DNA of 64,000 nucleotides, from positions 248,001-312,000 of the forward strand of contig NZ_VOBR01000001.1 of NCBI RefSeq assembly GCF_007845675.1, given 5' to 3'. The notes below the pieces were generated by a model, which did not search any database, was not told where the DNA came from, and saw only the letters and a list, made by a program, of their open reading frames with translations. The translations under genes were made by a program, and so were the position numbers. This document shows, one piece after another, positions 1 through 64,000 of this stretch. Source of the stretch: Lentzea tibetensis (GTDB lineage Bacteria; Actinomycetota; Actinomycetes; Mycobacteriales; Pseudonocardiaceae). Numbering within the stretch: the first letter of the stretch is position 1; every line of letters begins with the position of its first letter.

Positions 1-647
1 AGCAGTCCCGCGATCTCGCCGTCGTTCCGGATCGCGTGCATGGTCCTGGTGAGCCGAATGGCCTCGCCGGCCAGGTCGTTCCTGACGGCCGTGTAGCCCT
101 CGTTGAAGATCAGGTACAGCACGTGCAGGACGGTGCGCAGCCGTTCCGGCAGCTCTTGTTCCGGCGGCAGGACGAACTTCGCGCCTCTGATCTTCTGCTT
201 GGCGCGGCTGATGCGCTGGGCCATGGTGGCTTCGGGGACGAGGAACGCCTGCGCGATCTCGGTGGTGGTGAGGCCGCCGACCGCCCGGAGCGTCAGCCCG
301 ATCTGGGACGCGGGCGTGAGGTCGGGGTGGCAGCACAACATCAGGAGGGTCAGCGTGTCGTCCTGATCGCTGACCTCCGGCTGTTCCTCCTGGGCCGCGT
401 TCATTTCGCGCCTGCGTTGCGCGGTCTCGCTGCGGATCTGGTCGATCATGCGCCGGTTGGCGACCGTGACGAGCCAGCCGTCCGGCCGGTCGGGGATGCC
501 TTGCTCCGGCCACTGCACAGCCGCCGCGAGCAGTGCTTCCTGCACCGCGTCCTCGGCGTGCTCGAAGTCGCCGTACTTGCGCACGACCGCCGCGAGGACC
601 TGCGGCGCCAGCCGGCGCAGCAGGTCCTCGATCTCGCGCCCGGTCAC
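1..647 (-). CDS. ECF RNA polymerase sigma factor, SigJ/DUF6596 type (3' part outside window)
   Basis: Directs RNA polymerase to an alternative promoter set. The visible 215 residues contain sigma region 2 (YGDFEHAEDAVQEALLAA), the DRPDGWLVTVANRRMID stretch, the family hallmark LLMLCCHPDLTP, the region 4 helix-turn-helix (TEIAQAFLVPEATMAQRISRAKQKIR) and the start of the C-terminal extension (VLYLIFNEGYTAV). The family is usually about 400 residues, so about half lies beyond the left edge. The GTG start overlaps the stop of the upstream YCII gene as GTGA, so the two are translationally coupled. Identity as an ECF sigma factor is firm; its signal and regulon are unknown. Confidence 0.92.
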   Translation of the reverse strand, partial: MTGREIEDLLRRLAPQVLAAVVRKYGDFEHAEDAVQEALLAAAVQWPEQGIPDRPDGWLVTVANRRMIDQIRSETAQRRREMNAAQEEQPEVSDQDDTLTLLMLCCHPDLTPASQIGLTLRAVGGLTTTEIAQAFLVPEATMAQRISRAKQKIRGAKFVLPPEQELPERLRTVLHVLYLIFNEGYTAVRNDLAGEAIRLTRTMHAIRNDGEIAGL

Positions 648-1039
648 ACGTCCTGACCGGAGAAGTCCATGATCGGCCGCACCACCACCGGCCCGAACCT
701 GGCGTCCGGGAACCGCGCGGCGATCTCCACGGCCCGTTCCGGGGTCTCGCAGTCGACGATGAAGTAGCCCGCCATCTGCTCCTTGGCCTCGCCGTACGGG
801 CCGTCCGTCGTGACCGGCACCTTGTTGTGGACCCGGACCGTCCTGGTGGTGATCGGGTCGGCCAGCGCCTGCCCCTCCACCAGCTCGCCCGACTCGGCGA
901 TCTCGGCGAAGAGCGCCTCCTCACCCGCGACCATCTCGTCGCGCTCGGCCTGGGTCATGGCCTCGGCTTCCTCGGTGTTGAGGAAGACCGGGTGGCCCCA
1001 GGTGCGCGGGTTGCTGTAGATCATGATCAGGTACTTCAC
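644..1039 (-). CDS. YCII-related (DGPF) domain protein
   Basis: Small protein of 131 residues that begins VKYLIMIYSNPRTW and carries the conserved DGPYGEAKEQMAGYFIVDCE core of the YCII/DGPF domain. Such proteins nearly always sit next to SigJ-type ECF sigma factors, as here; they have a dimeric ferredoxin-like fold with no settled enzymatic role. The GTG start was chosen because AAGGAG lies 5 nt before it and the conserved KYL(I/L)MI sequence starts there; a much longer upstream reading frame is antisense to the next gene. Probably modulates or is functionally linked to the downstream sigma factor (inference). Confidence 0.88.
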   Translation of the reverse strand: MKYLIMIYSNPRTWGHPVFLNTEEAEAMTQAERDEMVAGEEALFAEIAESGELVEGQALADPITTRTVRVHNKVPVTTDGPYGEAKEQMAGYFIVDCETPERAVEIAARFPDARFGPVVVRPIMDFSGQDV

Positions 1040-1147
1040 GTCGGCTCCTTCTCGATCTGCCCAGCGTTTCGCATCGAGGTCGGAGCCGCGCGCCCAGGCT
1101 CGACATGGCTGCGGCGCGGGTGCGGCTTCACGGGCTGCGTCCGCCCG

Positions 1148-1153
1148 TACCCT
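1148..1153 (+). promoter_or_regulatory. -10 element for leaderless mRNA (TACCCT)
   Basis: TACCCT lies 7 nt before the ATG of the small membrane protein, with no Shine-Dalgarno sequence between. This matches the TANNNT plus 6-8 nt geometry of actinobacterial leaderless promoters and repeats at several other genes in the window. Confidence 0.5.
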
Positions 1154-1160
1154 CTGCGCA

Positions 1161-1529
1161 ATGGACAGGAAGCACATCGTCTGCGCGCTGACGTTCGGCG
1201 TACTGGCACTCCAGACCGCGGCGACCCTCATCTGGCCGAGCACCCCGACGCTCACCGGCGTGGCACTGGCCATCAACGCGGCGGCAGCGGTGTCCACGAC
1301 CCTCTTCCTGCGCCGCCCCGCACACGCCCCGTGGCTCGTGATCGCCTGGTGCGCGAGCTTCTTCGGCTGGCACGTGCTCGGCCTCGGCACGCTCGCCGAC
1401 TGGTGGACCCCGGACCTCGCGGCCGTGTTCGGCATCGCGAGGAGCCTCGAGCTGTCGATCGCCTACCAGGCGGTCGCGACCACCCTGGCGGCCTTCGCCG
1501 TCCACCTGGCGCTCCCCAGGAAGGCATGA
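1161..1529 (+). CDS. small integral membrane protein, unknown function
   Basis: Protein of 122 residues with about four hydrophobic segments: around 5-25 (ALTFGVLALQTAATLIW), 32-50 (TGVALAINAAAAVSTTLFL), 56-80 (WLVIAWCASFFGWHVLGLG) and 95-117. It divergently faces the YCII/sigma pair. The ATG has no ribosome binding site but TACCCT ends 7 nt upstream, the pattern of a leaderless transcript. I do not recognise a family; similar small four-helix proteins often adjoin ECF sigma genes. Coding nature is supported by GC3 bias. Confidence 0.7.
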   Translation: MDRKHIVCALTFGVLALQTAATLIWPSTPTLTGVALAINAAAAVSTTLFLRRPAHAPWLVIAWCASFFGWHVLGLGTLADWWTPDLAAVFGIARSLELSIAYQAVATTLAAFAVHLALPRKA

Positions 1530-1633
1530 GCGAGCACCGAAACGGACTACGGCATTCGACCAACAGATGTAACGCAGGTCACACCTCGCGACGACGGACT
1601 TGTGCGGGCTTTCCACATGCATGGAGGCAGCAC

Positions 1634-3223
1634 ATGTCCCTACGTCCATGGCGCCGCGCCGCCGTCACAGCCGCATTGGTGCTGATCACACCGGTCGCAC
1701 TGGCCGATCCGGCGCTCGCCGACCCCACCAACAACTCCCCCGCCAAGCTCACCAAGGCGGTCACTCTCAACGGGGTGCTGGGCCACCTCAGGGCCTTCCA
1801 GGCCATCTCCGACACCCACGGCGACCGGGCCGCGGGCAGGCCGGGGTTCCGCGCATCGGTCGACTACGTGGTCGACAAGCTCCGCAGGGCTGGCTACCAG
1901 CCGACCGTGCAGGAGTTCGAGTTCGCGTACCTCGAGGACAACTCCGCGCTGGAGCGGCTCTCCCCCACGCCGAAGCACTACCGGCAGAACCTCGACTTCG
2001 TCCGCAACGCCTTCACCCCGACCTTCCTCGGTGAGGCGACCGGCACCCTCTACCCCGTGGACGTGGTGCTCCCGCCGGGCGCCGTGCCGAACACGAGCAC
2101 CAGCGGGTGCGAGGCCGCGGACTTCGCGGGCTTCCCGGCGGGCGGCATCGCGTTGATCCAGCGCGGTAGCTGCAACTTCTCGCTCAAGGCGCTCAACGCG
2201 CAGGCCGCGGGCGCGGCGGGCGTGGTCTTCTTCAACGAGGGCCAGCCGGGTCGCACCGACATCATCTTCACGATCGGCGACACGCCGGGACTCGCCATCC
2301 CGGTGGTCGCCGCGACGTTCGCGGTCGGCGCCGAACTGGCCGTCGGCAACCCGATCGTCAAGGTGAAGGTGGACTTCTTCGAGGACACGCGCACCGCGTG
2401 GAACGTCTTCGCCGAGTCGGAGAAGGGCAACCCGAACAACGTCGTGATGGCGGGCGCCCACCTCGACAGCGTCCAGAACGGGCCGGGGATCAACGACAAC
2501 GGGACCGGTTCCGCCACGGTGCTCGAGGTCGCGATCCAGATGTCGAAGGTGAAGCCGAACTCGAAGGTCCGGTTCGCCTGGTGGGGCGCCGAGGAGGACG
2601 GGCTGCTCGGGTCGGACCACTACGTCGCCACGTTGCCGCAGGCGGAGCGGGACAAGATCGCGCTGTACCTGAACTTCGACATGGTCGGGTCGCCGAACTA
2701 CTTCTTCGGCATCTACGACGGCGACAACTCGGGTGGCACCGCACCGCCTGACTTCATCCCGCCCGGCTCGGCGCAGATCGAGGACGTCTTCGAGAAGTTC
2801 TACGCGGGCCGCGGCCAGCCGATGGACGACACGCCGTTCGACGGCCGTTCGGACTACGGGCCGTTCATCGCCGTCGGCATTCCCGCCGGTGGCCTGTTCA
2901 CCGGAGCCGAAGGCGTGAAGACCGCCGACCAGGCGACCAGGTACGGCGGTGTGGCCGGCGCGGCGTACGACCCGTGCTACCACCAGCCGTGCGACAGCTT
3001 CACGCCCGTCGCCGACGGCGCGGACGCGGCGCTGTACGCGCAGCTCGACGCGGCGTACGACCTGCGCGGCAACCTCAACGCGCACGCGCTCGACGTCAAC
3101 GCCGACGCCATCGCCACCGCGGTGATCACGTTCGCCTTCGACACGTCGGCCGTGAACGGGGTGCGCGCTCCCGGAAAGTCCCACGGGGCCCCGAAGAGCG
3201 CATCCGCGAAAGCCGCCGCCTGA
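1634..3223 (+). CDS. secreted M28 family zinc aminopeptidase with PA domain
   Basis: Extracellular metallo-aminopeptidase related to the Streptomyces griseus enzyme; releases N-terminal amino acids from peptides. A signal peptide (RPWRRAAVTAALVLITPVAL, cleavage near ALADP) is followed by a protease-associated domain at about 130-260 (GCEAADFAGFPAGGIALIQR) and the M28 catalytic domain at about 265-510. Zinc and catalytic residues are visible in AGAHLDSV, NDNGTGSA, WWGAEEDG, NFDMVGSPN and CYHQPCD. At 529 residues it is a little longer than the S. griseus precursor. The start has GGAGG 6 nt upstream. It stands alone and is followed by a strong hairpin terminator. Confidence 0.93.
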   Translation: MSLRPWRRAAVTAALVLITPVALADPALADPTNNSPAKLTKAVTLNGVLGHLRAFQAISDTHGDRAAGRPGFRASVDYVVDKLRRAGYQPTVQEFEFAYLEDNSALERLSPTPKHYRQNLDFVRNAFTPTFLGEATGTLYPVDVVLPPGAVPNTSTSGCEAADFAGFPAGGIALIQRGSCNFSLKALNAQAAGAAGVVFFNEGQPGRTDIIFTIGDTPGLAIPVVAATFAVGAELAVGNPIVKVKVDFFEDTRTAWNVFAESEKGNPNNVVMAGAHLDSVQNGPGINDNGTGSATVLEVAIQMSKVKPNSKVRFAWWGAEEDGLLGSDHYVATLPQAERDKIALYLNFDMVGSPNYFFGIYDGDNSGGTAPPDFIPPGSAQIEDVFEKFYAGRGQPMDDTPFDGRSDYGPFIAVGIPAGGLFTGAEGVKTADQATRYGGVAGAAYDPCYHQPCDSFTPVADGADAALYAQLDAAYDLRGNLNAHALDVNADAIATAVITFAFDTSAVNGVRAPGKSHGAPKSASAKAAA

Positions 3224-3228
3224 GAAAA

Positions 3229-3261
3229 GCCAGGCGTGCCCGCCAGATGGGCACGCCTGGC
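3229..3261 (+). terminator. hairpin terminator after the aminopeptidase gene
   Basis: A 13-bp perfect stem (gccaggcgtgccc pairing with gggcacgcctggc) with a 7-nt loop starts 5 bases after the stop codon of the peptidase gene. There is no strong T run, as is common for actinomycete terminators. Confidence 0.75.
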
Positions 3262-3287
3262 GCCCACAACTCGTAGATACTGGTGCC

Positions 3288-4046
3288 GTGCCGCGCGCCA
3301 AGCACGACCTCGACCCGTCGACGGACATGCCGACGGAGCTGTTGCTCGACCGCCCCAAGGGCGGCCAGCTCGGCGAGATACTCGAGAACCTCGTCATCGC
3401 GCTCGGACCAGGCGTGCTGCTGCCGTCGGAACGGGTGCTGGCCGACCGGTACGCCGTGGCCAGGATGACGGTGCGCCAAGAGCTTTCGCGGCTCGCGGCG
3501 GACGGCGTGGTCGTGCGCAGGCCGCGGCTCGGCACGTTCACCGCCGAACCCAAGACCGCGCAGGTCGACCTGGTCACCTCGTTCTCCGGCTACGCCCGGC
3601 AGCACGGCATGACGCCGGGCGCGAAGGTGCTCAACGCGGACGTGGAGCTGGCGTCGGCGCGGCTGGCGGACCTGCTGGAGGTATCCGTTGGGCGGCCGTT
3701 GATGCGGCTGGTCCGGCTCCGCACCGCGGACGGCGTGCCGATGGCGATCGAACGCACTTACCTTTCGGTGGACCGGTTTCCCGGCATCACCGAGCTCGAC
3801 TGGTCGAGCCGGTCGCTGTACCAGGAGCTGGTGCAGCGCTGGGGGGTGAAGGTCGAGACGACGAGCGCGCGGATCTCGGCGGTGCTGCCGGAGCAGGACG
3901 AGGCCAAGCTGCTGCAGATCCCCCGCACCCAGCCGTGCTTCGTCATCGAGGGCACGCCCCGCGACTCGACCGGCCTCGTCGTCGAGACCGGTCGGTCGAT
4001 CTACCGGGCCGACCGGTACGAGGTGATCACGCAGGTGCAGCACTGA
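3288..4046 (+). CDS. GntR-family (HutC/DasR-type) transcriptional regulator
   Basis: DNA-binding repressor of 252 residues. The winged helix occupies about 25-85 (LLPSERVLADRYAVARMTVR, then LAADGVVVRRPRLGTF) and a UTRA effector domain of about 140 residues follows, the arrangement of HutC/DasR regulators that sense sugar phosphates or amino sugars. It lies next to, and converges with, a mannose-family PTS operon; a 16-bp DasR-like palindrome in the PTS promoter is its likely target. Start is a GTG without a ribosome site; GATACT lies 6 nt before it, suggesting a leaderless mRNA. An ATACTGG half-site in that promoter could mean autoregulation (inference). Confidence 0.9.
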   Translation: MPRAKHDLDPSTDMPTELLLDRPKGGQLGEILENLVIALGPGVLLPSERVLADRYAVARMTVRQELSRLAADGVVVRRPRLGTFTAEPKTAQVDLVTSFSGYARQHGMTPGAKVLNADVELASARLADLLEVSVGRPLMRLVRLRTADGVPMAIERTYLSVDRFPGITELDWSSRSLYQELVQRWGVKVETTSARISAVLPEQDEAKLLQIPRTQPCFVIEGTPRDSTGLVVETGRSIYRADRYEVITQVQH

Positions 4047-5307
4047 GTCGAGCGCTGTGCAGCAGCTGCACCGACTGCTCGACCAGCAGCTCCCCCGCGT
4101 CCGCGTCGAACAGGCTCACCAGCGCCTCGTACAGCTGGCGCTCGTGGCCGTCCGCGTCGGCGACGTAGCCGAAGTAGCCGTCGCTGTAGCCGACGACCCT
4201 GGTGACGGGGAACGGGCTCGTGGCACGAATCCGCAGTCCCAGTGAGCCGAACAGCTCCACCGGCAGGTGCACCCACGCGACCTCGCCGAGCGTCACCACG
4301 CTCAGCGGCAGGTCCAGTGTCGCGGGCAGGTCGGCCGGTGCCAGCGCCGCCAGCGCACGCGCACCTTCGAGTCGCGTCTGGTTGATGCGGCCCGCCGGGG
4401 TGTCCGCCGCCAGGCCCGCGCACGCCATCAGCGGATGCATCGCGGTCGCGGGCGGCACCTGCCGCACGGGCAGCGTGACCGTCTTCCGGTGCACCGAAGG
4501 CACGACCGCGGGCAGTGGTGAGCCGTGCGCCAGTCCGGTGAGGATCGTGGTGGCCAGCAACCCGCCGATCCGGTCGACCTCGCCGTGTTCACGGCTCTGC
4601 CGGATGAACCGCGGGCTCGCGTCCCCCGCCGCGCCCTGCAGGAACCCGATGACCGCGGCGGGCAGCGCCTTCGACAACGCCGCACGCGCGGCACCCGGCC
4701 AGTCCGCCGACCACGCCAGGTTCTCCGGGCCCAGCACGGTCGGGTGGCTGGCGTAGTCGAACAGCAGGCCGTCGATCGAATCTCCGGCACCACGAACCGC
4801 GAGCACGCCGGTCGTGTTGTCGTGCGGGCCGTCCGGGCGGTTGCGGTTCGTGCCGACGCCACTCGTCGACACGTCGCACCAGGACAGCGTCACGGGTCTG
4901 CGCAGGCCCGGCAGCTCGGCGAGCGCCGAGTCGACGCGGACCAGCAGGGTGGCGACGAGGCCGTCGTCGCGTCCGCCGGGCAGCGACGGGTGCAGCCTGC
5001 GGGTCCAGCCCATCGGCGCGGCGTGGGTGTGCGAGGCGCAGACGACGACGCGGTCCGCCGGGATGCCGAGCCGGGTCGAGGCGCTGCTCGCCAGCAGCCC
5101 CACCAGTTCGGCGTCGACGGCGAGCGAGTCGAGGCTCAGCCACAGCACACCCGGATCGTCGGCCGTGCTCAGCCAGAACGCGCTGACCTCCAGCGCGTCG
5201 TGCGAGTGCGTTGCCTTGCTGGTGCCCCTGGCGACGTAGCCGCCCATCGGGAACCCGGCGGGCGGCGTGACGTTCGCCCGCGTTCCCGCGAACAGCAGCT
5301 CAGCCAT
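4027..5307 (-). CDS. neutral/alkaline ceramidase-like hydrolase, cytoplasmic
   Basis: Protein of 426 residues resembling the N-terminal domain of neutral/alkaline non-lysosomal ceramidase: an ITPP-like start (ANVTPPAGFPMGGY), VVVCASHTHAAP with the histidines expected to bind zinc, DYASHPTVLGPENL, and QGAAGDASPR. There is no signal peptide, so it probably works in the cytoplasm. It is the last gene of the PTS operon and overlaps the IIA gene by 8 nt, so its substrate is probably the imported phospho-sugar derivative or an N-acyl/ester conjugate of it rather than ceramide; this is inference. Its 3' end overlaps the convergent gntR gene by 20 bp. Confidence 0.75.
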   Translation of the reverse strand: MAELLFAGTRANVTPPAGFPMGGYVARGTSKATHSHDALEVSAFWLSTADDPGVLWLSLDSLAVDAELVGLLASSASTRLGIPADRVVVCASHTHAAPMGWTRRLHPSLPGGRDDGLVATLLVRVDSALAELPGLRRPVTLSWCDVSTSGVGTNRNRPDGPHDNTTGVLAVRGAGDSIDGLLFDYASHPTVLGPENLAWSADWPGAARAALSKALPAAVIGFLQGAAGDASPRFIRQSREHGEVDRIGGLLATTILTGLAHGSPLPAVVPSVHRKTVTLPVRQVPPATAMHPLMACAGLAADTPAGRINQTRLEGARALAALAPADLPATLDLPLSVVTLGEVAWVHLPVELFGSLGLRIRATSPFPVTRVVGYSDGYFGYVADADGHERQLYEALVSLFDADAGELLVEQSVQLLHSARLSAAPA

Positions 5308-5704
5308 CGGTCGCCCTCGACATCAGGCTCACGTGCATGATCCCGCCGCGGCCGGCGTTCAGCGCGACCTCGGCGAGCTCCGCCGCGGTCGCGGCCCTGC
5401 TGGTGAGCACCTCGACGAGCATCGGCAGGTTCATCCCGGTGAGCACCTCGACGTTGTCCCGCAACGAGGCCACGACCGCGGCGACGTTGTGCGGCGTGCC
5501 GCCGAAGACGTCGGTCAGCACGACGGCCTCGCCGCCCCCGTCCAGTACCCGGACGAGCTCGTCGCGCAAACCCTCCGGCGCCATCTCGGGCGGCAGCTCC
5601 ACGGCGTGCAGCCTCGACTGCGCGCCGAGGATCAGCTCGACCGCGTCGCGCACCCCGCTCGGCAACGCGCCGTGCCCGACGAGAACCACTTGCGGCGCAG
5701 TCAC
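5300..5704 (-). CDS. PTS system mannose-family IIA component
   Basis: Phosphocarrier of 134 residues that takes phosphate from HPr and passes it to IIB. The start of the fold reads APQVVLVGHGALPSG, with His11 the expected phosphorylation site; VVLTDVFGGTPHNVA and LTGMNLPMLVEVL are typical of EIIA-Man. The GTG start overlaps the IID stop as GTGA, showing coupling. General PTS proteins (EI, HPr) are not in the window. Confidence 0.92.
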   Translation of the reverse strand: MTAPQVVLVGHGALPSGVRDAVELILGAQSRLHAVELPPEMAPEGLRDELVRVLDGGGEAVVLTDVFGGTPHNVAAVVASLRDNVEVLTGMNLPMLVEVLTSRAATAAELAEVALNAGRGGIMHVSLMSRATDG

Positions 5705-6549
5705 TTCGGCACCTCCGGCAGCGCGGGAGCGAACCAGCCGAGCCAGCCGAGCAACAACCCGATGGCGGCCACGATCGAGATGATCCAGACCAGCTTGAGG
5801 CGGAACTTCTTGATCAGCAGATAGGTCCCGGCCGTCACGAGCACGGGCAGCAGGAACGGCAGCACCGCGTCCAGCTGCTCCTGGACCTTGATCTCCTGCA
5901 CGGTGCTCGTGCCCTGCACGTCGACCTGCTGCCGGTAGGTCAGCGTGGTCACGATCTTGACGATCGACGGGATGAACCCGCCGAGCACGATGAGCCCGAG
6001 CACCGTGGCGCCCTCGGTGAGCCTCGTCAGCGCACCGGTCGCGAGCCGCGCGGCCAGCTTCGAGCCCTGCTGGTAGGCCCACACGAACTGCCAGCGCCGC
6101 ACCGCGAAGTAGGGCACGAGCACCATGACCGCGGTGAAGATCGGGCCGAAGATGCTGCCCTGCAACGCCCACGACGCGCCGATCGTGAAGATGATGCTGT
6201 TGTACAGCGCGAAGGTGATCGTGTCGCCGACGCCGGCGAGCGGCCCCATCAAGGCGACTTTCAGGCTGTGCGCCGAGGACTTCGCCCCGGCCTCCTCCAT
6301 CGCGACGGCCGCGCCGAGCACCAGCGGTCCGCCGATGAACGGCGAGGTGTTGAAGAACTGCAGATGCCGCTTCAACGCCGTCGAGTAGTCCGCGGGGTCC
6401 GGGTTCAGCCTGCGCAGCACGGGTTCGATGGCGTAGCAGAAGCCGAGCGCCTGCATGCGTTCGTAGTTCCAGGAGATCTGGAACGACCAGAAGTACCGCC
6501 AGAAGGCGCGGTTGAGGTCCGCGCGCGTCACCGCGTTCTCAGTGGACAT
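5701..6549 (-). CDS. PTS system mannose-family IID membrane component
   Basis: Membrane subunit of 282 residues of a mannose/fructose/sorbose/N-acetylgalactosamine-type permease. Diagnostic stretches are RAFWRYFWSFQISWNYERMQ, NTSPFIGGPLVLG, MGPLAGVGDTITFAL and a C-terminal membrane anchor. With IIC it forms the sugar channel. It overlaps the upstream IIC gene by 11 nt and the IIA gene by 4 nt, so the operon is tightly coupled. Confidence 0.95.
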   Translation of the reverse strand: MSTENAVTRADLNRAFWRYFWSFQISWNYERMQALGFCYAIEPVLRRLNPDPADYSTALKRHLQFFNTSPFIGGPLVLGAAVAMEEAGAKSSAHSLKVALMGPLAGVGDTITFALYNSIIFTIGASWALQGSIFGPIFTAVMVLVPYFAVRRWQFVWAYQQGSKLAARLATGALTRLTEGATVLGLIVLGGFIPSIVKIVTTLTYRQQVDVQGTSTVQEIKVQEQLDAVLPFLLPVLVTAGTYLLIKKFRLKLVWIISIVAAIGLLLGWLGWFAPALPEVPK

Positions 6550-7297
6550 CGGCGGTCTCCTCGCGCTTGCGCAGCGCCATGTACATACCTGCGATCGCCA
6601 GCCCGAACAGGGCGATGCCGAACAGCGGAACCTTGAGGTAGGCGAACAGGACGTAGCCGAGGATCGGCAGGTACCAGTACTGGCGCAGCGGCATCACGGT
6701 GAGCAGCAACCCGAAACCCACTGCGGGCAGAAGAGATCCGGCGAGCGCCATGCCCGTCGTGAAACCCTCGGGGATCGACTGCGTGATCTTCTGCACCACC
6801 CCGGTCGACGCCGCCCACGCGGCGAGGAACGTCGGGATCGCGCGGACCGCCGCCCACGGCGTGAACGCGGTCCAGTGCATCAGCGCTATCCCCCGCGCGT
6901 TGCCTTCGTCCGCGTAGCGATCCGCGCGGTGCAACCAGAACGCCGGCAGGAACCGGCCGATCGGGTCGAGCGCGGCGAGCAGCAGCGCGGCGGGCAGGCC
7001 GACGCCGAGCCCGAGCGCGACCTGTTCGGACAGCGGCGCCGTCGTCGACGCGGCCAGTGCCGTGCCGACGATCGCACCCGTCTGGTAGTCGGGAATCGTT
7101 GCGCCGCCGTAGGTGTAGACGCCGAGCGCGGTCAGTTCGAGCGTCGCGCCGATCGCCATGCCGAGCACCGGCTGGCCCACGATGAGGCCGGCGAGCGTCC
7201 CGCCGATGAGCGGCCGGTTCGCGAAGATCAGGTTGGGTCCGAGAGCGTCGTAGATGCATGCGATGCTGAGCAGGGTCAGCAATATCGCGACCAGCAC
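6539..7297 (-). CDS. PTS system mannose-family IIC membrane component
   Basis: Polytopic permease subunit of 252 residues. NRPLIGGTLAGLIVGQPVLG followed by GATLELTALGVYTYGGATIP matches the conserved N-terminal half of the PTS sorbose-specific IIC family; seven or so further hydrophobic segments follow. Together with IID it carries the sugar across the membrane while IIB phosphorylates it. Ten bases separate it from the IIB gene. Confidence 0.95.
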   Translation of the reverse strand: MLVAILLTLLSIACIYDALGPNLIFANRPLIGGTLAGLIVGQPVLGMAIGATLELTALGVYTYGGATIPDYQTGAIVGTALAASTTAPLSEQVALGLGVGLPAALLLAALDPIGRFLPAFWLHRADRYADEGNARGIALMHWTAFTPWAAVRAIPTFLAAWAASTGVVQKITQSIPEGFTTGMALAGSLLPAVGFGLLLTVMPLRQYWYLPILGYVLFAYLKVPLFGIALFGLAIAGMYMALRKREETADVH

Positions 7298-7307
7298 GTT
7301 GTTCCCC

Positions 7308-7799
7308 TCACAACGATTTCTTGGCCAGGAGCCCGATGAAGTCGACCGGGCGATCAGTGGGCATGAGCTGCGAGAAGACCGGCACGCCGGACTCGGCGAG
7401 CGCGCGGTACCCGGCGGCTTGCTCCTTGGTGACGGCGACGGACCGGGTGACCATCACGAACTCGGTCCCCGGCTCCGGCGCGGCGTTGCCGACGGTGACC
7501 GACGCGGCAGGCAGGCCCTCAGCCATGAGCTGGAAGGCATCCTCTGCCTGCCGCGCGATCACCATCACCCGCTCCCCCCGAAGCGGGTCGCGGCAGAACT
7601 TCACCGCGTCGGTGATGCTCAGCACCGCAGTCGGCACCCCTCGAGCCGACTGTGGCAGCAGCATCCGCTGGAACTCGTCGAGCGCGACCTCGTCGTTGGC
7701 CACGACGAGACGTTCGACGTCCAGGTAGCCGACCCAGGCCAAGGTGACCTGACCGTGGATCAGCCTGTTGTCGACGCGGAGCTGGATGACCCCCACCAT
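7308..7799 (-). CDS. PTS system mannose-family IIB component
   Basis: Cytoplasmic phosphotransfer domain of 163 residues; the active-site histidine is His15 in LRVDNRLIHGQV, the signature of PTS IIB-Man, followed by LVVANDEVALDEFQRMLLPQ. It is the first gene of the operon IIB-IIC-IID-IIA-hydrolase. The ATG is preceded by GAGGGGGG. About 32 bp upstream is a DasR-like palindrome overlapping the likely promoter, so transcription is probably repressed by the neighbouring GntR protein and induced by the substrate. Confidence 0.95.
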   Translation of the reverse strand: MVGVIQLRVDNRLIHGQVTLAWVGYLDVERLVVANDEVALDEFQRMLLPQSARGVPTAVLSITDAVKFCRDPLRGERVMVIARQAEDAFQLMAEGLPAASVTVGNAAPEPGTEFVMVTRSVAVTKEQAAGYRALAESGVPVFSQLMPTDRPVDFIGLLAKKSL

Positions 7800-7830
7800 C
7801 GCCCCCCTCGTCGAGCGTTTGCACACCGAC

Positions 7831-7852
7831 AATACTGGGCTAGACCAGTATT
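7831..7852. promoter_or_regulatory. dre-like GntR/DasR operator
   Basis: A perfect 8-bp inverted repeat (aatactgg, spacer gctaga, ccagtatt). The central 16 bases actgggctagaccagt differ by one base from the DasR responsive element core ACTGGTCTAGACCAGT known from Streptomyces. It lies between the PTS IIB gene and the divergent repeat-protein gene, so one site may control both. The likely binder is the GntR/UTRA protein encoded at 3288-4046 or a chromosomal DasR. Confidence 0.8.
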
Positions 7853-7876
7853 TGTCACCGGTTTGTTCCAACTCCG

Positions 7877-9799
7877 ATGTATCGGTCTGGGCCGGTTGAT
7901 CGACAGACAGGTGTGACCGTGCCGGAGCCGATCCCCGTACTGGCAGATCTGAGTGACCAGGAGAAGGAGGTCGTCGAAGCCGCGCGCCGCGGTGTCGAGG
8001 TGGTGTGCAGCGACCTGGACGTCGAGGAGCTCGCCACGAGCGATGATCCTGACCACGTCGTCCGAGCAGAGCTAATCCGCGAACTCCTGCTCGGCCGCCG
8101 GGGCGAACTCGATCCACGAGGTGTGCGGATCGCAGGCGCACACCTCACGGGCGAACTGGACCTGGCCCACGTGCGCGCCACAACCGGCCTCAGGCTTGTT
8201 CACTGCGCGGTTCCAGAGAAGATCTACGCGCGAGAAGCAGAGCTCCCGTTTCTCGATCTCACCATGAGCCTGATGACCACCTTGAGTGCATCCCGGCTGC
8301 ACATCATGGCCAACCTCATCCTCGTGGGCGTGCAGATCAAATGCGACCAGCAAGAGAGCGCAGTGCAGCTGCTGAGTGCCCGCATCGACGGTCAAATCAA
8401 CTTCACTGGCGCATTGATCACGAGCAGCCAAGGCCCCGCAGTAGCCGCAGACGCGCTGCACACGAACAACATGCTCTTCTTCAGGGACACGAAGATCACC
8501 AGCGATAACGAAGAAGGCGCTGTTTCACTGCGCGCTGCTCACATCGGCGGGCAAGTGGCCTTCCAGCGTGCCTCCATCACAAACAACCGGGGCCCCGCCA
8601 TCAACGCCGACTCCATACGCATGGAGGGCAACCTGCTCCTTTCCGACACGAAGATCGTCGGCAACGGTGTAAAAGGTGCCATCCGCCTGGTCGGATCGCA
8701 CATCGGCGGACAGGTGGACCTCGACGGGGCCAACCTCACCAACGACGACGGTCCCGCAGTCGACGCCGACTCGATGCACACAGACAGTCACCTGTTCGCC
8801 CGCGACATCAAGATCACTAGCAAGAGCCACAACGGAAGCTTTCTGCTCGCTGGTGCGCGCATCGAGGGCGTCGCGTCCTTGACCAATGCGAATATCGTCG
8901 ACTCACGCGGCCCAGCGATCCAAGCCCAGGCAGCTCGCTTCAACGACATACTGTTCGTCGATTCAGCCACGGTGTCCGGAGGCGGTGAGGGCGGCGTCGT
9001 GGACTTGAGCGGCACACGCATCGAGGGGCCGCTTGCATGTCAAGGACTCACGGCCACCACCGACCGCGGTCTGAAGATCGACCTCAGGGAAGCAGTGCTG
9101 AACCAGCAGGCCCACCTGGAAGCGACGCTTGTATGTGCCCGTCCGGACAGCCAAGGCCCTTGCCACCAATCAGGTCGCATCAGCCTCGACATGTTCACCT
9201 ACGCCAGTCTCGGGCGCATGACGTGGAAGCAGTGGCTGCACCTCATCCGCTTCCACACCAACGAGTACCGGCCCCAGCCCTACCAGCAGCTGGCCGCGGT
9301 CGAACGCGCCGCGGGCCACGACCACAACGCACGCCACATCCTGATCGCGCAACAACAGGACCTGCGCCGCCGCAACCCCGAAGCACTGGGCAACCGCCCC
9401 GCCCAGTGGATCCACGCCATCTGGGGAGTGCTCGGCGGCTACGGCTACCGAGCAGCCCGCCTCGGCCTGGCCCTGATCATCGCGCTGACGCTGTCCGGCA
9501 CACTCGGCTGGGTCGCGGGCCAGGTCGACACGCGCCCAGGCCACCTGGCCGCAGAACGCGTGACGACGCAGGCCGCGCCGGCGGGAACCCCGTGCAGCTT
9601 CATCGAGCTGGTGGGCCTCGGCATCGACCGAGGACTCCCACTAGGTACGACCGGCCTGCGCAGCAGATGCGACCTGGACACCGCGACCCGCTGGGGCCAG
9701 GGCTTCACGATCGCCATCTGGTGCATCCAGATCGCCGTGTGGGCACTGGCGACACTCGCGATCGCCAGCTACACCGGCCTGATCCGCAAACCCGCCTGA
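7877..9799 (+). CDS. membrane protein with four 53-residue repeats
   Basis: Protein of up to 640 residues. After about 150 residues it has four tandem 53-residue repeats (about 170-385) built on GPA(V/I)xAD, an LFxxD(T)KI segment and a closing (H/A)IGGQV or RIEG motif, which suggests a beta-solenoid related to pentapeptide repeats. The C-terminal third has two membrane helices (ARLGLALIIALTLSGTLGWV; IAIWCIQIAVWALATLAIAS) flanking a Cys-containing loop. Streptomycetes carry similar proteins, often mislabelled oxidoreductase; function is unknown. GC3 is visibly lower in the repeat part than in neighbours. The start is uncertain: GTG codons at 7913 and 7919 are alternatives. It shares its upstream region with the PTS operator. 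Confidence 0.72.
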   Translation: MYRSGPVDRQTGVTVPEPIPVLADLSDQEKEVVEAARRGVEVVCSDLDVEELATSDDPDHVVRAELIRELLLGRRGELDPRGVRIAGAHLTGELDLAHVRATTGLRLVHCAVPEKIYAREAELPFLDLTMSLMTTLSASRLHIMANLILVGVQIKCDQQESAVQLLSARIDGQINFTGALITSSQGPAVAADALHTNNMLFFRDTKITSDNEEGAVSLRAAHIGGQVAFQRASITNNRGPAINADSIRMEGNLLLSDTKIVGNGVKGAIRLVGSHIGGQVDLDGANLTNDDGPAVDADSMHTDSHLFARDIKITSKSHNGSFLLAGARIEGVASLTNANIVDSRGPAIQAQAARFNDILFVDSATVSGGGEGGVVDLSGTRIEGPLACQGLTATTDRGLKIDLREAVLNQQAHLEATLVCARPDSQGPCHQSGRISLDMFTYASLGRMTWKQWLHLIRFHTNEYRPQPYQQLAAVERAAGHDHNARHILIAQQQDLRRRNPEALGNRPAQWIHAIWGVLGGYGYRAARLGLALIIALTLSGTLGWVAGQVDTRPGHLAAERVTTQAAPAGTPCSFIELVGLGIDRGLPLGTTGLRSRCDLDTATRWGQGFTIAIWCIQIAVWALATLAIASYTGLIRKPA

Positions 9800-9894
9800 A
9801 TTCTTTCTGCGGTGATGTCGAATGGCGTCGAGCGCGTTCGTAGCCAGGGTGAGAGACCGGCAACGGGCCGGTCGCCACTCACCGGAGGCACACG

Positions 9895-10290
9895 ATGTCC
9901 GTCATCACCACCACACCCGCGAAGCCACTGGTCACCGGTGGCCTGACCGCCACGGCCATCGCCGCCGCGGCGACCGCGGCCGTCGCCGCCGCGGGTGAGC
10001 TCGCCGGAATCAGCCTCGTCGTCGGTGGCGCGCCGATCCCGGTGTCCGGGTTCGCCGTGCTGACCGCCATCTGCTCCGCGGTGGGCCTGGTGCTCGCACT
10101 GGTGCTGGCCCGCACGGCTCGCCGTCCGCGCACGGCGTTCGTCCGCACCACGGTCGTGCTCACCGCGTTGTCACTGGTTCCCGATGTGCTCGCGGACGCG
10201 TCCGCGGCCACGAAGGTGTTGCTGATGCTGACGCACGTGGTCGCCGCTGCGATCGTGATCCCGGCCATCGCCCGCCGCCTGTCCGCCTGA
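9895..10290 (+). CDS. four-helix membrane protein, DUF6069-like
   Basis: Protein of 131 residues with four hydrophobic helices, the first after a short polar tail (MSVITTTPAKPLVTGGLTAT) and the last in KVLLMLTHVVAAAIVIPAIA. The layout fits the DUF6069 family, which often accompanies SigJ-type sigma genes. GGAGG lies 7 nt before the ATG. It is 21 bp upstream of the YCII/sigma pair and probably shares its mRNA. Molecular function unknown. Confidence 0.72.
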   Translation: MSVITTTPAKPLVTGGLTATAIAAAATAAVAAAGELAGISLVVGGAPIPVSGFAVLTAICSAVGLVLALVLARTARRPRTAFVRTTVVLTALSLVPDVLADASAATKVLLMLTHVVAAAIVIPAIARRLSA

Positions 10291-10311
10291 CCTTCTCGGA
10301 GGAGTTTCGCC

Positions 10312-10671
10312 ATGAAGCAGTACCTGCTCGCCGTCCAGCTCGACGAAAGCGCGCCGCCGGAGTCCGAAGAGGAGGTGCAGGCGATGATGGCCCGGACCGG
10401 CAAGGTCACCGACGAGATGAAGGCCGCCGGTTCGTGGGTGTTCGTCGGCGGCCTGCAGCACTCGCACGCCTCCACGGTCGTCCGCCCCGCCAACGGCACG
10501 ACCACGATGACCGACGGCCCGTTCGCCGAGACGAAGGAACAGCTCGGCGGGTTCTGGGTGATCCAGGCCGACGACCTCGACCAGGCGCTGGCCTGGGCCA
10601 GCAAGTGCGCGCTGGCGTGCGGGCAGCCGATCGAGGTGCGCCCGTTCGACGACGGGTCGCGGCGGCGCTGA
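10312..10671 (+). CDS. YCII-related (DGPF) domain protein, second copy
   Basis: Protein of 119 residues starting MKQYLLAVQLDE, with the conserved core MTDGPFAETKEQLGGFWVIQ and the terminal PIEVRPF typical of the family. The stop overlaps the start of the downstream ECF sigma gene (TGATG), as in the other two modules here. Probably an accessory or effector-sensing partner of that sigma factor (inference). Confidence 0.9.
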   Translation: MKQYLLAVQLDESAPPESEEEVQAMMARTGKVTDEMKAAGSWVFVGGLQHSHASTVVRPANGTTTMTDGPFAETKEQLGGFWVIQADDLDQALAWASKCALACGQPIEVRPFDDGSRRR

Positions 10672-11876
10672 TGGATCTGGACAGCGTCTACCGGGCGGAG
10701 TACGGCCGGTGCGTGGCCACGCTGACCCGCCTCCTCGGTGACATCGGGCTCGCCGAGGAGGCCGTGCAGGACGCGTTCGCGGTCGCCGTCCAGAAGTGGG
10801 ACGAGGCACCTCCACCCAATCCCGGCGCGTGGATCGTGACCACCGCCCGAAACCGGGCGATCGACCGCCTGCGCCGGGAGTCCACCAGGGAGGCCCGGCA
10901 CGCGCAGGCCTTGCTGCTGCACCAACCCGACGAGCCGAAGGAGGTGGGACCGGTGCGCGACGACCAGCTCCGCATGATGTTCACCTGCTGCCACCCGGCG
11001 CTGTCGCCGCTCGCGCAGACCGCGCTCACCCTGCGCCTGCTCGGCGGGCTGGAGGTGCCGGAGATCGCGCGGGCCTACCTGGTGCCGGAAGCGACCGTCT
11101 CCCAGCGGATCGTCCGCGCGAAGAAGAAGATCCGCGACGCCGGCATCCCCTACCGGGTGCCCGCCGCCGCCGAGCTCCCCGACCGGCTGGCCTCGGTGCT
11201 CACCGTGCTCTACCTGGTCTTCAACGAGGGGTACACGTCGACGTCGGGGGAACTGCTGCGGACGGACCTGTGCCTGGAGGCGATCCGCCTGGCGAGGGCG
11301 CTGGCCGAGCTGATGCCCGACGAGCCGGAGGTGATCGGGCTGCTGGCGCTGCTCCTGCTCACCGAAGCCCGGCGGCCGGCGCGGGTGGGGCCTTCGGGTG
11401 AGCTGGTGGTGCTCGCGGAGCAGGACCGGTCGCGGTGGAACCGGGAGCTGATCGCAGAGGGGCACGAGCTGGTGCGCCGGTGCTTGCGGCGTGCCCAGCC
11501 GGGGCCTTACCAGCTGCAGGCCGCGATCAACGCCGTGCACACGGACGGGCCCGCGACCGACTGGGAGCAGGTGCTGGCGCTCTACGACCAGCTGCTGCAG
11601 CACACCCCGACCCCGATCGTGGTGCTCAACCGCGCGGTCGCCGTCGCCGAGGTGCACGGACCGGCGCTGGCGCTGGCCACCATCGAGGAGCTGGACCTGC
11701 CGGGCTACCACCTGCTGCCCGCCGCTCGCGCGGACCTGCTCACCCGGCTCGGCCGCACCGCCGATGCCGTCGCCGCCTACGACGAAGCGGTCGCCCTGGC
11801 CACCAACGACACCGAACGAACCTTCCTCGAGGCGCGACGAGCGCGCCTGAGCGCACGAGAGGAACCACGATCATGA
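10671..11876 (+). CDS. ECF RNA polymerase sigma factor, SigJ/DUF6596 type, intact
   Basis: Complete sigma factor of 401 residues: region 2 at about 5-75 (IGLAEEAVQDAFAVAVQKW), MMFTCCHPALSP, region 4 helix-turn-helix at about 125-165 (PEIARAYLVPEATVSQRIV), the NEGYTSTSG block, then a TPR-like C-terminal extension (LLALLLLTEARR, QAAINAVH, DTERTFLEARRARL). This extension distinguishes the group and may replace an anti-sigma factor. It is coupled to the upstream YCII gene by a TGATG overlap. Confidence 0.95.
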   Translation: MDLDSVYRAEYGRCVATLTRLLGDIGLAEEAVQDAFAVAVQKWDEAPPPNPGAWIVTTARNRAIDRLRRESTREARHAQALLLHQPDEPKEVGPVRDDQLRMMFTCCHPALSPLAQTALTLRLLGGLEVPEIARAYLVPEATVSQRIVRAKKKIRDAGIPYRVPAAAELPDRLASVLTVLYLVFNEGYTSTSGELLRTDLCLEAIRLARALAELMPDEPEVIGLLALLLLTEARRPARVGPSGELVVLAEQDRSRWNRELIAEGHELVRRCLRRAQPGPYQLQAAINAVHTDGPATDWEQVLALYDQLLQHTPTPIVVLNRAVAVAEVHGPALALATIEELDLPGYHLLPAARADLLTRLGRTADAVAAYDEAVALATNDTERTFLEARRARLSAREEPRS

Positions 11877-11965
11877 AGCTCACCACCGTGATCCGGACAC
11901 CCCATCGCAGGCCTGAAACCGCGGATCGCCCGTGCCGAGCACGGGCGATCCGCCGTCACACCTAG
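11873..11965 (+). pseudogene. 30-codon remnant of a gene following the sigma factor
   Basis: An ATG overlaps the sigma stop codon (ATGA) and opens MKLTTV, which is how dihydrofolate-reductase-like proteins that often follow YCII/sigma pairs begin. The frame then diverges (IRTPHRRPETADRPCRARAI) and runs through the terminator hairpin to a stop after 30 codons. I read it as the 5' scar of a deleted gene; it could instead be fortuitous. Confidence 0.35.
11921..11953. terminator. bidirectional hairpin terminator
   Basis: A perfect 15-bp stem (gcggatcgcccgtgc with gcacgggcgatccgc) closed by a three-base loop lies between the sigma operon and the convergent membrane-protein gene. Its symmetry and position suit termination from both sides. 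Confidence 0.85.
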
Positions 11966-12315
11966 ACAACAGCAGGCGAGTCCGACCGCACCGTCAGCAT
12001 CGCGACACCGACGACGGTGAGCACGAGCAGGGCTGTGACCAACGCCAGCACCCACGTGGGCGCGTCGAGGAAGTACACGGGCAGGTTCAGCAGTGCGGCG
12101 AGCACACGGGAGACGACGACGGTCGCCACGCCGAATCTCTTGCCGCGCCACGCCATGACGACGCCGACGAGGGTCAGCACGCCGAGCGCGGCCGCCGCGA
12201 CGACGATGCCGAGGGGAGGGCCGTCCTCGCCCGCGCCACCGATGGACACGACGTCGAACAGCCCGAGTAGTCCGCAGATGGTGAGGCCGGCGGTGAAGAC
12301 CGGGGTGCGCTTCAT
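11962..12315 (-). CDS. small four-helix membrane protein
   Basis: Protein of 117 residues beginning MKRTPVFTAGLTICGLLGLF, with four hydrophobic segments separated by short loops (GAGEDGPP, AWRGKRFG, FLDAPTW). GGAG 7-8 nt upstream supports this ATG over two upstream in-frame starts. No family recognised with confidence; nothing catalytic is visible. It converges on the sigma operon across a shared terminator. Confidence 0.65.
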   Translation of the reverse strand: MKRTPVFTAGLTICGLLGLFDVVSIGGAGEDGPPLGIVVAAAALGVLTLVGVVMAWRGKRFGVATVVVSRVLAALLNLPVYFLDAPTWVLALVTALLVLTVVGVAMLTVRSDSPAVV

Positions 12316-12450
12316 GATGTGCTCCATTCGTCCCAGTTGTCTCACGAGAGGACGTTAGGAGCAGCGCGAATACAGGCCATCCGGGAAAACGCGTAGCCGG
12401 GTACGCAAACGGCCCTGGCGCGCACCCCGCCTGTCGATCTAGGTTGGAAG

Positions 12451-12464
12451 ACCGACCGGTCGGT
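12451..12464. promoter_or_regulatory. TetR-type operator palindrome
   Basis: accgaccggtcggt is a perfect 14-bp palindrome of the kind bound by many TetR-family repressors. It lies 13 bp before the start codon of the SCO6745-like gene, where a bound repressor would block transcription. No TetR gene is adjacent; the only one in the window (44442-45200) has a different operator. Confidence 0.6.
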
Positions 12465-12477
12465 ATGCGGAGGTGCG

Positions 12478-13323
12478 ATGGTGAACGTGACCAGGGCGTT
12501 GTGGCGTTGTCTCGAGGCGGTGCACGGGATGATCTACTTCGCGCCGGAGGCGGAGAAGCGGTACGCCGAGGCCGGGCTCGACCGGGCCAGCGGGTACTTC
12601 GCGTCCCGCGCGGCCGCACTCGGGCCGGTGTCCGCCGAGATCGTCATCGCCACGTTCTACAACTTCAACCCGGAACGGGTGCGCGCGGCGATCCCGGCGG
12701 CGTGGGAGAAGGCGTCGCCGGAGCAGATGCTCGGCATGCGGCTCGACTCCGTCGACGACGCGCTGAACCGCGGGCTCGCCGACTTCATCGGCACCGATCA
12801 CATGAAGGAAGCCGCGGGGATCGCGCGCAAGGCGGCCGAGCGCGCCACCGAGATGCTGCACGGCAGGACGCTCTTCGCCGCGCACGCGACGCTCCCCTGG
12901 CCCACCGAGCCACACCTCGAGCTGTGGCACGCGCAGACGTTGCTGCGCGAGTTCCGCGGCGACGGGCACCTGGCCGCGCTGCTGATCGAAGGCGTCAGCG
13001 GACTCGAGGCGCTGGTGATCCACGCGGGCAGCGGTGAGGTGCCCGCCGAGTCGCTGCGCAAGACGCGCGGGTGGTCCACAGAGGACTGGGACGCGACCGT
13101 CGAGGACCTTCAGAAGCGCGGCCTGCTCAACGAAGACCGGACGCTCAGCGAGCAGGGACTCGGGCTGCGGCAGCGCATCGAGGACCACACCGACGCGATG
13201 GCGGCAGCCGCCTACGACACGCTCCGCGACGACGAGCGCGCCAGGCTCATCGAGCTGGGCACGCCGCTCACCATGTCGATCATGGCGGCGGGCATGATCC
13301 CCGGCGGCCGCAAGCTCAGCTAG
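12478..13323 (+). CDS. SCO6745-family protein
   Basis: Protein of 281 residues matching a conserved actinobacterial family typified by SCO6745: RALWRCLEAVHGMIYFAPEA near the N-terminus, ATFYNFNPERVRAAIPAAWE, LPWPTEPHLELWHAQTLLRE in the middle, and a C-terminal winged-helix-like part (RGWSTEDWDATVEDLQKRGL, LSEQGLGLRQRIEDHTD). Biochemical role is not established. The ATG is preceded by GGAGG. A TetR-type operator just upstream implies tight repression. The stop overlaps the convergent MpaB-like gene by 8 bp. Confidence 0.85.
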   Translation: MVNVTRALWRCLEAVHGMIYFAPEAEKRYAEAGLDRASGYFASRAAALGPVSAEIVIATFYNFNPERVRAAIPAAWEKASPEQMLGMRLDSVDDALNRGLADFIGTDHMKEAAGIARKAAERATEMLHGRTLFAAHATLPWPTEPHLELWHAQTLLREFRGDGHLAALLIEGVSGLEALVIHAGSGEVPAESLRKTRGWSTEDWDATVEDLQKRGLLNEDRTLSEQGLGLRQRIEDHTDAMAAAAYDTLRDDERARLIELGTPLTMSIMAAGMIPGGRKLS

Positions 13324-14149
13324 TGGTCACCCAGCGCAGCGCGCCGATCAGACCGTGGCCCGCGAGGCGGATCGTGGTCGCCTCGGACACCGGCAGGTAC
13401 GGCAGCCGCAACGGCCAGCGCGCCCACGCGGGCAGCATCGCGACGGCGGTCGCCGCGAGCACCGCGTAGGGCGCGCGGGCCAGCAGCGGCAGCGGCGGGA
13501 TCAGCAGGAACCGGGCGGCGGCACGGGCTTCCGGCGTGCCGCGCAGCTCCGGCCGGTACCCGGCGAGACGCGCCTGCAGCGACGCGACGTCCATCGGCGG
13601 ATCGACGACGCCCAGCGCGGACCCGATGCGCGCCATGTCGGTGACGTAGCCGTCGCACCCGGCGGCGTCCAGCGGGGCGGCGCCGTACCGCTGGTGGCAG
13701 CGCAGGAAGCTGTCGACCTCGACGGCGTGCACCCAGCCCAGCAGGTGCGGGTCGTCGGCGCGGTACGGGCGCCCTGAGTCGTCGACCCCGCGCACCCGCT
13801 CGTGGACGCGCCGCACGGCGTCGACGGCCCGTTGCGCGTCGTGTTCCGCGGCGTAGGTGGTCATGCCGATGAACGCGGCCGTGCGCTGCAACCGGCCCCA
13901 CGGGTGGACGCGGTAGTCGGAGTGCCGCGCCACCGCCGCCATGGCCAGCGGGTGCAGCGACTGCATCAGCAACGCGTTCAGCCCGCCGACGAACATGGCG
14001 GAGTCCGCGTGCACGTGCCGGATCGGCCGATCCGCGCCGAACCAGCGGGGACCGGGCGTGTCGTGGATCCGCCTCGCGGTGGCTTCGGCGTCGGGACCGG
14101 CCACCATCGCGACCAGACCCTCACCGAGGCGCTGTCGCAGGGAGCTCAC
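13316..14149 (-). CDS. oxygenase MpaB family (DUF2236) protein
   Basis: Protein of 277 residues of the MpaB/latex-clearing-protein-like haem family, with the typical HVHADSAMFVGGLNALLMQS, LHPLAMAAVARHSDYRVHPW and LGWVHAVEVDSFLRCHQRYG blocks; the histidines in these blocks are the candidate haem ligands. Members oxidise lipids or isoprenoids; the substrate here is unknown. The GTG start has TACCCT 6 nt upstream and no separate ribosome site, so the mRNA is probably leaderless. Confidence 0.88.
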   Translation of the reverse strand: MSSLRQRLGEGLVAMVAGPDAEATARRIHDTPGPRWFGADRPIRHVHADSAMFVGGLNALLMQSLHPLAMAAVARHSDYRVHPWGRLQRTAAFIGMTTYAAEHDAQRAVDAVRRVHERVRGVDDSGRPYRADDPHLLGWVHAVEVDSFLRCHQRYGAAPLDAAGCDGYVTDMARIGSALGVVDPPMDVASLQARLAGYRPELRGTPEARAAARFLLIPPLPLLARAPYAVLAATAVAMLPAWARWPLRLPYLPVSEATTIRLAGHGLIGALRWVTTS

Positions 14150-14155
14150 CTCCCC

Positions 14156-14161
14156 AGGGTA
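14156..14161 (-). promoter_or_regulatory. -10 element (TACCCT) for leaderless MpaB-like gene
   Basis: On the minus strand TACCCT is followed by exactly six bases and then the GTG start, the geometry repeated at other leaderless genes here. Confidence 0.5.
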
Positions 14162-14171
14162 AGTACGCCTG

Positions 14172-14236
14172 GCGCAGGTACGAAGCCCTCACTGCAGAGA
14201 ACTCACCACCTCACCGCTAGCGCAGGTACGAAGCCC
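14172..14236. repeat. 17-bp direct repeat at the SDR 3' end
   Basis: gcgcaggtacgaagccc occurs at 14172-14188 and 14220-14236. The second copy encodes the last codons of the SDR gene (ASYLR plus stop); the first lies in the gap to the MpaB-like gene. It looks like a short tandem duplication of the gene end, perhaps the scar of a recombination event. Confidence 0.8.
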
Positions 14237-14978
14237 CGTTCAGGTCGACGATCGAGCCACTCGCCCACTGCGCGCCCGGCGACGCGAGCCACGCGACGGC
14301 CGACGCGACCTCGGCAGGCGTGGCAACCCGGCCGAACGGGCTCTGCGCGCGAATGGCGTCACCTTCCGGACCGGCGAGCATCCCGGACGCCAGCTCGGTG
14401 TTGACGAACCCCGGCGCGACGCCGGCCACCGCGATCCCGTGCGGTGCGAGCGCGACCGCGATCGACTGGGTGAACGAGTGCACGGCCGCCTTGGACGCGC
14501 CGTACGCCGGTGCGTCCGGCTCACCCCGGTAGGCACCGCGCGAGCCGATGTTGATGATCCGCGCCCCGGCCGGACCATCCGCGCGGTTCAGCAGGTGGTC
14601 GGCGACGCACCACGTGACGTTCGCGGTGCCGTGCACGTTGACGTCGAGCATCCGCCGCCACGCGTCCTGCCAGTCCACGTAGGACGTCGAGCCGATCGGC
14701 TGGTGGAAGTACACCGCCGCGTTGTTCACCAGCACGTCGATGCCGCCGAGCGACGACACGGTCTCCCGCACGAACGCCGAGACCGCGTCGGGATCGGCGA
14801 TGTCACCCGTGACGACGACGTGTCCGTTGCCCGGCAACGACTCCACGACGGCGCGAGCCTGCTCCACACCGGTTCTGCAGTGGACGGCCACGGCGTGTCC
14901 CGCCTCCGCGAGAGCGAGTGCGATGGCCGCCCCGATGCCGCGGGATCCGCCGGTGATGAGTGCGCGTCGTCTGGTCAC
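14217..14978 (-). CDS. short-chain dehydrogenase/reductase (classical SDR)
   Basis: NAD(P)-dependent oxidoreductase of 253 residues. The Rossmann motif TGGSRGIGAA is at about 9-18, NNAAVYF at about 86-92, the catalytic serine in INIGSRGAYR and the YGASK tyrosine/lysine pair about 15 residues later; the end SGSIVDLNGASYLR is typical of FabG-like enzymes. Substrate cannot be inferred. It follows the lipoprotein gene by 4 bp and is probably co-transcribed with it. Confidence 0.9.
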   Translation of the reverse strand: MTRRRALITGGSRGIGAAIALALAEAGHAVAVHCRTGVEQARAVVESLPGNGHVVVTGDIADPDAVSAFVRETVSSLGGIDVLVNNAAVYFHQPIGSTSYVDWQDAWRRMLDVNVHGTANVTWCVADHLLNRADGPAGARIINIGSRGAYRGEPDAPAYGASKAAVHSFTQSIAVALAPHGIAVAGVAPGFVNTELASGMLAGPEGDAIRAQSPFGRVATPAEVASAVAWLASPGAQWASGSIVDLNGASYLR

Positions 14979-14982
14979 TCCC

Positions 14983-15714
14983 CTATTTCACACGACCGTA
15001 GACGGCGGCGAGCGCGCGAGTTAGATCGTTGCCGATCGTGGTGTGCAGATCCGGCGCGTCCTTCTCGCCCGCCGCGAAGTCGATCGAGATCCCGATCATG
15101 ACGCGGCCGGACCGGTAGGTGTGCCGGTCGTACGTCCCGCTCGCGTTCTGCGGGCCCTGGCCGAGGTCGGCCTTGAGCTGGTACCGCGTGTAGCCCTCGT
15201 AGCCGCCGACGCCGATGCCCTCGGCGGTCGTCGACTCCGTCACGACGGAGTACCGGGCGTCCTTCGCGTGCTGTTCGGAGTCGAGCTCACCGCGGCGGCA
15301 CTCGACGTACTCGGGCGTGTTGCGCAGCTGCGCCCACTTGATCGCGGCGGCCTCGTCGGGGAACACGGCGGAGGACGAGTAGACGAACCAGGTGCTGTTC
15401 GGCACCTTCAGCACCGGGCCGAGCTGCCGCGCACCGGCGGGCAGGTCGGCGAGCGGGCTCTTATCGCCGCAGCCGGTCACCGGCTCCGCCTCACGGGCGG
15501 GCGTGTAGACCTCCCAGGTGCCGCTGAGGTCGGCCTGCGTGATGGTCGTGGCGAGGGCCAGGTCGATGGTGGCCTGGTCGGCGCGCGGCAACGCGGGCGT
15601 GGTGGTCGTGGACGGCGGCGCGGCAGGTGGGGCGGGTGGGGCGGCGGCCGGGTTCGCACCGGCGCAGCCCGCGGCGAGCAGGATCAGAACGGCCGAAGCA
15701 GTCATCCAGCGCAT
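14983..15714 (-). CDS. secreted lipoprotein, unknown function
   Basis: Protein of 243 residues with a lipoprotein signal peptide ([20 protein letters not shown]; lipobox LAAGC, Cys17), a Pro/Thr-rich linker at about 20-42 and a globular domain containing two cysteines ([22 protein letters not shown]) that may pair. Similar sensor-type or PknH-like lipoproteins are common in actinomycetes, but I cannot name a family. GCGGAGG lies upstream of the ATG. Its 5' end overlaps the 3' end of the LuxR remnant. Confidence 0.75.
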
Positions 15715-15908
15715 CGCACACCTCCGCGTCGGGTAAGGGGTAATCGCCCGGACGGCGGAATTCGTAACACCTGCTGGAACGCGGCGACGAGCTCTCCCCT
15801 GCTGCGCACGCCGACCTTGCCGAACACGGACTTGAGGTGGTCCTGCACGGTGTGCGCGGAGATCACCAGCCTGGCCGCGATGTCCGAAGTGGAGCGTCCG
15901 GCTATCAC
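15702..15908 (-). pseudogene. truncated LuxR-type regulator, C-terminal HTH only
   Basis: Only the DNA-binding end of a LuxR protein remains: [20 protein letters not shown] then [20 protein letters not shown], missing the first helix and all sensory domains. Upstream of VIAG the reading stays open but is antisense to a different coding segment and does not resemble LuxR. GC3 bias is coding-like up to the residues VAAFQQVL. It meets an oppositely oriented remnant at about 15905. Confidence 0.6.
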
Positions 15909-16034
15909 CTCGTGCTGTCGAGCCTCGTGCTGTTCGCGGCCGATCGGATGGCGCTCAGCCGGCCCACGGGCGCCGGCGTCGGCGGTTCGATCGCCCAGCT
16001 CGTGCCCGCGCTCGTCGTCCTGCTCACCTGGTGA
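15903..16034 (+). pseudogene. C-terminal fragment of a membrane protein
   Basis: Plus-strand frame [20 protein letters not shown] followed by a hydrophobic [17 protein letters not shown] end and TGA. Nearly every codon ends in G or C, as in real genes here, and it has two membrane-like segments, but there is no start or N-terminus: upstream is the LuxR remnant in antisense. It looks like the 3' end of a gene once divergent from the luxR gene. Its last codons overlap the end of the convergent sigma gene. Confidence 0.5.
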
Positions 16035-17222
16035 GCTCGTCCAGACGACGCCGCAGGTAGGCGCGCTCGGCGTCGTTCGACGTGAGCTCGAGCGCCACCC
16101 GGTACGCCTCGGCGGCCTGTTCCACGCGGCCCGCGCGGCGCAGGAGATCCGCGCGAGCGGCGTGGAAGAGGTGGTTGCGGTCCAGCGGGCCCGTGAGATC
16201 GTCCAGCAACGCCAGGCCGGCGTCCGGACCCGACCGCATCGCCACGGCCACCGCCCGGTTCAGCTCGACGGTCGGCGACGGCACCCGCGCCAGCAGCGCG
16301 TCGTACAGCTCGACGATGCGCACCGGGTCGGCCGCGGTCACGTGACAGGCCGCGATCATCGCCTGCAGCTGGTACGGCCCGACCTCCTCCCGCACGGCCG
16401 CACGCAACTCCGCCAACCCAGCCGCGATGAGCGCGCGGTCCCACCGCGACCGGTCCTGCTCCTCGAGCGGCACGAGCACGCCGTCCGCCACGCGAGCCGA
16501 CGACCGGGCGTGCTGGAGCAGGAGAAGTGCGTGCAGCCCGCGCACCTCCGAATCGGACGGCATCAACGACACCAGCAGCGCGGCCAGCCGCAGCGCCTCC
16601 TCGGCGAGCACCGGCCGGTGCAGGTCCGCGCCGGACGTGGCGACGTAGCCCTCGTTGAACAGCAGGTAGACGACGCCGAGCACGGCTCGCGTCCGCGCGG
16701 GCAGCAGGCGCGCGGGCGGCACCCGGTACGGGATGCCCGCGTCGCGGATCTTCTGCTTGGCCCGGACCAGCCGCTTCGCCATCGTCGCCTCGGGCACCCC
16801 GAACGCCCTGGCGATCTCGGCCGTCGACAGCCCGGTGAGCGTGCGCAGCGCGAGCACCACCTGCGCCTCGAACGCGAGCGCCGGGTGGCAGCAGGTGAAG
16901 ATCAGCCGCAGCCGGTCGTCCTCGATGCGCTGTCGTCGAGCTCGGGCTCCGCCGGATCGAGGACGACCTGCCGCAGCTTGACCTCACCGAGCCGGGCCCT
17001 GCGTGCCCGGTCCACCGCCCGGTGGCGCGCGGCGGTGAGCAGCCACGCGCCCGGCCGGTCGGGCACGCCGTCACGCGGCCACGTGCGCCAGGCCAGCGTG
17101 AAGGCTTCCTGCGCGCACTCCTCGGCCAGGTCCCAGTCGCGGGTGAACCCGATGAGCGCGGCGACCAGCCGTCCCCACTCCTCGTGGAAGGCGGTGGTGA
17201 CGGCGCCTGCGACATCGGTCAC
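16024..17222 (-). pseudogene. ECF sigma factor, SigJ/DUF6596 type, with frameshift
   Basis: Third sigma module member. The 5' frame gives VTDVAGAVTTAFHEEWGRLV through LDPAEPELDDS; the 3' frame continues RLRLIFTCCHPALAFEA, the region 4 HTH (TAEIARAFGVPEATMAKRLV), NEGYVATSG and the TPR-like tail to [10 protein letters not shown]. The frames join only if one base is missing near 16928-16933, in the poorly conserved linker after region 2. It is either a recent inactivating deletion or a sequencing error; everything else is intact. GTG start overlaps the YCII stop as GTGA. Confidence 0.82.
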
Positions 17223-17554
17223 GGGCGCAACGGGCGGATCTCGACCTGCCCGACCGCGCACGCGGGGTGCCCGGCGGCGATCTCGATCGCCTCGTCCAGG
17301 TCGTCGACCTCGATCAGCGCGAACCCGCCGATCTGGTCCTTGGCCTCGATGTACGGGCCGTCGGTCAGCAGCACCTCGTCGCCGCGCACGCGCACGGTCG
17401 TCGCCGTCCGGCTGGGCTGCAGGCCCTCGTGCGCGCGCAGGACGCCGCGTTCGACGAGGTCGTCCATCCAGGCGGTGAACGCCCGCATGCCCTCCTCGCT
17501 GACCACCTCGTCGACCTGGCTCTCATCCGCACTGATCATCAGCAGGTACCGCAT
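17219..17554 (-). CDS. YCII-related (DGPF) domain protein, third copy
   Basis: Protein of 111 residues starting MRYLLMISADESQVDEVVSE, with LLTDGPYIEAKDQIGGFALI and a VEIRPLRP end. The ATG at the conserved MRYL, preceded by GGGGAG, was preferred over an upstream start. Translationally coupled to the frameshifted sigma gene. Its presence with the sigma gene mirrors the modules at 644-1039 and 10312-11876. Confidence 0.88.
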   Translation of the reverse strand: MRYLLMISADESQVDEVVSEEGMRAFTAWMDDLVERGVLRAHEGLQPSRTATTVRVRGDEVLLTDGPYIEAKDQIGGFALIEVDDLDEAIEIAAGHPACAVGQVEIRPLRP

Positions 17555-17652
17555 GGCGAAATACTCCCCGAAAAACTCGCGACCGACTGTCCATCCCGGC
17601 CGATCCCGCTCGTCGACCTGGTGAACCGACACCTGAGCCGAGGAGACCGACC

Positions 17653-18453
17653 ATGCGGACCACGACCTCCGCCGACGGCACCACCATCGCCTACGAGCGC
17701 GCGGGCAGCGGCCCGGCCATCGTGTTCCTGCCCGGCGCGTTCAACGACGCCGCGACCTGCGCGCCGCTGGCCGACCTGCTCCAGGACCGCTACACGGTCA
17801 TCCGCCCGGACCGGCGCGGACGGGGCAGGAGCACCGACGCCATCGCGGCCGCGGACGTGGCGTCCTACGAGGTCCAGCGCGAGATCGAGGACCTCGACGC
17901 GGTGATCGCGGCAGAAGGCGGTGAGGCGGCCGTCTTCGGGTTCTCGTCCGGCGCGATCCTGGCGCTCCAGGCGGCCGTCGCCGGGTCGCGGATCACGAAG
18001 CTCGCGCTGTACGAACCGCCGTTCTCCATCGGCGGCCTCGCGGGCCACGCGAAAGAAGGACTGCCCGCGAAGCTGGCCGCGCTGGTCGTCGGCGGGAAGC
18101 TCGGTGACGCCGTCGCGACCATGCAGATCGAGGGCATCGGGCTGCCGCCGCAACTGGTCGAGCAGATCCGGCAGTCGCCGATGTGGCCGCGGCTCGAAGC
18201 GATCGCGCAGACCGTCGTCTACGACGCGACGATCACCCGTGCGCCGAACCTGCCGACGCCCGAGATGGCACGGCTCGACGTCCCCGCGATCGTGTTCAGC
18301 AGCAGCGAGTCCTGGCCGGGGCTGCGCGACGCCGCGATCGAGCTGCCCCGGCACCTGGCGCGGGCGGAGTACGTGGACGTGCCGGGCGGTGCCGACCACA
18401 GCATCCCGGCCGAGGCGACCGCGAAGGCGTTGGACGACTTCCTCCGCGGGTAG
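17653..18453 (+). CDS. alpha/beta hydrolase
   Basis: Hydrolase of 266 residues. The oxyanion-hole strand is AIVFLPGAFND, the nucleophile elbow GFSSG (Ser about 99) and the catalytic histidine in GGADHSIPAEA near the C-terminus; an acid is expected near DVPAIVFSSSESW. No signal peptide. Substrate cannot be predicted. GAGGAGA precedes the ATG; the gene diverges from the YCII/sigma pair and ends one base before the convergent PhyH-like gene. Confidence 0.88.
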   Translation: MRTTTSADGTTIAYERAGSGPAIVFLPGAFNDAATCAPLADLLQDRYTVIRPDRRGRGRSTDAIAAADVASYEVQREIEDLDAVIAAEGGEAAVFGFSSGAILALQAAVAGSRITKLALYEPPFSIGGLAGHAKEGLPAKLAALVVGGKLGDAVATMQIEGIGLPPQLVEQIRQSPMWPRLEAIAQTVVYDATITRAPNLPTPEMARLDVPAIVFSSSESWPGLRDAAIELPRHLARAEYVDVPGGADHSIPAEATAKALDDFLRG

Positions 18454-19227
18454 CTACCAGGAGCGGTGCTCCACCAGTTCCGGGTAGGCGCGCGACGGGT
18501 CCGCGTAGACATTGCCCGCGCGGTCCACGCCGCGCGCCAGGTAGACCTGGTGCTTGTGCCCCACCGACTCGTGCTTGAACCGGACGGTCGTCGGCATGTA
18601 GCGCATCGTGTAGCCGCAGCGCCGGTTCGTGCTGCGGTTCGCGGTGCTGCCGTGCACTAGCGTCGCCGCGTGCACGCTGCACTGACCCGGCCGCAGCTCC
18701 ACGTCGACGGACGCCGACTCGTCGACGGCGGCGATCTGCTTGTCGAACAGGCTGTCCTCGCCCTGCAGGTCGGCGTACTTCGTGTCGTTGCGGAGGTGGC
18801 TGCCGGGGATCACGCGCATGCAGCCGTTCTCGCGCGAGGACGGGTCGATGGCGAGCCACACGGTGACCGCGGCCGCGGCGGGCTCGATCGCGTCACGCCA
18901 GAAGTACGCGTCCTGGTGCCACGGCACGCTCTTGCCGTCACCGGCGGGCTTGCAGATGAAGTGGGACGAGAACAGCGCGATGTCCGGGCCGATGACCGAC
19001 TCGACGAGGTCCAGCACGTCCGGGTCGAGCAGCCACTCGAACAGCGCCGGATCGGTGAAGTGCGGGACGTCCATCTGCTCCGGCCGCGCCCCCGGCGGCA
19101 ACGCGGCCAGCTCGCGCTCGAAGTGGGCGACCAGCGCGTCGAACCGCTCAGGGCGCAACACCTGGTCGAGCGCGAGGAATCCGTCCGCGCGATAGCGCTC
19201 GGTGTCCCGTTCCGACAGTTTCACCAC
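18454..19227 (-). CDS. phytanoyl-CoA dioxygenase family (Fe/2-oxoglutarate) protein
   Basis: Non-haem Fe(II)/2-oxoglutarate oxygenase of 257 residues. The iron facial triad is visible as WHQDAYFW (His and Asp) and the distal histidine in ATLVHGSTANRS; RRCGYTMRYM supplies the 2-oxoglutarate-binding arginine, and NGCMRVIPGSH is the usual linker. Hydroxylates an unknown small molecule. It is the last gene of the sugar ABC importer operon, only 9 bp after the ATPase gene, so its substrate may derive from the imported sugar or glycoside (inference). Confidence 0.9.
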   Translation of the reverse strand: MVKLSERDTERYRADGFLALDQVLRPERFDALVAHFERELAALPPGARPEQMDVPHFTDPALFEWLLDPDVLDLVESVIGPDIALFSSHFICKPAGDGKSVPWHQDAYFWRDAIEPAAAAVTVWLAIDPSSRENGCMRVIPGSHLRNDTKYADLQGEDSLFDKQIAAVDESASVDVELRPGQCSVHAATLVHGSTANRSTNRRCGYTMRYMPTTVRFKHESVGHKHQVYLARGVDRAGNVYADPSRAYPELVEHRSW

Positions 19228-19236
19228 GTACCCCTC

Positions 19237-20292
19237 TCACCGCGAGCCGAGCAGCCTGCCGTCCTCCCCGTAGAGCAGCAGCCTGCCGGGCGCGGCGCTC
19301 ACCGACAGCGCCTCCCCCACGGCCGGTTCCTCCTGCTCCGGCACGGTCAGTCCGACGAGCGTGCCGTCCGCGCACTCGATCGTCACCAGCGACGTCACAC
19401 CCAGGTTCTCCACAATGGACACTCGGCCGGAGAGCCCGGCACCGGAGACCTTCAGGTACTCCGGGCGCACGCCGACCACGAGCGGTGTCCCGTCCACGAG
19501 GTCGACCTCCACCGGCAGCCGCGCCCCGGCCACCGACACCGCACCATCAGAAGCCTTGCCCGGCAGCAGGTTCATCGGCGTCGAGCCGATGAAGTTCGCG
19601 ACGAACGTGTCCGCCGGCCGCTGGAACACCTCGCGCGGCGTCCCCAGCTGGCGGATCCGGCCGGAGTCCATCACCGCGATCCGGTCCGCGAGCGCCAGCG
19701 CCTCGGCCTGGTCGTGCGTCACGAACACGGTCGTGAGCGCCAGCTCGTGCTGCAGCCGTTTGAGGAACGTCCGCGCCTCCAGCCGCAGCCGGGCGTCCAA
19801 GTTGGACAGCGGCTCGTCCAGCAGCAGCACCTCGGCCCCGGCGGCGATCGCACGGGCCAGCGCGGCGCGTTGCTGCTGGCCACCGGACAGCTGACCCGGC
19901 CTGCGGTCCAGCAGCTCGCCCAGCGACAGGCTGCCCGCGGTCTGCGCGGCGACCTCCCGCTGCCGGGACTTCGCGACGTGACGCACCCGCAGCGGATAGG
20001 CGATGTTCTCCGCCACCGTCATGTGCGGGAAGAGCGCGTAGTCCTGGAACACCATCGCCACGCCACGCGCACCCGGCTCCAGCCGCGTCACGTCGCGCGC
20101 GTCGATCGCGACCGACCCGGCCGCGGCCGGTTCGAGGCCCGCGATGGTGCGCAGCAACGTCGTCTTGCCGCAGCCGGACGGGCCGAGCAACGCGAACAGC
20201 TCGCCGTCCGCGATCGTCAGGTCGAGGTCGTCCACCGCGCGCACCCCGTTCGGGTACACGGTGGAGACCCCGGTGATCTCGATGCCCGCCAT
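19237..20292 (-). CDS. sugar ABC transporter ATP-binding protein (MsmK/MalK/UgpC type)
   Basis: ATPase of 351 residues that powers the adjacent importer. Walker A GPSGCGKTT is at about 38-46, the signature LSGGQQQRAALARA near 135, Walker B VLLLDEPLSNLDA, the switch histidine in FVTHDQAEAL, and a C-terminal MalK-like OB domain (GSTPMNLLPG, VGVRPEYLKV) typical of carbohydrate importers. The ATG overlaps the stop of the upstream permease gene (ATGA). Confidence 0.95.
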   Translation of the reverse strand: MAGIEITGVSTVYPNGVRAVDDLDLTIADGELFALLGPSGCGKTTLLRTIAGLEPAAAGSVAIDARDVTRLEPGARGVAMVFQDYALFPHMTVAENIAYPLRVRHVAKSRQREVAAQTAGSLSLGELLDRRPGQLSGGQQQRAALARAIAAGAEVLLLDEPLSNLDARLRLEARTFLKRLQHELALTTVFVTHDQAEALALADRIAVMDSGRIRQLGTPREVFQRPADTFVANFIGSTPMNLLPGKASDGAVSVAGARLPVEVDLVDGTPLVVGVRPEYLKVSGAGLSGRVSIVENLGVTSLVTIECADGTLVGLTVPEQEEPAVGEALSVSAAPGRLLLYGEDGRLLGSR

Positions 20293-21113
20293 CAGCTCTT
20301 GATCCCTCCGTGGAAGCGGAACCCGTACCGCTTGCTGACCAGCAGGTACAACGCGACCACCGGGATCGAGTAGAGCAGCGAGAACACCGGGATCACGGTC
20401 AGGTTGGCGCTGCCGCCCTCGTCGTTCAACGTCCGCAGCAGCACGGCGGCCGGCTGCTTGCCCACGTCGCGCAGCAGCAGGAACGGCAGCAGGAAGTTGC
20501 CCCACGCGTTGACGAACGACCACACCAGGATCGTCGCGATGCCGGGCCGGGCGATGGGCAGCACCACGTGCCCGAGCACCTGCGCGGGCGACGCGCCGAA
20601 CACGCGCGCCGACTCCTCGTAGGAGCGCGGCACGGCGTCCACGAAGTCCTTCAGGATGAAGATCGCGGCGGGCAGCATGCCGCTCGCGATCACCAGTGCC
20701 GTCCCGAACTGCGAGTTGATCAGGCCGAGCTGGAGCATCAGCACGAAGATCGGCACCATCGCGGCGGTACCGGTCACCACGCTGGACAGCAGCAACAGCA
20801 GGTACAGCAGCAGATCCCGGCCGGGAATCCGCACGCGCGACAGCGAGTACGCGGCCAGCGCGGCGAACGCGGTCGTGACCACCGTCGCGATCCCGCACAG
20901 CACCAGCGAGTTCAGCAGCGACGTCAACGCGAACGGGTGCTGGAAGGTGGCGGTGACGTTCGACCACGTCCAGTCCGGCCAGCGCAGGCCGAGACCGGGC
21001 CGTGCGTCGAACGGGGCGCTGGCCAGCCACAGCATCGGCACCGCGAAGAACGCGAGCACCACGGCCACCAGCACGTAGAAACCGATGCGCCGCACCACGA
21101 ACCCCGGAGTCAC
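20292..21113 (-). CDS. sugar ABC transporter permease, MalG type
   Basis: Inner-membrane permease of 273 residues with six helices. The EAA loop, which docks the ATPase, is visible as ESARVFGASPAQVLGHVVLP-IARPG. The start LWLASAPFDARPG and the end LYLLVSKRYGFRFHGGIKS are typical of the MalG-like second permease of carbohydrate importers. GTG start overlaps the stop of the first permease gene (GTGA). Confidence 0.94.
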   Translation of the reverse strand: MTPGFVVRRIGFYVLVAVVLAFFAVPMLWLASAPFDARPGLGLRWPDWTWSNVTATFQHPFALTSLLNSLVLCGIATVVTTAFAALAAYSLSRVRIPGRDLLLYLLLLLSSVVTGTAAMVPIFVLMLQLGLINSQFGTALVIASGMLPAAIFILKDFVDAVPRSYEESARVFGASPAQVLGHVVLPIARPGIATILVWSFVNAWGNFLLPFLLLRDVGKQPAAVLLRTLNDEGGSANLTVIPVFSLLYSIPVVALYLLVSKRYGFRFHGGIKS

Positions 21114-21970
21114 GCGCGCCTCCGCAGCAGCCGCAGGTACACCAGCGCGATCACCAGGTTGCCGACCAGCAGCAGCAACGACATGGCCGACGCGTAGCCG
21201 AGCTGCCCGCTCTCCAGCGCCTGCCGGTAGATCAGCACCGGCAGCACCTCCGACCGGTGGTTGGGTCCGCCCGCCGTGAGCAGGAACGGCGTGAAGTCGT
21301 TGGCGGTCCACAGGCTGATCAGCAGCGTGTTGGTCAGCACGTGGCCGCGGATGTGCGGAAAGACCACGTCCCGCACGGTCTGCCAGCCGCTCGCGCCGAC
21401 GAGCCGCGCGGTCTCCAGCTGCGTCGGCGGCACCGCGGCCAGCGCGGAGGTGTAGAGCAGCATGGAGAACGCGGTGCCTCGCCAGATGTTGAACACGATC
21501 AGGCTGACCATGGGGTACTCGACCAGCCACGCCGTCGCCGGGTCGTTGAGGAGCAGGCCGAACGTGCCGCCGTCGCGGCTCAGCACCGCGAACCACAGGT
21601 AGGCGACCACCGGTCCGGGCAGGATCCACGCCAGCAGCACGAACGCCTCGACCGTGCGCCGCAGTGACGGCCGCACCCGGCGCAGCAGCCACGCGAGCAC
21701 GAAGCCCAGCACGTTCTGCCCGATCACCGCGGAGCCGAACACGAACAACGCGGTGAGCCCCACGGAGTTCAGGAACAACGCGTCGTTCAGCGCGGAGACG
21801 AAGTTGTCCAGCCCGACGACGCGCGGCTGCGCCGCGGCCGGTCCGGTCAGCTGGTAGTTCGTGATGCCGATGTACAGCGTCCACAGCGCGGGGAAGACGA
21901 GGAAGACGCCGATCAGCAGGAGTGCGGGTGCGACGAAGGCGATCGCCCGCGTCGCACCCAGTCCGGCCAC
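21110..21970 (-). CDS. sugar ABC transporter permease, MalF type
   Basis: Permease of about 286 residues. The first helix IAFVAPALLLIGVFLVFPAL begins close to the N-terminus; the EAA loop reads ETARLVGASGWQTVRDVVFP-HIRGH. I chose the GTG just after the binding-protein stop codon; an ATG at 22024 inside the upstream gene would add 18 residues and overlap it by 47 nt. Forms the translocation pore with the MalG-type subunit. Confidence 0.9.
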   Translation of the reverse strand: MAGLGATRAIAFVAPALLLIGVFLVFPALWTLYIGITNYQLTGPAAAQPRVVGLDNFVSALNDALFLNSVGLTALFVFGSAVIGQNVLGFVLAWLLRRVRPSLRRTVEAFVLLAWILPGPVVAYLWFAVLSRDGGTFGLLLNDPATAWLVEYPMVSLIVFNIWRGTAFSMLLYTSALAAVPPTQLETARLVGASGWQTVRDVVFPHIRGHVLTNTLLISLWTANDFTPFLLTAGGPNHRSEVLPVLIYRQALESGQLGYASAMSLLLLVGNLVIALVYLRLLRRRA

Positions 21971-21977
21971 ATCGGAG

Positions 21978-23378
21978 TCAGCCGCCCGCAACGTTTCCCT
22001 CGCCGACGGCCTTGACCAGCGCATCCTGGTACGCCTTCGCCGCGTCGTCCGGACTCTTGCCGGCCACCACGTCCGCCGTCGCCTGCTGCAGCGCCGCGGA
22101 CACCTTCGGGTAGTCCGCGAGACCGGGCCGGTAGCGGGTGATCGGCAGGACCTCGTCCGCGATGAACGACAGCATCGGGTCGCCCTTGAGCACCTCGTCG
22201 TTGACGTCGTTGCGCTGGGTCACCTGCGCGGTCCCGGCGAGCGCCGCCTTCACGGCCTCGGCGGAGTTGAGGAACTGCATGAACTCCCACGCCTGCTTGG
22301 GGTACTGGGTGTTCGGGTTGACGACCCGCACGCCGCCGCCGGACATGCTGACGAAGTCCTGCCCGCTCACCCCGGAACCCGACTGCTTCGCGGGCACCAG
22401 CGCCCACCCGACGGCCGTGTCCCGGTCCGCCATCTTCGCGACGCCGATGCGCGGTTCCACGACCGAGCGCCAGAAGTAGTCGCTCTCCAGCAGGATGCCG
22501 ATCTTGTTGTCGGCGAACATCGCGAACGACCGGTCGCGGCCCTTCGCCTCCTGCTGCAGCACGGCGTCACCGAGCCCGCCGCCGTAGACCCGCTGGTACA
22601 ACCCCAGCACGTCCTTGACCTGGGCGGTGCCGCCCTGCCACTTGCCGCCGTCGTAGATCGGCTTGCCGGTGCCGACCAGCGCGGGCAGCACGCCCTGCAT
22701 GGTGGTCGCCTCGCCCATCGCGGTGCCCGCGTTGAGCTGGATCGGGGCCACGCCGGGGATCCTCTTCAGCGCCGTGCCGGCCGCCAGCACGTCGTCCCAG
22801 CCGCGGGGCTGCCAGTCCGACGGCAACCCGGCCTGCGCGAAGAGCTTCTTGTTGTAGAACAGCACGCGCCCGTCCGTGCCCATCGGCACGCCGTACCGCT
22901 TGCCGTCGAACTGGCCGAGGCCCTGCACCGCGTCCGGGATCTGCTTCCAGCCGTCCCAGGCGTCCACGCCGGACTTGCCGATGACGTCGTCGAGCGGCTT
23001 GATCTGCCCGGCCTGTGCGAACTCGCCGAGCCAGATGCCGTCGATCTCGACGATGTCCGCACCGCCGCCGGTCTTGAGGTCGAGCGCGATCTTGGTCTTG
23101 TAGTCCTCGTCGCCCGCGCCGTTCTGGTCGAACCGGACGGTGACGTTGACCCCCTTGGCCTTCTGCGCCTCGGTGAACCTCGGGATGACCCAGTTGGTGA
23201 GCCAGTCGGCGCCGCGGGTGTTCTTCCCTCCCGCGACGGCGTTGGCCACGATGGTCAGCGTGACGTCCTTGGCGTCCGCGTTGCGCGTGGGCTGTCCCTG
23301 CTCAGCCTGGTTCTGCCCGAGACATCCCGCCAGCAATCCGCCCACCGCCAGCAGGACGAACGGCGTCGTCCGTCGCAT
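21978..23378 (-). CDS. sugar ABC transporter solute-binding lipoprotein
   Basis: Extracytoplasmic binding protein of 466 residues in solute-binding family 1. The lipoprotein signal is MRRTTPFVLLAVGGLLAGCL (Cys19). ADIVEIDGIWLGEFAQAGQI, GKRYGVPMGTDGRVLFYNKK and QAWEFMQFLNSAEAVKA are typical of carbohydrate-binding members. First gene of the operon binding protein-MalF-MalG-ATPase-PhyH. Its ATG has GGGGAG upstream; a longer in-frame extension was rejected because it precedes the signal peptide. The sugar is unknown. Confidence 0.94.
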   Translation of the reverse strand: MRRTTPFVLLAVGGLLAGCLGQNQAEQGQPTRNADAKDVTLTIVANAVAGGKNTRGADWLTNWVIPRFTEAQKAKGVNVTVRFDQNGAGDEDYKTKIALDLKTGGGADIVEIDGIWLGEFAQAGQIKPLDDVIGKSGVDAWDGWKQIPDAVQGLGQFDGKRYGVPMGTDGRVLFYNKKLFAQAGLPSDWQPRGWDDVLAAGTALKRIPGVAPIQLNAGTAMGEATTMQGVLPALVGTGKPIYDGGKWQGGTAQVKDVLGLYQRVYGGGLGDAVLQQEAKGRDRSFAMFADNKIGILLESDYFWRSVVEPRIGVAKMADRDTAVGWALVPAKQSGSGVSGQDFVSMSGGGVRVVNPNTQYPKQAWEFMQFLNSAEAVKAALAGTAQVTQRNDVNDEVLKGDPMLSFIADEVLPITRYRPGLADYPKVSAALQQATADVVAGKSPDDAAKAYQDALVKAVGEGNVAGG

Positions 23379-23477
23379 GCGTGATCTCCCCACCCAGAGG
23401 TTGCGCTGGTATGTCACCTTCCAACATGGCACCCGGCCGGGGCAACCGCGAGCGCCTAACGGGTGCCGCGACACTCA

Positions 23478-24149
23478 TCAGCACGACGCGAGCGCTTGGT
23501 CGAGCGCGGCCTTCTCGGGTGCGGTGGCGGTGAGCGCGTGTGCCGCTTTCACGGTGATGTAGATGCGCGCGTAGGGGCAGGCGTACGCGGGGTTGGGCGG
23601 CATCCACTCGTCCGGCGTCTTGTCACCCTTGGACTGGTTGACCTTTCCCTGCACGGCGACCAGGTTGCGCAGGTCGTTGGCCGCGGCGGTGCGCTGCTCG
23701 GGCGGCCACGCGGCGGCGCCGCTGCGCCACATCTCGGCCAGCGGCACGACGTGGTCGATCTGGATCTTCGACACGCTGGTCACGGTCGTCGCCGTGTACG
23801 GGTCGTGGAGCGTGCCGGAGGTGACCGCGCACCGGCCCTGCTTGCGCACCACGTCGACGAGGTCGCGGGCGAGCACCTGGCTGCGCTGGTCGCACCCGTC
23901 GCCGTCCGCGTCGAACCACGGCTGACCGAACACGCACGCCGCGCCGTCGTCGCAGTCGCGCTCGTAGCCCTCGAGCCTGCCCGGCACCGCGAGCACCAGC
24001 TGCCCCAGCGCGGCCCTCGCAGCGACCGCGTCCATCGTGCCGGCCGGAACCCGTTGGGACGCCTCGGCTTCGACGCTCGGGTCGGCGGTGAGCGGAATTC
24101 CCGTGCAGCCCGATAAGAGCAACAGCATCACGCACAGCACCCGGATCAT
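23478..24149 (-). CDS. secreted HNH nuclease-like lipoprotein (DUF1524/GmrSD C-terminal type)
   Basis: Probable extracellular nuclease of about 223 residues. The lipobox is in MIRVLCVMLLLLSGCTG. The catalytic core is KIQIDHVVPLAEMWRSGA followed by DLRNLVAVQGKVNQSKGDKT, the His-Asn-His layout of the DUF1524 HNH fold, with QRSQVLARD and four or more cysteines that may form disulfides (ERDCDDGAACVFG, AYACPYARIY). GGAGG 7 nt before this ATG decides the start over a GTG eight codons upstream. Likely used for DNA scavenging outside the cell (inference). Confidence 0.88.
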   Translation of the reverse strand: MIRVLCVMLLLLSGCTGIPLTADPSVEAEASQRVPAGTMDAVAARAALGQLVLAVPGRLEGYERDCDDGAACVFGQPWFDADGDGCDQRSQVLARDLVDVVRKQGRCAVTSGTLHDPYTATTVTSVSKIQIDHVVPLAEMWRSGAAAWPPEQRTAAANDLRNLVAVQGKVNQSKGDKTPDEWMPPNPAYACPYARIYITVKAAHALTATAPEKAALDQALASC

Positions 24150-24284
24150 CGTCGCCTCCACCAGTCGTTTCACTCCAGGTACCCACTGCGTCTCGGAATT
24201 AGTTCCGGTCCGGCGAACCTCTTACTTCCGTTGCGAATCGACCGTTACGTTCGGCTCGGCCGCCGCCAGAGCGAAGGGATGTCC

Positions 24285-25613
24285 ATGAGGACACGAGTTC
24301 TGGTAGGCGCTGTCGTCCTCGCCACCACCACCCTCGTTCCACCGGCCAGCGCCGACCTGCCGAACGGGTTCAGAAGCGTCGGGTACATGCCGTCGTGGTC
24401 CGGCAGCGTCAACAGCATCCAGTACACCAAGCTGACGCACATCAACTACGCGTTCGCGCTGCCCAACTCCAACGGGACGCTTCAAGGCATCCCCGACACC
24501 GGCAAGCTCCAGCAACTGGTGTCGTTGGGGCACAACAACGGCGTGAAGGTGTCGCTCGCGATCGGCGGCTGGAACGACGGCAACGACTCGGCGTTCGAAG
24601 CGCTCGCCGGGAACGCGAACAGCCGCACCACGTTCGTCAACAGCGTCGTCAACGTGATCAACCAGTACAACCTGGACGGGGTCGACATCGACTGGGAGTA
24701 CCCGGACCCCGGCGCGTCCGGCAACAACTACTCCGCGCTGATGCAGCAGCTCAGCAATGCCATGCACAGCAGGGGGAAGCTGCTCACCGCGGCCGTCGTG
24801 TCCGAGGGCGGCACCGCGAACGGCGTGCAGCCCGCGGTGTTCGGGTACGTCGACTGGCTCAACATCATGGCCTACGACGGCGGCAGCCCGCACGCGAACT
24901 ACGACTGGTCGATCAACTCGGCGAACTTCTGGAAGTCGCGCGGGCTGCCCGCCGCCAAAACCGTTCTCGGCGTGCCGTTCTACAGCCGCCCCGGCTACTT
25001 CACGTACTCGCAACTCGTCGCGATGGACCCGGCCAACGCCAACCGCGACTGCACCACCGCCGGCGGCGCGCAGCAGTGCTACAACGGTCTCCCGACGATC
25101 AAGCGCAAGACCCAGTGGGCCATGGCGAACGCGGGCGGCATCATGAACTGGGAGCTGTCGCAGGACACCTCCGGCAGCACGTCGCTCGTCAGCGCGATCT
25201 ACGCGACCGCCACCGGCGGCACCCCGCCGACCGGCCGCACCGGGCCGATCACCGGCATCGCGGGCAAGTGCGTGGACGTCGCGGCGGCCAACTCCGCCAA
25301 CGGCACCGCCGTGCAGCTGTGGACGTGCAACGGAACCGACGCCCAGCGCTGGACTGTCGGGACGGACGGGACGCTCCGCGCGCTCGGCAAGTGCCTGGAC
25401 CTCAGCGGCACCGCCAACGGCGCCGTCGCGCGGCTGTGGGACTGCACCGGGAGCGGCGCGCAGGGCTGGCAGGCGCAGTCGAACGGCACGCTGCGCAACC
25501 CGGCGTCCGGCCGCTGCCTCGACGCGACCGGGCCGAGTTCGGCGGACGGCACGCGGCTGCAGATCTGGGACTGCTTCGCGAGCAGCAACCAGGTGTGGCA
25601 GCTGCCTGTCTGA
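24285..25613 (+). CDS. secreted GH18 chitinase with C-terminal ricin-type lectin domain (CBM13)
   Basis: Secreted endochitinase of 442 residues. Signal peptide MRTRVLVGAVVLATTTLVPP, cleaved near ASA-DLP. The GH18 barrel (about 28-305) holds the catalytic DGVDIDWEYPDP motif, KVSLAIGGWND and the substrate-side MAYDGG. A Thr/Gly linker leads to a beta-trefoil lectin (about 320-440) with three QxW-type repeats (GKCVDVAAANSANG, GKCLDLSGTANG, GRCLDATGPSSADG). Cleaves chitin while the lectin binds polysaccharide. GAAGGG sits 6 nt before the ATG. No DasR site was seen upstream. Confidence 0.95.
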   Translation: MRTRVLVGAVVLATTTLVPPASADLPNGFRSVGYMPSWSGSVNSIQYTKLTHINYAFALPNSNGTLQGIPDTGKLQQLVSLGHNNGVKVSLAIGGWNDGNDSAFEALAGNANSRTTFVNSVVNVINQYNLDGVDIDWEYPDPGASGNNYSALMQQLSNAMHSRGKLLTAAVVSEGGTANGVQPAVFGYVDWLNIMAYDGGSPHANYDWSINSANFWKSRGLPAAKTVLGVPFYSRPGYFTYSQLVAMDPANANRDCTTAGGAQQCYNGLPTIKRKTQWAMANAGGIMNWELSQDTSGSTSLVSAIYATATGGTPPTGRTGPITGIAGKCVDVAAANSANGTAVQLWTCNGTDAQRWTVGTDGTLRALGKCLDLSGTANGAVARLWDCTGSGAQGWQAQSNGTLRNPASGRCLDATGPSSADGTRLQIWDCFASSNQVWQLPV

Positions 25614-25633
25614 TCCGTTCGGTGCCGAATCAA

Positions 25634-25639
25634 TAGAAT
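25634..25639 (+). promoter_or_regulatory. -10 element (TAGAAT) for leaderless afsR-like gene 1
   Basis: TAGAAT is followed by six bases and the GTG start, with no ribosome site. The paralogous gene downstream has TAGGAT at exactly the same spacing. Confidence 0.6.
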
Positions 25640-25645
25640 CGCCGG

Positions 25646-28600
25646 GTGTCAGTCGAACTCCGCGTCCTCGGCGCGCTGGAGATGTGGTCGGACGGCGTGC
25701 TGATCCCCATCGCGGGCCTCCACCGGCAGAAGGTGCTCGCCGAGCTGGTGCTCCACCTCGGTGAGCGCGTGCCCGCGACCCGGCTGGCCGAGGTGCTGTG
25801 GAACGACAGCCCACCGCCGACCAGCCAGCAGCAGCTGCAACGACATCTGCACGTGCTGCGTCGGACACTGGGTTCGGCTATCACCACCGAGCGCGGCGGC
25901 TACCGGCTCACCCTGCCGCCGGAGAACGTCGACGCACACCGGTTCGCGGCGCGGGTCGAGCACGCGCGGGCGTTGCGACGCTCCGGGCTGGTCGACGAGG
26001 CGGCGGACGAGCTGGTCGCCGCGCTCGCGCTGTGGCGCGGCCCCGCACTGGCCGGGATGGGCGGCGCGGTGCGGGCGCCTGCCGCGCGGCTCGACGACCA
26101 GCGGCTCACCGCGCACGAGGACTGGTTCGAGCTGCAGATCTCGCTCGGCAGGCACGCGGAGGTGCTGGCCGAGATCCGCGAGCTGGCGGCGCAACACCCG
26201 GTGCGGGAGCAGCTCGCGCGCCACCTGATGCTCGCCCAGTACCGCGGCGGACGGCAGGCCGATGCGCTTGCCACGTACGAGTTGCTGCGGTCCCGGTTGA
26301 GCAGCGAGCTCGGTGTCGAACCGTCCGAACAGCTGCGCTCGCTGCACGCCGCCGTGCTGCGCCAGGACCCCGCGCTGGATCCGGCGGCCGCGGACTGGTC
26401 GGCGCCGGGGCCCGCGTGCCTGCCGATGGACCTGGCGAGCTTCGCCGGACGCGCGGGCGAGCTGCACCGGCTCACCGAGACCGTCCGGTCCGCCGTTCCC
26501 ATCGCGGCCGTCACGGGCACCGCGGGCGTCGGCAAGACCACCCTCGCCGTGCGGTGGGCGCACCAGGTGCGCGACCGGTTCCCGGACGGCCAGCTCTACG
26601 TCGACCTGCGCGGCCACGACCAGGCGCCCGCGATGTCGGTGTCCGACGCGCTGTCGATGTTCCTGCGCGCGCTGGACACGCCACCGGAGCGGATCCCGGA
26701 AGGTGCCGATGCGCGCGCGGCGCTGTTCAGGTCCACTGTGGACGGCAAGCGGATGCTGGTCGTGCTGGACAACGCCGCGAGCGTCGACCAGGTCCGGCCA
26801 CTGCTGCCCGGCTCGCCCGGCTGCTTCGTCGTGATCACCAGCCGCAACGCGTTGAACGGCCTCACCGTCCGCCACGACGCCACCAGGATCGGACTGGACG
26901 TGCTGTCCGACGACGAGGCGATCGCGTTGCTGCGCGGCGTGCTGGGCGACGAGCGGGTGGGTGCCGAGTCCGCGGCGGCCGACGAGGTGTTGCGGCGGTG
27001 CGGGAACCTGCCGCTGGCGTTGCGCATCGCGGCGGCGAACCTCGCCAACCGTCCACACGGGACGATCGCCGACCTGGTGGCGGATCTCTCCGAGCAGGAT
27101 CGCCTCGACGTGTTCGACGTGCCGGGTGAGCGCACGGGCCTGCGCGCCGCACTCGACCTGTCCTACCGCGCGGTGGGCGCCGACGCGCGGCGGATGCTGG
27201 CACTGCTCGGCAGCTCACCGCTCGCCGACATCGGGCCCGCGGCAGCGGCCGCGCTGACCGGGACGACGGTCACGCGGGCGAGGAAGGTGCTGACCGAGCT
27301 GGAGTCGGCGCACCTCGTGCGACAGCACCTGCCCGGCAGATACCGGCTGCACGACCTGATCAGGCTGTACGCGTCGGAGCAGGAGGTGACGGGCCTGCGC
27401 GACGCGGTCGGCGGGGTGCTCGAGCACTACCTCGTGCAGGCGGACGCGGCGGTCACCAAGCTCGCGCCGACCATGCAACGGGAGTCACGTCCGGCGACGA
27501 TCACCGCCGTCGCCGGTGACGTGGACGCGGTGGCCTGGCTGGCAGGCGAGCACTACAACCTCGTGGCCGCCATCGACTGGGCCCGCGATCACCGCCACGG
27601 GCTGCTCGCCACCCACCTGATCGACGCACTGCGCGCGTTCTTCCTGCTGCACCGGCTCACCCACGACTGGCTGGCGACCGGACACATCGGCCTGGACGTG
27701 GCGCGGGATCTCGGCGACGCCAGGCTGGAGTCGGCGATGCACCGGACCCTCGGTCTCGCCTACTACTTCCTGGGCGACCGCCACCGGTCGATCGAGCACA
27801 ACCTGGACTCGCTGACGCTGTACGAGCAGCTCGGGGACACGGCGAGCGCGGCGGCCATGCACATCAACGTCTCCATCTCCCGCGTCCACGGCACCATGCT
27901 CGCCGAATCGGTCCGCCACGCGGAGGAGGCGGTCGACCTCTGCGTGCGCAACGACCTGGCGCACCTGGAGATACCCGCCCGGCTGGCCGTGGCGGCGGCG
28001 AGGAGCTACCAGGGTGAGCTGCGGGAGGCGGTCGCGCAGGCCGAGCGAGCGCTCGCCCTCGCGGAACAGGCCGACAACCCGTACCTGCGGGGGAACGCGA
28101 TGCTCGTGTGCGCCTGGCTCCACGAGCAGATGGGGCGCCTGCGGCTGGCCGAGTCCCACCACGCGGCGGGTCAGCTCATCTACCAGGAGATCGGCTTCCG
28201 GGGCGGGGAGGTCACGGCCCACGTCTGGCAGGTCGACCACTGCCTGAAGCTCGGGCACCTCGGTGAGGCCGAGGAGTTGATCACCGCCGCGCTGGAGGCC
28301 ATCGAGGAGCAGGTCGACCAGGTCAACGAGATCGACCTTCTCATCGGCGCCGCCAGGGTCCAGCACGTCGCCGGGCGCCTGGACACCGCGCTCGGCACGT
28401 GCGGCCAGGTGATCGCCATGGCGCGCGACGCCGGCAACGCGCGGGCGGAGGTCGAGGCACTGGTCCTGCTGGCCGCGATCCACCTGTCCGACGGGGACTT
28501 CGACGAAGCGACCTCCACCGCGGTGGAGGCGATCGGGCTGGCCGAGTCCTCCGGGCACATGGTGGCGCACGGCGACGCGCACCAGACCATCGCTCGGGTC

Positions 28601-28813
28601 AGGCTCGCGGAAGGCAACCCCGTCAGCGCGTCGGCTCACCTCGAGGTGGCGCTCGCGTGGCACCGGCGCACCGACCAGCACCTGGGTGTGGTGGCCGATC
28701 TCCTGCTGCTCGGCGACCACGACACCGCGGCCGGGATCTGCCACGAGGTGGCCGAGGACCGGGCGCCGGACGTCCTGCGCCAATTGGAACGCACGCTCAC
28801 CCCTAGTACCTGA
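25646..28813 (+). CDS. AfsR/SARP family transcriptional regulator (copy 1)
   Basis: Large regulator of 1055 residues. An OmpR-like winged helix (about 1-95; MSVELRVLGALEMWSDG, LAEVLWNDSPP) and a bacterial transcriptional activation domain (about 96-245; YRGGRQADALATYELLRSRL) form the SARP part. An NB-ARC ATPase follows, with P-loop GTAGVGKTTL at about 290, MLVVLDNAAS and RCGNLPLALRIAA. The last 400 residues are TPR-like helices. Such proteins switch on secondary metabolism or development after ATP- and signal-dependent oligomerisation. No biosynthetic cluster is adjacent except the distant 2-methylisoborneol pair. Confidence 0.95.
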   Translation: MSVELRVLGALEMWSDGVLIPIAGLHRQKVLAELVLHLGERVPATRLAEVLWNDSPPPTSQQQLQRHLHVLRRTLGSAITTERGGYRLTLPPENVDAHRFAARVEHARALRRSGLVDEAADELVAALALWRGPALAGMGGAVRAPAARLDDQRLTAHEDWFELQISLGRHAEVLAEIRELAAQHPVREQLARHLMLAQYRGGRQADALATYELLRSRLSSELGVEPSEQLRSLHAAVLRQDPALDPAAADWSAPGPACLPMDLASFAGRAGELHRLTETVRSAVPIAAVTGTAGVGKTTLAVRWAHQVRDRFPDGQLYVDLRGHDQAPAMSVSDALSMFLRALDTPPERIPEGADARAALFRSTVDGKRMLVVLDNAASVDQVRPLLPGSPGCFVVITSRNALNGLTVRHDATRIGLDVLSDDEAIALLRGVLGDERVGAESAAADEVLRRCGNLPLALRIAAANLANRPHGTIADLVADLSEQDRLDVFDVPGERTGLRAALDLSYRAVGADARRMLALLGSSPLADIGPAAAAALTGTTVTRARKVLTELESAHLVRQHLPGRYRLHDLIRLYASEQEVTGLRDAVGGVLEHYLVQADAAVTKLAPTMQRESRPATITAVAGDVDAVAWLAGEHYNLVAAIDWARDHRHGLLATHLIDALRAFFLLHRLTHDWLATGHIGLDVARDLGDARLESAMHRTLGLAYYFLGDRHRSIEHNLDSLTLYEQLGDTASAAAMHINVSISRVHGTMLAESVRHAEEAVDLCVRNDLAHLEIPARLAVAAARSYQGELREAVAQAERALALAEQADNPYLRGNAMLVCAWLHEQMGRLRLAESHHAAGQLIYQEIGFRGGEVTAHVWQVDHCLKLGHLGEAEELITAALEAIEEQVDQVNEIDLLIGAARVQHVAGRLDTALGTCGQVIAMARDAGNARAEVEALVLLAAIHLSDGDFDEATSTAVEAIGLAESSGHMVAHGDAHQTIARVRLAEGNPVSASAHLEVALAWHRRTDQHLGVVADLLLLGDHDTAAGICHEVAEDRAPDVLRQLERTLTPST

Positions 28814-28825
28814 GCGGTCACCCAA

Positions 28826-28831
28826 TAGGAT
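28826..28831 (+). promoter_or_regulatory. -10 element (TAGGAT) for leaderless afsR-like gene 2
   Basis: TAGGAT sits six bases before the GTG start, identical in geometry to the promoter of the first copy. The conserved CAATAG(A/G)ATC core in both suggests that the promoter was duplicated with the gene. Confidence 0.6.
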
Positions 28832-28837
28832 CATTTG

Positions 28838-31800
28838 GTGCCTGTCGAACTGCGCATCCTCGGTCCGCTGGAACTCTGGCAGGACGGTGACAGAGTGGAC
28901 ATCGCCGGTGTCCACCGGCAGAAGCTGCTCGCCGAGCTCGCGATCAACCTGGGCGAGAACGTGCCGACGCCCCGGCTGTCCGAGGTGCTGTGGAACAGCA
29001 ACCCGCCCGCGACCGGCCAGCAGCAGCTGCAGCGGCACGTCTACGCGTTGCGCCAGGTGCTGGGCTCCGCGATCACCACCGAACCCGGCGGGTACCGGCT
29101 CACACTGCCACCCGAGAGCGTCGACGCACACCGGTTCGCCACCCGGATCCAGGAGGCGCGATCGCTGCGGAACAGCGGGCTGGTCGAGGAGGCCGCAGCC
29201 GAACTGGTCGCCGCGCTCGCGCTGTGGCGCGGCCCAGCGCTCACCGGGCTGAAGGGCCCGCTGCGCGCCGAGGCAGAACGTCTCGACGACCAGCGGCTCA
29301 CCGCGCGCGAGGACTGGTTCGAGCTGCAGATCTCGCTCGGCGGGCACGCGGACGTGCTGGCCGAGCTCAGCGAAGAGGTCGAGTGGCACCCGTCGCGGGA
29401 AAGGCTGATCGGCCACCTGATGCTCGCGCTCTACCGGTGCGGCAGGCAGGCGGACGCGCTCACCGCGTACCAGCGGTTGCGGAACCGGCTGCTGAAGGAG
29501 CTCGGCCTCGAACCCGGCGAGCAGCTGCGCACGCTGCACACCGCGATCCTGCGCCACGATCCCGCGTTGAACCCGAACAGCTCCGACTGGTCGGCGCACG
29601 TGCCCGCCTGCCTGCCCATGGACCTGGCGAGCTTCGTCGGCCGCGCCGACGAGCTGCGCTCCCTCACGTCGACGGCCGGGTCACCGATCCGGCTCGCGGC
29701 GATCACCGGCACCGCAGGCGTCGGCAAGACCGCGCTCGCCGTGAGGTGGGCGCACGCGGTCCGCGACGACTTCCCGGACGGGCAGCTGTACGTCGACCTG
29801 CGCGGCCACGCGCCGACACCCGCGATGTCCGCGTCCGACGCGTTGTCGGTGTTCCTGCGCGCACTGGGCACCGCACCCGACCGCGTCCCCGACGGCGCGG
29901 ACGCGCGAGCGGCACTGTTCCGGTCCACTGTGGACGGAAAGCGGATGCTGGTCGTGCTCGACAACGCGGCCAGCGTCGAGCAGGTCAACCTCCTGCTCCC
30001 CGGTTCGCCGAACTGCTTCGTCGTCGTCACCAGCCGCAACGCGCTCACCGGGCTCGGCGTCCACCACGACGCGATCCGCATCGGCCTCGACGTGCTGTCC
30101 GACGACGAGGCGTTCACGTTGCTGCGCCACGTGCTCGGCGGCCCGCGAGTCGACGCCGAGGCCGCCGAGGCCGGTCAGCTGCTGCGGCTGTGCGGCAACC
30201 TCCCGCTGGCGATGCGCATCGTCGCGGCGAACCTGGCCAACCGTCCACAGGGGACGATCGCGGACACGCTGCGCTCGCTGGCCGAAGGCGACGGGCTGGA
30301 CCTGTTCAGCGTCGAGGGCGAGCCGCGCATCAGCGTCCGCGCCGCACTGGACCTCTCCTACCGCACGGTTTCCCCGGACGCGCAACGGATGCTCGCACTG
30401 CTCGGCGCCTCACCGCTCGCCGACTTCGACTGTGCCACTGTCGCCGCGCTCACCGGCACGCCGGACGCCCGGTCCGCGCTGTCGGTGCTGTCGGTGCTGG
30501 AGTCCGCGCACCTCGTGCACCAGCACCAGCCCGGCCGCTACCGCATGCACGACCTGGTCAAGCTGTACGCGAGCGAGCAGCCGGTGACGGGCCTGCGGGA
30601 CGCGGTCGGCGACCTGCTGGAGCACTACCTGGTGCACACCGACGCGGCGGCCACCAAGCTCGCACCGAACATGCACCGGGAGGCGCGGCCCACGACGATC
30701 ACCGCGGTCGCCGCCGACGTGGACGTCGTCTCCTGGCTGACGACCGAGAGCAACAACCTCGTGGCCGCCATCGGCTGGGCCCGCGACCACCGGCACGAGC
30801 TGCTCGCCACACACCTGATCGACGCACTGCGCATGTTCTTCTGGATGAACAGCCTCACCCGCGACTGGATCTCCACCGGCCACACGGGCCTCGCCATGGC
30901 GCAGGAGCTCGGCGACGCCCGGCTCCAGTCCGCCATGCACCGCACACTCGGACTGGCCTACTACTACTTCGGGGACCACCGCCGCGCACTCGAGCACAAC
31001 CTCGACTCACTGGCGTTCTGCGAAGCGCTGGGCGACACCTCCGGCGCCGTCGCCATGCACACCAACATAGCCATGGTGTGCAACAACAGCGGCATGCTCA
31101 CCGAGTCGATCTCGCACCTCGAGGAAGGCATCGCGATCGCCGCACGCGAGGGCTTCGCCGACAAGGAGTCGTCCGCCCACCTGGCACTCAGCGCCGCCCG
31201 CGGCTACCAGGGCAACCTGCGCCTGGCCGTGGAAGAAGCCATTCGCGCCTTCGACATGGCCCAACAGGCGGGCAACCCGTCCCACGAAGCACAGGCGCAG
31301 CTGGTGCACGCCTGGGCACTCACCAGGATGGGCTACCTGCACCAGGCGGAAGTCCTCAACGCGGCAGGCCGCCACGCCCACCACAAGAACGGCAACCGCG
31401 GCGGCGAACTGATGGGCCTCATCCACCTGACCGAACAACGCCTGGCGGCCGGCGACCTCCGCGCCGCACAAGAGCTCATCGAGCAGGTGCTGGAGCTGGG
31501 CGCCGACCAGTCCGACCACGTCAACGAGATCAACGCCCTGACCGCGTTCGCCCGCGTCACCCACGCCTCAGGCGACGTGGACACCGCACTCGCCGCATGC
31601 CACCGCGGCGTAGACCGAGCCCAGGAGATCGGCAACCTGCGAGCGGGCACAGAGGCCCTGCTCCTGCTAGCCGAACTGCAACTCGCAACCGGCGACATCA
31701 CCGAGGCCTCAACCACCGCCGCAACCGCCCTCGAGCAGGTAGAACGCTCCGGCCAACTGCTCTTGTCCGGCGACGCACACCAGGTAGCCGCCAGGATCAT

Positions 31801-32005
31801 GTCCGCAGCAGGCGACGCCGCCAGCGCTCACGCCCACCTGACCACAGCACTGGCCGCACACCGCCAATCAGGCCAACGCCTGCGCGAGGCCGCCGATCTC
31901 ATCCTGCTAGGCGACCCCGACGCGGCAGCCGACGTCTGCCACGAGGCAGTCGACGACTGGGCGCCAGACGTCCTGCGCCACCTGCACGCCACCCTCACCC
32001 CCTAG
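28838..32005 (+). CDS. AfsR/SARP family transcriptional regulator (copy 2)
   Basis: Paralog of the preceding gene with the same order: SARP winged helix (VELRILGPLELWQDG, LSEVLWNSNPP), activation domain (YRCGRQADALTAYQRLRNRL), NB-ARC with P-loop GTAGVGKTALAVRW at about 290 and MLVVLDNAAS, then TPR-like repeats to the end. Lengths match within a residue or two, so it arose by tandem duplication. GTG was preferred over an in-frame TTG one codon earlier because the first copy starts at the same alignment position. The 3' third drifts to more A-ending codons. Target unknown. Confidence 0.94.
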   Translation: MPVELRILGPLELWQDGDRVDIAGVHRQKLLAELAINLGENVPTPRLSEVLWNSNPPATGQQQLQRHVYALRQVLGSAITTEPGGYRLTLPPESVDAHRFATRIQEARSLRNSGLVEEAAAELVAALALWRGPALTGLKGPLRAEAERLDDQRLTAREDWFELQISLGGHADVLAELSEEVEWHPSRERLIGHLMLALYRCGRQADALTAYQRLRNRLLKELGLEPGEQLRTLHTAILRHDPALNPNSSDWSAHVPACLPMDLASFVGRADELRSLTSTAGSPIRLAAITGTAGVGKTALAVRWAHAVRDDFPDGQLYVDLRGHAPTPAMSASDALSVFLRALGTAPDRVPDGADARAALFRSTVDGKRMLVVLDNAASVEQVNLLLPGSPNCFVVVTSRNALTGLGVHHDAIRIGLDVLSDDEAFTLLRHVLGGPRVDAEAAEAGQLLRLCGNLPLAMRIVAANLANRPQGTIADTLRSLAEGDGLDLFSVEGEPRISVRAALDLSYRTVSPDAQRMLALLGASPLADFDCATVAALTGTPDARSALSVLSVLESAHLVHQHQPGRYRMHDLVKLYASEQPVTGLRDAVGDLLEHYLVHTDAAATKLAPNMHREARPTTITAVAADVDVVSWLTTESNNLVAAIGWARDHRHELLATHLIDALRMFFWMNSLTRDWISTGHTGLAMAQELGDARLQSAMHRTLGLAYYYFGDHRRALEHNLDSLAFCEALGDTSGAVAMHTNIAMVCNNSGMLTESISHLEEGIAIAAREGFADKESSAHLALSAARGYQGNLRLAVEEAIRAFDMAQQAGNPSHEAQAQLVHAWALTRMGYLHQAEVLNAAGRHAHHKNGNRGGELMGLIHLTEQRLAAGDLRAAQELIEQVLELGADQSDHVNEINALTAFARVTHASGDVDTALAACHRGVDRAQEIGNLRAGTEALLLLAELQLATGDITEASTTAATALEQVERSGQLLLSGDAHQVAARIMSAAGDAASAHAHLTTALAAHRQSGQRLREAADLILLGDPDAAADVCHEAVDDWAPDVLRHLHATLTP

Positions 32006-32123
32006 CGCCGCGTCGACAGCGCGGAACTCGACACTCCCGCAGCGGCGCGAGGCTCGGGGCGCGCGAGGCCGCACTTCTGCGGCATGGCGAGGACCCTCGC
32101 GCGCAGACGCCCGAGCGCGCCAG

Positions 32124-32440
32124 GCTCACGCAGGCGTCCCCTGCACACGAGAACCCCCCGAATCGATACTCGCAGCCAGCACCGACAATCCCCGGCCTCG
32201 CAGACGCACAAGCGCGAAACCGGGTGCGACAGCCTGCACTTTCTGCGGCGCGGCGGACACCTCACAAGCGAAGCGAAGCCAGCACACCCAGCGACCCACC
32301 ACGAACCCGGCAGAAACGAAGGCGAGCCACACCCCAACCAGCAGAAGCGTGGCAGGCCTCGAACACAGCCACGCTCACGCAGGCGTCCCCGCACGCGAGA
32401 ACCCCCCGAATCCATGCTCCCAGCCACCACCGACAACTCC
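32124..32440. repeat. imperfect direct repeat pair of about 70 bp
   Basis: Two copies (32124-32195 and 32373-32440) share gctcacgcaggcgtcccc, cgagaaccccccgaatc and the block around accaccgaca, with about 85 percent identity by eye. They begin 249 bp apart. Both copies run into different sequence on each side. Confidence 0.75.
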
Positions 32441-32501
32441 ACGCCCGCAGAAGCGGAAGCGGACAAAGCGAGAACCGGCAGAAGCGCGGCAGACACGACG
32501 A

Positions 32502-32730
32502 CACAGGCAGGCGCCAAGGGAGCACCGCCCAACCGGCGAGCACCAAGCGAGCACCGCCCACACCCGGCGCGAACCAAGGGAACACTGCCCAACCGGCACG
32601 AACCAAGCGAGCACCGCTCAACCGGCAGGTACCAAGAGAGCCCGACGAACCGGCAGGTACCAAGAGAAGCCGACGAACCGGCAGGTACCAAGGGAGCCCA
32701 GCGAAACCGGCAGATATCAAAAGAAGAGAG
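32502..32730. repeat. degenerate 28-31 bp tandem repeat array
   Basis: About seven units start at 32531, 32560, 32591, 32620, 32648, 32676 and 32705, each opening with aaccggc (acccggc in one) followed by a variant of (ag)gtaccaagrgag. The three central units are nearly identical; the outer ones decay. There are no unique spacers, so this is a tandem repeat, not CRISPR. Confidence 0.8.
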
Positions 32731-32827
32731 CGCCCGCCGCACTCCCAACCCCCGCACTGCCCAACGGGCGCGGCCCCCGAGCACAAACCGGCGGCCGAAC
32801 GACCAGGACAAACTTTCCCGGAGGGCA

Positions 32828-32960
32828 GGGGTGGGGAGGTCCTCGCTGATCAGGCGAAGCCTTGCCACATCGAAAATGCCTTGTCAAGGCAGCTTTTCCG
32901 CCTTGACAAGGCATTTTCGATGTGGCGACCTCTGGTGATCAGCGAGGACCTCCCCACCCC
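32828..32960. repeat. 133-bp composite perfect inverted repeat
   Basis: Two nested perfect stems: outer arms of 25 bp (32828-32852 and 32936-32960) and inner arms of 27 bp (32864-32890 and 32900-32926) with a 9-base loop, separated by an asymmetric internal loop of 11 and 9 bases. The inner stem is AT-richer than the genome. It may act as a terminator between converging operons, or be a miniature transposable or palindromic interspersed element; no target-site duplication is obvious. Confidence 0.88.
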
Positions 32961-33001
32961 ACCACCAAAAGAAAGAGCCCCCACCCAACAGGCAGGGGCT
33001 C
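32961..33001 (-). terminator. rho-independent-type terminator of the carboxylase gene
   Basis: On the minus strand gagcccc and ggggctc form a 7-bp stem with a 13-base loop, followed by the pyrimidine stretch tttctttt. It begins 20 bases after the stop codon of the carboxylase gene. Confidence 0.7.
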
Positions 33002-33020
33002 CTCCACAAACAACCAGCGA

Positions 33021-38483
<5,463 letters not shown>

Positions 38484-38668
38484 CGACGATCTCCTCGGGG
38501 ACAGAGGCCTGCAGCGGCGGTCGCCGCCCAACCGACTACACACTCTCGTCTACTTGCCAGTAGGAAAACTGCTCGAACAACGCGAGTTCTACGCCGTCAT
38601 TTGTAGGAATCCTCTAAAGGTGAACTGGCCCACAGGCAGCAGCAGATGTCCGCTTTGTGGAGCAACGA

Positions 38669-39061
38669 CTACACCGCGTTCAACGCCTGTTCGACTCGCG
38701 CGACCACGGCCTGCTCGGCGGCGGCGACCTGCCCGTCGGCCGTGGCGACCTCGCGGCAGATGGCCAGCACGGCCCGCGGGAACGCCTCCACCTCGGCCGG
38801 AGCCTTCGCGCCGAGGATCTTCATCGAGTGCCGCAGCGCCTCCATGACCCCGGCCTCGACGTCCGCGGCCGACCCCTCGGGCAACACCGGTGCCGCCGCG
38901 CCGAGCACCGCGCGGAGGTCCGGCGACAGGCTCGTGGTCGCCCGGATGCCCGCGTACGACTCCTCGTCGACGGCGCCGGGGTCGGCGGTGGACACGAGCA
39001 CCATCGCGCCGAAGACCGCCGTGCGGAGCGTGCGCCCCTCTTCTTCGGTGAACAAAGTCAT
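38669..39061 (-). CDS. TerB-like small helical protein (paralog 1)
   Basis: Protein of 130 residues (MTLFTEEEGRTLRTAVFGAM) of helical type. The C-terminal block CREVATADGQVAAAEQAVVA has the ADG-x-x-x-x-E spacing of TerB/DjlA-like domains, which can bind divalent metal; this assignment is tentative. A clear paralog lies at 61353-61742. The ATG was chosen because TAGGGT lies 7 nt upstream, as in the paralog (6 nt); a GTG three codons earlier is possible. Function unknown. Confidence 0.75.
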   Translation of the reverse strand: MTLFTEEEGRTLRTAVFGAMVLVSTADPGAVDEESYAGIRATTSLSPDLRAVLGAAAPVLPEGSAADVEAGVMEALRHSMKILGAKAPAEVEAFPRAVLAICREVATADGQVAAAEQAVVARVEQALNAV

Positions 39062-39068
39062 GGTGATC

Positions 39069-39078
39069 ACCCTAGAGT
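39069..39078. promoter_or_regulatory. overlapping divergent -10 elements
   Basis: ACCCTAGAGT contains TAGGGT on the minus strand, 7 nt before the TerB-like ATG, and TAGAGT on the plus strand, 18 nt before the SnoaL-like ATG. They share two base pairs, so both promoters cannot be occupied at once. Confidence 0.45.
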
Positions 39079-39096
39079 CCCGGCAGGCTGGCTCTC

Positions 39097-39435
39097 ATGG
39101 GGTCACTGGGAGAGCTGGCGGCAGCACACGTGCGCCGCTTCAACGAGGCCGTCCGCACGGGCGACTGGTCCACGTTCGCCGACGGGTTCACCGAGGACGC
39201 GACGGTGACGTTCACCGGCCCACCCGTGCCCGCCATGGCGGGGAGGGCGGCGATCGAGGCCGGCTACCGCTCGGCACCGCCCGACGACACGATCACCGCG
39301 CTGGCGACCAGGGAGGCCGGTGACCAGGTCGAGGTGGCCTACGCGTGGGACAAGGCGCCGGGCGAGCTGGCGGGCACCATGACGCTCCAGGTGGCGAACG
39401 GCCTGATCACCCGACTGGCGGTGCGGCTGGACTGA
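39097..39435 (+). CDS. SnoaL/NTF2-like domain protein
   Basis: Protein of 112 residues with the NTF2-like cone fold pattern: an N-terminal helix AAAHVRRFNEAVRTGDWSTF, the FTEDATVTFTGP strand start, AGRAAIEAGYRS and alternating strands to LITRLAVRLD. Members are small isomerases, hydrolases or binding proteins; the reaction here is unknown. Its 3' end overlaps the convergent MFS gene by 29 bp. Confidence 0.82.
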   Translation: MGSLGELAAAHVRRFNEAVRTGDWSTFADGFTEDATVTFTGPPVPAMAGRAAIEAGYRSAPPDDTITALATREAGDQVEVAYAWDKAPGELAGTMTLQVANGLITRLAVRLD

Positions 39436-40693
39436 TCCGGCGCTGCGCGACCACCCGCGCACCGAACACCAGGCAGGGCACCAGCAGAACGCCGGAGCAC
39501 GCGTTCAACCAGGGGTACCCGCCGACGTCGACGACCCATCCGGCCCCGGCGGCGGCCACCGCGGACCCCACCCACATGACCGCGTCGCTGAGCCCCTGCA
39601 CAGCGGGCCGCGCATCCGCGGGAACGGAGTCGGACAACAGCGCCGACCCGGTGACGAACATGCCGCACCACCCGAACCCCAGCAGGAACAGAGCGACGGC
39701 CAACCGCACCGCGTCACCGGGAGCAGCGGTCCCGCCGATCACCAGCGACAGCCCCATCACCACCGTCGAGCCGACCATGACGGGCACCGAACCCACCCGG
39801 CCCGCCACCCAGCCGAACACGGGCGACACGGCGTACATCCCGGCGAAGTGCAGGCTCAGCACCACGCCGATGAGCCCGACGTGCGACACCCCGTGCTCCA
39901 TGTGCACCGGCGTCCACGTCATCACCGAGATCATGACGGTGTGCCCGACCGTGGTGGTGATGATGGCGTACCGGGCCCGCGTGCTGGCGCCGACAGCCGA
40001 TGCGCCGGCACCGACCCGCTCCCAGAAACCCTTCCGCACCACAGTGGCACCAGGCTCCACAGTGGACAGCCGGGACAACAGCAGTGGGTCGGGGCGCATG
40101 AACGCGGTCACCACGGCCCCGGCGACGGCGAACCCGGCCGCGGCGATCAGGAAGACACCGGTCCACTCGGGCAACCCGGTCCACCGGGCGACCACGGCGC
40201 CGAGCGGGCTGACGTTCGGCCCGGCGACGGCACCGACGGTGGTCACCCACACGATCAGCGAGATGCTCTTGGCCGACCCGCTCTCGGAGGGCAGGTCGGT
40301 GGCGGCGAACCGGGCCTGGAAGTTGGTGACGGTCGCGAACCCGACGAGCAGCCCGCCCACGATGAACACCGGGTACGAGTGCCAGACGATGGCGATCACG
40401 GACACCAGCGCGCCGACGGCGGCCGTCCAGTACCCAGTGGCGATCCCGGCCCTGCGCCCCCGCGCATCGGTGATGCGGCTGATCAGAGCGGTGGCCACGA
40501 CCGGCCCGAACCCGGTGATGGCCAGCACGATGCCGACCAGGGTGCTGGACCCGGCCAGCGACACCGCGACCACCGCGGTCACCGTGTAGGCGACGGTCGT
40601 CCCCACACTGCTCAGCACCTGGGACACCAGCACCGTGCGCAGCACGCGGCTGCGCACCCGGTCCACCGTCAGGTCCGTTGTGGACAAGTGCAT
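39407..40693 (-). CDS. MFS transporter
   Basis: Polytopic membrane protein of 428 residues with twelve predicted helices. The loop between helices 2 and 3 reads ISRITDARGRRAGIATGYWT, an MFS motif A variant, and the mirrored GWVAGRVGSVPVMVGS occurs in the second half. Probably a drug or metabolite exporter, but the substrate cannot be inferred. The ATG follows GGGGGG; a TACTAT -10 candidate lies about 35 bp upstream on the minus strand. Confidence 0.88.
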   Translation of the reverse strand: MHLSTTDLTVDRVRSRVLRTVLVSQVLSSVGTTVAYTVTAVVAVSLAGSSTLVGIVLAITGFGPVVATALISRITDARGRRAGIATGYWTAAVGALVSVIAIVWHSYPVFIVGGLLVGFATVTNFQARFAATDLPSESGSAKSISLIVWVTTVGAVAGPNVSPLGAVVARWTGLPEWTGVFLIAAAGFAVAGAVVTAFMRPDPLLLSRLSTVEPGATVVRKGFWERVGAGASAVGASTRARYAIITTTVGHTVMISVMTWTPVHMEHGVSHVGLIGVVLSLHFAGMYAVSPVFGWVAGRVGSVPVMVGSTVVMGLSLVIGGTAAPGDAVRLAVALFLLGFGWCGMFVTGSALLSDSVPADARPAVQGLSDAVMWVGSAVAAAGAGWVVDVGGYPWLNACSGVLLVPCLVFGARVVAQRRISPAAPPVG

Positions 40694-40758
40694 CCCCCCA
40701 GATGACCAGCGTCGAGACCACGATAGTAGTCACAGACGCCGGTCAACCGGGCATGGTT

Positions 40759-41835
40759 TCAGGCGTAACGGGGGTTGGTCGCGTGCCACTCGAAGCCGCC
40801 ACCCATCCACGCGCGCACCCCGCGCAGGAACCGGTGCAGCTCGGGCGACGGCACGGCCTGCAAAGCCTTGTGCCCCTCCTCGAAGTCGCGAACCAGCTGG
40901 TTGTGCAACGAGACCGTCTCCTCGACGGCCTCCGCGATCGAACAACCCCGGTCCGCCGCGATCTGCAGCACCATGTTGCACACCGGGTTCTCGTCGGCCG
41001 CGTCCTTCTCGACGGAGAGCAGGTCGTTGACCATCACCGATGCCGTGCCCGCCTGGGTGAGCGCGCGCCGGACGCGCGGCTCGTAGTACAGGTGCGCGGG
41101 CAGCTCGTACCCGCCGACGGCGTCGATCAGCGTCATCGACGTGTAGAAGCTGTCGTGCTGCCGGGTGGCGAGGTACTTCCACGCGGGCGGGTACTCGCCG
41201 GTGAACCGCCACGCCGCGTAAGCGTTCCAGCTCACGAACATCGCGAACGTCGAGTAGCAGACCCGTTGCACCACAACGGAACCGCTCCTGCGCGCCAGGT
41301 GCTCCGTCGCGGAACGCAGTGCCACCAGCACCTTGTCGCTCCGCAACGCCTCCTCCAGCGACGCGGTGAACTCCCCCGCGGGCGCGACCGGGTCCATGGC
41401 CGCCATCACCAGCGCCAGCCGCGGCGGCAGTTCCACCGGCGTGGCACCGCGTTCGCTGTCGTCGGCGTACAGGTCGTCCGCCGCCCACCACGCCGCGTTG
41501 AGGCGCGCGGCGAGCAGCAGCTGCTCCGGGTCGTCGGTGTCGACGTGGGTGAGCACCGCGAGCCTGCCGAACCCGGCCGTGCCCAGCATCTCGGACTCGT
41601 CGTCGTCGAAGCCGCAACTCTTCGCCCAGCCGACGAGGCGTTCGTCGACGACGGCGGCGAGCGCGTCGTCCACGCGCTCCGCCACCGGGACGTACAGCGG
41701 GGACGCCGAACCGTCGCCCCACTGCCGTTCCACGTAACCGGGCTCGTGGACGGGAGGCGGCGGTTCGGCGATCCGCGACGCGATGCGCGCTGCCGACGTT
41801 CCAAGACCGGTCGGACCGGCCAGGATGTCGTTCAT
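40759..41835 (-). CDS. 2-methylisoborneol synthase-type terpene cyclase
   Basis: Class I terpene synthase of 358 residues that should cyclise 2-methyl-GPP to the earthy odorant 2-methylisoborneol or 2-methylenebornane. The metal-binding Asp-rich motif is WWAADDLYADD (Asp120/121) and the NSE triad NDLLSVEKD at about 270. WGDGSASPLYVPVAERVDDA and the terminal GGFEWHATNPRYA are typical of the 2-MIB group. It lacks the long Pro-rich N-terminus of the Streptomyces enzyme. It starts 7 bp after the methyltransferase gene; a GTG at 41838 is an alternative start. Confidence 0.9.
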   Translation of the reverse strand: MNDILAGPTGLGTSAARIASRIAEPPPPVHEPGYVERQWGDGSASPLYVPVAERVDDALAAVVDERLVGWAKSCGFDDDESEMLGTAGFGRLAVLTHVDTDDPEQLLLAARLNAAWWAADDLYADDSERGATPVELPPRLALVMAAMDPVAPAGEFTASLEEALRSDKVLVALRSATEHLARRSGSVVVQRVCYSTFAMFVSWNAYAAWRFTGEYPPAWKYLATRQHDSFYTSMTLIDAVGGYELPAHLYYEPRVRRALTQAGTASVMVNDLLSVEKDAADENPVCNMVLQIAADRGCSIAEAVEETVSLHNQLVRDFEEGHKALQAVPSPELHRFLRGVRAWMGGGFEWHATNPRYA

Positions 41836-41842
41836 CACCAGG

Positions 41843-42697
41843 TCAGATCCGATCGGCGGCGATGAGGAGGTAGTGGAAGCTGCCCTCGCGGTACGCGGTG
41901 AGGAACGGGTCCTCGATGCCGGTCGCCACGGACGACTCGGCGCGCAGCTCCCAGTACGGGATGGTCGCGGCGGTCAGGTCGACCACGTTGATCGGCACGA
42001 ACCCGTTGTCCGCCAACGCCTTGAAGTACGTGCTGCGGGCGTGGATGTTGCAGATGTAGTGCTGGTCGATCTGGCTGACCGCGCGCGACCGGCCGCCGGT
42101 CACGTCGTTGTAGCAGCCGGTGATCGTGACGTACCGGCCGCCGGGCGCGATGAGCCTGGCGTGCGCGGCGAACAGCTGGTGCAGGTCCACGTACATGGTG
42201 GACTCGTTGTTCCAGATGCCGCGCATCGAGCCGGTCTCGAAGCCGGTGTCGAGCATGTTCTTGAAGTGGTAGCGGACCTTGTCGTCGACACCGCGGCGGC
42301 GCGCCTCGCCGTTCGCGAACTCGACCTGCGTCTCGGAGATGCTGACGCCGTCCACGCGGCAGCCGAACCGCTGGTTGGCCATGATGCTCGTGCCACCGCG
42401 GCCGCAGCCCGCGTCCATCAGCCGGTCCTCGGGGCGGATGTCGCCGAGGTGGTCGAGCAGCACGTCCGCCTGCGCGGTCTCCAGCCGGTGCAGCTCGGCG
42501 ATGATCGCCTGGTCCCGCACCTCCACCGGGGCGTGGAGCACGGCCGGGTCGTACCCGCCGATGCCGTAGTGGTGGTGGTAGAGGTCGTCGACCTCGCCGA
42601 GCTTGATGTTGACCGGGTCCTTCTCCTTGTTCCAGTAGTCGGCGACCGAACGCTGGTAGTCGGTGCGCAGGACCGGTTTCACATCGGCAGTGGTCAT
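41843..42697 (-). CDS. gppmt: geranyl diphosphate 2-C-methyltransferase
   Basis: SAM-dependent methyltransferase of 284 residues that adds a methyl to C2 of GPP, the first step to 2-methylisoborneol. The SAM site is LMDAGCGRGGTSIMANQRFG; DLYHHHYGIGGYDPAVLHAP and WNNESTMYVDLHQLFAAHAR are hallmarks of this enzyme. The start at MTTADVKPVLRTDYQRSVAD is preceded by GAGGAG at 12 nt. It forms a two-gene operon with the cyclase; the cyclic-nucleotide-binding gene usual in this cluster is absent. Confidence 0.95.
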   Translation of the reverse strand: MTTADVKPVLRTDYQRSVADYWNKEKDPVNIKLGEVDDLYHHHYGIGGYDPAVLHAPVEVRDQAIIAELHRLETAQADVLLDHLGDIRPEDRLMDAGCGRGGTSIMANQRFGCRVDGVSISETQVEFANGEARRRGVDDKVRYHFKNMLDTGFETGSMRGIWNNESTMYVDLHQLFAAHARLIAPGGRYVTITGCYNDVTGGRSRAVSQIDQHYICNIHARSTYFKALADNGFVPINVVDLTAATIPYWELRAESSVATGIEDPFLTAYREGSFHYLLIAADRI

Positions 42698-42783
42698 GGT
42701 TCGCCTGGCTCCTCGTGGTTCTCGGTTGAGCGCCACCGAGACTTCCGCGCCCTCCGATCACCGGCCAGCCGCCAAGCGGGGGT

Positions 42784-42801
42784 TCGTTCGTGCACGAACG
42801 A
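42784..42801. promoter_or_regulatory. 18-bp perfect palindrome upstream of the 2-MIB operon
   Basis: tcgttcgtgcacgaacga is its own reverse complement and lies 86 bp before the methyltransferase start, in the gap after the DUF427 gene, which runs in the same direction. It could be an operator for the terpene operon or a short terminator of the DUF427 gene; there is no T run. Confidence 0.55.
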
Positions 42802-42826
42802 GTGACCAAGACCAACACTGGGTGTA

Positions 42827-43579
42827 TCAGCTGAACGGCGTCTTCGGCCGTTCGAGCAACTCGCCGTCGACGTGCAGGTCGACCCGCTCGTTGTAGAAGC
42901 AGGCCAGGCCGATGACCTTCTGGCTCTCCGGCAGCGGCGAGCGGTAGGTCCAGACGAGATCGGGGTAGACCTTGCCGTTGACCTCGGCCGACCAGTACGT
43001 GGCGGTTCCCTTGTAGGGACACCGGGTCTGCGTGTCGCTGGGCCGCAGCAGGTCCGTCCGGACGTCGGTGAGCGGAAGGTAGTAGCGCGGCGGAAGCCCT
43101 GTCTCAAAAAGGATTCTCGGTTGGGTGGAATCGGCGAGAGTCACCCCGTCGAGCACGACCTTGACGTGCCGTGAGCTGCTCAGCACGTCCACGCGCGAGT
43201 AGGGATCACGCGGATGGACGTACACCGGCTCGTCCTCCTCGAGCCACTCGTCCATCGCGTTCCAGTCGAACCGGACCAGCTCGCGCAGCTCCTCGAACGG
43301 CGAGTCGGCGTACCGGAGCGCACCGCCCTCGGCCGTCGCGCGCGCCGTCTTCACGTCGAACACCTCGCCGTCGCCCCTGCTCGGCGACCGCTCGACCCGG
43401 CCGGCCGGCGTCAGCTCGGCCTTCACGTCCTCGACCGGGATGTAGTACGCCGGGTAGTACGGCACCTCCCACACCAGCCGGGGTTTCCCGGTGTCGGCGA
43501 CCAGCTCGCCGCCGAGGTAGACCCGGACCCTCTTGGCGGACTCCTCCACCCTGACCCGTCCACGCCGCGTCTCGCTCAT
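42827..43579 (-). CDS. double DUF427 domain protein
   Basis: Protein of 250 residues with two copies of the small beta-barrel DUF427 domain: VRVYLGGELVADTGKPRLVW with PAYYIPVEDVKAELTP, and VKVVLDGVTLADSTQPRILF with RYYLPLTDVRTDLLRPSDTQ, the second followed by the conserved CPYKGTATYWS and LACFYNERVDLHVDGE. DUF427 proteins are common in actinobacteria and fungi; their function is unclear. Located upstream of the 2-MIB genes on the same strand. Confidence 0.9.
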   Translation of the reverse strand: MSETRRGRVRVEESAKRVRVYLGGELVADTGKPRLVWEVPYYPAYYIPVEDVKAELTPAGRVERSPSRGDGEVFDVKTARATAEGGALRYADSPFEELRELVRFDWNAMDEWLEEDEPVYVHPRDPYSRVDVLSSSRHVKVVLDGVTLADSTQPRILFETGLPPRYYLPLTDVRTDLLRPSDTQTRCPYKGTATYWSAEVNGKVYPDLVWTYRSPLPESQKVIGLACFYNERVDLHVDGELLERPKTPFS

Positions 43580-43625
43580 GTCCCGCACAACGCGGTGACG
43601 CCGCTCACCCTTCCCGGTAACTTGG

Positions 43626-44453
43626 ATGATCATGGGGGACAAGTTCTGCATGAACTGCCGGGAACGCGTGCGGGGCAAGGCGAGCGGGCGCGATCGGGGC
43701 CCGGACGTCGCGTGGCACGCGCAGTGCCGGCGGTGCGCGGAGCTGGTCGAGGACCAGATGGAGCTCGTGCTCACCGTCGAGCGCAGGAACAAGCCGGTCG
43801 AGATCCGCCGGTGTCTCACCTGCGGCGCGGAACGGACGTGCCAGCCGGGGTGGCGCACCCGGTGCCACCTCTGCCTGGACGAGCGGTCGACCGACGTGGC
43901 GGTGCGGCGGGACCTGGTGCTGGTGGACGCGCTGGCGCGGTACGCGCAGCCGGGCTGGACGATCATCGCGGGCGACGTGCTCGGCCTGCCGTGGACCGAT
44001 GACCCGTACACGGCGAAGTCGCACGGCACGTTCGGGCGGCACGACGCGTGCGGCCGCGTCCAGGTCATGTCCCGCAACCGCGACGAGTGCCGGGCGTGCC
44101 CACCGGAGCCGGGCTCGCGCACCCTGCGCGGCCGCGCCGACGACACGCACTACTTCTACCTGGTGAAGTACAAGAGGGTCGTCAAGTTCGGCCGCGGCTA
44201 CGACGGGCGCGTGCGGGACCACCTGCGCCAGGGCGCCGTGCCGGTGCGCGTGCTCGCCGCGCGGTACGCCGACACCCACATCGCGGAGCTGGCGCTGAAA
44301 CGCAGGCACGCCAAGGACGTCCTGCGCGGGATCACCGGCGTGCCCGAGTCGTTCGGCACCGGCACCGAGGTGCTGCCCGCCCGGATGTCACCGGACCTGC
44401 TCGCGTTCCTGCCGGCGAGCGAGGACGTCACGCACCGGTACTCACCCCTTTGA
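43626..44453 (+). CDS. zinc-ribbon protein with GIY-YIG-like domain
   Basis: Protein of 273-275 residues with three cysteine pairs in the N-terminal third (CMNC, CRRC, then CLTC and CHLC), suggesting one or two zinc ribbons. The C-terminal part reads YFYLVKYKRVVKFGRGYDGR, then HIAELALKRRHAKDVL, which fits the Y..K.G..R and late Glu pattern of GIY-YIG/T5orf172-type nucleases. I infer a nucleic-acid-binding and possibly cleaving protein. Two close ATGs exist; a TAACTT -10 hexamer would place the second (43632) 8 nt downstream. Confidence 0.6.
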   Translation: MIMGDKFCMNCRERVRGKASGRDRGPDVAWHAQCRRCAELVEDQMELVLTVERRNKPVEIRRCLTCGAERTCQPGWRTRCHLCLDERSTDVAVRRDLVLVDALARYAQPGWTIIAGDVLGLPWTDDPYTAKSHGTFGRHDACGRVQVMSRNRDECRACPPEPGSRTLRGRADDTHYFYLVKYKRVVKFGRGYDGRVRDHLRQGAVPVRVLAARYADTHIAELALKRRHAKDVLRGITGVPESFGTGTEVLPARMSPDLLAFLPASEDVTHRYSPL

Positions 44454-45200
44454 GCCGACGAGCACCGCGACCCCGTCGAGCAGCCGCACCAGCCCGAACT
44501 CGAACGCGCGCGACGGGTCGACGGCGGCGCCGTACTCCGCGCCCGCCTCGGCACCGACCACGGCGGCGACCGGGTACTTCTCCGCGTCGAACACCTTCTC
44601 CAGCAGCGGCGAGTACTCCTCCCACCACTGGTCGTCCGTCGCACCGGTGCGCTGCTCGACCTGGGCCGCTTCGACGGCGTTGCGCGCGGCGCCGTGCGCG
44701 TAGTCGGTGACGAAGCCGATCACCAGGTCCATCTCGATGCTCGTGAGCCCGATGCCGTTGACCGCGCGCAGCTCGTAGTCGTACTTGGCGATCATGTTGG
44801 GCCCGAGCACCGGACGGCTCGACGACACCTGGAGCAGCCACGGGTGGCGCACGTTGAGCCGCCAGTTCTCCCGCGCGACGTGCTCCAGCTTCGCCCGCCA
44901 GTCGCCAGCCACCTCGACCATCTCGATCTCGCCGACCACCCGGTCGACGAGCACGTCGATCAGCTCGGCCTTGCTCGGGACGTACCCGTAGAGCGACATG
45001 GCGGTGATGCCGAGGTCCCCGGCGACCCGGCGCATCGACAGCGCGTCCAGCCCCTCGGCGTCGGCGATCGCGATCGCGACGCGCACGATGTCGTCGACCG
45101 TGAACCGGGGCTTGGGGCCGCGCTTCGGCTTCTCCTCCTGCACTCCCCACAGCAGCTCGAGGCTGCGCTTCGGGTCCCCACTGCCGCCGTACACGGTCAC
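44442..45200 (-). CDS. TetR family transcriptional regulator
   Basis: Repressor of 252 residues. The N-terminal HTH is RFTVDDIVRVAIAIADAEGL then LSMRRVAGDLGITAMSLYGYVPSKAEL, and the larger C-terminal ligand domain is of the TetR_C_1 type. It is divergent from a two-gene ABC exporter; two near-identical operators lie between them, so it probably represses itself and the exporter and responds to the exported compound. GTG start; GGGAG of the leader overlaps the end of the proximal operator. The 3' end overlaps the preceding gene by 12 bp. Confidence 0.92.
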   Translation of the reverse strand: MTVYGGSGDPKRSLELLWGVQEEKPKRGPKPRFTVDDIVRVAIAIADAEGLDALSMRRVAGDLGITAMSLYGYVPSKAELIDVLVDRVVGEIEMVEVAGDWRAKLEHVARENWRLNVRHPWLLQVSSSRPVLGPNMIAKYDYELRAVNGIGLTSIEMDLVIGFVTDYAHGAARNAVEAAQVEQRTGATDDQWWEEYSPLLEKVFDAEKYPVAAVVGAEAGAEYGAAVDPSRAFEFGLVRLLDGVAVLVGSKG

Positions 45201-45213
45201 CGTTGAAAACTCC

Positions 45214-45224
45214 CTACACCGTAG
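45214..45224. promoter_or_regulatory. TetR operator 1 (tetR side)
   Basis: ctacaccgtag, flanked by cc and ag exactly like operator 2. It overlaps by two bases a minus-strand TACTCT -10 candidate for the tetR gene, so binding would give autorepression. Confidence 0.75.
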
Positions 45225-45246
45225 AGTATTGTTCGGCCATAACGCC

Positions 45247-45257
45247 CTACACTGTAG
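45247..45257. promoter_or_regulatory. TetR operator 2 (exporter side)
   Basis: ctacactgtag is a perfect five-plus-one-plus-five palindrome; with flanks it is ccctacactgtagaga. TACACT inside it may be the -10 of the exporter. Its centre is 33 bp, about three helical turns, from operator 1, so bound dimers would face the same side of DNA. Confidence 0.78.
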
Positions 45258-45277
45258 AGAGTTTCTGGAGGGACGTC

Positions 45278-46228
45278 ATGCCAGCTCCCGCGGTCGTCGC
45301 CGAGAACCTGCGCAAAAGATACGGCGAGACCCAGGCCCTCGACGGACTCGACCTGACCGTGGCACCGGGCGCGGTGCACGGCCTGCTCGGCCCGAACGGC
45401 GCGGGCAAGACCACCGCCGTCCGCGTGCTGACCACGTTGCTGCGCCCCGACTCCGGGCACGCGTCGGTCGCCGGGTGCGACGTGCTGCGGCAGCCGGCGG
45501 ACGTGCGGCAGAAGATCGGACTCGTCGGCCAGAACGCGGCCGTCGACGAGCTGCTCAGCGGACGGCAGAACCTCGTCATGTTCGGCAGGCTCTACCACCT
45601 GGGCGTGGCCGCGGCCCGGCGCAGGGCCGACGAGCTGCTCGAACGCTTCCGCCTCGCGGACACCGGCGGCAAGCCGGTCAGCAAGTACTCGGGCGGCATG
45701 CGGCGGCGCCTCGACCTCGCGGCCGGCCTGATCATGGCGCCGGCCGTGCTGTTCCTCGACGAACCGACCACCGGTCTCGACCCGCGCGGCCGCAACGACG
45801 TGTGGGACGCCGTGCGCTCGCTCGCGGCGGGCGGCACCACGGTCGTGCTGACCACGCAGTACCTGGAGGAGGCCGACCAGCTGGCCGGACGGATCTCGGT
45901 GATCGACCACGGCAGGGTCATCGCGGAGGGCACGCCGGACTCCTTGAAGCGACAGATCGGGGCGGATCGCATCGACGTCGTGGTGCGGCACACCGCCGAC
46001 GTGCCCGCCGCGGCGGCTCTGCTGGCTCGGGTCGCTGGTGCGACCGCGGAGACGCTGCCCGAGCAGCGGCGGGTCAGCGCGCCGGTGCGGGACCGGATGG
46101 CCGCGCTGGCGGCGCTGGTGCCCGCGCTCACCGCGGAGGGGATCGACGCCGAGGACGTGGTGCTGCGCAGGCCGACGCTCGACGAGGTGTTCCTGCAGCT
46201 GACGGACAAGAAGGAGGTCGTGGCATGA
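45278..46228 (+). CDS. drug-type ABC exporter ATP-binding protein (DrrA type)
   Basis: ATPase of 316 residues. Walker A GPNGAGKTTAVR is at about 39-50, the signature KYSGGMRRRLDLA near 141, Walker B AVLFLDEPTTGLDPRGR, and the switch His is replaced by Gln in VVLTTQYLEEADQLA, as usual in DrrA proteins. The C-terminal extension ends LRRPTLDEVFLQLTDKK, the DrrA-family tail. Exports a hydrophobic compound with the downstream permease. GGAGGG lies 6 nt before the ATG. Confidence 0.95.
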   Translation: MPAPAVVAENLRKRYGETQALDGLDLTVAPGAVHGLLGPNGAGKTTAVRVLTTLLRPDSGHASVAGCDVLRQPADVRQKIGLVGQNAAVDELLSGRQNLVMFGRLYHLGVAAARRRADELLERFRLADTGGKPVSKYSGGMRRRLDLAAGLIMAPAVLFLDEPTTGLDPRGRNDVWDAVRSLAAGGTTVVLTTQYLEEADQLAGRISVIDHGRVIAEGTPDSLKRQIGADRIDVVVRHTADVPAAAALLARVAGATAETLPEQRRVSAPVRDRMAALAALVPALTAEGIDAEDVVLRRPTLDEVFLQLTDKKEVVA

Positions 46229-46998
46229 CCGCGCTGCGCTGGGCCGTCGCCGACGGCTGGACCGTCACCCTGCGAGACCTCACGCACAAGGCGAACCAGC
46301 CGGTGCAGCTGGTGATCAACCTGTTGTTCTCGGTCATGGTCCTGCTGATGTTCAGCTACCTGTTCGGCGGCGCGATGGACGTGCCGGGCGGGAACTACCA
46401 GGAGTTCCTCGTGCCCGGCGTGCTCGCGCTGACCATGGTGTTCGGCATCGAGGCGATGTTCACCGCGGTCAGCACGGACGTCAACCGCGGCGTGACGGAC
46501 CGGTTCCGCTCCATGCCGATGGCACCGTCGGCCGTGGTGCTGGGCCGGTGCGCCGCGGACATGATCGACGCGGTGCTGGCGCTGACCGCGCTCGTCGCGG
46601 CAGGGCTGGCGATCGGCTGGGAGTGGCACAACGGGCTGCCGTCCGCATTGGCCGCGTTCGGCCTGCTGCTCCTGCTGCGGCTCGCGATGCTGTGGATGGG
46701 CATCTACCTCGGGCTGGTGCTGCGCAACCCGGAGGCGGTGATGGCGCTGCAGATCCTGGTGTGGCCGCTGGGTTTCCTGTCGAACGCGTTCGTCTCGCCC
46801 GGCACCATGCCTGGCTGGCTCGGCGCGATCGCCGAGTGGAACCCGTTGTCCGCCACGGCCGCCGCGACGCGTGAGCTGTTCGGCAACCCCGGCTGGGGCG
46901 GCGACAGTTCCATCCTGCTGGCCGTGGGGTGGCCGGTGCTGCTGATCGCGGTGTTCTGCCCGCTCGCGATCCGCCGCTACCGCGACCTGAGCCGCTGA
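46225..46998 (+). CDS. ABC-2 type exporter permease (DrrB type)
   Basis: Membrane subunit of 257 residues with six helices, preceded by a short cytosolic part (RDLTHKANQPVQLVINLLFS). FLVPGVLALTMVFGIEAMFT, DRFRSMPMAPSAVVLGR and FLSNAFVSPGTMPGWLGAIA-EWNP are standard DrrB landmarks. The ATG overlaps the ATPase stop (ATGA). Substrate unknown; the TetR-type regulation points to a toxic compound or own metabolite. Confidence 0.94.
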   Translation: MTALRWAVADGWTVTLRDLTHKANQPVQLVINLLFSVMVLLMFSYLFGGAMDVPGGNYQEFLVPGVLALTMVFGIEAMFTAVSTDVNRGVTDRFRSMPMAPSAVVLGRCAADMIDAVLALTALVAAGLAIGWEWHNGLPSALAAFGLLLLLRLAMLWMGIYLGLVLRNPEAVMALQILVWPLGFLSNAFVSPGTMPGWLGAIAEWNPLSATAAATRELFGNPGWGGDSSILLAVGWPVLLIAVFCPLAIRRYRDLSR

Positions 46999-47070
46999 CC
47001 CGAGCGGATCGCCGCCCCAGCAGGAGCGTGGTCGATGCCAGTTGCCCGGCCGACGTTGCGTGACAAGCCA

Positions 47071-47841
47071 CTAGCCGTGTTCGACAGCCAGAGCCGCGCC
47101 GCGGTGCTCGACGCGGTGGTTGGTGATGTCGAGCTGCCGCAGCGTGAAGTGCCGCAACTGCCCGAGCTGGCGCGTGGTCAGCCGGTCGCACACCCAGTCC
47201 CAGTGCAGCGACACCCAGTCGCCCGGCACCAGCTCACCCAGATATCCCAGCCCGGAGGCGGACCGCAGAGCCGACTCGACGCGCGGCGGGCCGAACGCGA
47301 GGTCGTGGCCGTCGTAGACCAGCGGGCGGGACCGCACGAGCGCCCGGTCGCCGTCCAGCGACTCGACCTGCCCCCACCGGATGCGGCACCGGTCGAGCAC
47401 GGTCAACGCCGCGGTGGCCTTGCGGTCGTCCCGCAACAGCCCGACCCACGGGTAGATGCAGAACACGTGGAAGCTGTGGTGCGGCACTCCCCCGGCCAGC
47501 ACGCTCTCGACCAGGTGCGGGAACTGCAGGCCGGTGCGCGGCCGGAACCGGTCCTCCATCGACGCCGCGATGTGCCCGAGCCGCAACGAGTCCAGCAACG
47601 GCGTGCCGACCCAGTAGGCCTCGACCACCCTGCGGTCCAGCGGGTCGGAGATGCCGGAACCCGAGGCGATCAGCTCGAGGTACGGCCAGGCGCCTGCGAA
47701 CCCGCGCGCCAGCTCGACCAGTCCGGGATCGACCACCCCGGCCGCGCCGTACTGCAGCAGAGCCGCGCTGTCCGCCGGCCCGCAGTAGCCCAGTGAGTTC
47801 GGCGGGTACGCGTAACGCACGAAGAGCTGGGCCCCGTTCAT
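47071..47841 (-). CDS. DUF6390 family hydrogenase-operon protein
   Basis: Protein of 256 residues, last gene of the hydrogenase operon. It starts GAQLFVRYAYPPNSLGYCGP and contains GSGISDPLDRRVVEAYWVGTPLL and HHSFHVFCIYPWVGLLRDDR, which match DUF6390, a family that I associate with actinobacterial [NiFe] hydrogenase loci. A conserved HWDWVCDRLTTRQL segment near the end is Trp/His rich. Role in maturation or regulation is not established. The start overlaps the hypC stop (ATGA). Confidence 0.82.
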   Translation of the reverse strand: MNGAQLFVRYAYPPNSLGYCGPADSAALLQYGAAGVVDPGLVELARGFAGAWPYLELIASGSGISDPLDRRVVEAYWVGTPLLDSLRLGHIAASMEDRFRPRTGLQFPHLVESVLAGGVPHHSFHVFCIYPWVGLLRDDRKATAALTVLDRCRIRWGQVESLDGDRALVRSRPLVYDGHDLAFGPPRVESALRSASGLGYLGELVPGDWVSLHWDWVCDRLTTRQLGQLRHFTLRQLDITNHRVEHRGAALAVEHG

Positions 47842-48065
47842 TCCGCCGCCATGATGTTCAGCATCGCGCGTGCGTCCTCCGCTTCGGCAGGGGTCATGAG
47901 GGACAGCGCGAAACCCATGTGCACCAGCACCCAGTCACCGGACTCCGGCGGGAAGTCCAGCAGGCTCGTGTTGATCGCGCGGCGCACACCGGCGATGTCG
48001 GCCACCATCAGGTCGGGATGACCTTCGTGGGGGCCGATGATCTCGGCGGGCAGTCCGAGGCACAT
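47838..48065 (-). CDS. hypC: HypC/HybG/HupF hydrogenase formation chaperone
   Basis: Chaperone of 75 residues that carries the Fe(CN)2CO precursor with HypD and hands it to the large subunit. The essential Cys2 is in MCLGLPAEII, and DWVLVHMGFALSLMTPAEAE is the typical second half. It lies 3 bp downstream of the DUF6893 micro-protein. Its partner hypD, and hypE and hypF, are not in the window and must be elsewhere. Confidence 0.95.
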   Translation of the reverse strand: MCLGLPAEIIGPHEGHPDLMVADIAGVRRAINTSLLDFPPESGDWVLVHMGFALSLMTPAEAEDARAMLNIMAAE

Positions 48066-48068
48066 GCG

Positions 48069-48167
48069 TCACATCCTGCTGATCTGCCGGTACCGCCTGA
48101 AGTCCTTGGCCGACCGCACGAGGAACACGGTCAGCGCGGCGATGATCAGCAGCTTGAGCACCTTCAC
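48069..48167 (-). CDS. DUF6893-like micro-protein, single membrane helix
   Basis: Peptide of 32 residues: one hydrophobic helix (VKVLKLLIIAALTVFLVRSA) and a basic tail (KDFRRYRQISRM). The GTG overlaps the protease stop (GTGA), consistent with every other junction of the operon, and AAGGAGG lies 10 nt upstream. The sequence resembles DUF6893 peptides found at the same place in other actinobacterial hydrogenase operons. A likely role is anchoring or assembly at the membrane (inference). Confidence 0.78.
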   Translation of the reverse strand: MKVLKLLIIAALTVFLVRSAKDFRRYRQISRM

Positions 48168-48634
48168 GAACACAGCTCCTCCTTCGTGGCGACGAAGCGT
48201 TGCACCGCGCGCAACGCCGGTTCGACAGCGGCCTCCACGGCAGGGCTGAGACCGAGGTGGGGCGAGGTGTCGGCCGGTTCGCAGGCCACCAGCAGCACCC
48301 GGTGCACGCTGCCGCCCAACGCGCGCAACAACCCCAGCACCTTGTCCGGGTCCAGGTCGTGCGCGTCGAGCGGTGCGGCATCCACAGTGGACACATCGAC
48401 TTCGAGAACGGTGACGCTGCCCGGTTCCAGGCCGCGCGGGGAGGCGTCCACGAGCACCAGCACGTCCCAGCCGTCGAGCAGCTCGTACGCCAGGTGCACG
48501 CCGCGGATGCCGAAGTCCTTCACCCGCACGTCCTCCGGCACGTCGAGCGAGCACAGCCTGCGGGCCACCTCGCAGCCGAAACCGTCGTCCCCCAGCAGGA
48601 CGTTGCCGACCCCCGCGACGAGCATCCTGGTCAT
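48164..48634 (-). CDS. [NiFe] hydrogenase maturation protease
   Basis: Endopeptidase of 156 residues that trims the C-terminal tail of the large subunit after nickel insertion. GVGNVLLGDDGFGCEVARRL at the N-terminus is the HyaD/HupD signature with the metal-sensing acidic residues; LLDGWDVLVLVDAS and a later conserved His region follow. Both ends overlap neighbours by 4 bp. Its target is presumably the hydrogenase large subunit three kilobases upstream in the same operon. Confidence 0.93.
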   Translation of the reverse strand: MTRMLVAGVGNVLLGDDGFGCEVARRLCSLDVPEDVRVKDFGIRGVHLAYELLDGWDVLVLVDASPRGLEPGSVTVLEVDVSTVDAAPLDAHDLDPDKVLGLLRALGGSVHRVLLVACEPADTSPHLGLSPAVEAAVEPALRAVQRFVATKEELCS

Positions 48635-49728
48635 ACCGGCTCCACCTCGTCCGGCGCGAAGTACAGGAAACGGCCGTGCCAGCGCTGGATGTCCGAGTCC
48701 GGGTCCTCCGGGCACAGCGCCAGGTGCACGTTGCCGTCGACGTCGTGCAGGATCTCCTCGACGACGGCGAGGCGTCCGGCGAGGAACAGGTCCTGCGCGT
48801 CGGCGCGCCGCGTGCCGGGACGCATCCGCACCCGGCTGCCCTTCCGCACCGGCACCCCACCGACGACCAGCCGCGGCGAGACGGACCGGATCGCGCCGTG
48901 CAGGCGTTCCATGATCTCCGGCGACAATCCGTCCACCCGGTCGATCAACGCCGCCGCGCGCGGGTCGGTCGCGCGCGCCTCTGCCTTCTCCTCGTCGGTC
49001 AGCACGAGCGTCCGCAACGTCAGGATCTCGTCGATCTCGGTGCCGTCGAACAGCTCTCCCGGGCTCTCCGGTGCGATCTCGGGGTGGTCGGGCAGGATGA
49101 TCGGCGCGGCCAGCACCATCGACCGGCACTGCGGCGGGCCGGCGAGCACGGGCCACGAACCGACGTTCGAGCACGTCGAGACCTCGAAGGACGCCCACTC
49201 CGGCGGGTCGGCCATCGACACGAACGCACCGTCCGGTACGTCGATCAACAGGTGCTGCGCGACCATCGCGAACGGCAACGCGTCGTCCCGCGTGACCAGA
49301 ACCCCTTCAGCAGCAGCGACGTTCCGCACGCGCACGCGCAACTTGACCGCCTGATAGGGCCCGGCGACCCGCCACGCCCTGATCCCGACCTCGACGTCGC
49401 CGTCCACGGTGTGCACGACCTCGTCGGCCAGCGCGCCGACCACACCGGTGAACGCGTGCTCGTGCTCGACGCCGGAGTCCCAGCCGTCCGTGCGCTCCAG
49501 CCGCAGGTACCGCACGGTCACCGTCACCGACGCGGAGTCGGGCGCGTCGAGCAGGCACTCGGTGAGGCTCTCGGTGCGCTCGGACGGGTCGTCGTACGCG
49601 GGCGGCATCAGCACGCCCCACTGGAACCGCGTCCGGTTCTTCTGCGCGGACTTCCGGTACGGGTAGAGGACGTACCCCTCGTACAGGACGGCGTCCGCCA
49701 CGCGCCGGGCGTGTTCCAGGAAAGTCAC
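48631..49728 (-). CDS. conserved hydrogenase-operon protein, 365 residues, function unknown
   Basis: Starts VTFLEHARRVADAVLYEGYV then LYPYRKSAQKNRTRFQWGVL, followed by beta-rich sequence (VRYLRLERTDGWDSGVEHEH; VKLRVRVRNVA) and a C-terminal PILPDHPEIAPESPGELFD-type segment with TLTDEEKAEARATDP, ending in an SH3-like LHDVDGNVHLALCPEDPDSD. It has few cysteines and no membrane helix. Position between DUF6084 and the protease, with GTGA/ATGA overlaps on both sides, ties it to hydrogenase biogenesis. I do not know a function. Confidence 0.85.
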   Translation of the reverse strand: MTFLEHARRVADAVLYEGYVLYPYRKSAQKNRTRFQWGVLMPPAYDDPSERTESLTECLLDAPDSASVTVTVRYLRLERTDGWDSGVEHEHAFTGVVGALADEVVHTVDGDVEVGIRAWRVAGPYQAVKLRVRVRNVAAAEGVLVTRDDALPFAMVAQHLLIDVPDGAFVSMADPPEWASFEVSTCSNVGSWPVLAGPPQCRSMVLAAPIILPDHPEIAPESPGELFDGTEIDEILTLRTLVLTDEEKAEARATDPRAAALIDRVDGLSPEIMERLHGAIRSVSPRLVVGGVPVRKGSRVRMRPGTRRADAQDLFLAGRLAVVEEILHDVDGNVHLALCPEDPDSDIQRWHGRFLYFAPDEVEPV

Positions 49729-50360
49729 GGCATCCGCTCCTCCACCGAGTCGAGCAGCGCCAGCAGCGTGGCGTCCCACGTGGGCAGCGCGCGAGTGGAC
49801 TTGAACCGGCGCAGAGCGTCGATGGTCTCGCGGCCGCACCGGATCCAGCCGCTGTTGGGGAAGTGCGTGTCGACCATCTGCCGCCACGTGGCGACGGGCA
49901 GCCGGAAGGAGACCTCCTTGCTCCACGGCACCTGCGTCACCTGCATCCGCCCGTCGTCGACGGCGAACACCGAGCCGCTGAACAGCAGCAGCAACGGCAC
50001 CTCGCCCTCTTCGAGACCGGCGAAGTACGCGCCGGAGGCGACCTCCAGGTCGTAGCCGCACGGCACGTCCAGGTCGACGTCGCACAGGCTGCTGAACCCC
50101 GGCACCATGACCGAGACGTTCGCCAGCTGCAACGGTTTCAGCGTCTCGCCCCACCGCGACACGTCACCGAAGAGATCAGCGAGCCGCTCGGCCTCGGCGG
50201 GGGTGTACCGCCGGCGGTGCGGCTCGATCCGCAGCTGGCACCGCAGCGCGATGGCGTCGACGCGGGTGTCCGAGGTGATCCGCAGCGTCAGCACCAGGCC
50301 CGGCGCCGCGGCGTACGGGTCGACGCGCGCTCCAACGCAGTCGAAACCCAGCTCGGTCAT
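49725..50360 (-). CDS. DUF6084 family hydrogenase-operon protein
   Basis: Protein of 211 residues: MTELGFDCVGARVDPYAAAP, then LTLRITSDTRVDAIALRCQL, RRRYTPAEAERLADLFGDVSRWGETL and WSKEVSFRLPVATWRQMVDT-HFPNSGW. This matches DUF6084, another family tied to actinobacterial hydrogenase operons. Beta-strand-rich and without obvious metal ligands. The ATG overlaps the DUF5947 stop (ATGA). Function not established. Confidence 0.85.
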   Translation of the reverse strand: MTELGFDCVGARVDPYAAAPGLVLTLRITSDTRVDAIALRCQLRIEPHRRRYTPAEAERLADLFGDVSRWGETLKPLQLANVSVMVPGFSSLCDVDLDVPCGYDLEVASGAYFAGLEEGEVPLLLLFSGSVFAVDDGRMQVTQVPWSKEVSFRLPVATWRQMVDTHFPNSGWIRCGRETIDALRRFKSTRALPTWDATLLALLDSVEERMP

Positions 50361-50935
50361 GACGCACCCGCCCGAGCCTTGAGCCGGTCGAAGAAACCCG
50401 TGATCGCCGTGTGCGCCTCCGCACCGCCGTCGAATCCCTGCCACGTCGAGCGCACCAGCCCGACGAGCTCGTAGCAAGAGTCCACCGGCACCAGGAAGCA
50501 CTCCCGTTCGTCCCTGCGCAGCAGGATCGCCTCGACGTCCGGCTCGGCCTCGCCCAGCAGGGGGTGCCCGGCGACGACCCGTTCCCACGCGGCGAGGTCC
50601 AGCAGGCACTCGGTGGCACCGGCCGGGCTCGGGTAGAACGCCTGGCCGTTCAGGACGAACACCACGCCGACCGGGATCTGCAGCTCGTCCCACTCGAACT
50701 CGGCCAGCCCTTCGTCACGCACCACGCGCTCGGGGATCGCGCGATAGCGGCCGGCGCCGCGCGCGGTGAAGAGCAGGTAGCAGGGACGGCACGCGCACAT
50801 CAGCGCCCGGTGTTCCAGGTCGACGACGTGACCGTGTTCCACCGGGATGCCAGTTCCGCACATCTCGCAGCGCTCGGGTGGTGGTGGCCGGGGCGCGGGC
50901 ACCGCGCCGACGAACCGTCCGAGCCCGCGGTTCAC
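50357..50935 (-). CDS. DUF5947 family hydrogenase-operon protein, Cys-rich
   Basis: Protein of 192 residues. An N-terminal CEMCGTGIPVEHGHVVDL and a CACRPCYLLF motif give five cysteines and a histidine suited to a zinc or iron-sulfur site; then GAGRYRAIPERV, QIPVGVVFVLNG, FYPSPAGATEC and CFLVPVDSCYELVGLVR. These blocks define DUF5947. GTG start overlaps the NifU-like gene stop (GTGA). It may assist assembly or electron transfer; unproven. Confidence 0.87.
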   Translation of the reverse strand: MNRGLGRFVGAVPAPRPPPPERCEMCGTGIPVEHGHVVDLEHRALMCACRPCYLLFTARGAGRYRAIPERVVRDEGLAEFEWDELQIPVGVVFVLNGQAFYPSPAGATECLLDLAAWERVVAGHPLLGEAEPDVEAILLRRDERECFLVPVDSCYELVGLVRSTWQGFDGGAEAHTAITGFFDRLKARAGAS

Positions 50936-51708
50936 GACGCCACCGCCACCCGCAGCCCCTGCCCGTCGGACAACAGCGGCACCGGGTCGAGGTGCTGCTC
51001 CAGCCCGTCGAGCCCGGCGCCGTGCAACCGCACGTCGAACGCCGATCCGCAGCCGGGACAGGTCAGCCGCTCCCCCGCCAGCGTGCCGGTGCCGAGCGAG
51101 CCCGCGCACACCGGGCAGGTGTCGCGGTAGGCGTACAACGTGCCACGCACCGCACACGTCAGCACGGCGACGCCGTTGACCGACACGACCTCCGGCTTGC
51201 CGGTGGGCGGACCCGGTGCGGGCAGTGCGGTCCAGCCGGGCGGCGGTCCCATCCCGATCTGCAGCACGGTCTCGCGCACCACGCCCTCGACGTCGATGCC
51301 GGACAGCTCCGGTGCCGCGACCTCGATCGCGCCCTCGATCGCCATCCGCACGGTCTCCGTCGACGACGGGCAGCCGGAACAGCTGCCCTCCAGCCGCAGG
51401 TGCGCGACGCCGTCGTCGGTGACGCCGAGGTACTCGACGCCACCCGCGTGCGACCCGAGGTAGGGCCGCACCTTGTCCAGCGCGCGCTGGACGCGGGTGT
51501 CGACGTCGTCGGGGTGCAGGCCGTGCACCAGCAGCAGGCTCTCCACCAGCGGATCGGCCGTGAGCGTCCGGACGTCGACGACCTCGGCGATCCGTTCGAG
51601 GCAGTCGCCGTACAGCCCGACGAGCAGCCGGACCAGTTCCTCCGCGCGGGGCGGCAGCGAGGCGACCAGTTCCTCGATGCGCGCACCGACTTCGCGCGCG
51701 TCGGTCAT
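50932..51708 (-). CDS. NifU-like/iron-sulfur protein, HhyE-like putative electron carrier
   Basis: Protein of 258 residues with two parts. Residues about 60-150 form a NifU C-terminal (Nfu) domain with the cluster-binding GSCSGCPSSTETVRMAIEGA. Residues about 175-258 look like a Rieske/ferredoxin domain, but where Rieske proteins have Cys-X-His and Cys-X-X-His this one has DTCPVCAG and TCPGCGSAFDVR, giving four cysteines, so a rubredoxin-like iron or zinc site is more likely. In mycobacteria the equivalent gene next to the group 1h subunits (HhyE) is proposed to pass electrons to the respiratory chain. ATG overlaps the large-subunit stop. Confidence 0.82.
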   Translation of the reverse strand: MTDAREVGARIEELVASLPPRAEELVRLLVGLYGDCLERIAEVVDVRTLTADPLVESLLLVHGLHPDDVDTRVQRALDKVRPYLGSHAGGVEYLGVTDDGVAHLRLEGSCSGCPSSTETVRMAIEGAIEVAAPELSGIDVEGVVRETVLQIGMGPPPGWTALPAPGPPTGKPEVVSVNGVAVLTCAVRGTLYAYRDTCPVCAGSLGTGTLAGERLTCPGCGSAFDVRLHGAGLDGLEQHLDPVPLLSDGQGLRVAVAS

Positions 51709-53504
51709 GTCGCGAGCGTGACGAGACCAGCGGGCGAGTGGACCTGTTCGAGCACCTTTCCGTTGCCGAGGAACATGTGCACGCCGCACGGCAGACACGG
51801 GTCGAAGCTGCGCACCGCGCGCATGATGTCGATGCCCTTGAAGTTGTCCGGCGGGTTCTCCTCGAAGATCGGCGTGTTCTGCACCGCGTCCTCGTACGGG
51901 CCGGGCGTGCCGAACGAGTCGCGCACGCTGCCGTTCCACGGGGTCGGCGGGTACGGGTGGTAGTTCGCGATCTTGCCGTCGCGGATCACCATGTGGTGCG
52001 ACAGCACGCCGCGGACGGCCTCGGTGAAGCCGCAGCTGAACGCGTTCTCCGGGACCTTGAACGGGGTCCACGTCTTCGTGCGGCCCGCGCGGATCTCCGC
52101 GAGCGCCTGCTCGACGAAGTACAGCGCGACGGCGGCCGAGTAGGCCTGGAAGTACGTGCGGGCGCGGTTGCGCTCGAGCGCGTTGCTCCACCGCGGGATC
52201 TTCCACTCGAAGCTGACCTCGGGCTTCAACGCCGTGCGCGGCAGGTTGATCTGCACGCTGTGCCCGGTCGCCTTCACGTAGCCGCAGTCGACGAGCCCGG
52301 AGAGCGCGGTCGACCACAGCCTGGCGATCGGGCCGCCACCGGTGTCGAGCGCGAGGTGGTCCGCGCCGTCGAACCAGCGCGGCGACATGGTCCAGCTGTA
52401 CTTGTCGTCGAAGTCGCGCTTCTGCGGCCTGGGGATGGTGTGCTGGTTCCACGGGTGCCGCACGTCGATCGGGTTGCCCAGCTCGTCGTGCGTCACGAAC
52501 ACCTCGCGACCCTCCCAGTCCTCGTAGTACGAGGAGCCGAGCAGGATGCGGATGCCGAGGTTGATGTCGACGAGGCTGTTGGTGACGAGCTTCCCGTCGA
52601 CGACGACGCCGGGGGTGACGAACATCTTGCGGCCCCACGACGCCATGTTGCGGTAGGTGAAGTCGCAGTGCTCCGGGTCGTTCAGGCTGCCCCAGCAGCC
52701 GAGCAGCACGCGCCGCTGGCCGACCTTCTCGTAGCCGGGCAGTGCCTCGTAGAAGAAGTCGAACAGGTCGTCGTGCATCGGAACGACGCGCTTCATGAAC
52801 TCCACGTAGCGCATCAGCCGGGTCAGGTAGTCCGTGAACAGCTGCACGGTCGCGACCGTGCCGACCCCGCCGGGGTACAAAGTGGACGGATGGACGTGCC
52901 TGCCCTCCATGAGGCAGAACATCTCCCGCGTCCACCGCGACACCTGCAGCGCCTCGCGGTAGAACTCGCCCTCCAGCGGGTTGAGCGAGCGCATGATGTC
53001 ACCGATGGTCTTGTACCCGTGGTCGCCCGCGTGCGGCGACTCGGTGCGGTTGGCCAGCTCCAGCACGCCGGGGTTGGTCTCGCGGACCATCTTCTCGCAG
53101 TAGTCCACGCCGACCAGGTTCTCCTGGAAGATGTTGTGGTCGAACATGTACTCGGCGGCCTCACCGAGGTTGATGATCCACTCGCCGAGGTGCGGCGGCG
53201 CCACGCCGTAGGCCATGTTCTGGTTGTAGACCGAGCACGTCGCGTGGTTGTCACCGCAGATGCCGCAGATGCGGCTGGTGATGAAGTGCGCGTCGCGCGG
53301 GTCCTTGCCCTTCATGAAGATGCTGTAGCCGCGGAAGATCGACGAGGTGCTGTGGCACTCGACGACCTCCTTCTGCTTGAAGTCGATCCGGGTGTAGATG
53401 CCGAGGCTGCCGACGATCCTGGTGATCGGGTCCCACGCCATGTCGACGGTCTGGGACTCGGGCACCGCCGAGTCGTCGGTGCGCTGGCCCTTGGTCGCGG
53501 TCAT
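51705..53504 (-). CDS. hhyL: [NiFe] hydrogenase large subunit, group 1h (actinobacterial high-affinity type)
   Basis: Catalytic subunit of 599 residues that oxidises H2, probably at atmospheric levels. The nickel ligands are in the L1 motif TSRICGICGDNHATCS (Cys80, Cys83) and the L2 motif SFDPCLPCGVHM (Cys570, Cys573); both forms are diagnostic of group 1h/5 enzymes. A 23-residue tail after His576 should be removed by the operon-encoded protease. WDPITRIVGSLGIYTRIDFK opens the conserved fold. Four bases separate it from the small-subunit gene. Confidence 0.97.
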   Translation of the reverse strand: MTATKGQRTDDSAVPESQTVDMAWDPITRIVGSLGIYTRIDFKQKEVVECHSTSSIFRGYSIFMKGKDPRDAHFITSRICGICGDNHATCSVYNQNMAYGVAPPHLGEWIINLGEAAEYMFDHNIFQENLVGVDYCEKMVRETNPGVLELANRTESPHAGDHGYKTIGDIMRSLNPLEGEFYREALQVSRWTREMFCLMEGRHVHPSTLYPGGVGTVATVQLFTDYLTRLMRYVEFMKRVVPMHDDLFDFFYEALPGYEKVGQRRVLLGCWGSLNDPEHCDFTYRNMASWGRKMFVTPGVVVDGKLVTNSLVDINLGIRILLGSSYYEDWEGREVFVTHDELGNPIDVRHPWNQHTIPRPQKRDFDDKYSWTMSPRWFDGADHLALDTGGGPIARLWSTALSGLVDCGYVKATGHSVQINLPRTALKPEVSFEWKIPRWSNALERNRARTYFQAYSAAVALYFVEQALAEIRAGRTKTWTPFKVPENAFSCGFTEAVRGVLSHHMVIRDGKIANYHPYPPTPWNGSVRDSFGTPGPYEDAVQNTPIFEENPPDNFKGIDIMRAVRSFDPCLPCGVHMFLGNGKVLEQVHSPAGLVTLAT

Positions 53505-53508
53505 GTCG

Positions 53509-54549
53509 TCACCAGCTCTTCTGGTAGCCGGTTGTGAGCTCGGTGCCCTTGCGGCGCCACTTGGGTTCCTTGTCGACCTTGCGCATCGTGTAGTTGCGCA
53601 GCGCCCTGATCACGACGCCGTACGCGCCGCTCGCCGTCGACGAGACGCGTGAGCCGGGTGGCGGGTCCATGAACGGCATGAACTTGTCCGGGAAGCCGGG
53701 CATGGTGCAGGCGATGCAGATGCCGCCGACGTTCGGGCAGCCGCCGACGCCGTTGATCCAACCGCGCTTCGGCACGTTGCACTTCACGACGGGGCCCCAG
53801 CAGCCGAGCTTCACGAGGCACTTCGGCGAGCCGTACTCGTTCGCGAACTGGCCCTCCTCGTAGTACCCGCCGCGGTCGCAGCCCTCGTGCACGGTGTGCT
53901 CGAAGAGCCACCTCGGGCGCAGCGCCTCGTCCAGCGGGATCATCGGCGCCTGTCCGGCGACCTGGTACAGCAGGTAGAGGATCGTCTCGGACAGGTTGTC
54001 CGGGTGGATCGGGCAGCCGGGCACGCACACGATCGGCAGGCCCGCCTTGGACTTCCAGTCCCAGCCGAGGTAGTCGGGCACGCCCATCGCGCCGGTCGGG
54101 TTGCCCGCCATGGCGTGGATGCCGCCGTAGGTGGCGCAGGTGCCGACCGCGAGCACCGCGGTCGCCTTGGGTGTCAGCCGGTCGAGCCATTCGCTGGTCG
54201 TCATCGGCTGGCCCGTCGCCGGGTTGTTGCCGAAGCCGCACCAGTAGCCCTCGTCCTTGATGGCCTCGTTGGGGATCGAGCCCTCCACGACGAGGACGAA
54301 CGGGTCGAGCTCACCCCGGTCCGCCTTGTGCCACCACTCGATGAAGTTGTCGGCGCCGGTCTCCGGCCCGCACTCGAAGTCGATCAGCGGCCAGTGGACC
54401 GCGACCTTCGGCAGACCGGGCAGCGCGCCGAGGACGATCTCCTCGATGCTGGGCTGCGTCGCCGCGGTGAGCGCGACCGAGTCGCCGTCGCAGCTCAGCC
54501 CGCCGTTCATCCAGAGGATGTGCACCACCGGTTCGGTTTCCGCGGCCAT
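53509..54549 (-). CDS. hhyS: [NiFe] hydrogenase small subunit, group 1h
   Basis: Electron-transfer subunit of 346 residues. It has no Tat signal peptide, as in other group 1h enzymes. The proximal cluster loop GGLSCDGDSVAL contains an Asp where standard enzymes have Cys, matching the known 3Cys-1Asp ligation of this group. Other ligands are visible in VGTCATYGG, VPGCPIHPDN, HEGCDRGGYYEEGQF, CLVKLGCWGPVVKCN and GGCPNVGGICIACTMPGFPD. The ATG has GAGGAGG 8 nt upstream. First gene of the ten-gene operon. Confidence 0.97.
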   Translation of the reverse strand: MAAETEPVVHILWMNGGLSCDGDSVALTAATQPSIEEIVLGALPGLPKVAVHWPLIDFECGPETGADNFIEWWHKADRGELDPFVLVVEGSIPNEAIKDEGYWCGFGNNPATGQPMTTSEWLDRLTPKATAVLAVGTCATYGGIHAMAGNPTGAMGVPDYLGWDWKSKAGLPIVCVPGCPIHPDNLSETILYLLYQVAGQAPMIPLDEALRPRWLFEHTVHEGCDRGGYYEEGQFANEYGSPKCLVKLGCWGPVVKCNVPKRGWINGVGGCPNVGGICIACTMPGFPDKFMPFMDPPPGSRVSSTASGAYGVVIRALRNYTMRKVDKEPKWRRKGTELTTGYQKSW

Positions 54550-54689
54550 GAGTGGCCTCCTCGCGCCGCGAGAGTGGATGTCAAATTCGACGTTAGACCC
54601 GCGCTGTCTGCCCAGCAAGATGACAAAAGACCTGGTCAGAATGCATGCAGGTGCTATTTCCACTTCCGGCATTTCCGGATTTCGTGCGC

Positions 54690-54695
54690 TATCTT
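54690..54695 (+). promoter_or_regulatory. -10 element (TATCTT) for leaderless gene
   Basis: TATCTT is followed by six bases and the GTG of the small isomerase-like gene, without a ribosome site. The 150-bp gap to the hydrogenase operon must also hold the hydrogenase promoter, which I could not place. Confidence 0.5.
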
Positions 54696-54701
54696 GAACG
54701 G

Positions 54702-54986
54702 GTGAAGTTCCTCGTTCTGTGGCGCATGGAGCTGACGCTGTTGTCGCGCGGGATGGCGGCGGCGGTCGCCCGGATGCCCGAGTACGCGGAACCGCTGGAG
54801 CGCGACGGCCGAGTGGTGGCTCGCTACCACCTCGTGGGGCAGCACGGCGGCGCGTGGATCTACGACGTGTCGTCCAACGAGGAGCTCGACCGGCTGCTCG
54901 GGATGTCGCCGGTCTACAACCTGGCCCGCTACGAGGTCCACGCGCTCGCGGAGATGAACCCACCGGATCCCGGATTGACGGAGTAG
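54702..54986 (+). CDS. muconolactone isomerase-like small protein
   Basis: Protein of 94 residues: VKFLVLWRMELTLLSRGMAA, LERDGRVVARYHLVGQHGGA and WIYDVSSNEELDRLLGMSPV, the dimeric ferredoxin-like pattern of the muconolactone isomerase/YciI-like group. It diverges from the hydrogenase small-subunit gene and precedes a regulator and iron transporter on the same strand. Enzymatic role is doubtful; perhaps a ligand-binding or sensing protein tied to hydrogenase (inference). Confidence 0.75.
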   Translation: MKFLVLWRMELTLLSRGMAAAVARMPEYAEPLERDGRVVARYHLVGQHGGAWIYDVSSNEELDRLLGMSPVYNLARYEVHALAEMNPPDPGLTE

Positions 54987-55007
54987 CACGACCGGCGAAC
55001 ACTGGCT

Positions 55008-55334
55008 GTGATGGGCGCCACCGGACGGGAGTTGGCGCGCGAGCGCCACTGGATCTGCGCGCAGCGGCTGCGCGACCGCCGCCGCGCACTCGGCCTGACC
55101 CAGATGGACGTCGTGACCCGGCTCGGCGGGTGCACCACCAACCGCGTGCTCAGCGAGATGGAGAACGGCCGGGGCCTCGACCTCGGCTGGCTGCCAGAGC
55201 TCGCCACCGCACTCGACTGCACCGTCACGTACCTGGTCGGTCTCACCGCCGACCCGACGCGGTGGGAGCCGGACGACCACGGTCCCGCCGCCAGGTCCAG
55301 CAGCTGGATCCTCGGCCCGGACATCCCGGACTGA
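55008..55334 (+). CDS. XRE-family helix-turn-helix regulator
   Basis: DNA-binding protein of 108 residues. The Cro/CI-type HTH is RLRDRRRALGLTQMDVVTRL then TTNRVLSEMENGRGLDLGWL, followed by LATALDCTVTYLVGLTADPT and a short tail RSSSWILGPDIPD. It lies 22 bp upstream of the iron-type ABC importer and downstream of the isomerase-like gene, so it may control the importer/hypAB unit or the divergent hydrogenase operon. Start could be GTG 55008 or the next codon ATG. Confidence 0.85.
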   Translation: MMGATGRELARERHWICAQRLRDRRRALGLTQMDVVTRLGGCTTNRVLSEMENGRGLDLGWLPELATALDCTVTYLVGLTADPTRWEPDDHGPAARSSSWILGPDIPD

Positions 55335-55356
55335 ACCGCACTCCCCGGAGGCCCCG

Positions 55357-56304
55357 ATGAAGTGGCCCTCGTCCCTGCTCGCTCTCGTCCTGCTCGCCGC
55401 GTGCTCCGCGGCACCCACCCCGAGCGCGAGCGCTCCGCCGAACATCACCCTCTACACGTCGGTCACCCAGAACACCGTCGACGAGGTCGTCAACGGGTTC
55501 AAGGCAGCCAACCCCGGCGCGAACGTGGAGGTCTTCCGCGCCACCACCGGCAACCTCAACGCACGCATCGCGGGCGACCAGCGCACCGGCGGCGTGCAGG
55601 CCGACGTCATCTGGGGAACCGACCCACTGTCCATGCAGTCCTATGCGGCACAAGGGTTTCTGCGGGCGAAGCCGATCACCGCGCCGGACGGGATCCCATC
55701 GCTCGGCGTCGACCAGCTCTACGCGACGCGCGTGCTGCACGTCGTGATCGTGGCGGCCAAGGGCGTCCCCGTCGCCGACTGGCCGGACCTCGCCGGGCCC
55801 GCGGTGCAGGGCTCGGTCGCCGTGCCCGACCCGGCCGCCGCGGGGTCCGCGCTCGCCGCGCTCGGCCACTTCGGCGTCGACTACTACCGCACGCTCAAGG
55901 ACAACGGCGCCGCACAGGTCGCCACGGTGCCCGAGGTGATCACCACCGTCGCCGAGGGCCGGTACAAGGCCGGGATCACGCTCGACTCCGAGGTGCGCGC
56001 GGCGATCACCAAGGGCTCACCCGTCCAGCTGGTGTGGCCGTCGTCGGGCGCGGTCGCCGTGTACAGCCCGATCGCGGCGACGACCCGTGAGCAGAACCGT
56101 TCCGGCGCCGAGAAGTTCCTGTCCTACGTGCTGTCCGCCGACGGGCAGAAGGCGATCGCCAAGACCGGCTGGCAGCCCGTGCTGCCCGGTGTCGCCGGAC
56201 CGCCGAAGCCCGAGGGTGCGAAGGAGATCAATCCCGACTGGACGGAGCTGTTCGGGAAGCAGCAGGAGGTTCTGAAGCAGTACCAGGCGTTGTTCGGCAA
56301 GTGA
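55357..56304 (+). CDS. ferric-type ABC transporter substrate-binding lipoprotein
   Basis: Periplasmic-type binding protein of 315 residues; lipobox in MKWPSSLLALVLLAACSAAP (Cys16). ITLYTSVTQNTVDEVVNGFK, FRATTGNLNARIAGDQRTGG, ADVIWGTDPLSMQSYAAQGF and KFLSYVLSADGQKAIAKTGW place it in the FbpA/AfuA-like family that binds ferric iron, though related members bind 2-aminoethylphosphonate or thiamine. Its stop overlaps the permease start. Being in one unit with hypA and hypB suggests a metal needed for hydrogenase. Confidence 0.88.
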   Translation: MKWPSSLLALVLLAACSAAPTPSASAPPNITLYTSVTQNTVDEVVNGFKAANPGANVEVFRATTGNLNARIAGDQRTGGVQADVIWGTDPLSMQSYAAQGFLRAKPITAPDGIPSLGVDQLYATRVLHVVIVAAKGVPVADWPDLAGPAVQGSVAVPDPAAAGSALAALGHFGVDYYRTLKDNGAAQVATVPEVITTVAEGRYKAGITLDSEVRAAITKGSPVQLVWPSSGAVAVYSPIAATTREQNRSGAEKFLSYVLSADGQKAIAKTGWQPVLPGVAGPPKPEGAKEINPDWTELFGKQQEVLKQYQALFGK

Positions 56305-57833
56305 GGACCGCGCTCGTCCTCGTGCTGCTGGCGGCGCTCGTCGGAGCGCCGCTGGTGGCACTCGCGCGGGTCGCGGGCGAACGCGGCTGGTCCGCCGCGT
56401 TCGACACGTTGACCTCGCTCGAGACCGGTACGGCGGTGCGCAACACGCTGGTGCTCGCGGTCGTGGTGACCGTGCTGGGCTGTGCCTGCGGCACGGCGGT
56501 CGCGCTGACGACGCGCGATGCCGGGCGGTGGCTGCGACTGGCGTTGCTGCTGCCGGTGCTGGTGCCGGAGTTCGTGCTCGGGTTCGGGTGGAGCCAGGCG
56601 TACGGGCCGTCCGGCTTCGCCGACGACCTGCTCGGCGTGGAGGTGCCCGGCCTGCTCGGGCCGGTCGGGATCGTGCTGGTGCTGACCGTCCACGCCGTGC
56701 CGCTCGCCTACCTCGCGGTCGCGGCCGGGCTCGCGGTGCGCGCCGAGCCGGATCTCGAACGCGCGGCGCGGGCGTCCGGCGCCGGCCCGTTCGTCGTGCT
56801 GCAGACGGTGCTGCTTCCGTTGCTGCGCCTGCCTTTGCTCGCCGCCGGCGTACTGGTGTTCGTGACGACGGTGAACAGCTTCGCGATCCCGCAGGTGCTC
56901 GGCGGCTACCCCACGATGACCACCCTGGTGTACGCGGACCTCAACCTGTCCGCCGATCCGGACGCGTTCGGTCAGCTGACCACCGTGGCGCTGGCGATGG
57001 CCGCGCTGGTGCTCGTGGTGGTGGGGCTGGCGGACACCGTGCTCGGCTCGTCCGTGGTGCGGACCGGGACTCCCGGTGCGGTTGCTGGTCGTTCTCGCCG
57101 TCACTGGTTCCTCGGTGCGTACACGGTTTTCGCCATCGGACTGCCAATGCTGGTCGTGCTGGGTGTGTCGATCACCCGCGGTCCCGGTCTGGCGCCGGTG
57201 CCCGCGAACTGGACGCTGGCGAACTACGTCACCGCGTTCGCCGGTCCGACCTGGCCCGCTCTCCTGCGTACCTTGCTGCTCGCCGTGCTGGCTGCGGCGA
57301 TCCTGACCGTCCTCAGCGGACTCGTGGTGTCGCTGCGCCGGCCGGTGCTCGGGACGGTGCTGACGCTGTGCTTCGCGGTGCCCGGCTCGGCTTTGGCGGT
57401 GGGCACGCTGATCGCGTACGGCAGGCTGCTCGGCACGTCCGCGGCGATCATCCTGGTGGTGTACCTGGCGAAGCTGTGGGCGGTCGCGTACCGGCCGGTG
57501 CTCGCCGGGGTGGACCGGCTCGGCGCTGATCTCGTGCCCGCCGCGCGGTCGAGCGGGGCCCGTCCGTTCACCGCGGTGCGGACCGTGGTGCTGCCGCCTC
57601 TCTCGACGGCCCTGGCCACCGCGGCCGGGCTGGTGTTCGTGCTCGCGTCGCACGAGCTGACCATGTCGAGCATCCTGTACGGACCGGGCAGCCAGACGTT
57701 CGCCGTGGTGGTGCTCAACCAGCAGCAGCTCGGTGACGTCGGGGCGAGCGCGGCGCTGTCCGTCGTGCTGACCGCGCCGCTCGCGCTGCTGGCCGTGCTG
57801 CTCCTGCGAGGTGCGCGTGCCAGAACGTCCTGA
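56301..57833 (+). CDS. ferric-type ABC transporter permease (fused, FbpB type)
   Basis: Permease of 510 residues made of two homologous six-helix halves, as in FbpB/SfuB. EAA-like loops occur in both halves: ERAARASGAGPFVVLQTVLL and VPAARSSGARPFTAVRTVVLPPLS. The first helix is MRTALVLVLLAALVGAPLVA. GTG start overlaps the binding-protein stop (GTGA). The end overlaps the ATPase gene by about 17 nt. Confidence 0.9.
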   Translation: MRTALVLVLLAALVGAPLVALARVAGERGWSAAFDTLTSLETGTAVRNTLVLAVVVTVLGCACGTAVALTTRDAGRWLRLALLLPVLVPEFVLGFGWSQAYGPSGFADDLLGVEVPGLLGPVGIVLVLTVHAVPLAYLAVAAGLAVRAEPDLERAARASGAGPFVVLQTVLLPLLRLPLLAAGVLVFVTTVNSFAIPQVLGGYPTMTTLVYADLNLSADPDAFGQLTTVALAMAALVLVVVGLADTVLGSSVVRTGTPGAVAGRSRRHWFLGAYTVFAIGLPMLVVLGVSITRGPGLAPVPANWTLANYVTAFAGPTWPALLRTLLLAVLAAAILTVLSGLVVSLRRPVLGTVLTLCFAVPGSALAVGTLIAYGRLLGTSAAIILVVYLAKLWAVAYRPVLAGVDRLGADLVPAARSSGARPFTAVRTVVLPPLSTALATAAGLVFVLASHELTMSSILYGPGSQTFAVVVLNQQQLGDVGASAALSVVLTAPLALLAVLLLRGARARTS

Positions 57834-58788
57834 CCTCGCGACCGGACCGGCGCCCGCACTTGCCTGCCGTGACCTCGTGCTCGGCCACGGGTCGGCACCC
57901 GTGCTGTCCGGCCTGAACCTGACGTTGCCGCCGGGCCGCACGCTCGCGCTGCTCGGGCCGTCCGGCTCGGGCAAGACGACCCTGCTGCACGCGATCGCCG
58001 GGTTCGTGACGCCGATGTCCGGCTCGGTGCTGCTCGGCGGGCGCGACGTGCACGGGGTGCCGCCCGAGCGGCGCGCGGTGGGCGTGGTGTTCCAGAGCTG
58101 CGCGCTGTGGCCGCACCTCACCGTCCTCGACACCGTCGCCTACCCGCTGCGCCGGGCGGGCGCGTCTGGCGGGGTGGCTCGTGATCAGGCCGCGGAGTTG
58201 TTGTCCCGCTTGAAGATCTCCTCGTTGGCGGCGCGCAAGCCTGCCGAGCTGTCCGGTGGCGAGCAGCAACGGGTGGCGCTCGCACGGGCGCTGGCGCGCA
58301 GGCCGGACGTGTTCCTGTTCGACGAGCCGACCGCGCACCTCGACGCCCACCTGCGGACCGTCGTGCTGGACGAGATCGCGCGGCAACGCGGCGAGGGCGG
58401 TGCGGCCGCGGTCTACGCGACGCACGACGCGACCGAGGCGCTGGCGATCGCCGACCTCGTCGCCGTGCTGCACGGCGGCGGGCTCGCCCAGCTGGGGACA
58501 CCGGAGGAGGTCTACGCGGCGCCGGTCGACGAACAAGTGGCTCGGCTGACCGGCCCGGTGTCGGTGTTCGACGGCGCGCTGGTGCGGCCGGACTGGGCGT
58601 GCCTCGGCGGTCCGCTCACCGCCACGGTGGCCGAGGTGAGGTTCCGCGGCCCGCACACCGACTACCTGCTGAGCACCCCGCGCGGCTGCGTGCTGGTCCG
58701 TTCCGCCGGGCCGCCGGAACACGAACCGGGCGCTTCGGTCGGCTGGACCTTGTCACGCCGGGTTACGCTGAGCCCAGAGGTGCGTTGA
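57817..58788 (+). CDS. ferric-type ABC transporter ATP-binding protein (FbpC type)
   Basis: ATPase of about 323 residues. Walker A GPSGSGKTTLLHAI, Q-loop VFQSCALWPHLTV, signature ELSGGEQQRVALARAL, Walker B DVFLFDEPTAHLDAHLR and switch ATHDATEALAI are present; a C-terminal TOBE-like part (LTATVAEVRFRGPHTDYLLS) matches FbpC proteins. Start may be this GTG, preceded by GAGG, or GTG 57811. Only one base separates its stop from hypA. Confidence 0.9.
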   Translation: MPERPDLATGPAPALACRDLVLGHGSAPVLSGLNLTLPPGRTLALLGPSGSGKTTLLHAIAGFVTPMSGSVLLGGRDVHGVPPERRAVGVVFQSCALWPHLTVLDTVAYPLRRAGASGGVARDQAAELLSRLKISSLAARKPAELSGGEQQRVALARALARRPDVFLFDEPTAHLDAHLRTVVLDEIARQRGEGGAAAVYATHDATEALAIADLVAVLHGGGLAQLGTPEEVYAAPVDEQVARLTGPVSVFDGALVRPDWACLGGPLTATVAEVRFRGPHTDYLLSTPRGCVLVRSAGPPEHEPGASVGWTLSRRVTLSPEVR

Positions 58789-58789
58789 C

Positions 58790-59119
58790 GTGCACGAACT
58801 CTCGATCATGAGCAGCGTCGTGGACACCGTGCGCGAGCGGGTCCCCGATGCCACGGTGACCTGCGTGCGGATGGAGATCGGGAAGCTCTCCGGTGTGCTC
58901 GTCGACTCGGTCCTGTTCTGCTTCGACGTCGTCGTCGCGGGAACGAACCTCGAAGGCGCGTCGCTCGACATCAGCTCGCCACCCGGCCGTGCCCGCTGCC
59001 GGGCGTGCGGATCCTCGTTCGACCTGGACGACCTGATCTTCCTCTGCTCGTGCGGCAGCGCCGACGTCCAGGTGCTGTCCGGACGGGAACTGCGGATCAC
59101 ATCGGTGGAGGTGGCCTGA
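58790..59119 (+). CDS. hypA: hydrogenase nickel-insertion protein HypA
   Basis: Metallochaperone of 109 residues that delivers nickel to the large subunit with HypB. The Ni-binding MHELS motif opens the protein (His2), followed by MEIGKLSGVLVDSVLFCFDV; the zinc site is CRACGSSFDLDDLIFLCSCG. GTG start with GAGG 9 nt upstream. One base after the ATPase gene of the iron-type importer and one base before hypB. Confidence 0.96.
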   Translation: MHELSIMSSVVDTVRERVPDATVTCVRMEIGKLSGVLVDSVLFCFDVVVAGTNLEGASLDISSPPGRARCRACGSSFDLDDLIFLCSCGSADVQVLSGRELRITSVEVA

Positions 59120-59120
59120 C

Positions 59121-59819
59121 ATGTGCGCGACCTGCGGCTGCTCGGAGGAGACTCACACGGTCGTTCTCGAACAGGACGTGCTGGCCAAGAACAACCACCT
59201 GGCCGAGCACAACCGCGCCTGGCTCGCGGCCAGGAACGTGCTGGCGCTCAACATCATGAGCTCGCCGGGCGCGGGCAAGACGACGTTGCTCGAACGCACG
59301 ATCCGCTCGCTCGGCGGCGCGCCGGTCATCTCGGTGATCGAGGGCGACCAGGAGACCCGGTTCGACGCGGACCGCATCCGCACGACCGGCTGCGAGGTGG
59401 TGCAGATCAACACCGGCGCCGGCTGCCACCTCGACGCGTCGATGGTCCACAACGGACTGCACGAGCTCGACCCGCCGCGCGACTCGATCGTGCTGGTGGA
59501 GAACGTCGGCAACCTGGTGTGCCCGGCGCTGTTCGACCTCGGCGAGTCGTACCGGGTGGTGATCACGTCGGTCACCGAGGGCGCGGACAAGCCGCGCAAG
59601 TACCCGCACATGTTCGTCGTCGCGGACCTGGTGCTGCTGAACAAGGTGGACCTGTTGCCGCACGTGGACTTCGACGTCGACCGGTTCGTCTCGGACGCGC
59701 GGATGGTGCGTCCCGACGTGACCGTGCTGCCGCTGTCCGCGACGGTGGGGACCGGTGTGGACGCATGGCTGGACTGGTTGCGGGACAAGTGTGCGCGGGT
59801 GTGTGCGCCGGCTGTCTAG
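59121..59819 (+). CDS. hypB: hydrogenase nickel-incorporation GTPase HypB
   Basis: GTPase of 232 residues. The high-affinity metal motif MCATCGCSEE is at the N-terminus, without the His-rich stretch that stores nickel in some relatives. P-loop LNIMSSPGAGKTTLLER, IEGDQETRFDADRI, NTGAGCHLDASMV, VENVGNLVCPALFDLGE and LLNKVDLLPHV are the standard SIMIBI GTPase blocks. GTP hydrolysis drives nickel transfer from HypA to the hydrogenase. Confidence 0.97.
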   Translation: MCATCGCSEETHTVVLEQDVLAKNNHLAEHNRAWLAARNVLALNIMSSPGAGKTTLLERTIRSLGGAPVISVIEGDQETRFDADRIRTTGCEVVQINTGAGCHLDASMVHNGLHELDPPRDSIVLVENVGNLVCPALFDLGESYRVVITSVTEGADKPRKYPHMFVVADLVLLNKVDLLPHVDFDVDRFVSDARMVRPDVTVLPLSATVGTGVDAWLDWLRDKCARVCAPAV

Positions 59820-59822
59820 GCT
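59817..59822 (+). promoter_or_regulatory. -10 element (TAGGCT) for leaderless gene
   Basis: TAGGCT overlaps the hypB stop codon and lies exactly six bases before the next ATG, giving the unknown downstream gene its own possible leaderless promoter. Confidence 0.45.
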
Positions 59823-59828
59823 CGCCCG

Positions 59829-60317
59829 ATGGGTGTCACCTGGGGCGTTGTCGCCTACCCCGAAAACCACGACCGCGACGAGCTGATCTCCGCCTGGAAG
59901 GAGCTCGGCCGGTACGCGACCGACGACTACGAACTGAACATCGTGCACGGCACCGACGTGGTCTCCTTCCACGCCGAGGAGACCGGCGAGGTGACCGTGG
60001 CCGCGACCACCGCGTGGCCCGGCCTGCTGACGCGGCTCAACGGGCTGTCCTGCGGTGACGGCTCGTACGACCAGTTCGAGCAGCTCTTCGACGGCTATGA
60101 GCTCTTCGTGCCGTACTACGTGCACGACCCCAAGATCGTCGCACCCGGATCGGTGGCGGACGGCCTGCGCAGCGCGTCGATCGACGACCTGTACGGCTCC
60201 GTGGGCTGGACGGCGAAGAACTCCGAGGACCTCGACCTGGCCCGCCTGGCCGGAGAGTTGCGGGCCGCCGCACTGCTGGCCGACGAGTACCGCATGATGA
60301 TCAGGGTCAACTTCTAG
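59829..60317 (+). CDS. conserved hypothetical protein
   Basis: Soluble protein of 162 residues: MGVTWGVVAYPENHDRDELI, then AWKELGRYATDDYELNIVHG and TTAWPGLLTRLNGLSCGDGS, acidic overall and aromatic-rich (GYELFVPYYVHDPKIV). I do not recognise the family and see no metal site. It follows hypB by 9 bp but may use its own leaderless promoter. The last four bases overlap the convergent alcohol dehydrogenase gene. Confidence 0.7.
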   Translation: MGVTWGVVAYPENHDRDELISAWKELGRYATDDYELNIVHGTDVVSFHAEETGEVTVAATTAWPGLLTRLNGLSCGDGSYDQFEQLFDGYELFVPYYVHDPKIVAPGSVADGLRSASIDDLYGSVGWTAKNSEDLDLARLAGELRAAALLADEYRMMIRVNF

Positions 60318-61309
60318 GGCACCAGAACGGCGCGGCCGAGAACCTTGCCCTCCGCCACCTCGTGCATCGCCTGCTCGACGTCGTCGAGCGGGAAGCACGT
60401 CGTCTCCAGCCGGACCCGGTCGCGCCGCACCAGCTCGACGAGGTCGACGAGGTCGGTGTGCGAGCCGATCTGGTTGCCCTGCACGGTGAGCTCGCGGTTG
60501 ATCATGTCGAGGTGGTCGAGCCGCACTCCCCCGCCGTAGCCGACGATCGAGTACAGCCCGCCCTTGCGCAACACGTCCATCGCCCGCTGCGGCACGTCCC
60601 CTTCGCCGACCAGGTCGAGCACGACGTCCGCTTCGAGCCCGTCCAGCGATGATGCTGTCCGGTCGGGTCCGAACTCCTCGGCCCAGCGCAACCGCTCCTC
60701 GCTGGTGTCGACGACCACGACCTCCGCGCTGGTGTACTCGCGCAGCAACTGGATCGCGAGGTGCCCGAGCCCGCCGAACCCGATCACCACCACGGTCGCG
60801 CCGGGCCGCGTGAACGGCACCAGCCGCTTGACCGCGTGGATCGCCGTGAGCCCGGCGTCCGCGTGCGGCGCGAGTCGCGTCGGGTTCGTGCCGTCGGGCA
60901 GCTTGACGAGTGCCCGCGCCGTGGTGCGCATCAGCTCGGCGTAGCCGCCGTCCCACCCGTCCACGCCGGGGAACCGCCAGCTCCCGCAGTGCATGTCGTT
61001 GCCCGACCGGCAACCCGCGCAGTGCCCGCAGGTGACGGCCGGGTGCACGATCACCGGGTCGCCCGGCCGGACCGTGGTCACCGCCGGACCCACCTCGTGC
61101 ACCCAGCCCGCGTTCTCGTGGCCCAGCGTGTACGGCAGATCCGGCGTGAACGCCTCCGCCAGCTCGCCCTGGAGTATGTGCAGGTCGGTGCGGCAGATCC
61201 CGGCGCCCGCGATGCGCACCACCACGTCGTCCGGCGCCTCGATCTCGGGCTCCGGGACGTCGGTGACGCGCACGGGCTCGTGGTACGCCACAACCTGAAC
61301 CGCTCGCAT
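60314..61309 (-). CDS. zinc-dependent alcohol dehydrogenase (MDR family)
   Basis: NAD(P)-linked dehydrogenase of 331 residues. Catalytic zinc ligands: Cys in GAGICRTDLHILQ and His/Glu in LGHENAGW; structural zinc Cys4 in CGHCAGCRSGNDMHC; Rossmann motif VVVIGFGGLGHLAIQLL with VVVDTSEERL suggesting NAD preference. EWN-like active-site Cys is expected near THPADAG. The ATG was chosen because TACCAT sits six bases upstream (leaderless); a GTG one codon earlier is possible. A LacI-type operator overlaps the -10. Confidence 0.93.
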   Translation of the reverse strand: MRAVQVVAYHEPVRVTDVPEPEIEAPDDVVVRIAGAGICRTDLHILQGELAEAFTPDLPYTLGHENAGWVHEVGPAVTTVRPGDPVIVHPAVTCGHCAGCRSGNDMHCGSWRFPGVDGWDGGYAELMRTTARALVKLPDGTNPTRLAPHADAGLTAIHAVKRLVPFTRPGATVVVIGFGGLGHLAIQLLREYTSAEVVVVDTSEERLRWAEEFGPDRTASSLDGLEADVVLDLVGEGDVPQRAMDVLRKGGLYSIVGYGGGVRLDHLDMINRELTVQGNQIGSHTDLVDLVELVRRDRVRLETTCFPLDDVEQAMHEVAEGKVLGRAVLVP

Positions 61310-61315
61310 CACGCC

Positions 61316-61331
61316 ATGGTAAGCGCTTTCC
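61316..61331. promoter_or_regulatory. LacI-type operator overlapping a -10 element
   Basis: ggtaagcgctttcc (61318-61331) is a near-perfect palindrome around the CG centre like CcpA/LacI-family operators. The minus-strand -10 TACCAT (61316-61321) of the dehydrogenase gene overlaps it by four bases, so binding should block transcription. No LacI gene is in the window. Confidence 0.6.
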
Positions 61332-61352
61332 GCAGGCCTGTGGTGAAGCCGT

Positions 61353-61742
61353 TCAGACGGCCAGGGCGTCCCGCACCTTGCCCACCACTTCGTCCTCGGT
61401 CTCGGCCAGGTGACCGTCGGCCTCGGCCACCTCGCGGCAGATCGCGAGCACGGCGCCGGGGAACGTCGCGGCCTCCTCGGGCGACTTGGCGACCAGGATC
61501 TTCATCGAGCGCCGCAGCGCCTCGAGCACGCGCTCCTCGAGCTGGGCCTCCGTGCCCTCCGGCAGCTTCACGCGGGAGCTGCCCAGCACCTCGCGCAGGT
61601 CGCGCGAGAGGTTGACCATCGCCCTGATCCCGGCGAACCGCTCCTCGACCACCGGCCCAGGATCAGCGTGGGACACCAGCACCATCGCGCCGTAGACGGC
61701 CGTGCGCAGCGTCCGGCATTCCTCGTCGGAGTAGAAAATCAT
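61353..61742 (-). CDS. TerB-like small helical protein (paralog 2)
   Basis: Protein of 129 residues, paralogous along its whole length to the one at 38669-39061: shared RTLRTAV(F/Y)GAMVLVS, LPEG, MKIL(G/V)AK and VLAICREVA(T/E)ADG. The ADGHLAETEDEVVGK end fits the TerB-like ADG-x4-E pattern. The ATG has TAGGGT six bases upstream, the same hexamer as the paralog, implying a leaderless mRNA. Function unknown. Confidence 0.76.
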   Translation of the reverse strand: MIFYSDEECRTLRTAVYGAMVLVSHADPGPVVEERFAGIRAMVNLSRDLREVLGSSRVKLPEGTEAQLEERVLEALRRSMKILVAKSPEEAATFPGAVLAICREVAEADGHLAETEDEVVGKVRDALAV

Positions 61743-61748
61743 GCCGCC

Positions 61749-61754
61749 ACCCTA
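61749..61754 (-). promoter_or_regulatory. -10 element (TAGGGT) for leaderless TerB-like gene
   Basis: Minus-strand TAGGGT, six bases before the ATG; the distant paralog uses the same hexamer at seven bases. Confidence 0.5.
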
Positions 61755-61767
61755 ATTCGTGCCCAGC

Positions 61768-62229
61768 TCATGCCCGCTCGGCTACCTCTTTCAGACGCGC
61801 GAGGGTGCTCTCGATGTTGCGCTGGTTCTCGTGGGCCCGGTCACGCACCCCCGTCGCCAGCACGGTCAACGGGCGCAGCCACGCCGCGCGGCGGTCCCAC
61901 GTGCTCTCCGTGACGCGGCAGCCGGAGCCGGTGGGTTCGATGTCGTACTGCCAGCGCGACACCCGCAGCCCGAGCGCCGAGACCTCGAAGCCGAACCTGT
62001 CCGGCCAGGCGTCCGTGACCGTCGAGACCGTGCTCCACCGCAGCACGCCGCGCCGGTTCGAGCCGCGGAACCGGGCGCCGACGCGCGGTCCGTCCGCACC
62101 GCCGAGCCAGCGGCCCCTGGTGTACTCCGTCGCGAGTGAAGCCATGCCTGAGAGGTCGCTGACCAGCGCGTACACCTGTGATGCCGGAGCGGAGACCTCG
62201 ATGTGCGCCTGCGCGGAGGGCGTGTCCAT
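61768..62229 (-). CDS. SRPBCC-family (polyketide cyclase/START-like) protein
   Basis: Ligand-binding protein of 153 residues: AQAHIEVSAPASQVYALVSD at the start, GARFRGSNRRGVLRWSTVST in the middle, and SRWQYDIEPTGSGCRVTEST before a C-terminal helix. This is the helix-grip fold of the polyketide cyclase/dehydrase family; the ligand is unknown. The ATG lies 7 nt after TAGATT. Divergent from an SDR gene across only 28 bp. Confidence 0.88.
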   Translation of the reverse strand: MDTPSAQAHIEVSAPASQVYALVSDLSGMASLATEYTRGRWLGGADGPRVGARFRGSNRRGVLRWSTVSTVTDAWPDRFGFEVSALGLRVSRWQYDIEPTGSGCRVTESTWDRRAAWLRPLTVLATGVRDRAHENQRNIESTLARLKEVAERA

Positions 62230-62236
62230 GCCCGGC

Positions 62237-62249
62237 AATCTAGTACGGT
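62237..62249. promoter_or_regulatory. abutting divergent -10 elements
   Basis: Minus-strand TAGATT (62237-62242) and plus-strand TACGGT (62244-62249) are one base apart and lie 7 and 8 nt from the SRPBCC and SDR start codons. Two leaderless promoters would then fill the whole 28-bp gap and exclude each other. Confidence 0.5.
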
Positions 62250-62257
62250 CGAAGATC

Positions 62258-63004
62258 ATGGACCTGTCCGGACGAACCGTGCTGGTCACCGGTGCCAGCG
62301 GGAACATCGGTCACGGCATCGCGCGCCGGTTCGCCGAAGCCGGGGCGGCGGTGGTCGCGCACCACTTCGGGGGCTCGGTCGACAGCCTCGTCCACGAGAT
62401 CAGGGCGGCGGGCGGCCAGGCCGCGGCGATCTCGGCCGACCTCACCGACGAGAACGACTGCGCCCGGATGGTCGACGAGGCGACAGCGTGGCGGGGCGGG
62501 CTCGACGCACTCGTCAACAACGCGGGCGTGCAGCCCGTCCAACCACTGGCCGACATGACGGCCGAGCAGTGGCGCGAGGTCGTCGACACCAACCTGACCA
62601 GCGCCTTCGCCTGCACGCAGGCCGCCGCGACAGTGATGCGGGAACGCGGTGGCTCGATCACCCACATCGCGTCGATCGAAGGCACCCGGCCGGCGCCGGG
62701 CCACGCGCACTACAGCGCGTCCAAGGCGGCGCTGATCATGCACGCCCGGTCGGCCGCACTGGAGTACGGGCGGTTCGGCATCAGGGTCAACACGGTCTCC
62801 CCCGGCCTGATCAGCCGTCCCGCCATCGAGCACGACTGGCCGGACGGGGTGCGCCGCTGGCAGGAGGCCGCGCCGCTCACCAGGCTCGGCACCCCGGAGG
62901 ACGTGGGCAACGCCTGCGTCTTCCTCGCCTCCGGGCACGCCGCGTGGATCACGGGACACGACCTCGTCGTCGACGGCGGCGTCAGCGCCCGCCCGACCTG
63001 GTGA
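62258..63004 (+). CDS. short-chain dehydrogenase/reductase (FabG-like)
   Basis: NAD(P)-dependent oxidoreductase of 248 residues. TGASGNIGHGIARRFAEAGA is the cofactor motif, NNAGVQPVQPLADM the NNAG block, the catalytic Ser is in ITHIASIEGTRP and the YSASK motif follows 13 residues later; GHDLVVDGGVSARPTW is the usual end. Substrate unknown. The ATG lacks a ribosome site and follows TACGGT by 8 nt. Confidence 0.92.
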   Translation: MDLSGRTVLVTGASGNIGHGIARRFAEAGAAVVAHHFGGSVDSLVHEIRAAGGQAAAISADLTDENDCARMVDEATAWRGGLDALVNNAGVQPVQPLADMTAEQWREVVDTNLTSAFACTQAAATVMRERGGSITHIASIEGTRPAPGHAHYSASKAALIMHARSAALEYGRFGIRVNTVSPGLISRPAIEHDWPDGVRRWQEAAPLTRLGTPEDVGNACVFLASGHAAWITGHDLVVDGGVSARPTW

Positions 63005-63007
63005 CGG

Positions 63008-63337
63008 TCAGCGGCCGAGCGCCTTCACCAACTCGCTCTTCGTCATCTTCGAGCGGCCCTTGATGTTCCGCTTGCGAGCCTCGTTGTAGAGCTGGTCGCG
63101 GGTGGGCCCCTTGGGCCCCTGCTTGCCGGACCGCAGGCCACCGCGGCGCTGCGGCGACATGTCCTCGGTCGACGTCCGGCTCGCTTCCTTGGCCTCGCCG
63201 CTCTGCGCGCGGTTCTTGTTCACCGTCCGCGCGGCGATCTCCTCGGCGCGGTCCTCGCCGGCGCCGCGCTTCTTCGCCGACGACTTGATGTGCTTGTACT
63301 GCCGTTCACGCTTGTCGCTCCACTGCTGCTGCGGCAC
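63008..63337 (-). CDS. basic plasmid-stabilisation/Rho-N-like protein
   Basis: Very basic protein of 109 residues: VPQQQWSDKRERQYKHIKSS, then RAEEIAARTVNKNRAQSGEA, RRGGLRSGKQGPKGPTRDQL and a C-terminal NEARKRNIKGRSKMTKSELV-KAL that resembles the Rho N-terminal/SAP-like nucleic-acid binding helix pair. Streptomyces homologues are named plasmid stabilisation protein without firm evidence. GGAGG 8 nt before the GTG fixes the start, which overlaps the upstream methyltransferase gene by 32 nt. Confidence 0.8.
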   Translation of the reverse strand: MPQQQWSDKRERQYKHIKSSAKKRGAGEDRAEEIAARTVNKNRAQSGEAKEASRTSTEDMSPQRRGGLRSGKQGPKGPTRDQLYNEARKRNIKGRSKMTKSELVKALGR

Positions 63338-64000
63338 GAACGCCACCTCCCGGTCGCGAGCCCACACCTCCGGCAACAGTCGCGTACCCGAGCGGCAGCG
63401 GCAGCAAACCGGACGGCTCCCAGGCCCCGAGCAGCCGCGCGAACTGCGCGCTGTTCCGGTCGGCCACGGTGATCCCGAACCGGCTGAACAGTCGCGCGAG
63501 CTGCTGCCGTTGCACCGGGGAGAGCCGCTCACCCGACACGTGCGAGGCGGCGAGCAGGCTCCCCGGTGCACAGCGCGCCCGGTACTCGGTGATGGCGGAG
63601 GTGGGGTCGGGCACGTGGTGCAGCACCGCGCCCATGAGCAGCCCGACCGGCTCGTCGGGGTCGATCAGCCAGTGCCGCATCACCGCGCCGACGTCGCGCA
63701 GGTCGGCCTGGACGGCGTCGGCGATCAGCTGGTTCCGGATGTGCAGCCGGTTGCACTCCACGACGACCGGATCGGTGTCCACGTAGAGAACCCGGCACGT
63801 GGGGGCGATCTCGTGCGTCGCGATCACCGAGGGCACGCCGCAGCCGAGGTCGATGATCTGACGCACCCCGGCGGCGACCATGCGCAGCACGGCCTCCCGG
63901 ACGAACGACCGGCTCGCCCGCGCCCACGTCCGGGCCTGCGGAGCGATCTTCAGGATGCGCGTGGCCACGACCCGGTCGAGCGCGAAGTTGTAGCCACCGC
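63306..64000 (-). CDS. SAM-dependent methyltransferase, DUF574 type (5' end outside window)
   Basis: At least 230 residues without the N-terminus. The right edge reads GGYNFALDRVVATRILKIAP, followed by the SAM motif IIDLGCGVPSVIATHEIAP, RVLYVDTDPVVVECNRLHIR, and PVGLLMGAVLHHVPD, all typical of the large actinobacterial DUF574 methyltransferase family, which is usually about 270 residues. Substrate unknown. Start lies beyond base 64000. Confidence 0.88.
   Translation of the reverse strand, partial: GGYNFALDRVVATRILKIAPQARTWARASRSFVREAVLRMVAAGVRQIIDLGCGVPSVIATHEIAPTCRVLYVDTDPVVVECNRLHIRNQLIADAVQADLRDVGAVMRHWLIDPDEPVGLLMGAVLHHVPDPTSAITEYRARCAPGSLLAASHVSGERLSPVQRQQLARLFSRFGITVADRNSAQFARLLGAWEPSGLLPLPLGYATVAGGVGSRPGGGVRAAAAVERQA

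Follow-up and report, generated by a model that had tools for sequence, protein, structure and literature searches.

In the window analyzed here, the whole 64,000-nt stretch of Lentzea tibetensis DNA from 248,001 to 312,000 on the forward strand of NZ_VOBR01000001.1 (GCF_007845675.1), a unit encoding an ABC importer, HypA and HypB lies divergent to a hydrogenase operon, in a genome in which HypD, HypE and HypF were not found. These three proteins build and carry the Fe(CN)2CO unit. Our best explanation, held tentatively, is that the importer unit and the divergent operon may form a hydrogenase maturation variant working without these three proteins, with the importer feeding the assembly of the iron site.

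The window genome is a 98.7% complete draft in 105 contigs. It gave no match to HypD (PF01924). HypF (TIGR00143), which was searched for in this genome only, gave a single 60-position match of 21.7 bits against a cut-off of 466.1, and HypE (TIGR02124) gave only two matches, of 43 and 31 bits against 251.6; comparably weak HypE matches turn up in 14 of 14 control genomes. Furthermore, HypD was found in none of the 26 distinct genomes (27 records, G138 and G082 being one genome) in our first set carrying the solute-binding protein (SBP) of the importer, and HypE exceeded its cut-off in one of them (G134, a contig-end piece), while G126 holds a C-terminal piece. The first-pass annotation had read the importer as a metal supply for hydrogenase maturation. 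The link to maturation stands, but the failure to find hypD, hypE and hypF genome-wide changes what the importer may be for. A library of open-licence full text, without subscription papers or preprints, yielded nothing that, judged by title and opening of the abstract, deals with hydrogenases that lack HypDEF or are linked to an importer.

Gene organization and conserved linkage

Six plus-strand genes from an XRE-type regulator to hypB had been described with spacings of 22, -4, about -17, 1 and 1 bp. The coordinates bear this out for XRE to SBP, SBP to permease, ATPase to hypA and hypA to hypB, and the permease-ATPase overlap is 17 bp with the start GTG 57817 or 23 bp with the longest start, GTG 57811. 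The features of both strands are as follows.

53509..54549, minus: hhyS, hydrogenase small subunit; NCBIfam NiFe(Se) small-subunit models, under their cut-offs
51705..53504, minus: hhyL, hydrogenase large subunit; intact RICGICG and DPCLPCGVH motifs, 23-residue tail
50932..51708, minus: NifU-Rieske protein; PF01106, PF00355
50357..50935, minus: DUF5947; PF19372
49725..50360, minus: DUF6084; PF19562
48631..49728, minus: conserved cluster protein with no Pfam family (0 matches), recurring in other clusters
48164..48634, minus: hydrogenase maturation protease; PF01750
47838..48065, minus: hypC; PF01455, 1.1e-17
47071..47841, minus: DUF6390, helical domain plus a putative HypC-like domain (residues ~152-240); PF19927, 3e-91
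54702..54986, plus: MIase, muconolactone-isomerase-like small protein opening the plus-strand unit; Pfam PF02426, 4e-9 (longer frame 54645-54986)
55008..55334, plus: XRE-type regulator; HTH_31/HTH_3 just under Pfam cut-offs (HTH_31 26.4 bits, cut-off 27)
55357..56304, plus: SBP, lipoprotein-like; Pfam SBP_bac_11, 9.5e-27, also SBP_bac_8/6/1
56301..57833, plus: permease with two transport stretches; Pfam BPD_transp_1 twice
57811..58788, plus: ATPase; ABC_tran, 8e-37; alternative start GTG 57817
58790..59119, plus: hypA, nickel metallochaperone; PF01155, 1.6e-29
59121..59819, plus: hypB, nickel-insertion GTPase; TIGR00073, 278 bits (cut-off 121), Pfam CobW/HypB

The structural operon with hypC (47071-54549, minus strand) runs in the order listed, with a short frame between the protease and hypC, and lies 152 bases from the MIase gene. 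The plus-strand unit is real but not isolated, as a complete NiFe-hydrogenase operon adjoins it; neither that operon nor the MIase gene is part of the earlier description of the unit. The best solved relative of hhyL is HofG (5aa5; 1086 bits over residues 5-576), of the actinobacterial-type hydrogenase (AH) of Cupriavidus. By this resemblance, the window hydrogenase is presumably of group 1h, the group of atmospheric H2 oxidizers. Its ancillary genes are common to other such clusters, but the window cluster differs from them in being without hypDEF. Likewise, it shares hypA, hypB, hypC, the protease and a standard large subunit with the HypABCDEF route, whereas hypD, hypE and hypF were not detected in the genome and the cluster holds the importer and DUF6390 instead. 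Both proteins of nickel insertion are recognized by Pfam and NCBIfam models, with HypA passing the Pfam cut-off and falling just under that of NCBIfam (79 versus 88), and the window HypC begins with MCLG, i.e., it carries Cys2.

The MIase gene precedes the XRE gene on the same strand at a distance of 21 bases, an arrangement of the two genes also found in loci L092, L094, L103, L110 and L112; a sequence search with MIase found no match in the PDB. Between 54400 and 60000, promoter-like sites are absent (shuffles 0.1) and a single terminator-like site falls within the ATPase gene (shuffles 1.2), which leaves one common transcript neither proven nor refuted. PADLOC returned no defense system at XRE or DUF6390, and a defense role for either was dropped. 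The zinc motif of the window HypA reads CxxC...CxC rather than CxxC...CxxC, as it does in L076, L092 and L152; the CxC form also occurs in the HypD-positive loci L087 and L195, so it was abandoned as a marker. Directly after hypB lies a 162-aa open reading frame (59829-60317, plus strand) without a Pfam or NCBIfam family. Two similar proteins of about 130 residues (TLRTAV.GAMVLVS..DPG; 38669-39070 and 61353-61742, both on the minus strand), about 22 kb apart, flank the cluster, and terpene-synthase-like and methyltransferase genes at 40759-42736 (minus strand) resemble a 2-methylisoborneol pair.

Species-representative contigs were scanned once with three aligned binding proteins as the query, which yielded 25 loci in records titled Actinobacteria (including Acidimicrobiia, Egibacteraceae, Euzebyaceae and Pseudonocardiales) and Chloroflexi. 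Within the available flank, DUF6390 is near the importer in 23 of the 25, and many of these loci also contain hydrogenase or hyp genes; the two without it are L094, which lies at a contig end, and L101. This recurrence supports the earlier assignment of the transporter to hydrogenase maturation and gives the conserved linkage in related genomes that had been sought. The closest form of the linkage is restricted: among the loci read, many of which end early at contig ends, hypAB lies immediately 3' of the ATPase gene in the window and L092 (Actinocrinis puniceicyclus) only. L092 repeats the window order of MIase, XRE, SBP, permease, ATPase, hypA and hypB, divergent from hhyS, and in L110, L112 and L172 hypAB is found elsewhere within the same locus. 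A further conserved gene family was rejected, as no cluster of unassigned open reading frames extends to more than 6 of 39 loci. In L173 (1-17349; G128, titled Chloroflexi), two tandem hydrogenase operons, one for a relative of about 44% and one of the 1h type, are each followed by DUF6390, with hypC clear only after the second and the importer accompanying the second.

The binding protein, DUF6390 and a possible route to the iron site

Structure comparison of its AF2 model (pLDDT 92) assigns the SBP to the FbpA class fold, and FbpA mutants at Tyr 195/196 are named among the VIA-align comparisons, but FbpA ties there with the sugar-phosphate protein AfuA, the metal-citrate protein MctA and the phosphonate-type STM0429. 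The nearest NCBIfam model is the 2-aminoethylphosphonate binder phnS2, at 73 bits, under its cut-off of 392.75. The iron ligands of FbpA are a pair of tyrosines (195/196). Judged from alignment conservation, no conserved tyrosine pair occurs in 23 SBP sequences, where only Y33 is invariant and Y96, Y177 and Y309 are nearly so; the invariant set consists of FRAxT, DPL and PxPxxAxSA. Consequently, a plain ferric site is unsupported, a plain FbpA ferric importer was rejected, and the ferric-type binding protein named in the first-pass annotation survives in its fold only. The window importer shares the SBP fold, the two-stretch permease and the ATPase with importers of the FbpABC, AfuABC and PhnSTUV types, but differs in the invariant set of its SBP, in scores far under the NCBIfam cut-offs and in its linkage to hydrogenase. 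A plasmid search with the SBP returned 59 records, all below 60% identity, the best ten of the 59 lying at 32.6-35.1%.

DUF6390 gave no PDB match by sequence up to E 1, nor did the open-licence full-text library yield any paper on it. In the model of its C-domain, however modest the scores, a HypC-like domain is suggested. The best two Foldseek matches are HypC, VIA-align superposed the HypC residues in full (71 of 71) at 2.1 A, pairing model residue 152 with HypC residue 2, and hhalign scored the C-domain against HypC at 35, with 200 column shuffles reaching at most 19. The predicted domain covers the whole of HypC and places a Cys at HypC Cys2, a pairing of low confidence, and a His at the conserved His; unlike HypC, it sits behind a helical domain of about 150 residues with its own conserved Cys/His. 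In the DUF6390 tree, 28 importer rows are separated by a branch (95/94) from five rows that belong to HypD-positive genomes. In L087 (G087), a HypD-positive cluster without the importer, the MIase and XRE genes are retained next to the hydrogenase, along with a DUF6390 from the other side of the tree.

A different importer accompanies DUF6390 in G151, a genome 100% complete in 20 contigs, in which HypD was not found and no importer of the window type appeared among the up to 43 candidates scored. G151 has hypA, hypB, hypC, the protease, DUF6390 and a 1h-type hydrogenase, and a FecBCD importer (Peripla_BP_2, FecCD and ABC ATPase; L152:2920-5972, minus strand) lies divergent from DUF6390 at 75 to about 190 bases, depending on the start codon. 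Its DUF6390 falls on the importer side of the 95/94 branch, in a clade of eight (100/99) whose other seven members are importer-linked. As this is a single case, the adjacency may be a chance neighborhood.

FecBCD importers are typical of chelated metals, and G151 therefore fits the view that the importer merely brings an iron or nickel chelate, with the loss of hypDEF a separate event and the CN and CO ligands coming from unlinked, unrecognized enzymes. The FbpA-family fold of the SBP and the gene row shared with the nickel-insertion genes hypA and hypB point the same way. Metal supply of this kind leaves the frequent lack of HypD in importer genomes unexplained, however, and it accords poorly with 23 SBPs devoid of a conserved tyrosine pair and with the rarity, among partly shortened loci, of hypAB right behind the ATPase gene. 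We consider it somewhat unlikely.

Since HypD, HypE and HypF were not found while the importer and a protein with a putative HypC-like domain stay with the cluster in two phyla, the most economical inference is that something for the iron site is taken up. In the maturation variant that we favor, the ABC importer would take up a small compound, for which a metal complex or a ligand precursor is the simplest candidate; DUF6390 and HypC would receive it and, replacing the HypCDEF route, load it into the large subunit at the iron site. Nickel would then be put in by HypA and HypB, whose genes stand in one row with the importer, and the protease would finally cut the large-subunit tail. Besides these two candidates, the Fe(CN)2CO unit itself could be the imported item. 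A narrower version, in which a preformed iron-cyanide/carbonyl complex, or a precursor bearing cyanide, is salvaged from the environment and then loaded by DUF6390 and HypC, with two unrelated importer types, SBP and FecBCD, recruited to the task, seems to us unlikely. A recent review of NiFe-cofactor assembly treats the six proteins HypABCDEF as necessary (PMC12134894). If the favored variant is true, hydrogenases keeping HypA, HypB, HypC and the protease but not HypD, HypE or HypF would be a natural bypass, DUF6390 would gain a role, and the open questions of where the Fe(CN)2CO unit comes from and how it is passed on could be tested from another angle. Surveys in which hhyL serves as a marker of H2 oxidizers (PMC8027828) would be concerned as well.

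Distribution of HypD and the importer

The retention of HypA, HypB, HypC, the protease and an intact large subunit suggests that the enzyme is still matured in the HypDEF-less strains. Among the 26 genomes of the first set, nine have a 1h-type large subunit (the window's and eight at 76-86% identity) and five a relative of 38-48%, with G128 in both groups; six gave no more than weak matches, and seven gave none. The motifs are intact in all importer rows covering them, and the full-length large subunits of G095, G120, G122, G128 and G131 share 81-86% identity with that of the window. These observations, together with the maturation genes retained in the window and a linkage spanning records titled Actinobacteria and Chloroflexi, argue against a dead or waiting enzyme that lost hypDEF and is merely linked to a nutrient importer of organophosphate or phosphonate type. 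Such a reading can draw on phnS2 as the nearest NCBIfam model and on the plasmid records with outside SBP relatives (31-36% identity), since in the two of the 59 that were read a gene for an alkaline phosphatase or SurE stands within a few genes, yet it appears improbable.

In a sample of 120 relatives, including the window genome, HypD was found in 42 and a large-subunit match in 37. With up to 18 SBP candidates judged per genome, an SBP above 40% identity occurred among those scored in the window genome, G095 and G082, all three without HypD. By contrast, HypD is present in every one of the 23 genomes (23/23) that hold a 1h-type large subunit but show no such SBP among the scored candidates. 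A phylum sample of 396 genomes contained 51 with a large subunit at E <=1e-100; with up to 43 SBP candidates judged per genome, 46 of the 50 besides the window genome have HypD and at least five have the importer. Since HypD is present in 5/5 of these importer genomes, the exclusion is not absolute, and strict mutual exclusion was rejected. The arrangements in these genomes differ. In G342 and G279, hypD and its neighbors (hypDEF) lie on contigs other than those of the 1h locus and the importer, and in G279 a second kind of hydrogenase shares the contig with hypD. In G171, one large-subunit piece lies beside hypDEF, a second piece, at 93% to that of the window, occupies a separate contig, and the importer is on yet another. 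The hydrogenases of G426 and G464 all stand at about 41-44% identity; the latter has the weakest importer match, on a short contig showing no DUF6390. G426 is the nearest case against exclusion: a hypCDEF set lies about 10 kb from its importer and DUF6390 (L161, L162; G426:C1), and it has no 1h-type large subunit.

Four importer-negative genomes are HypD-less (G322, G454, G184 and G151). In G322 and G454, HypE or HypF is present at the hydrogenase on short contigs, so the absence of HypD probably reflects assembly gaps, and the G184 contig ends inside the cluster. Cases such as these, and the fact that most genomes are MAGs or drafts, would suit an artifact in which hypDEF lies in unassembled DNA or is too divergent to be detected, but this too has little probability: the same HypD model matches 46 of 50 hydrogenase genomes, HypD is absent from the window genome, the Actinocrinis puniceicyclus DSM 45618 record and the complete G151, and HypD lies within the covered stretch of 18 of the 27 HypD-positive 1h loci of the phylum sample, whereas the window cluster is contiguous without it.

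Across 65 1h-type rows (64 genomes, G516 twice), importer-positive rows comprise 9 HypD-less and 3 with HypD, against 4 and 49 among importer-negative rows (Fisher test, 4e-6; 1e-7 minus three truncated assemblies). For genomes drawn irrespective of SBP, with the window's excluded, the corresponding ratios are 2/3 versus 4/48 (p 0.08), or 2/3 versus 1/48 minus truncated assemblies (p 0.02). The large-subunit tree comprises 69 rows, including four outgroup rows; on it, the importer requires 8 changes and HypD loss 11. In five independent tree pairs, a number too small for significance, HypD loss goes the same way as the importer in a mean of 3.0 and the opposite way in 0.4; minus the three truncated assemblies, the values are 3.1 and 0.0.
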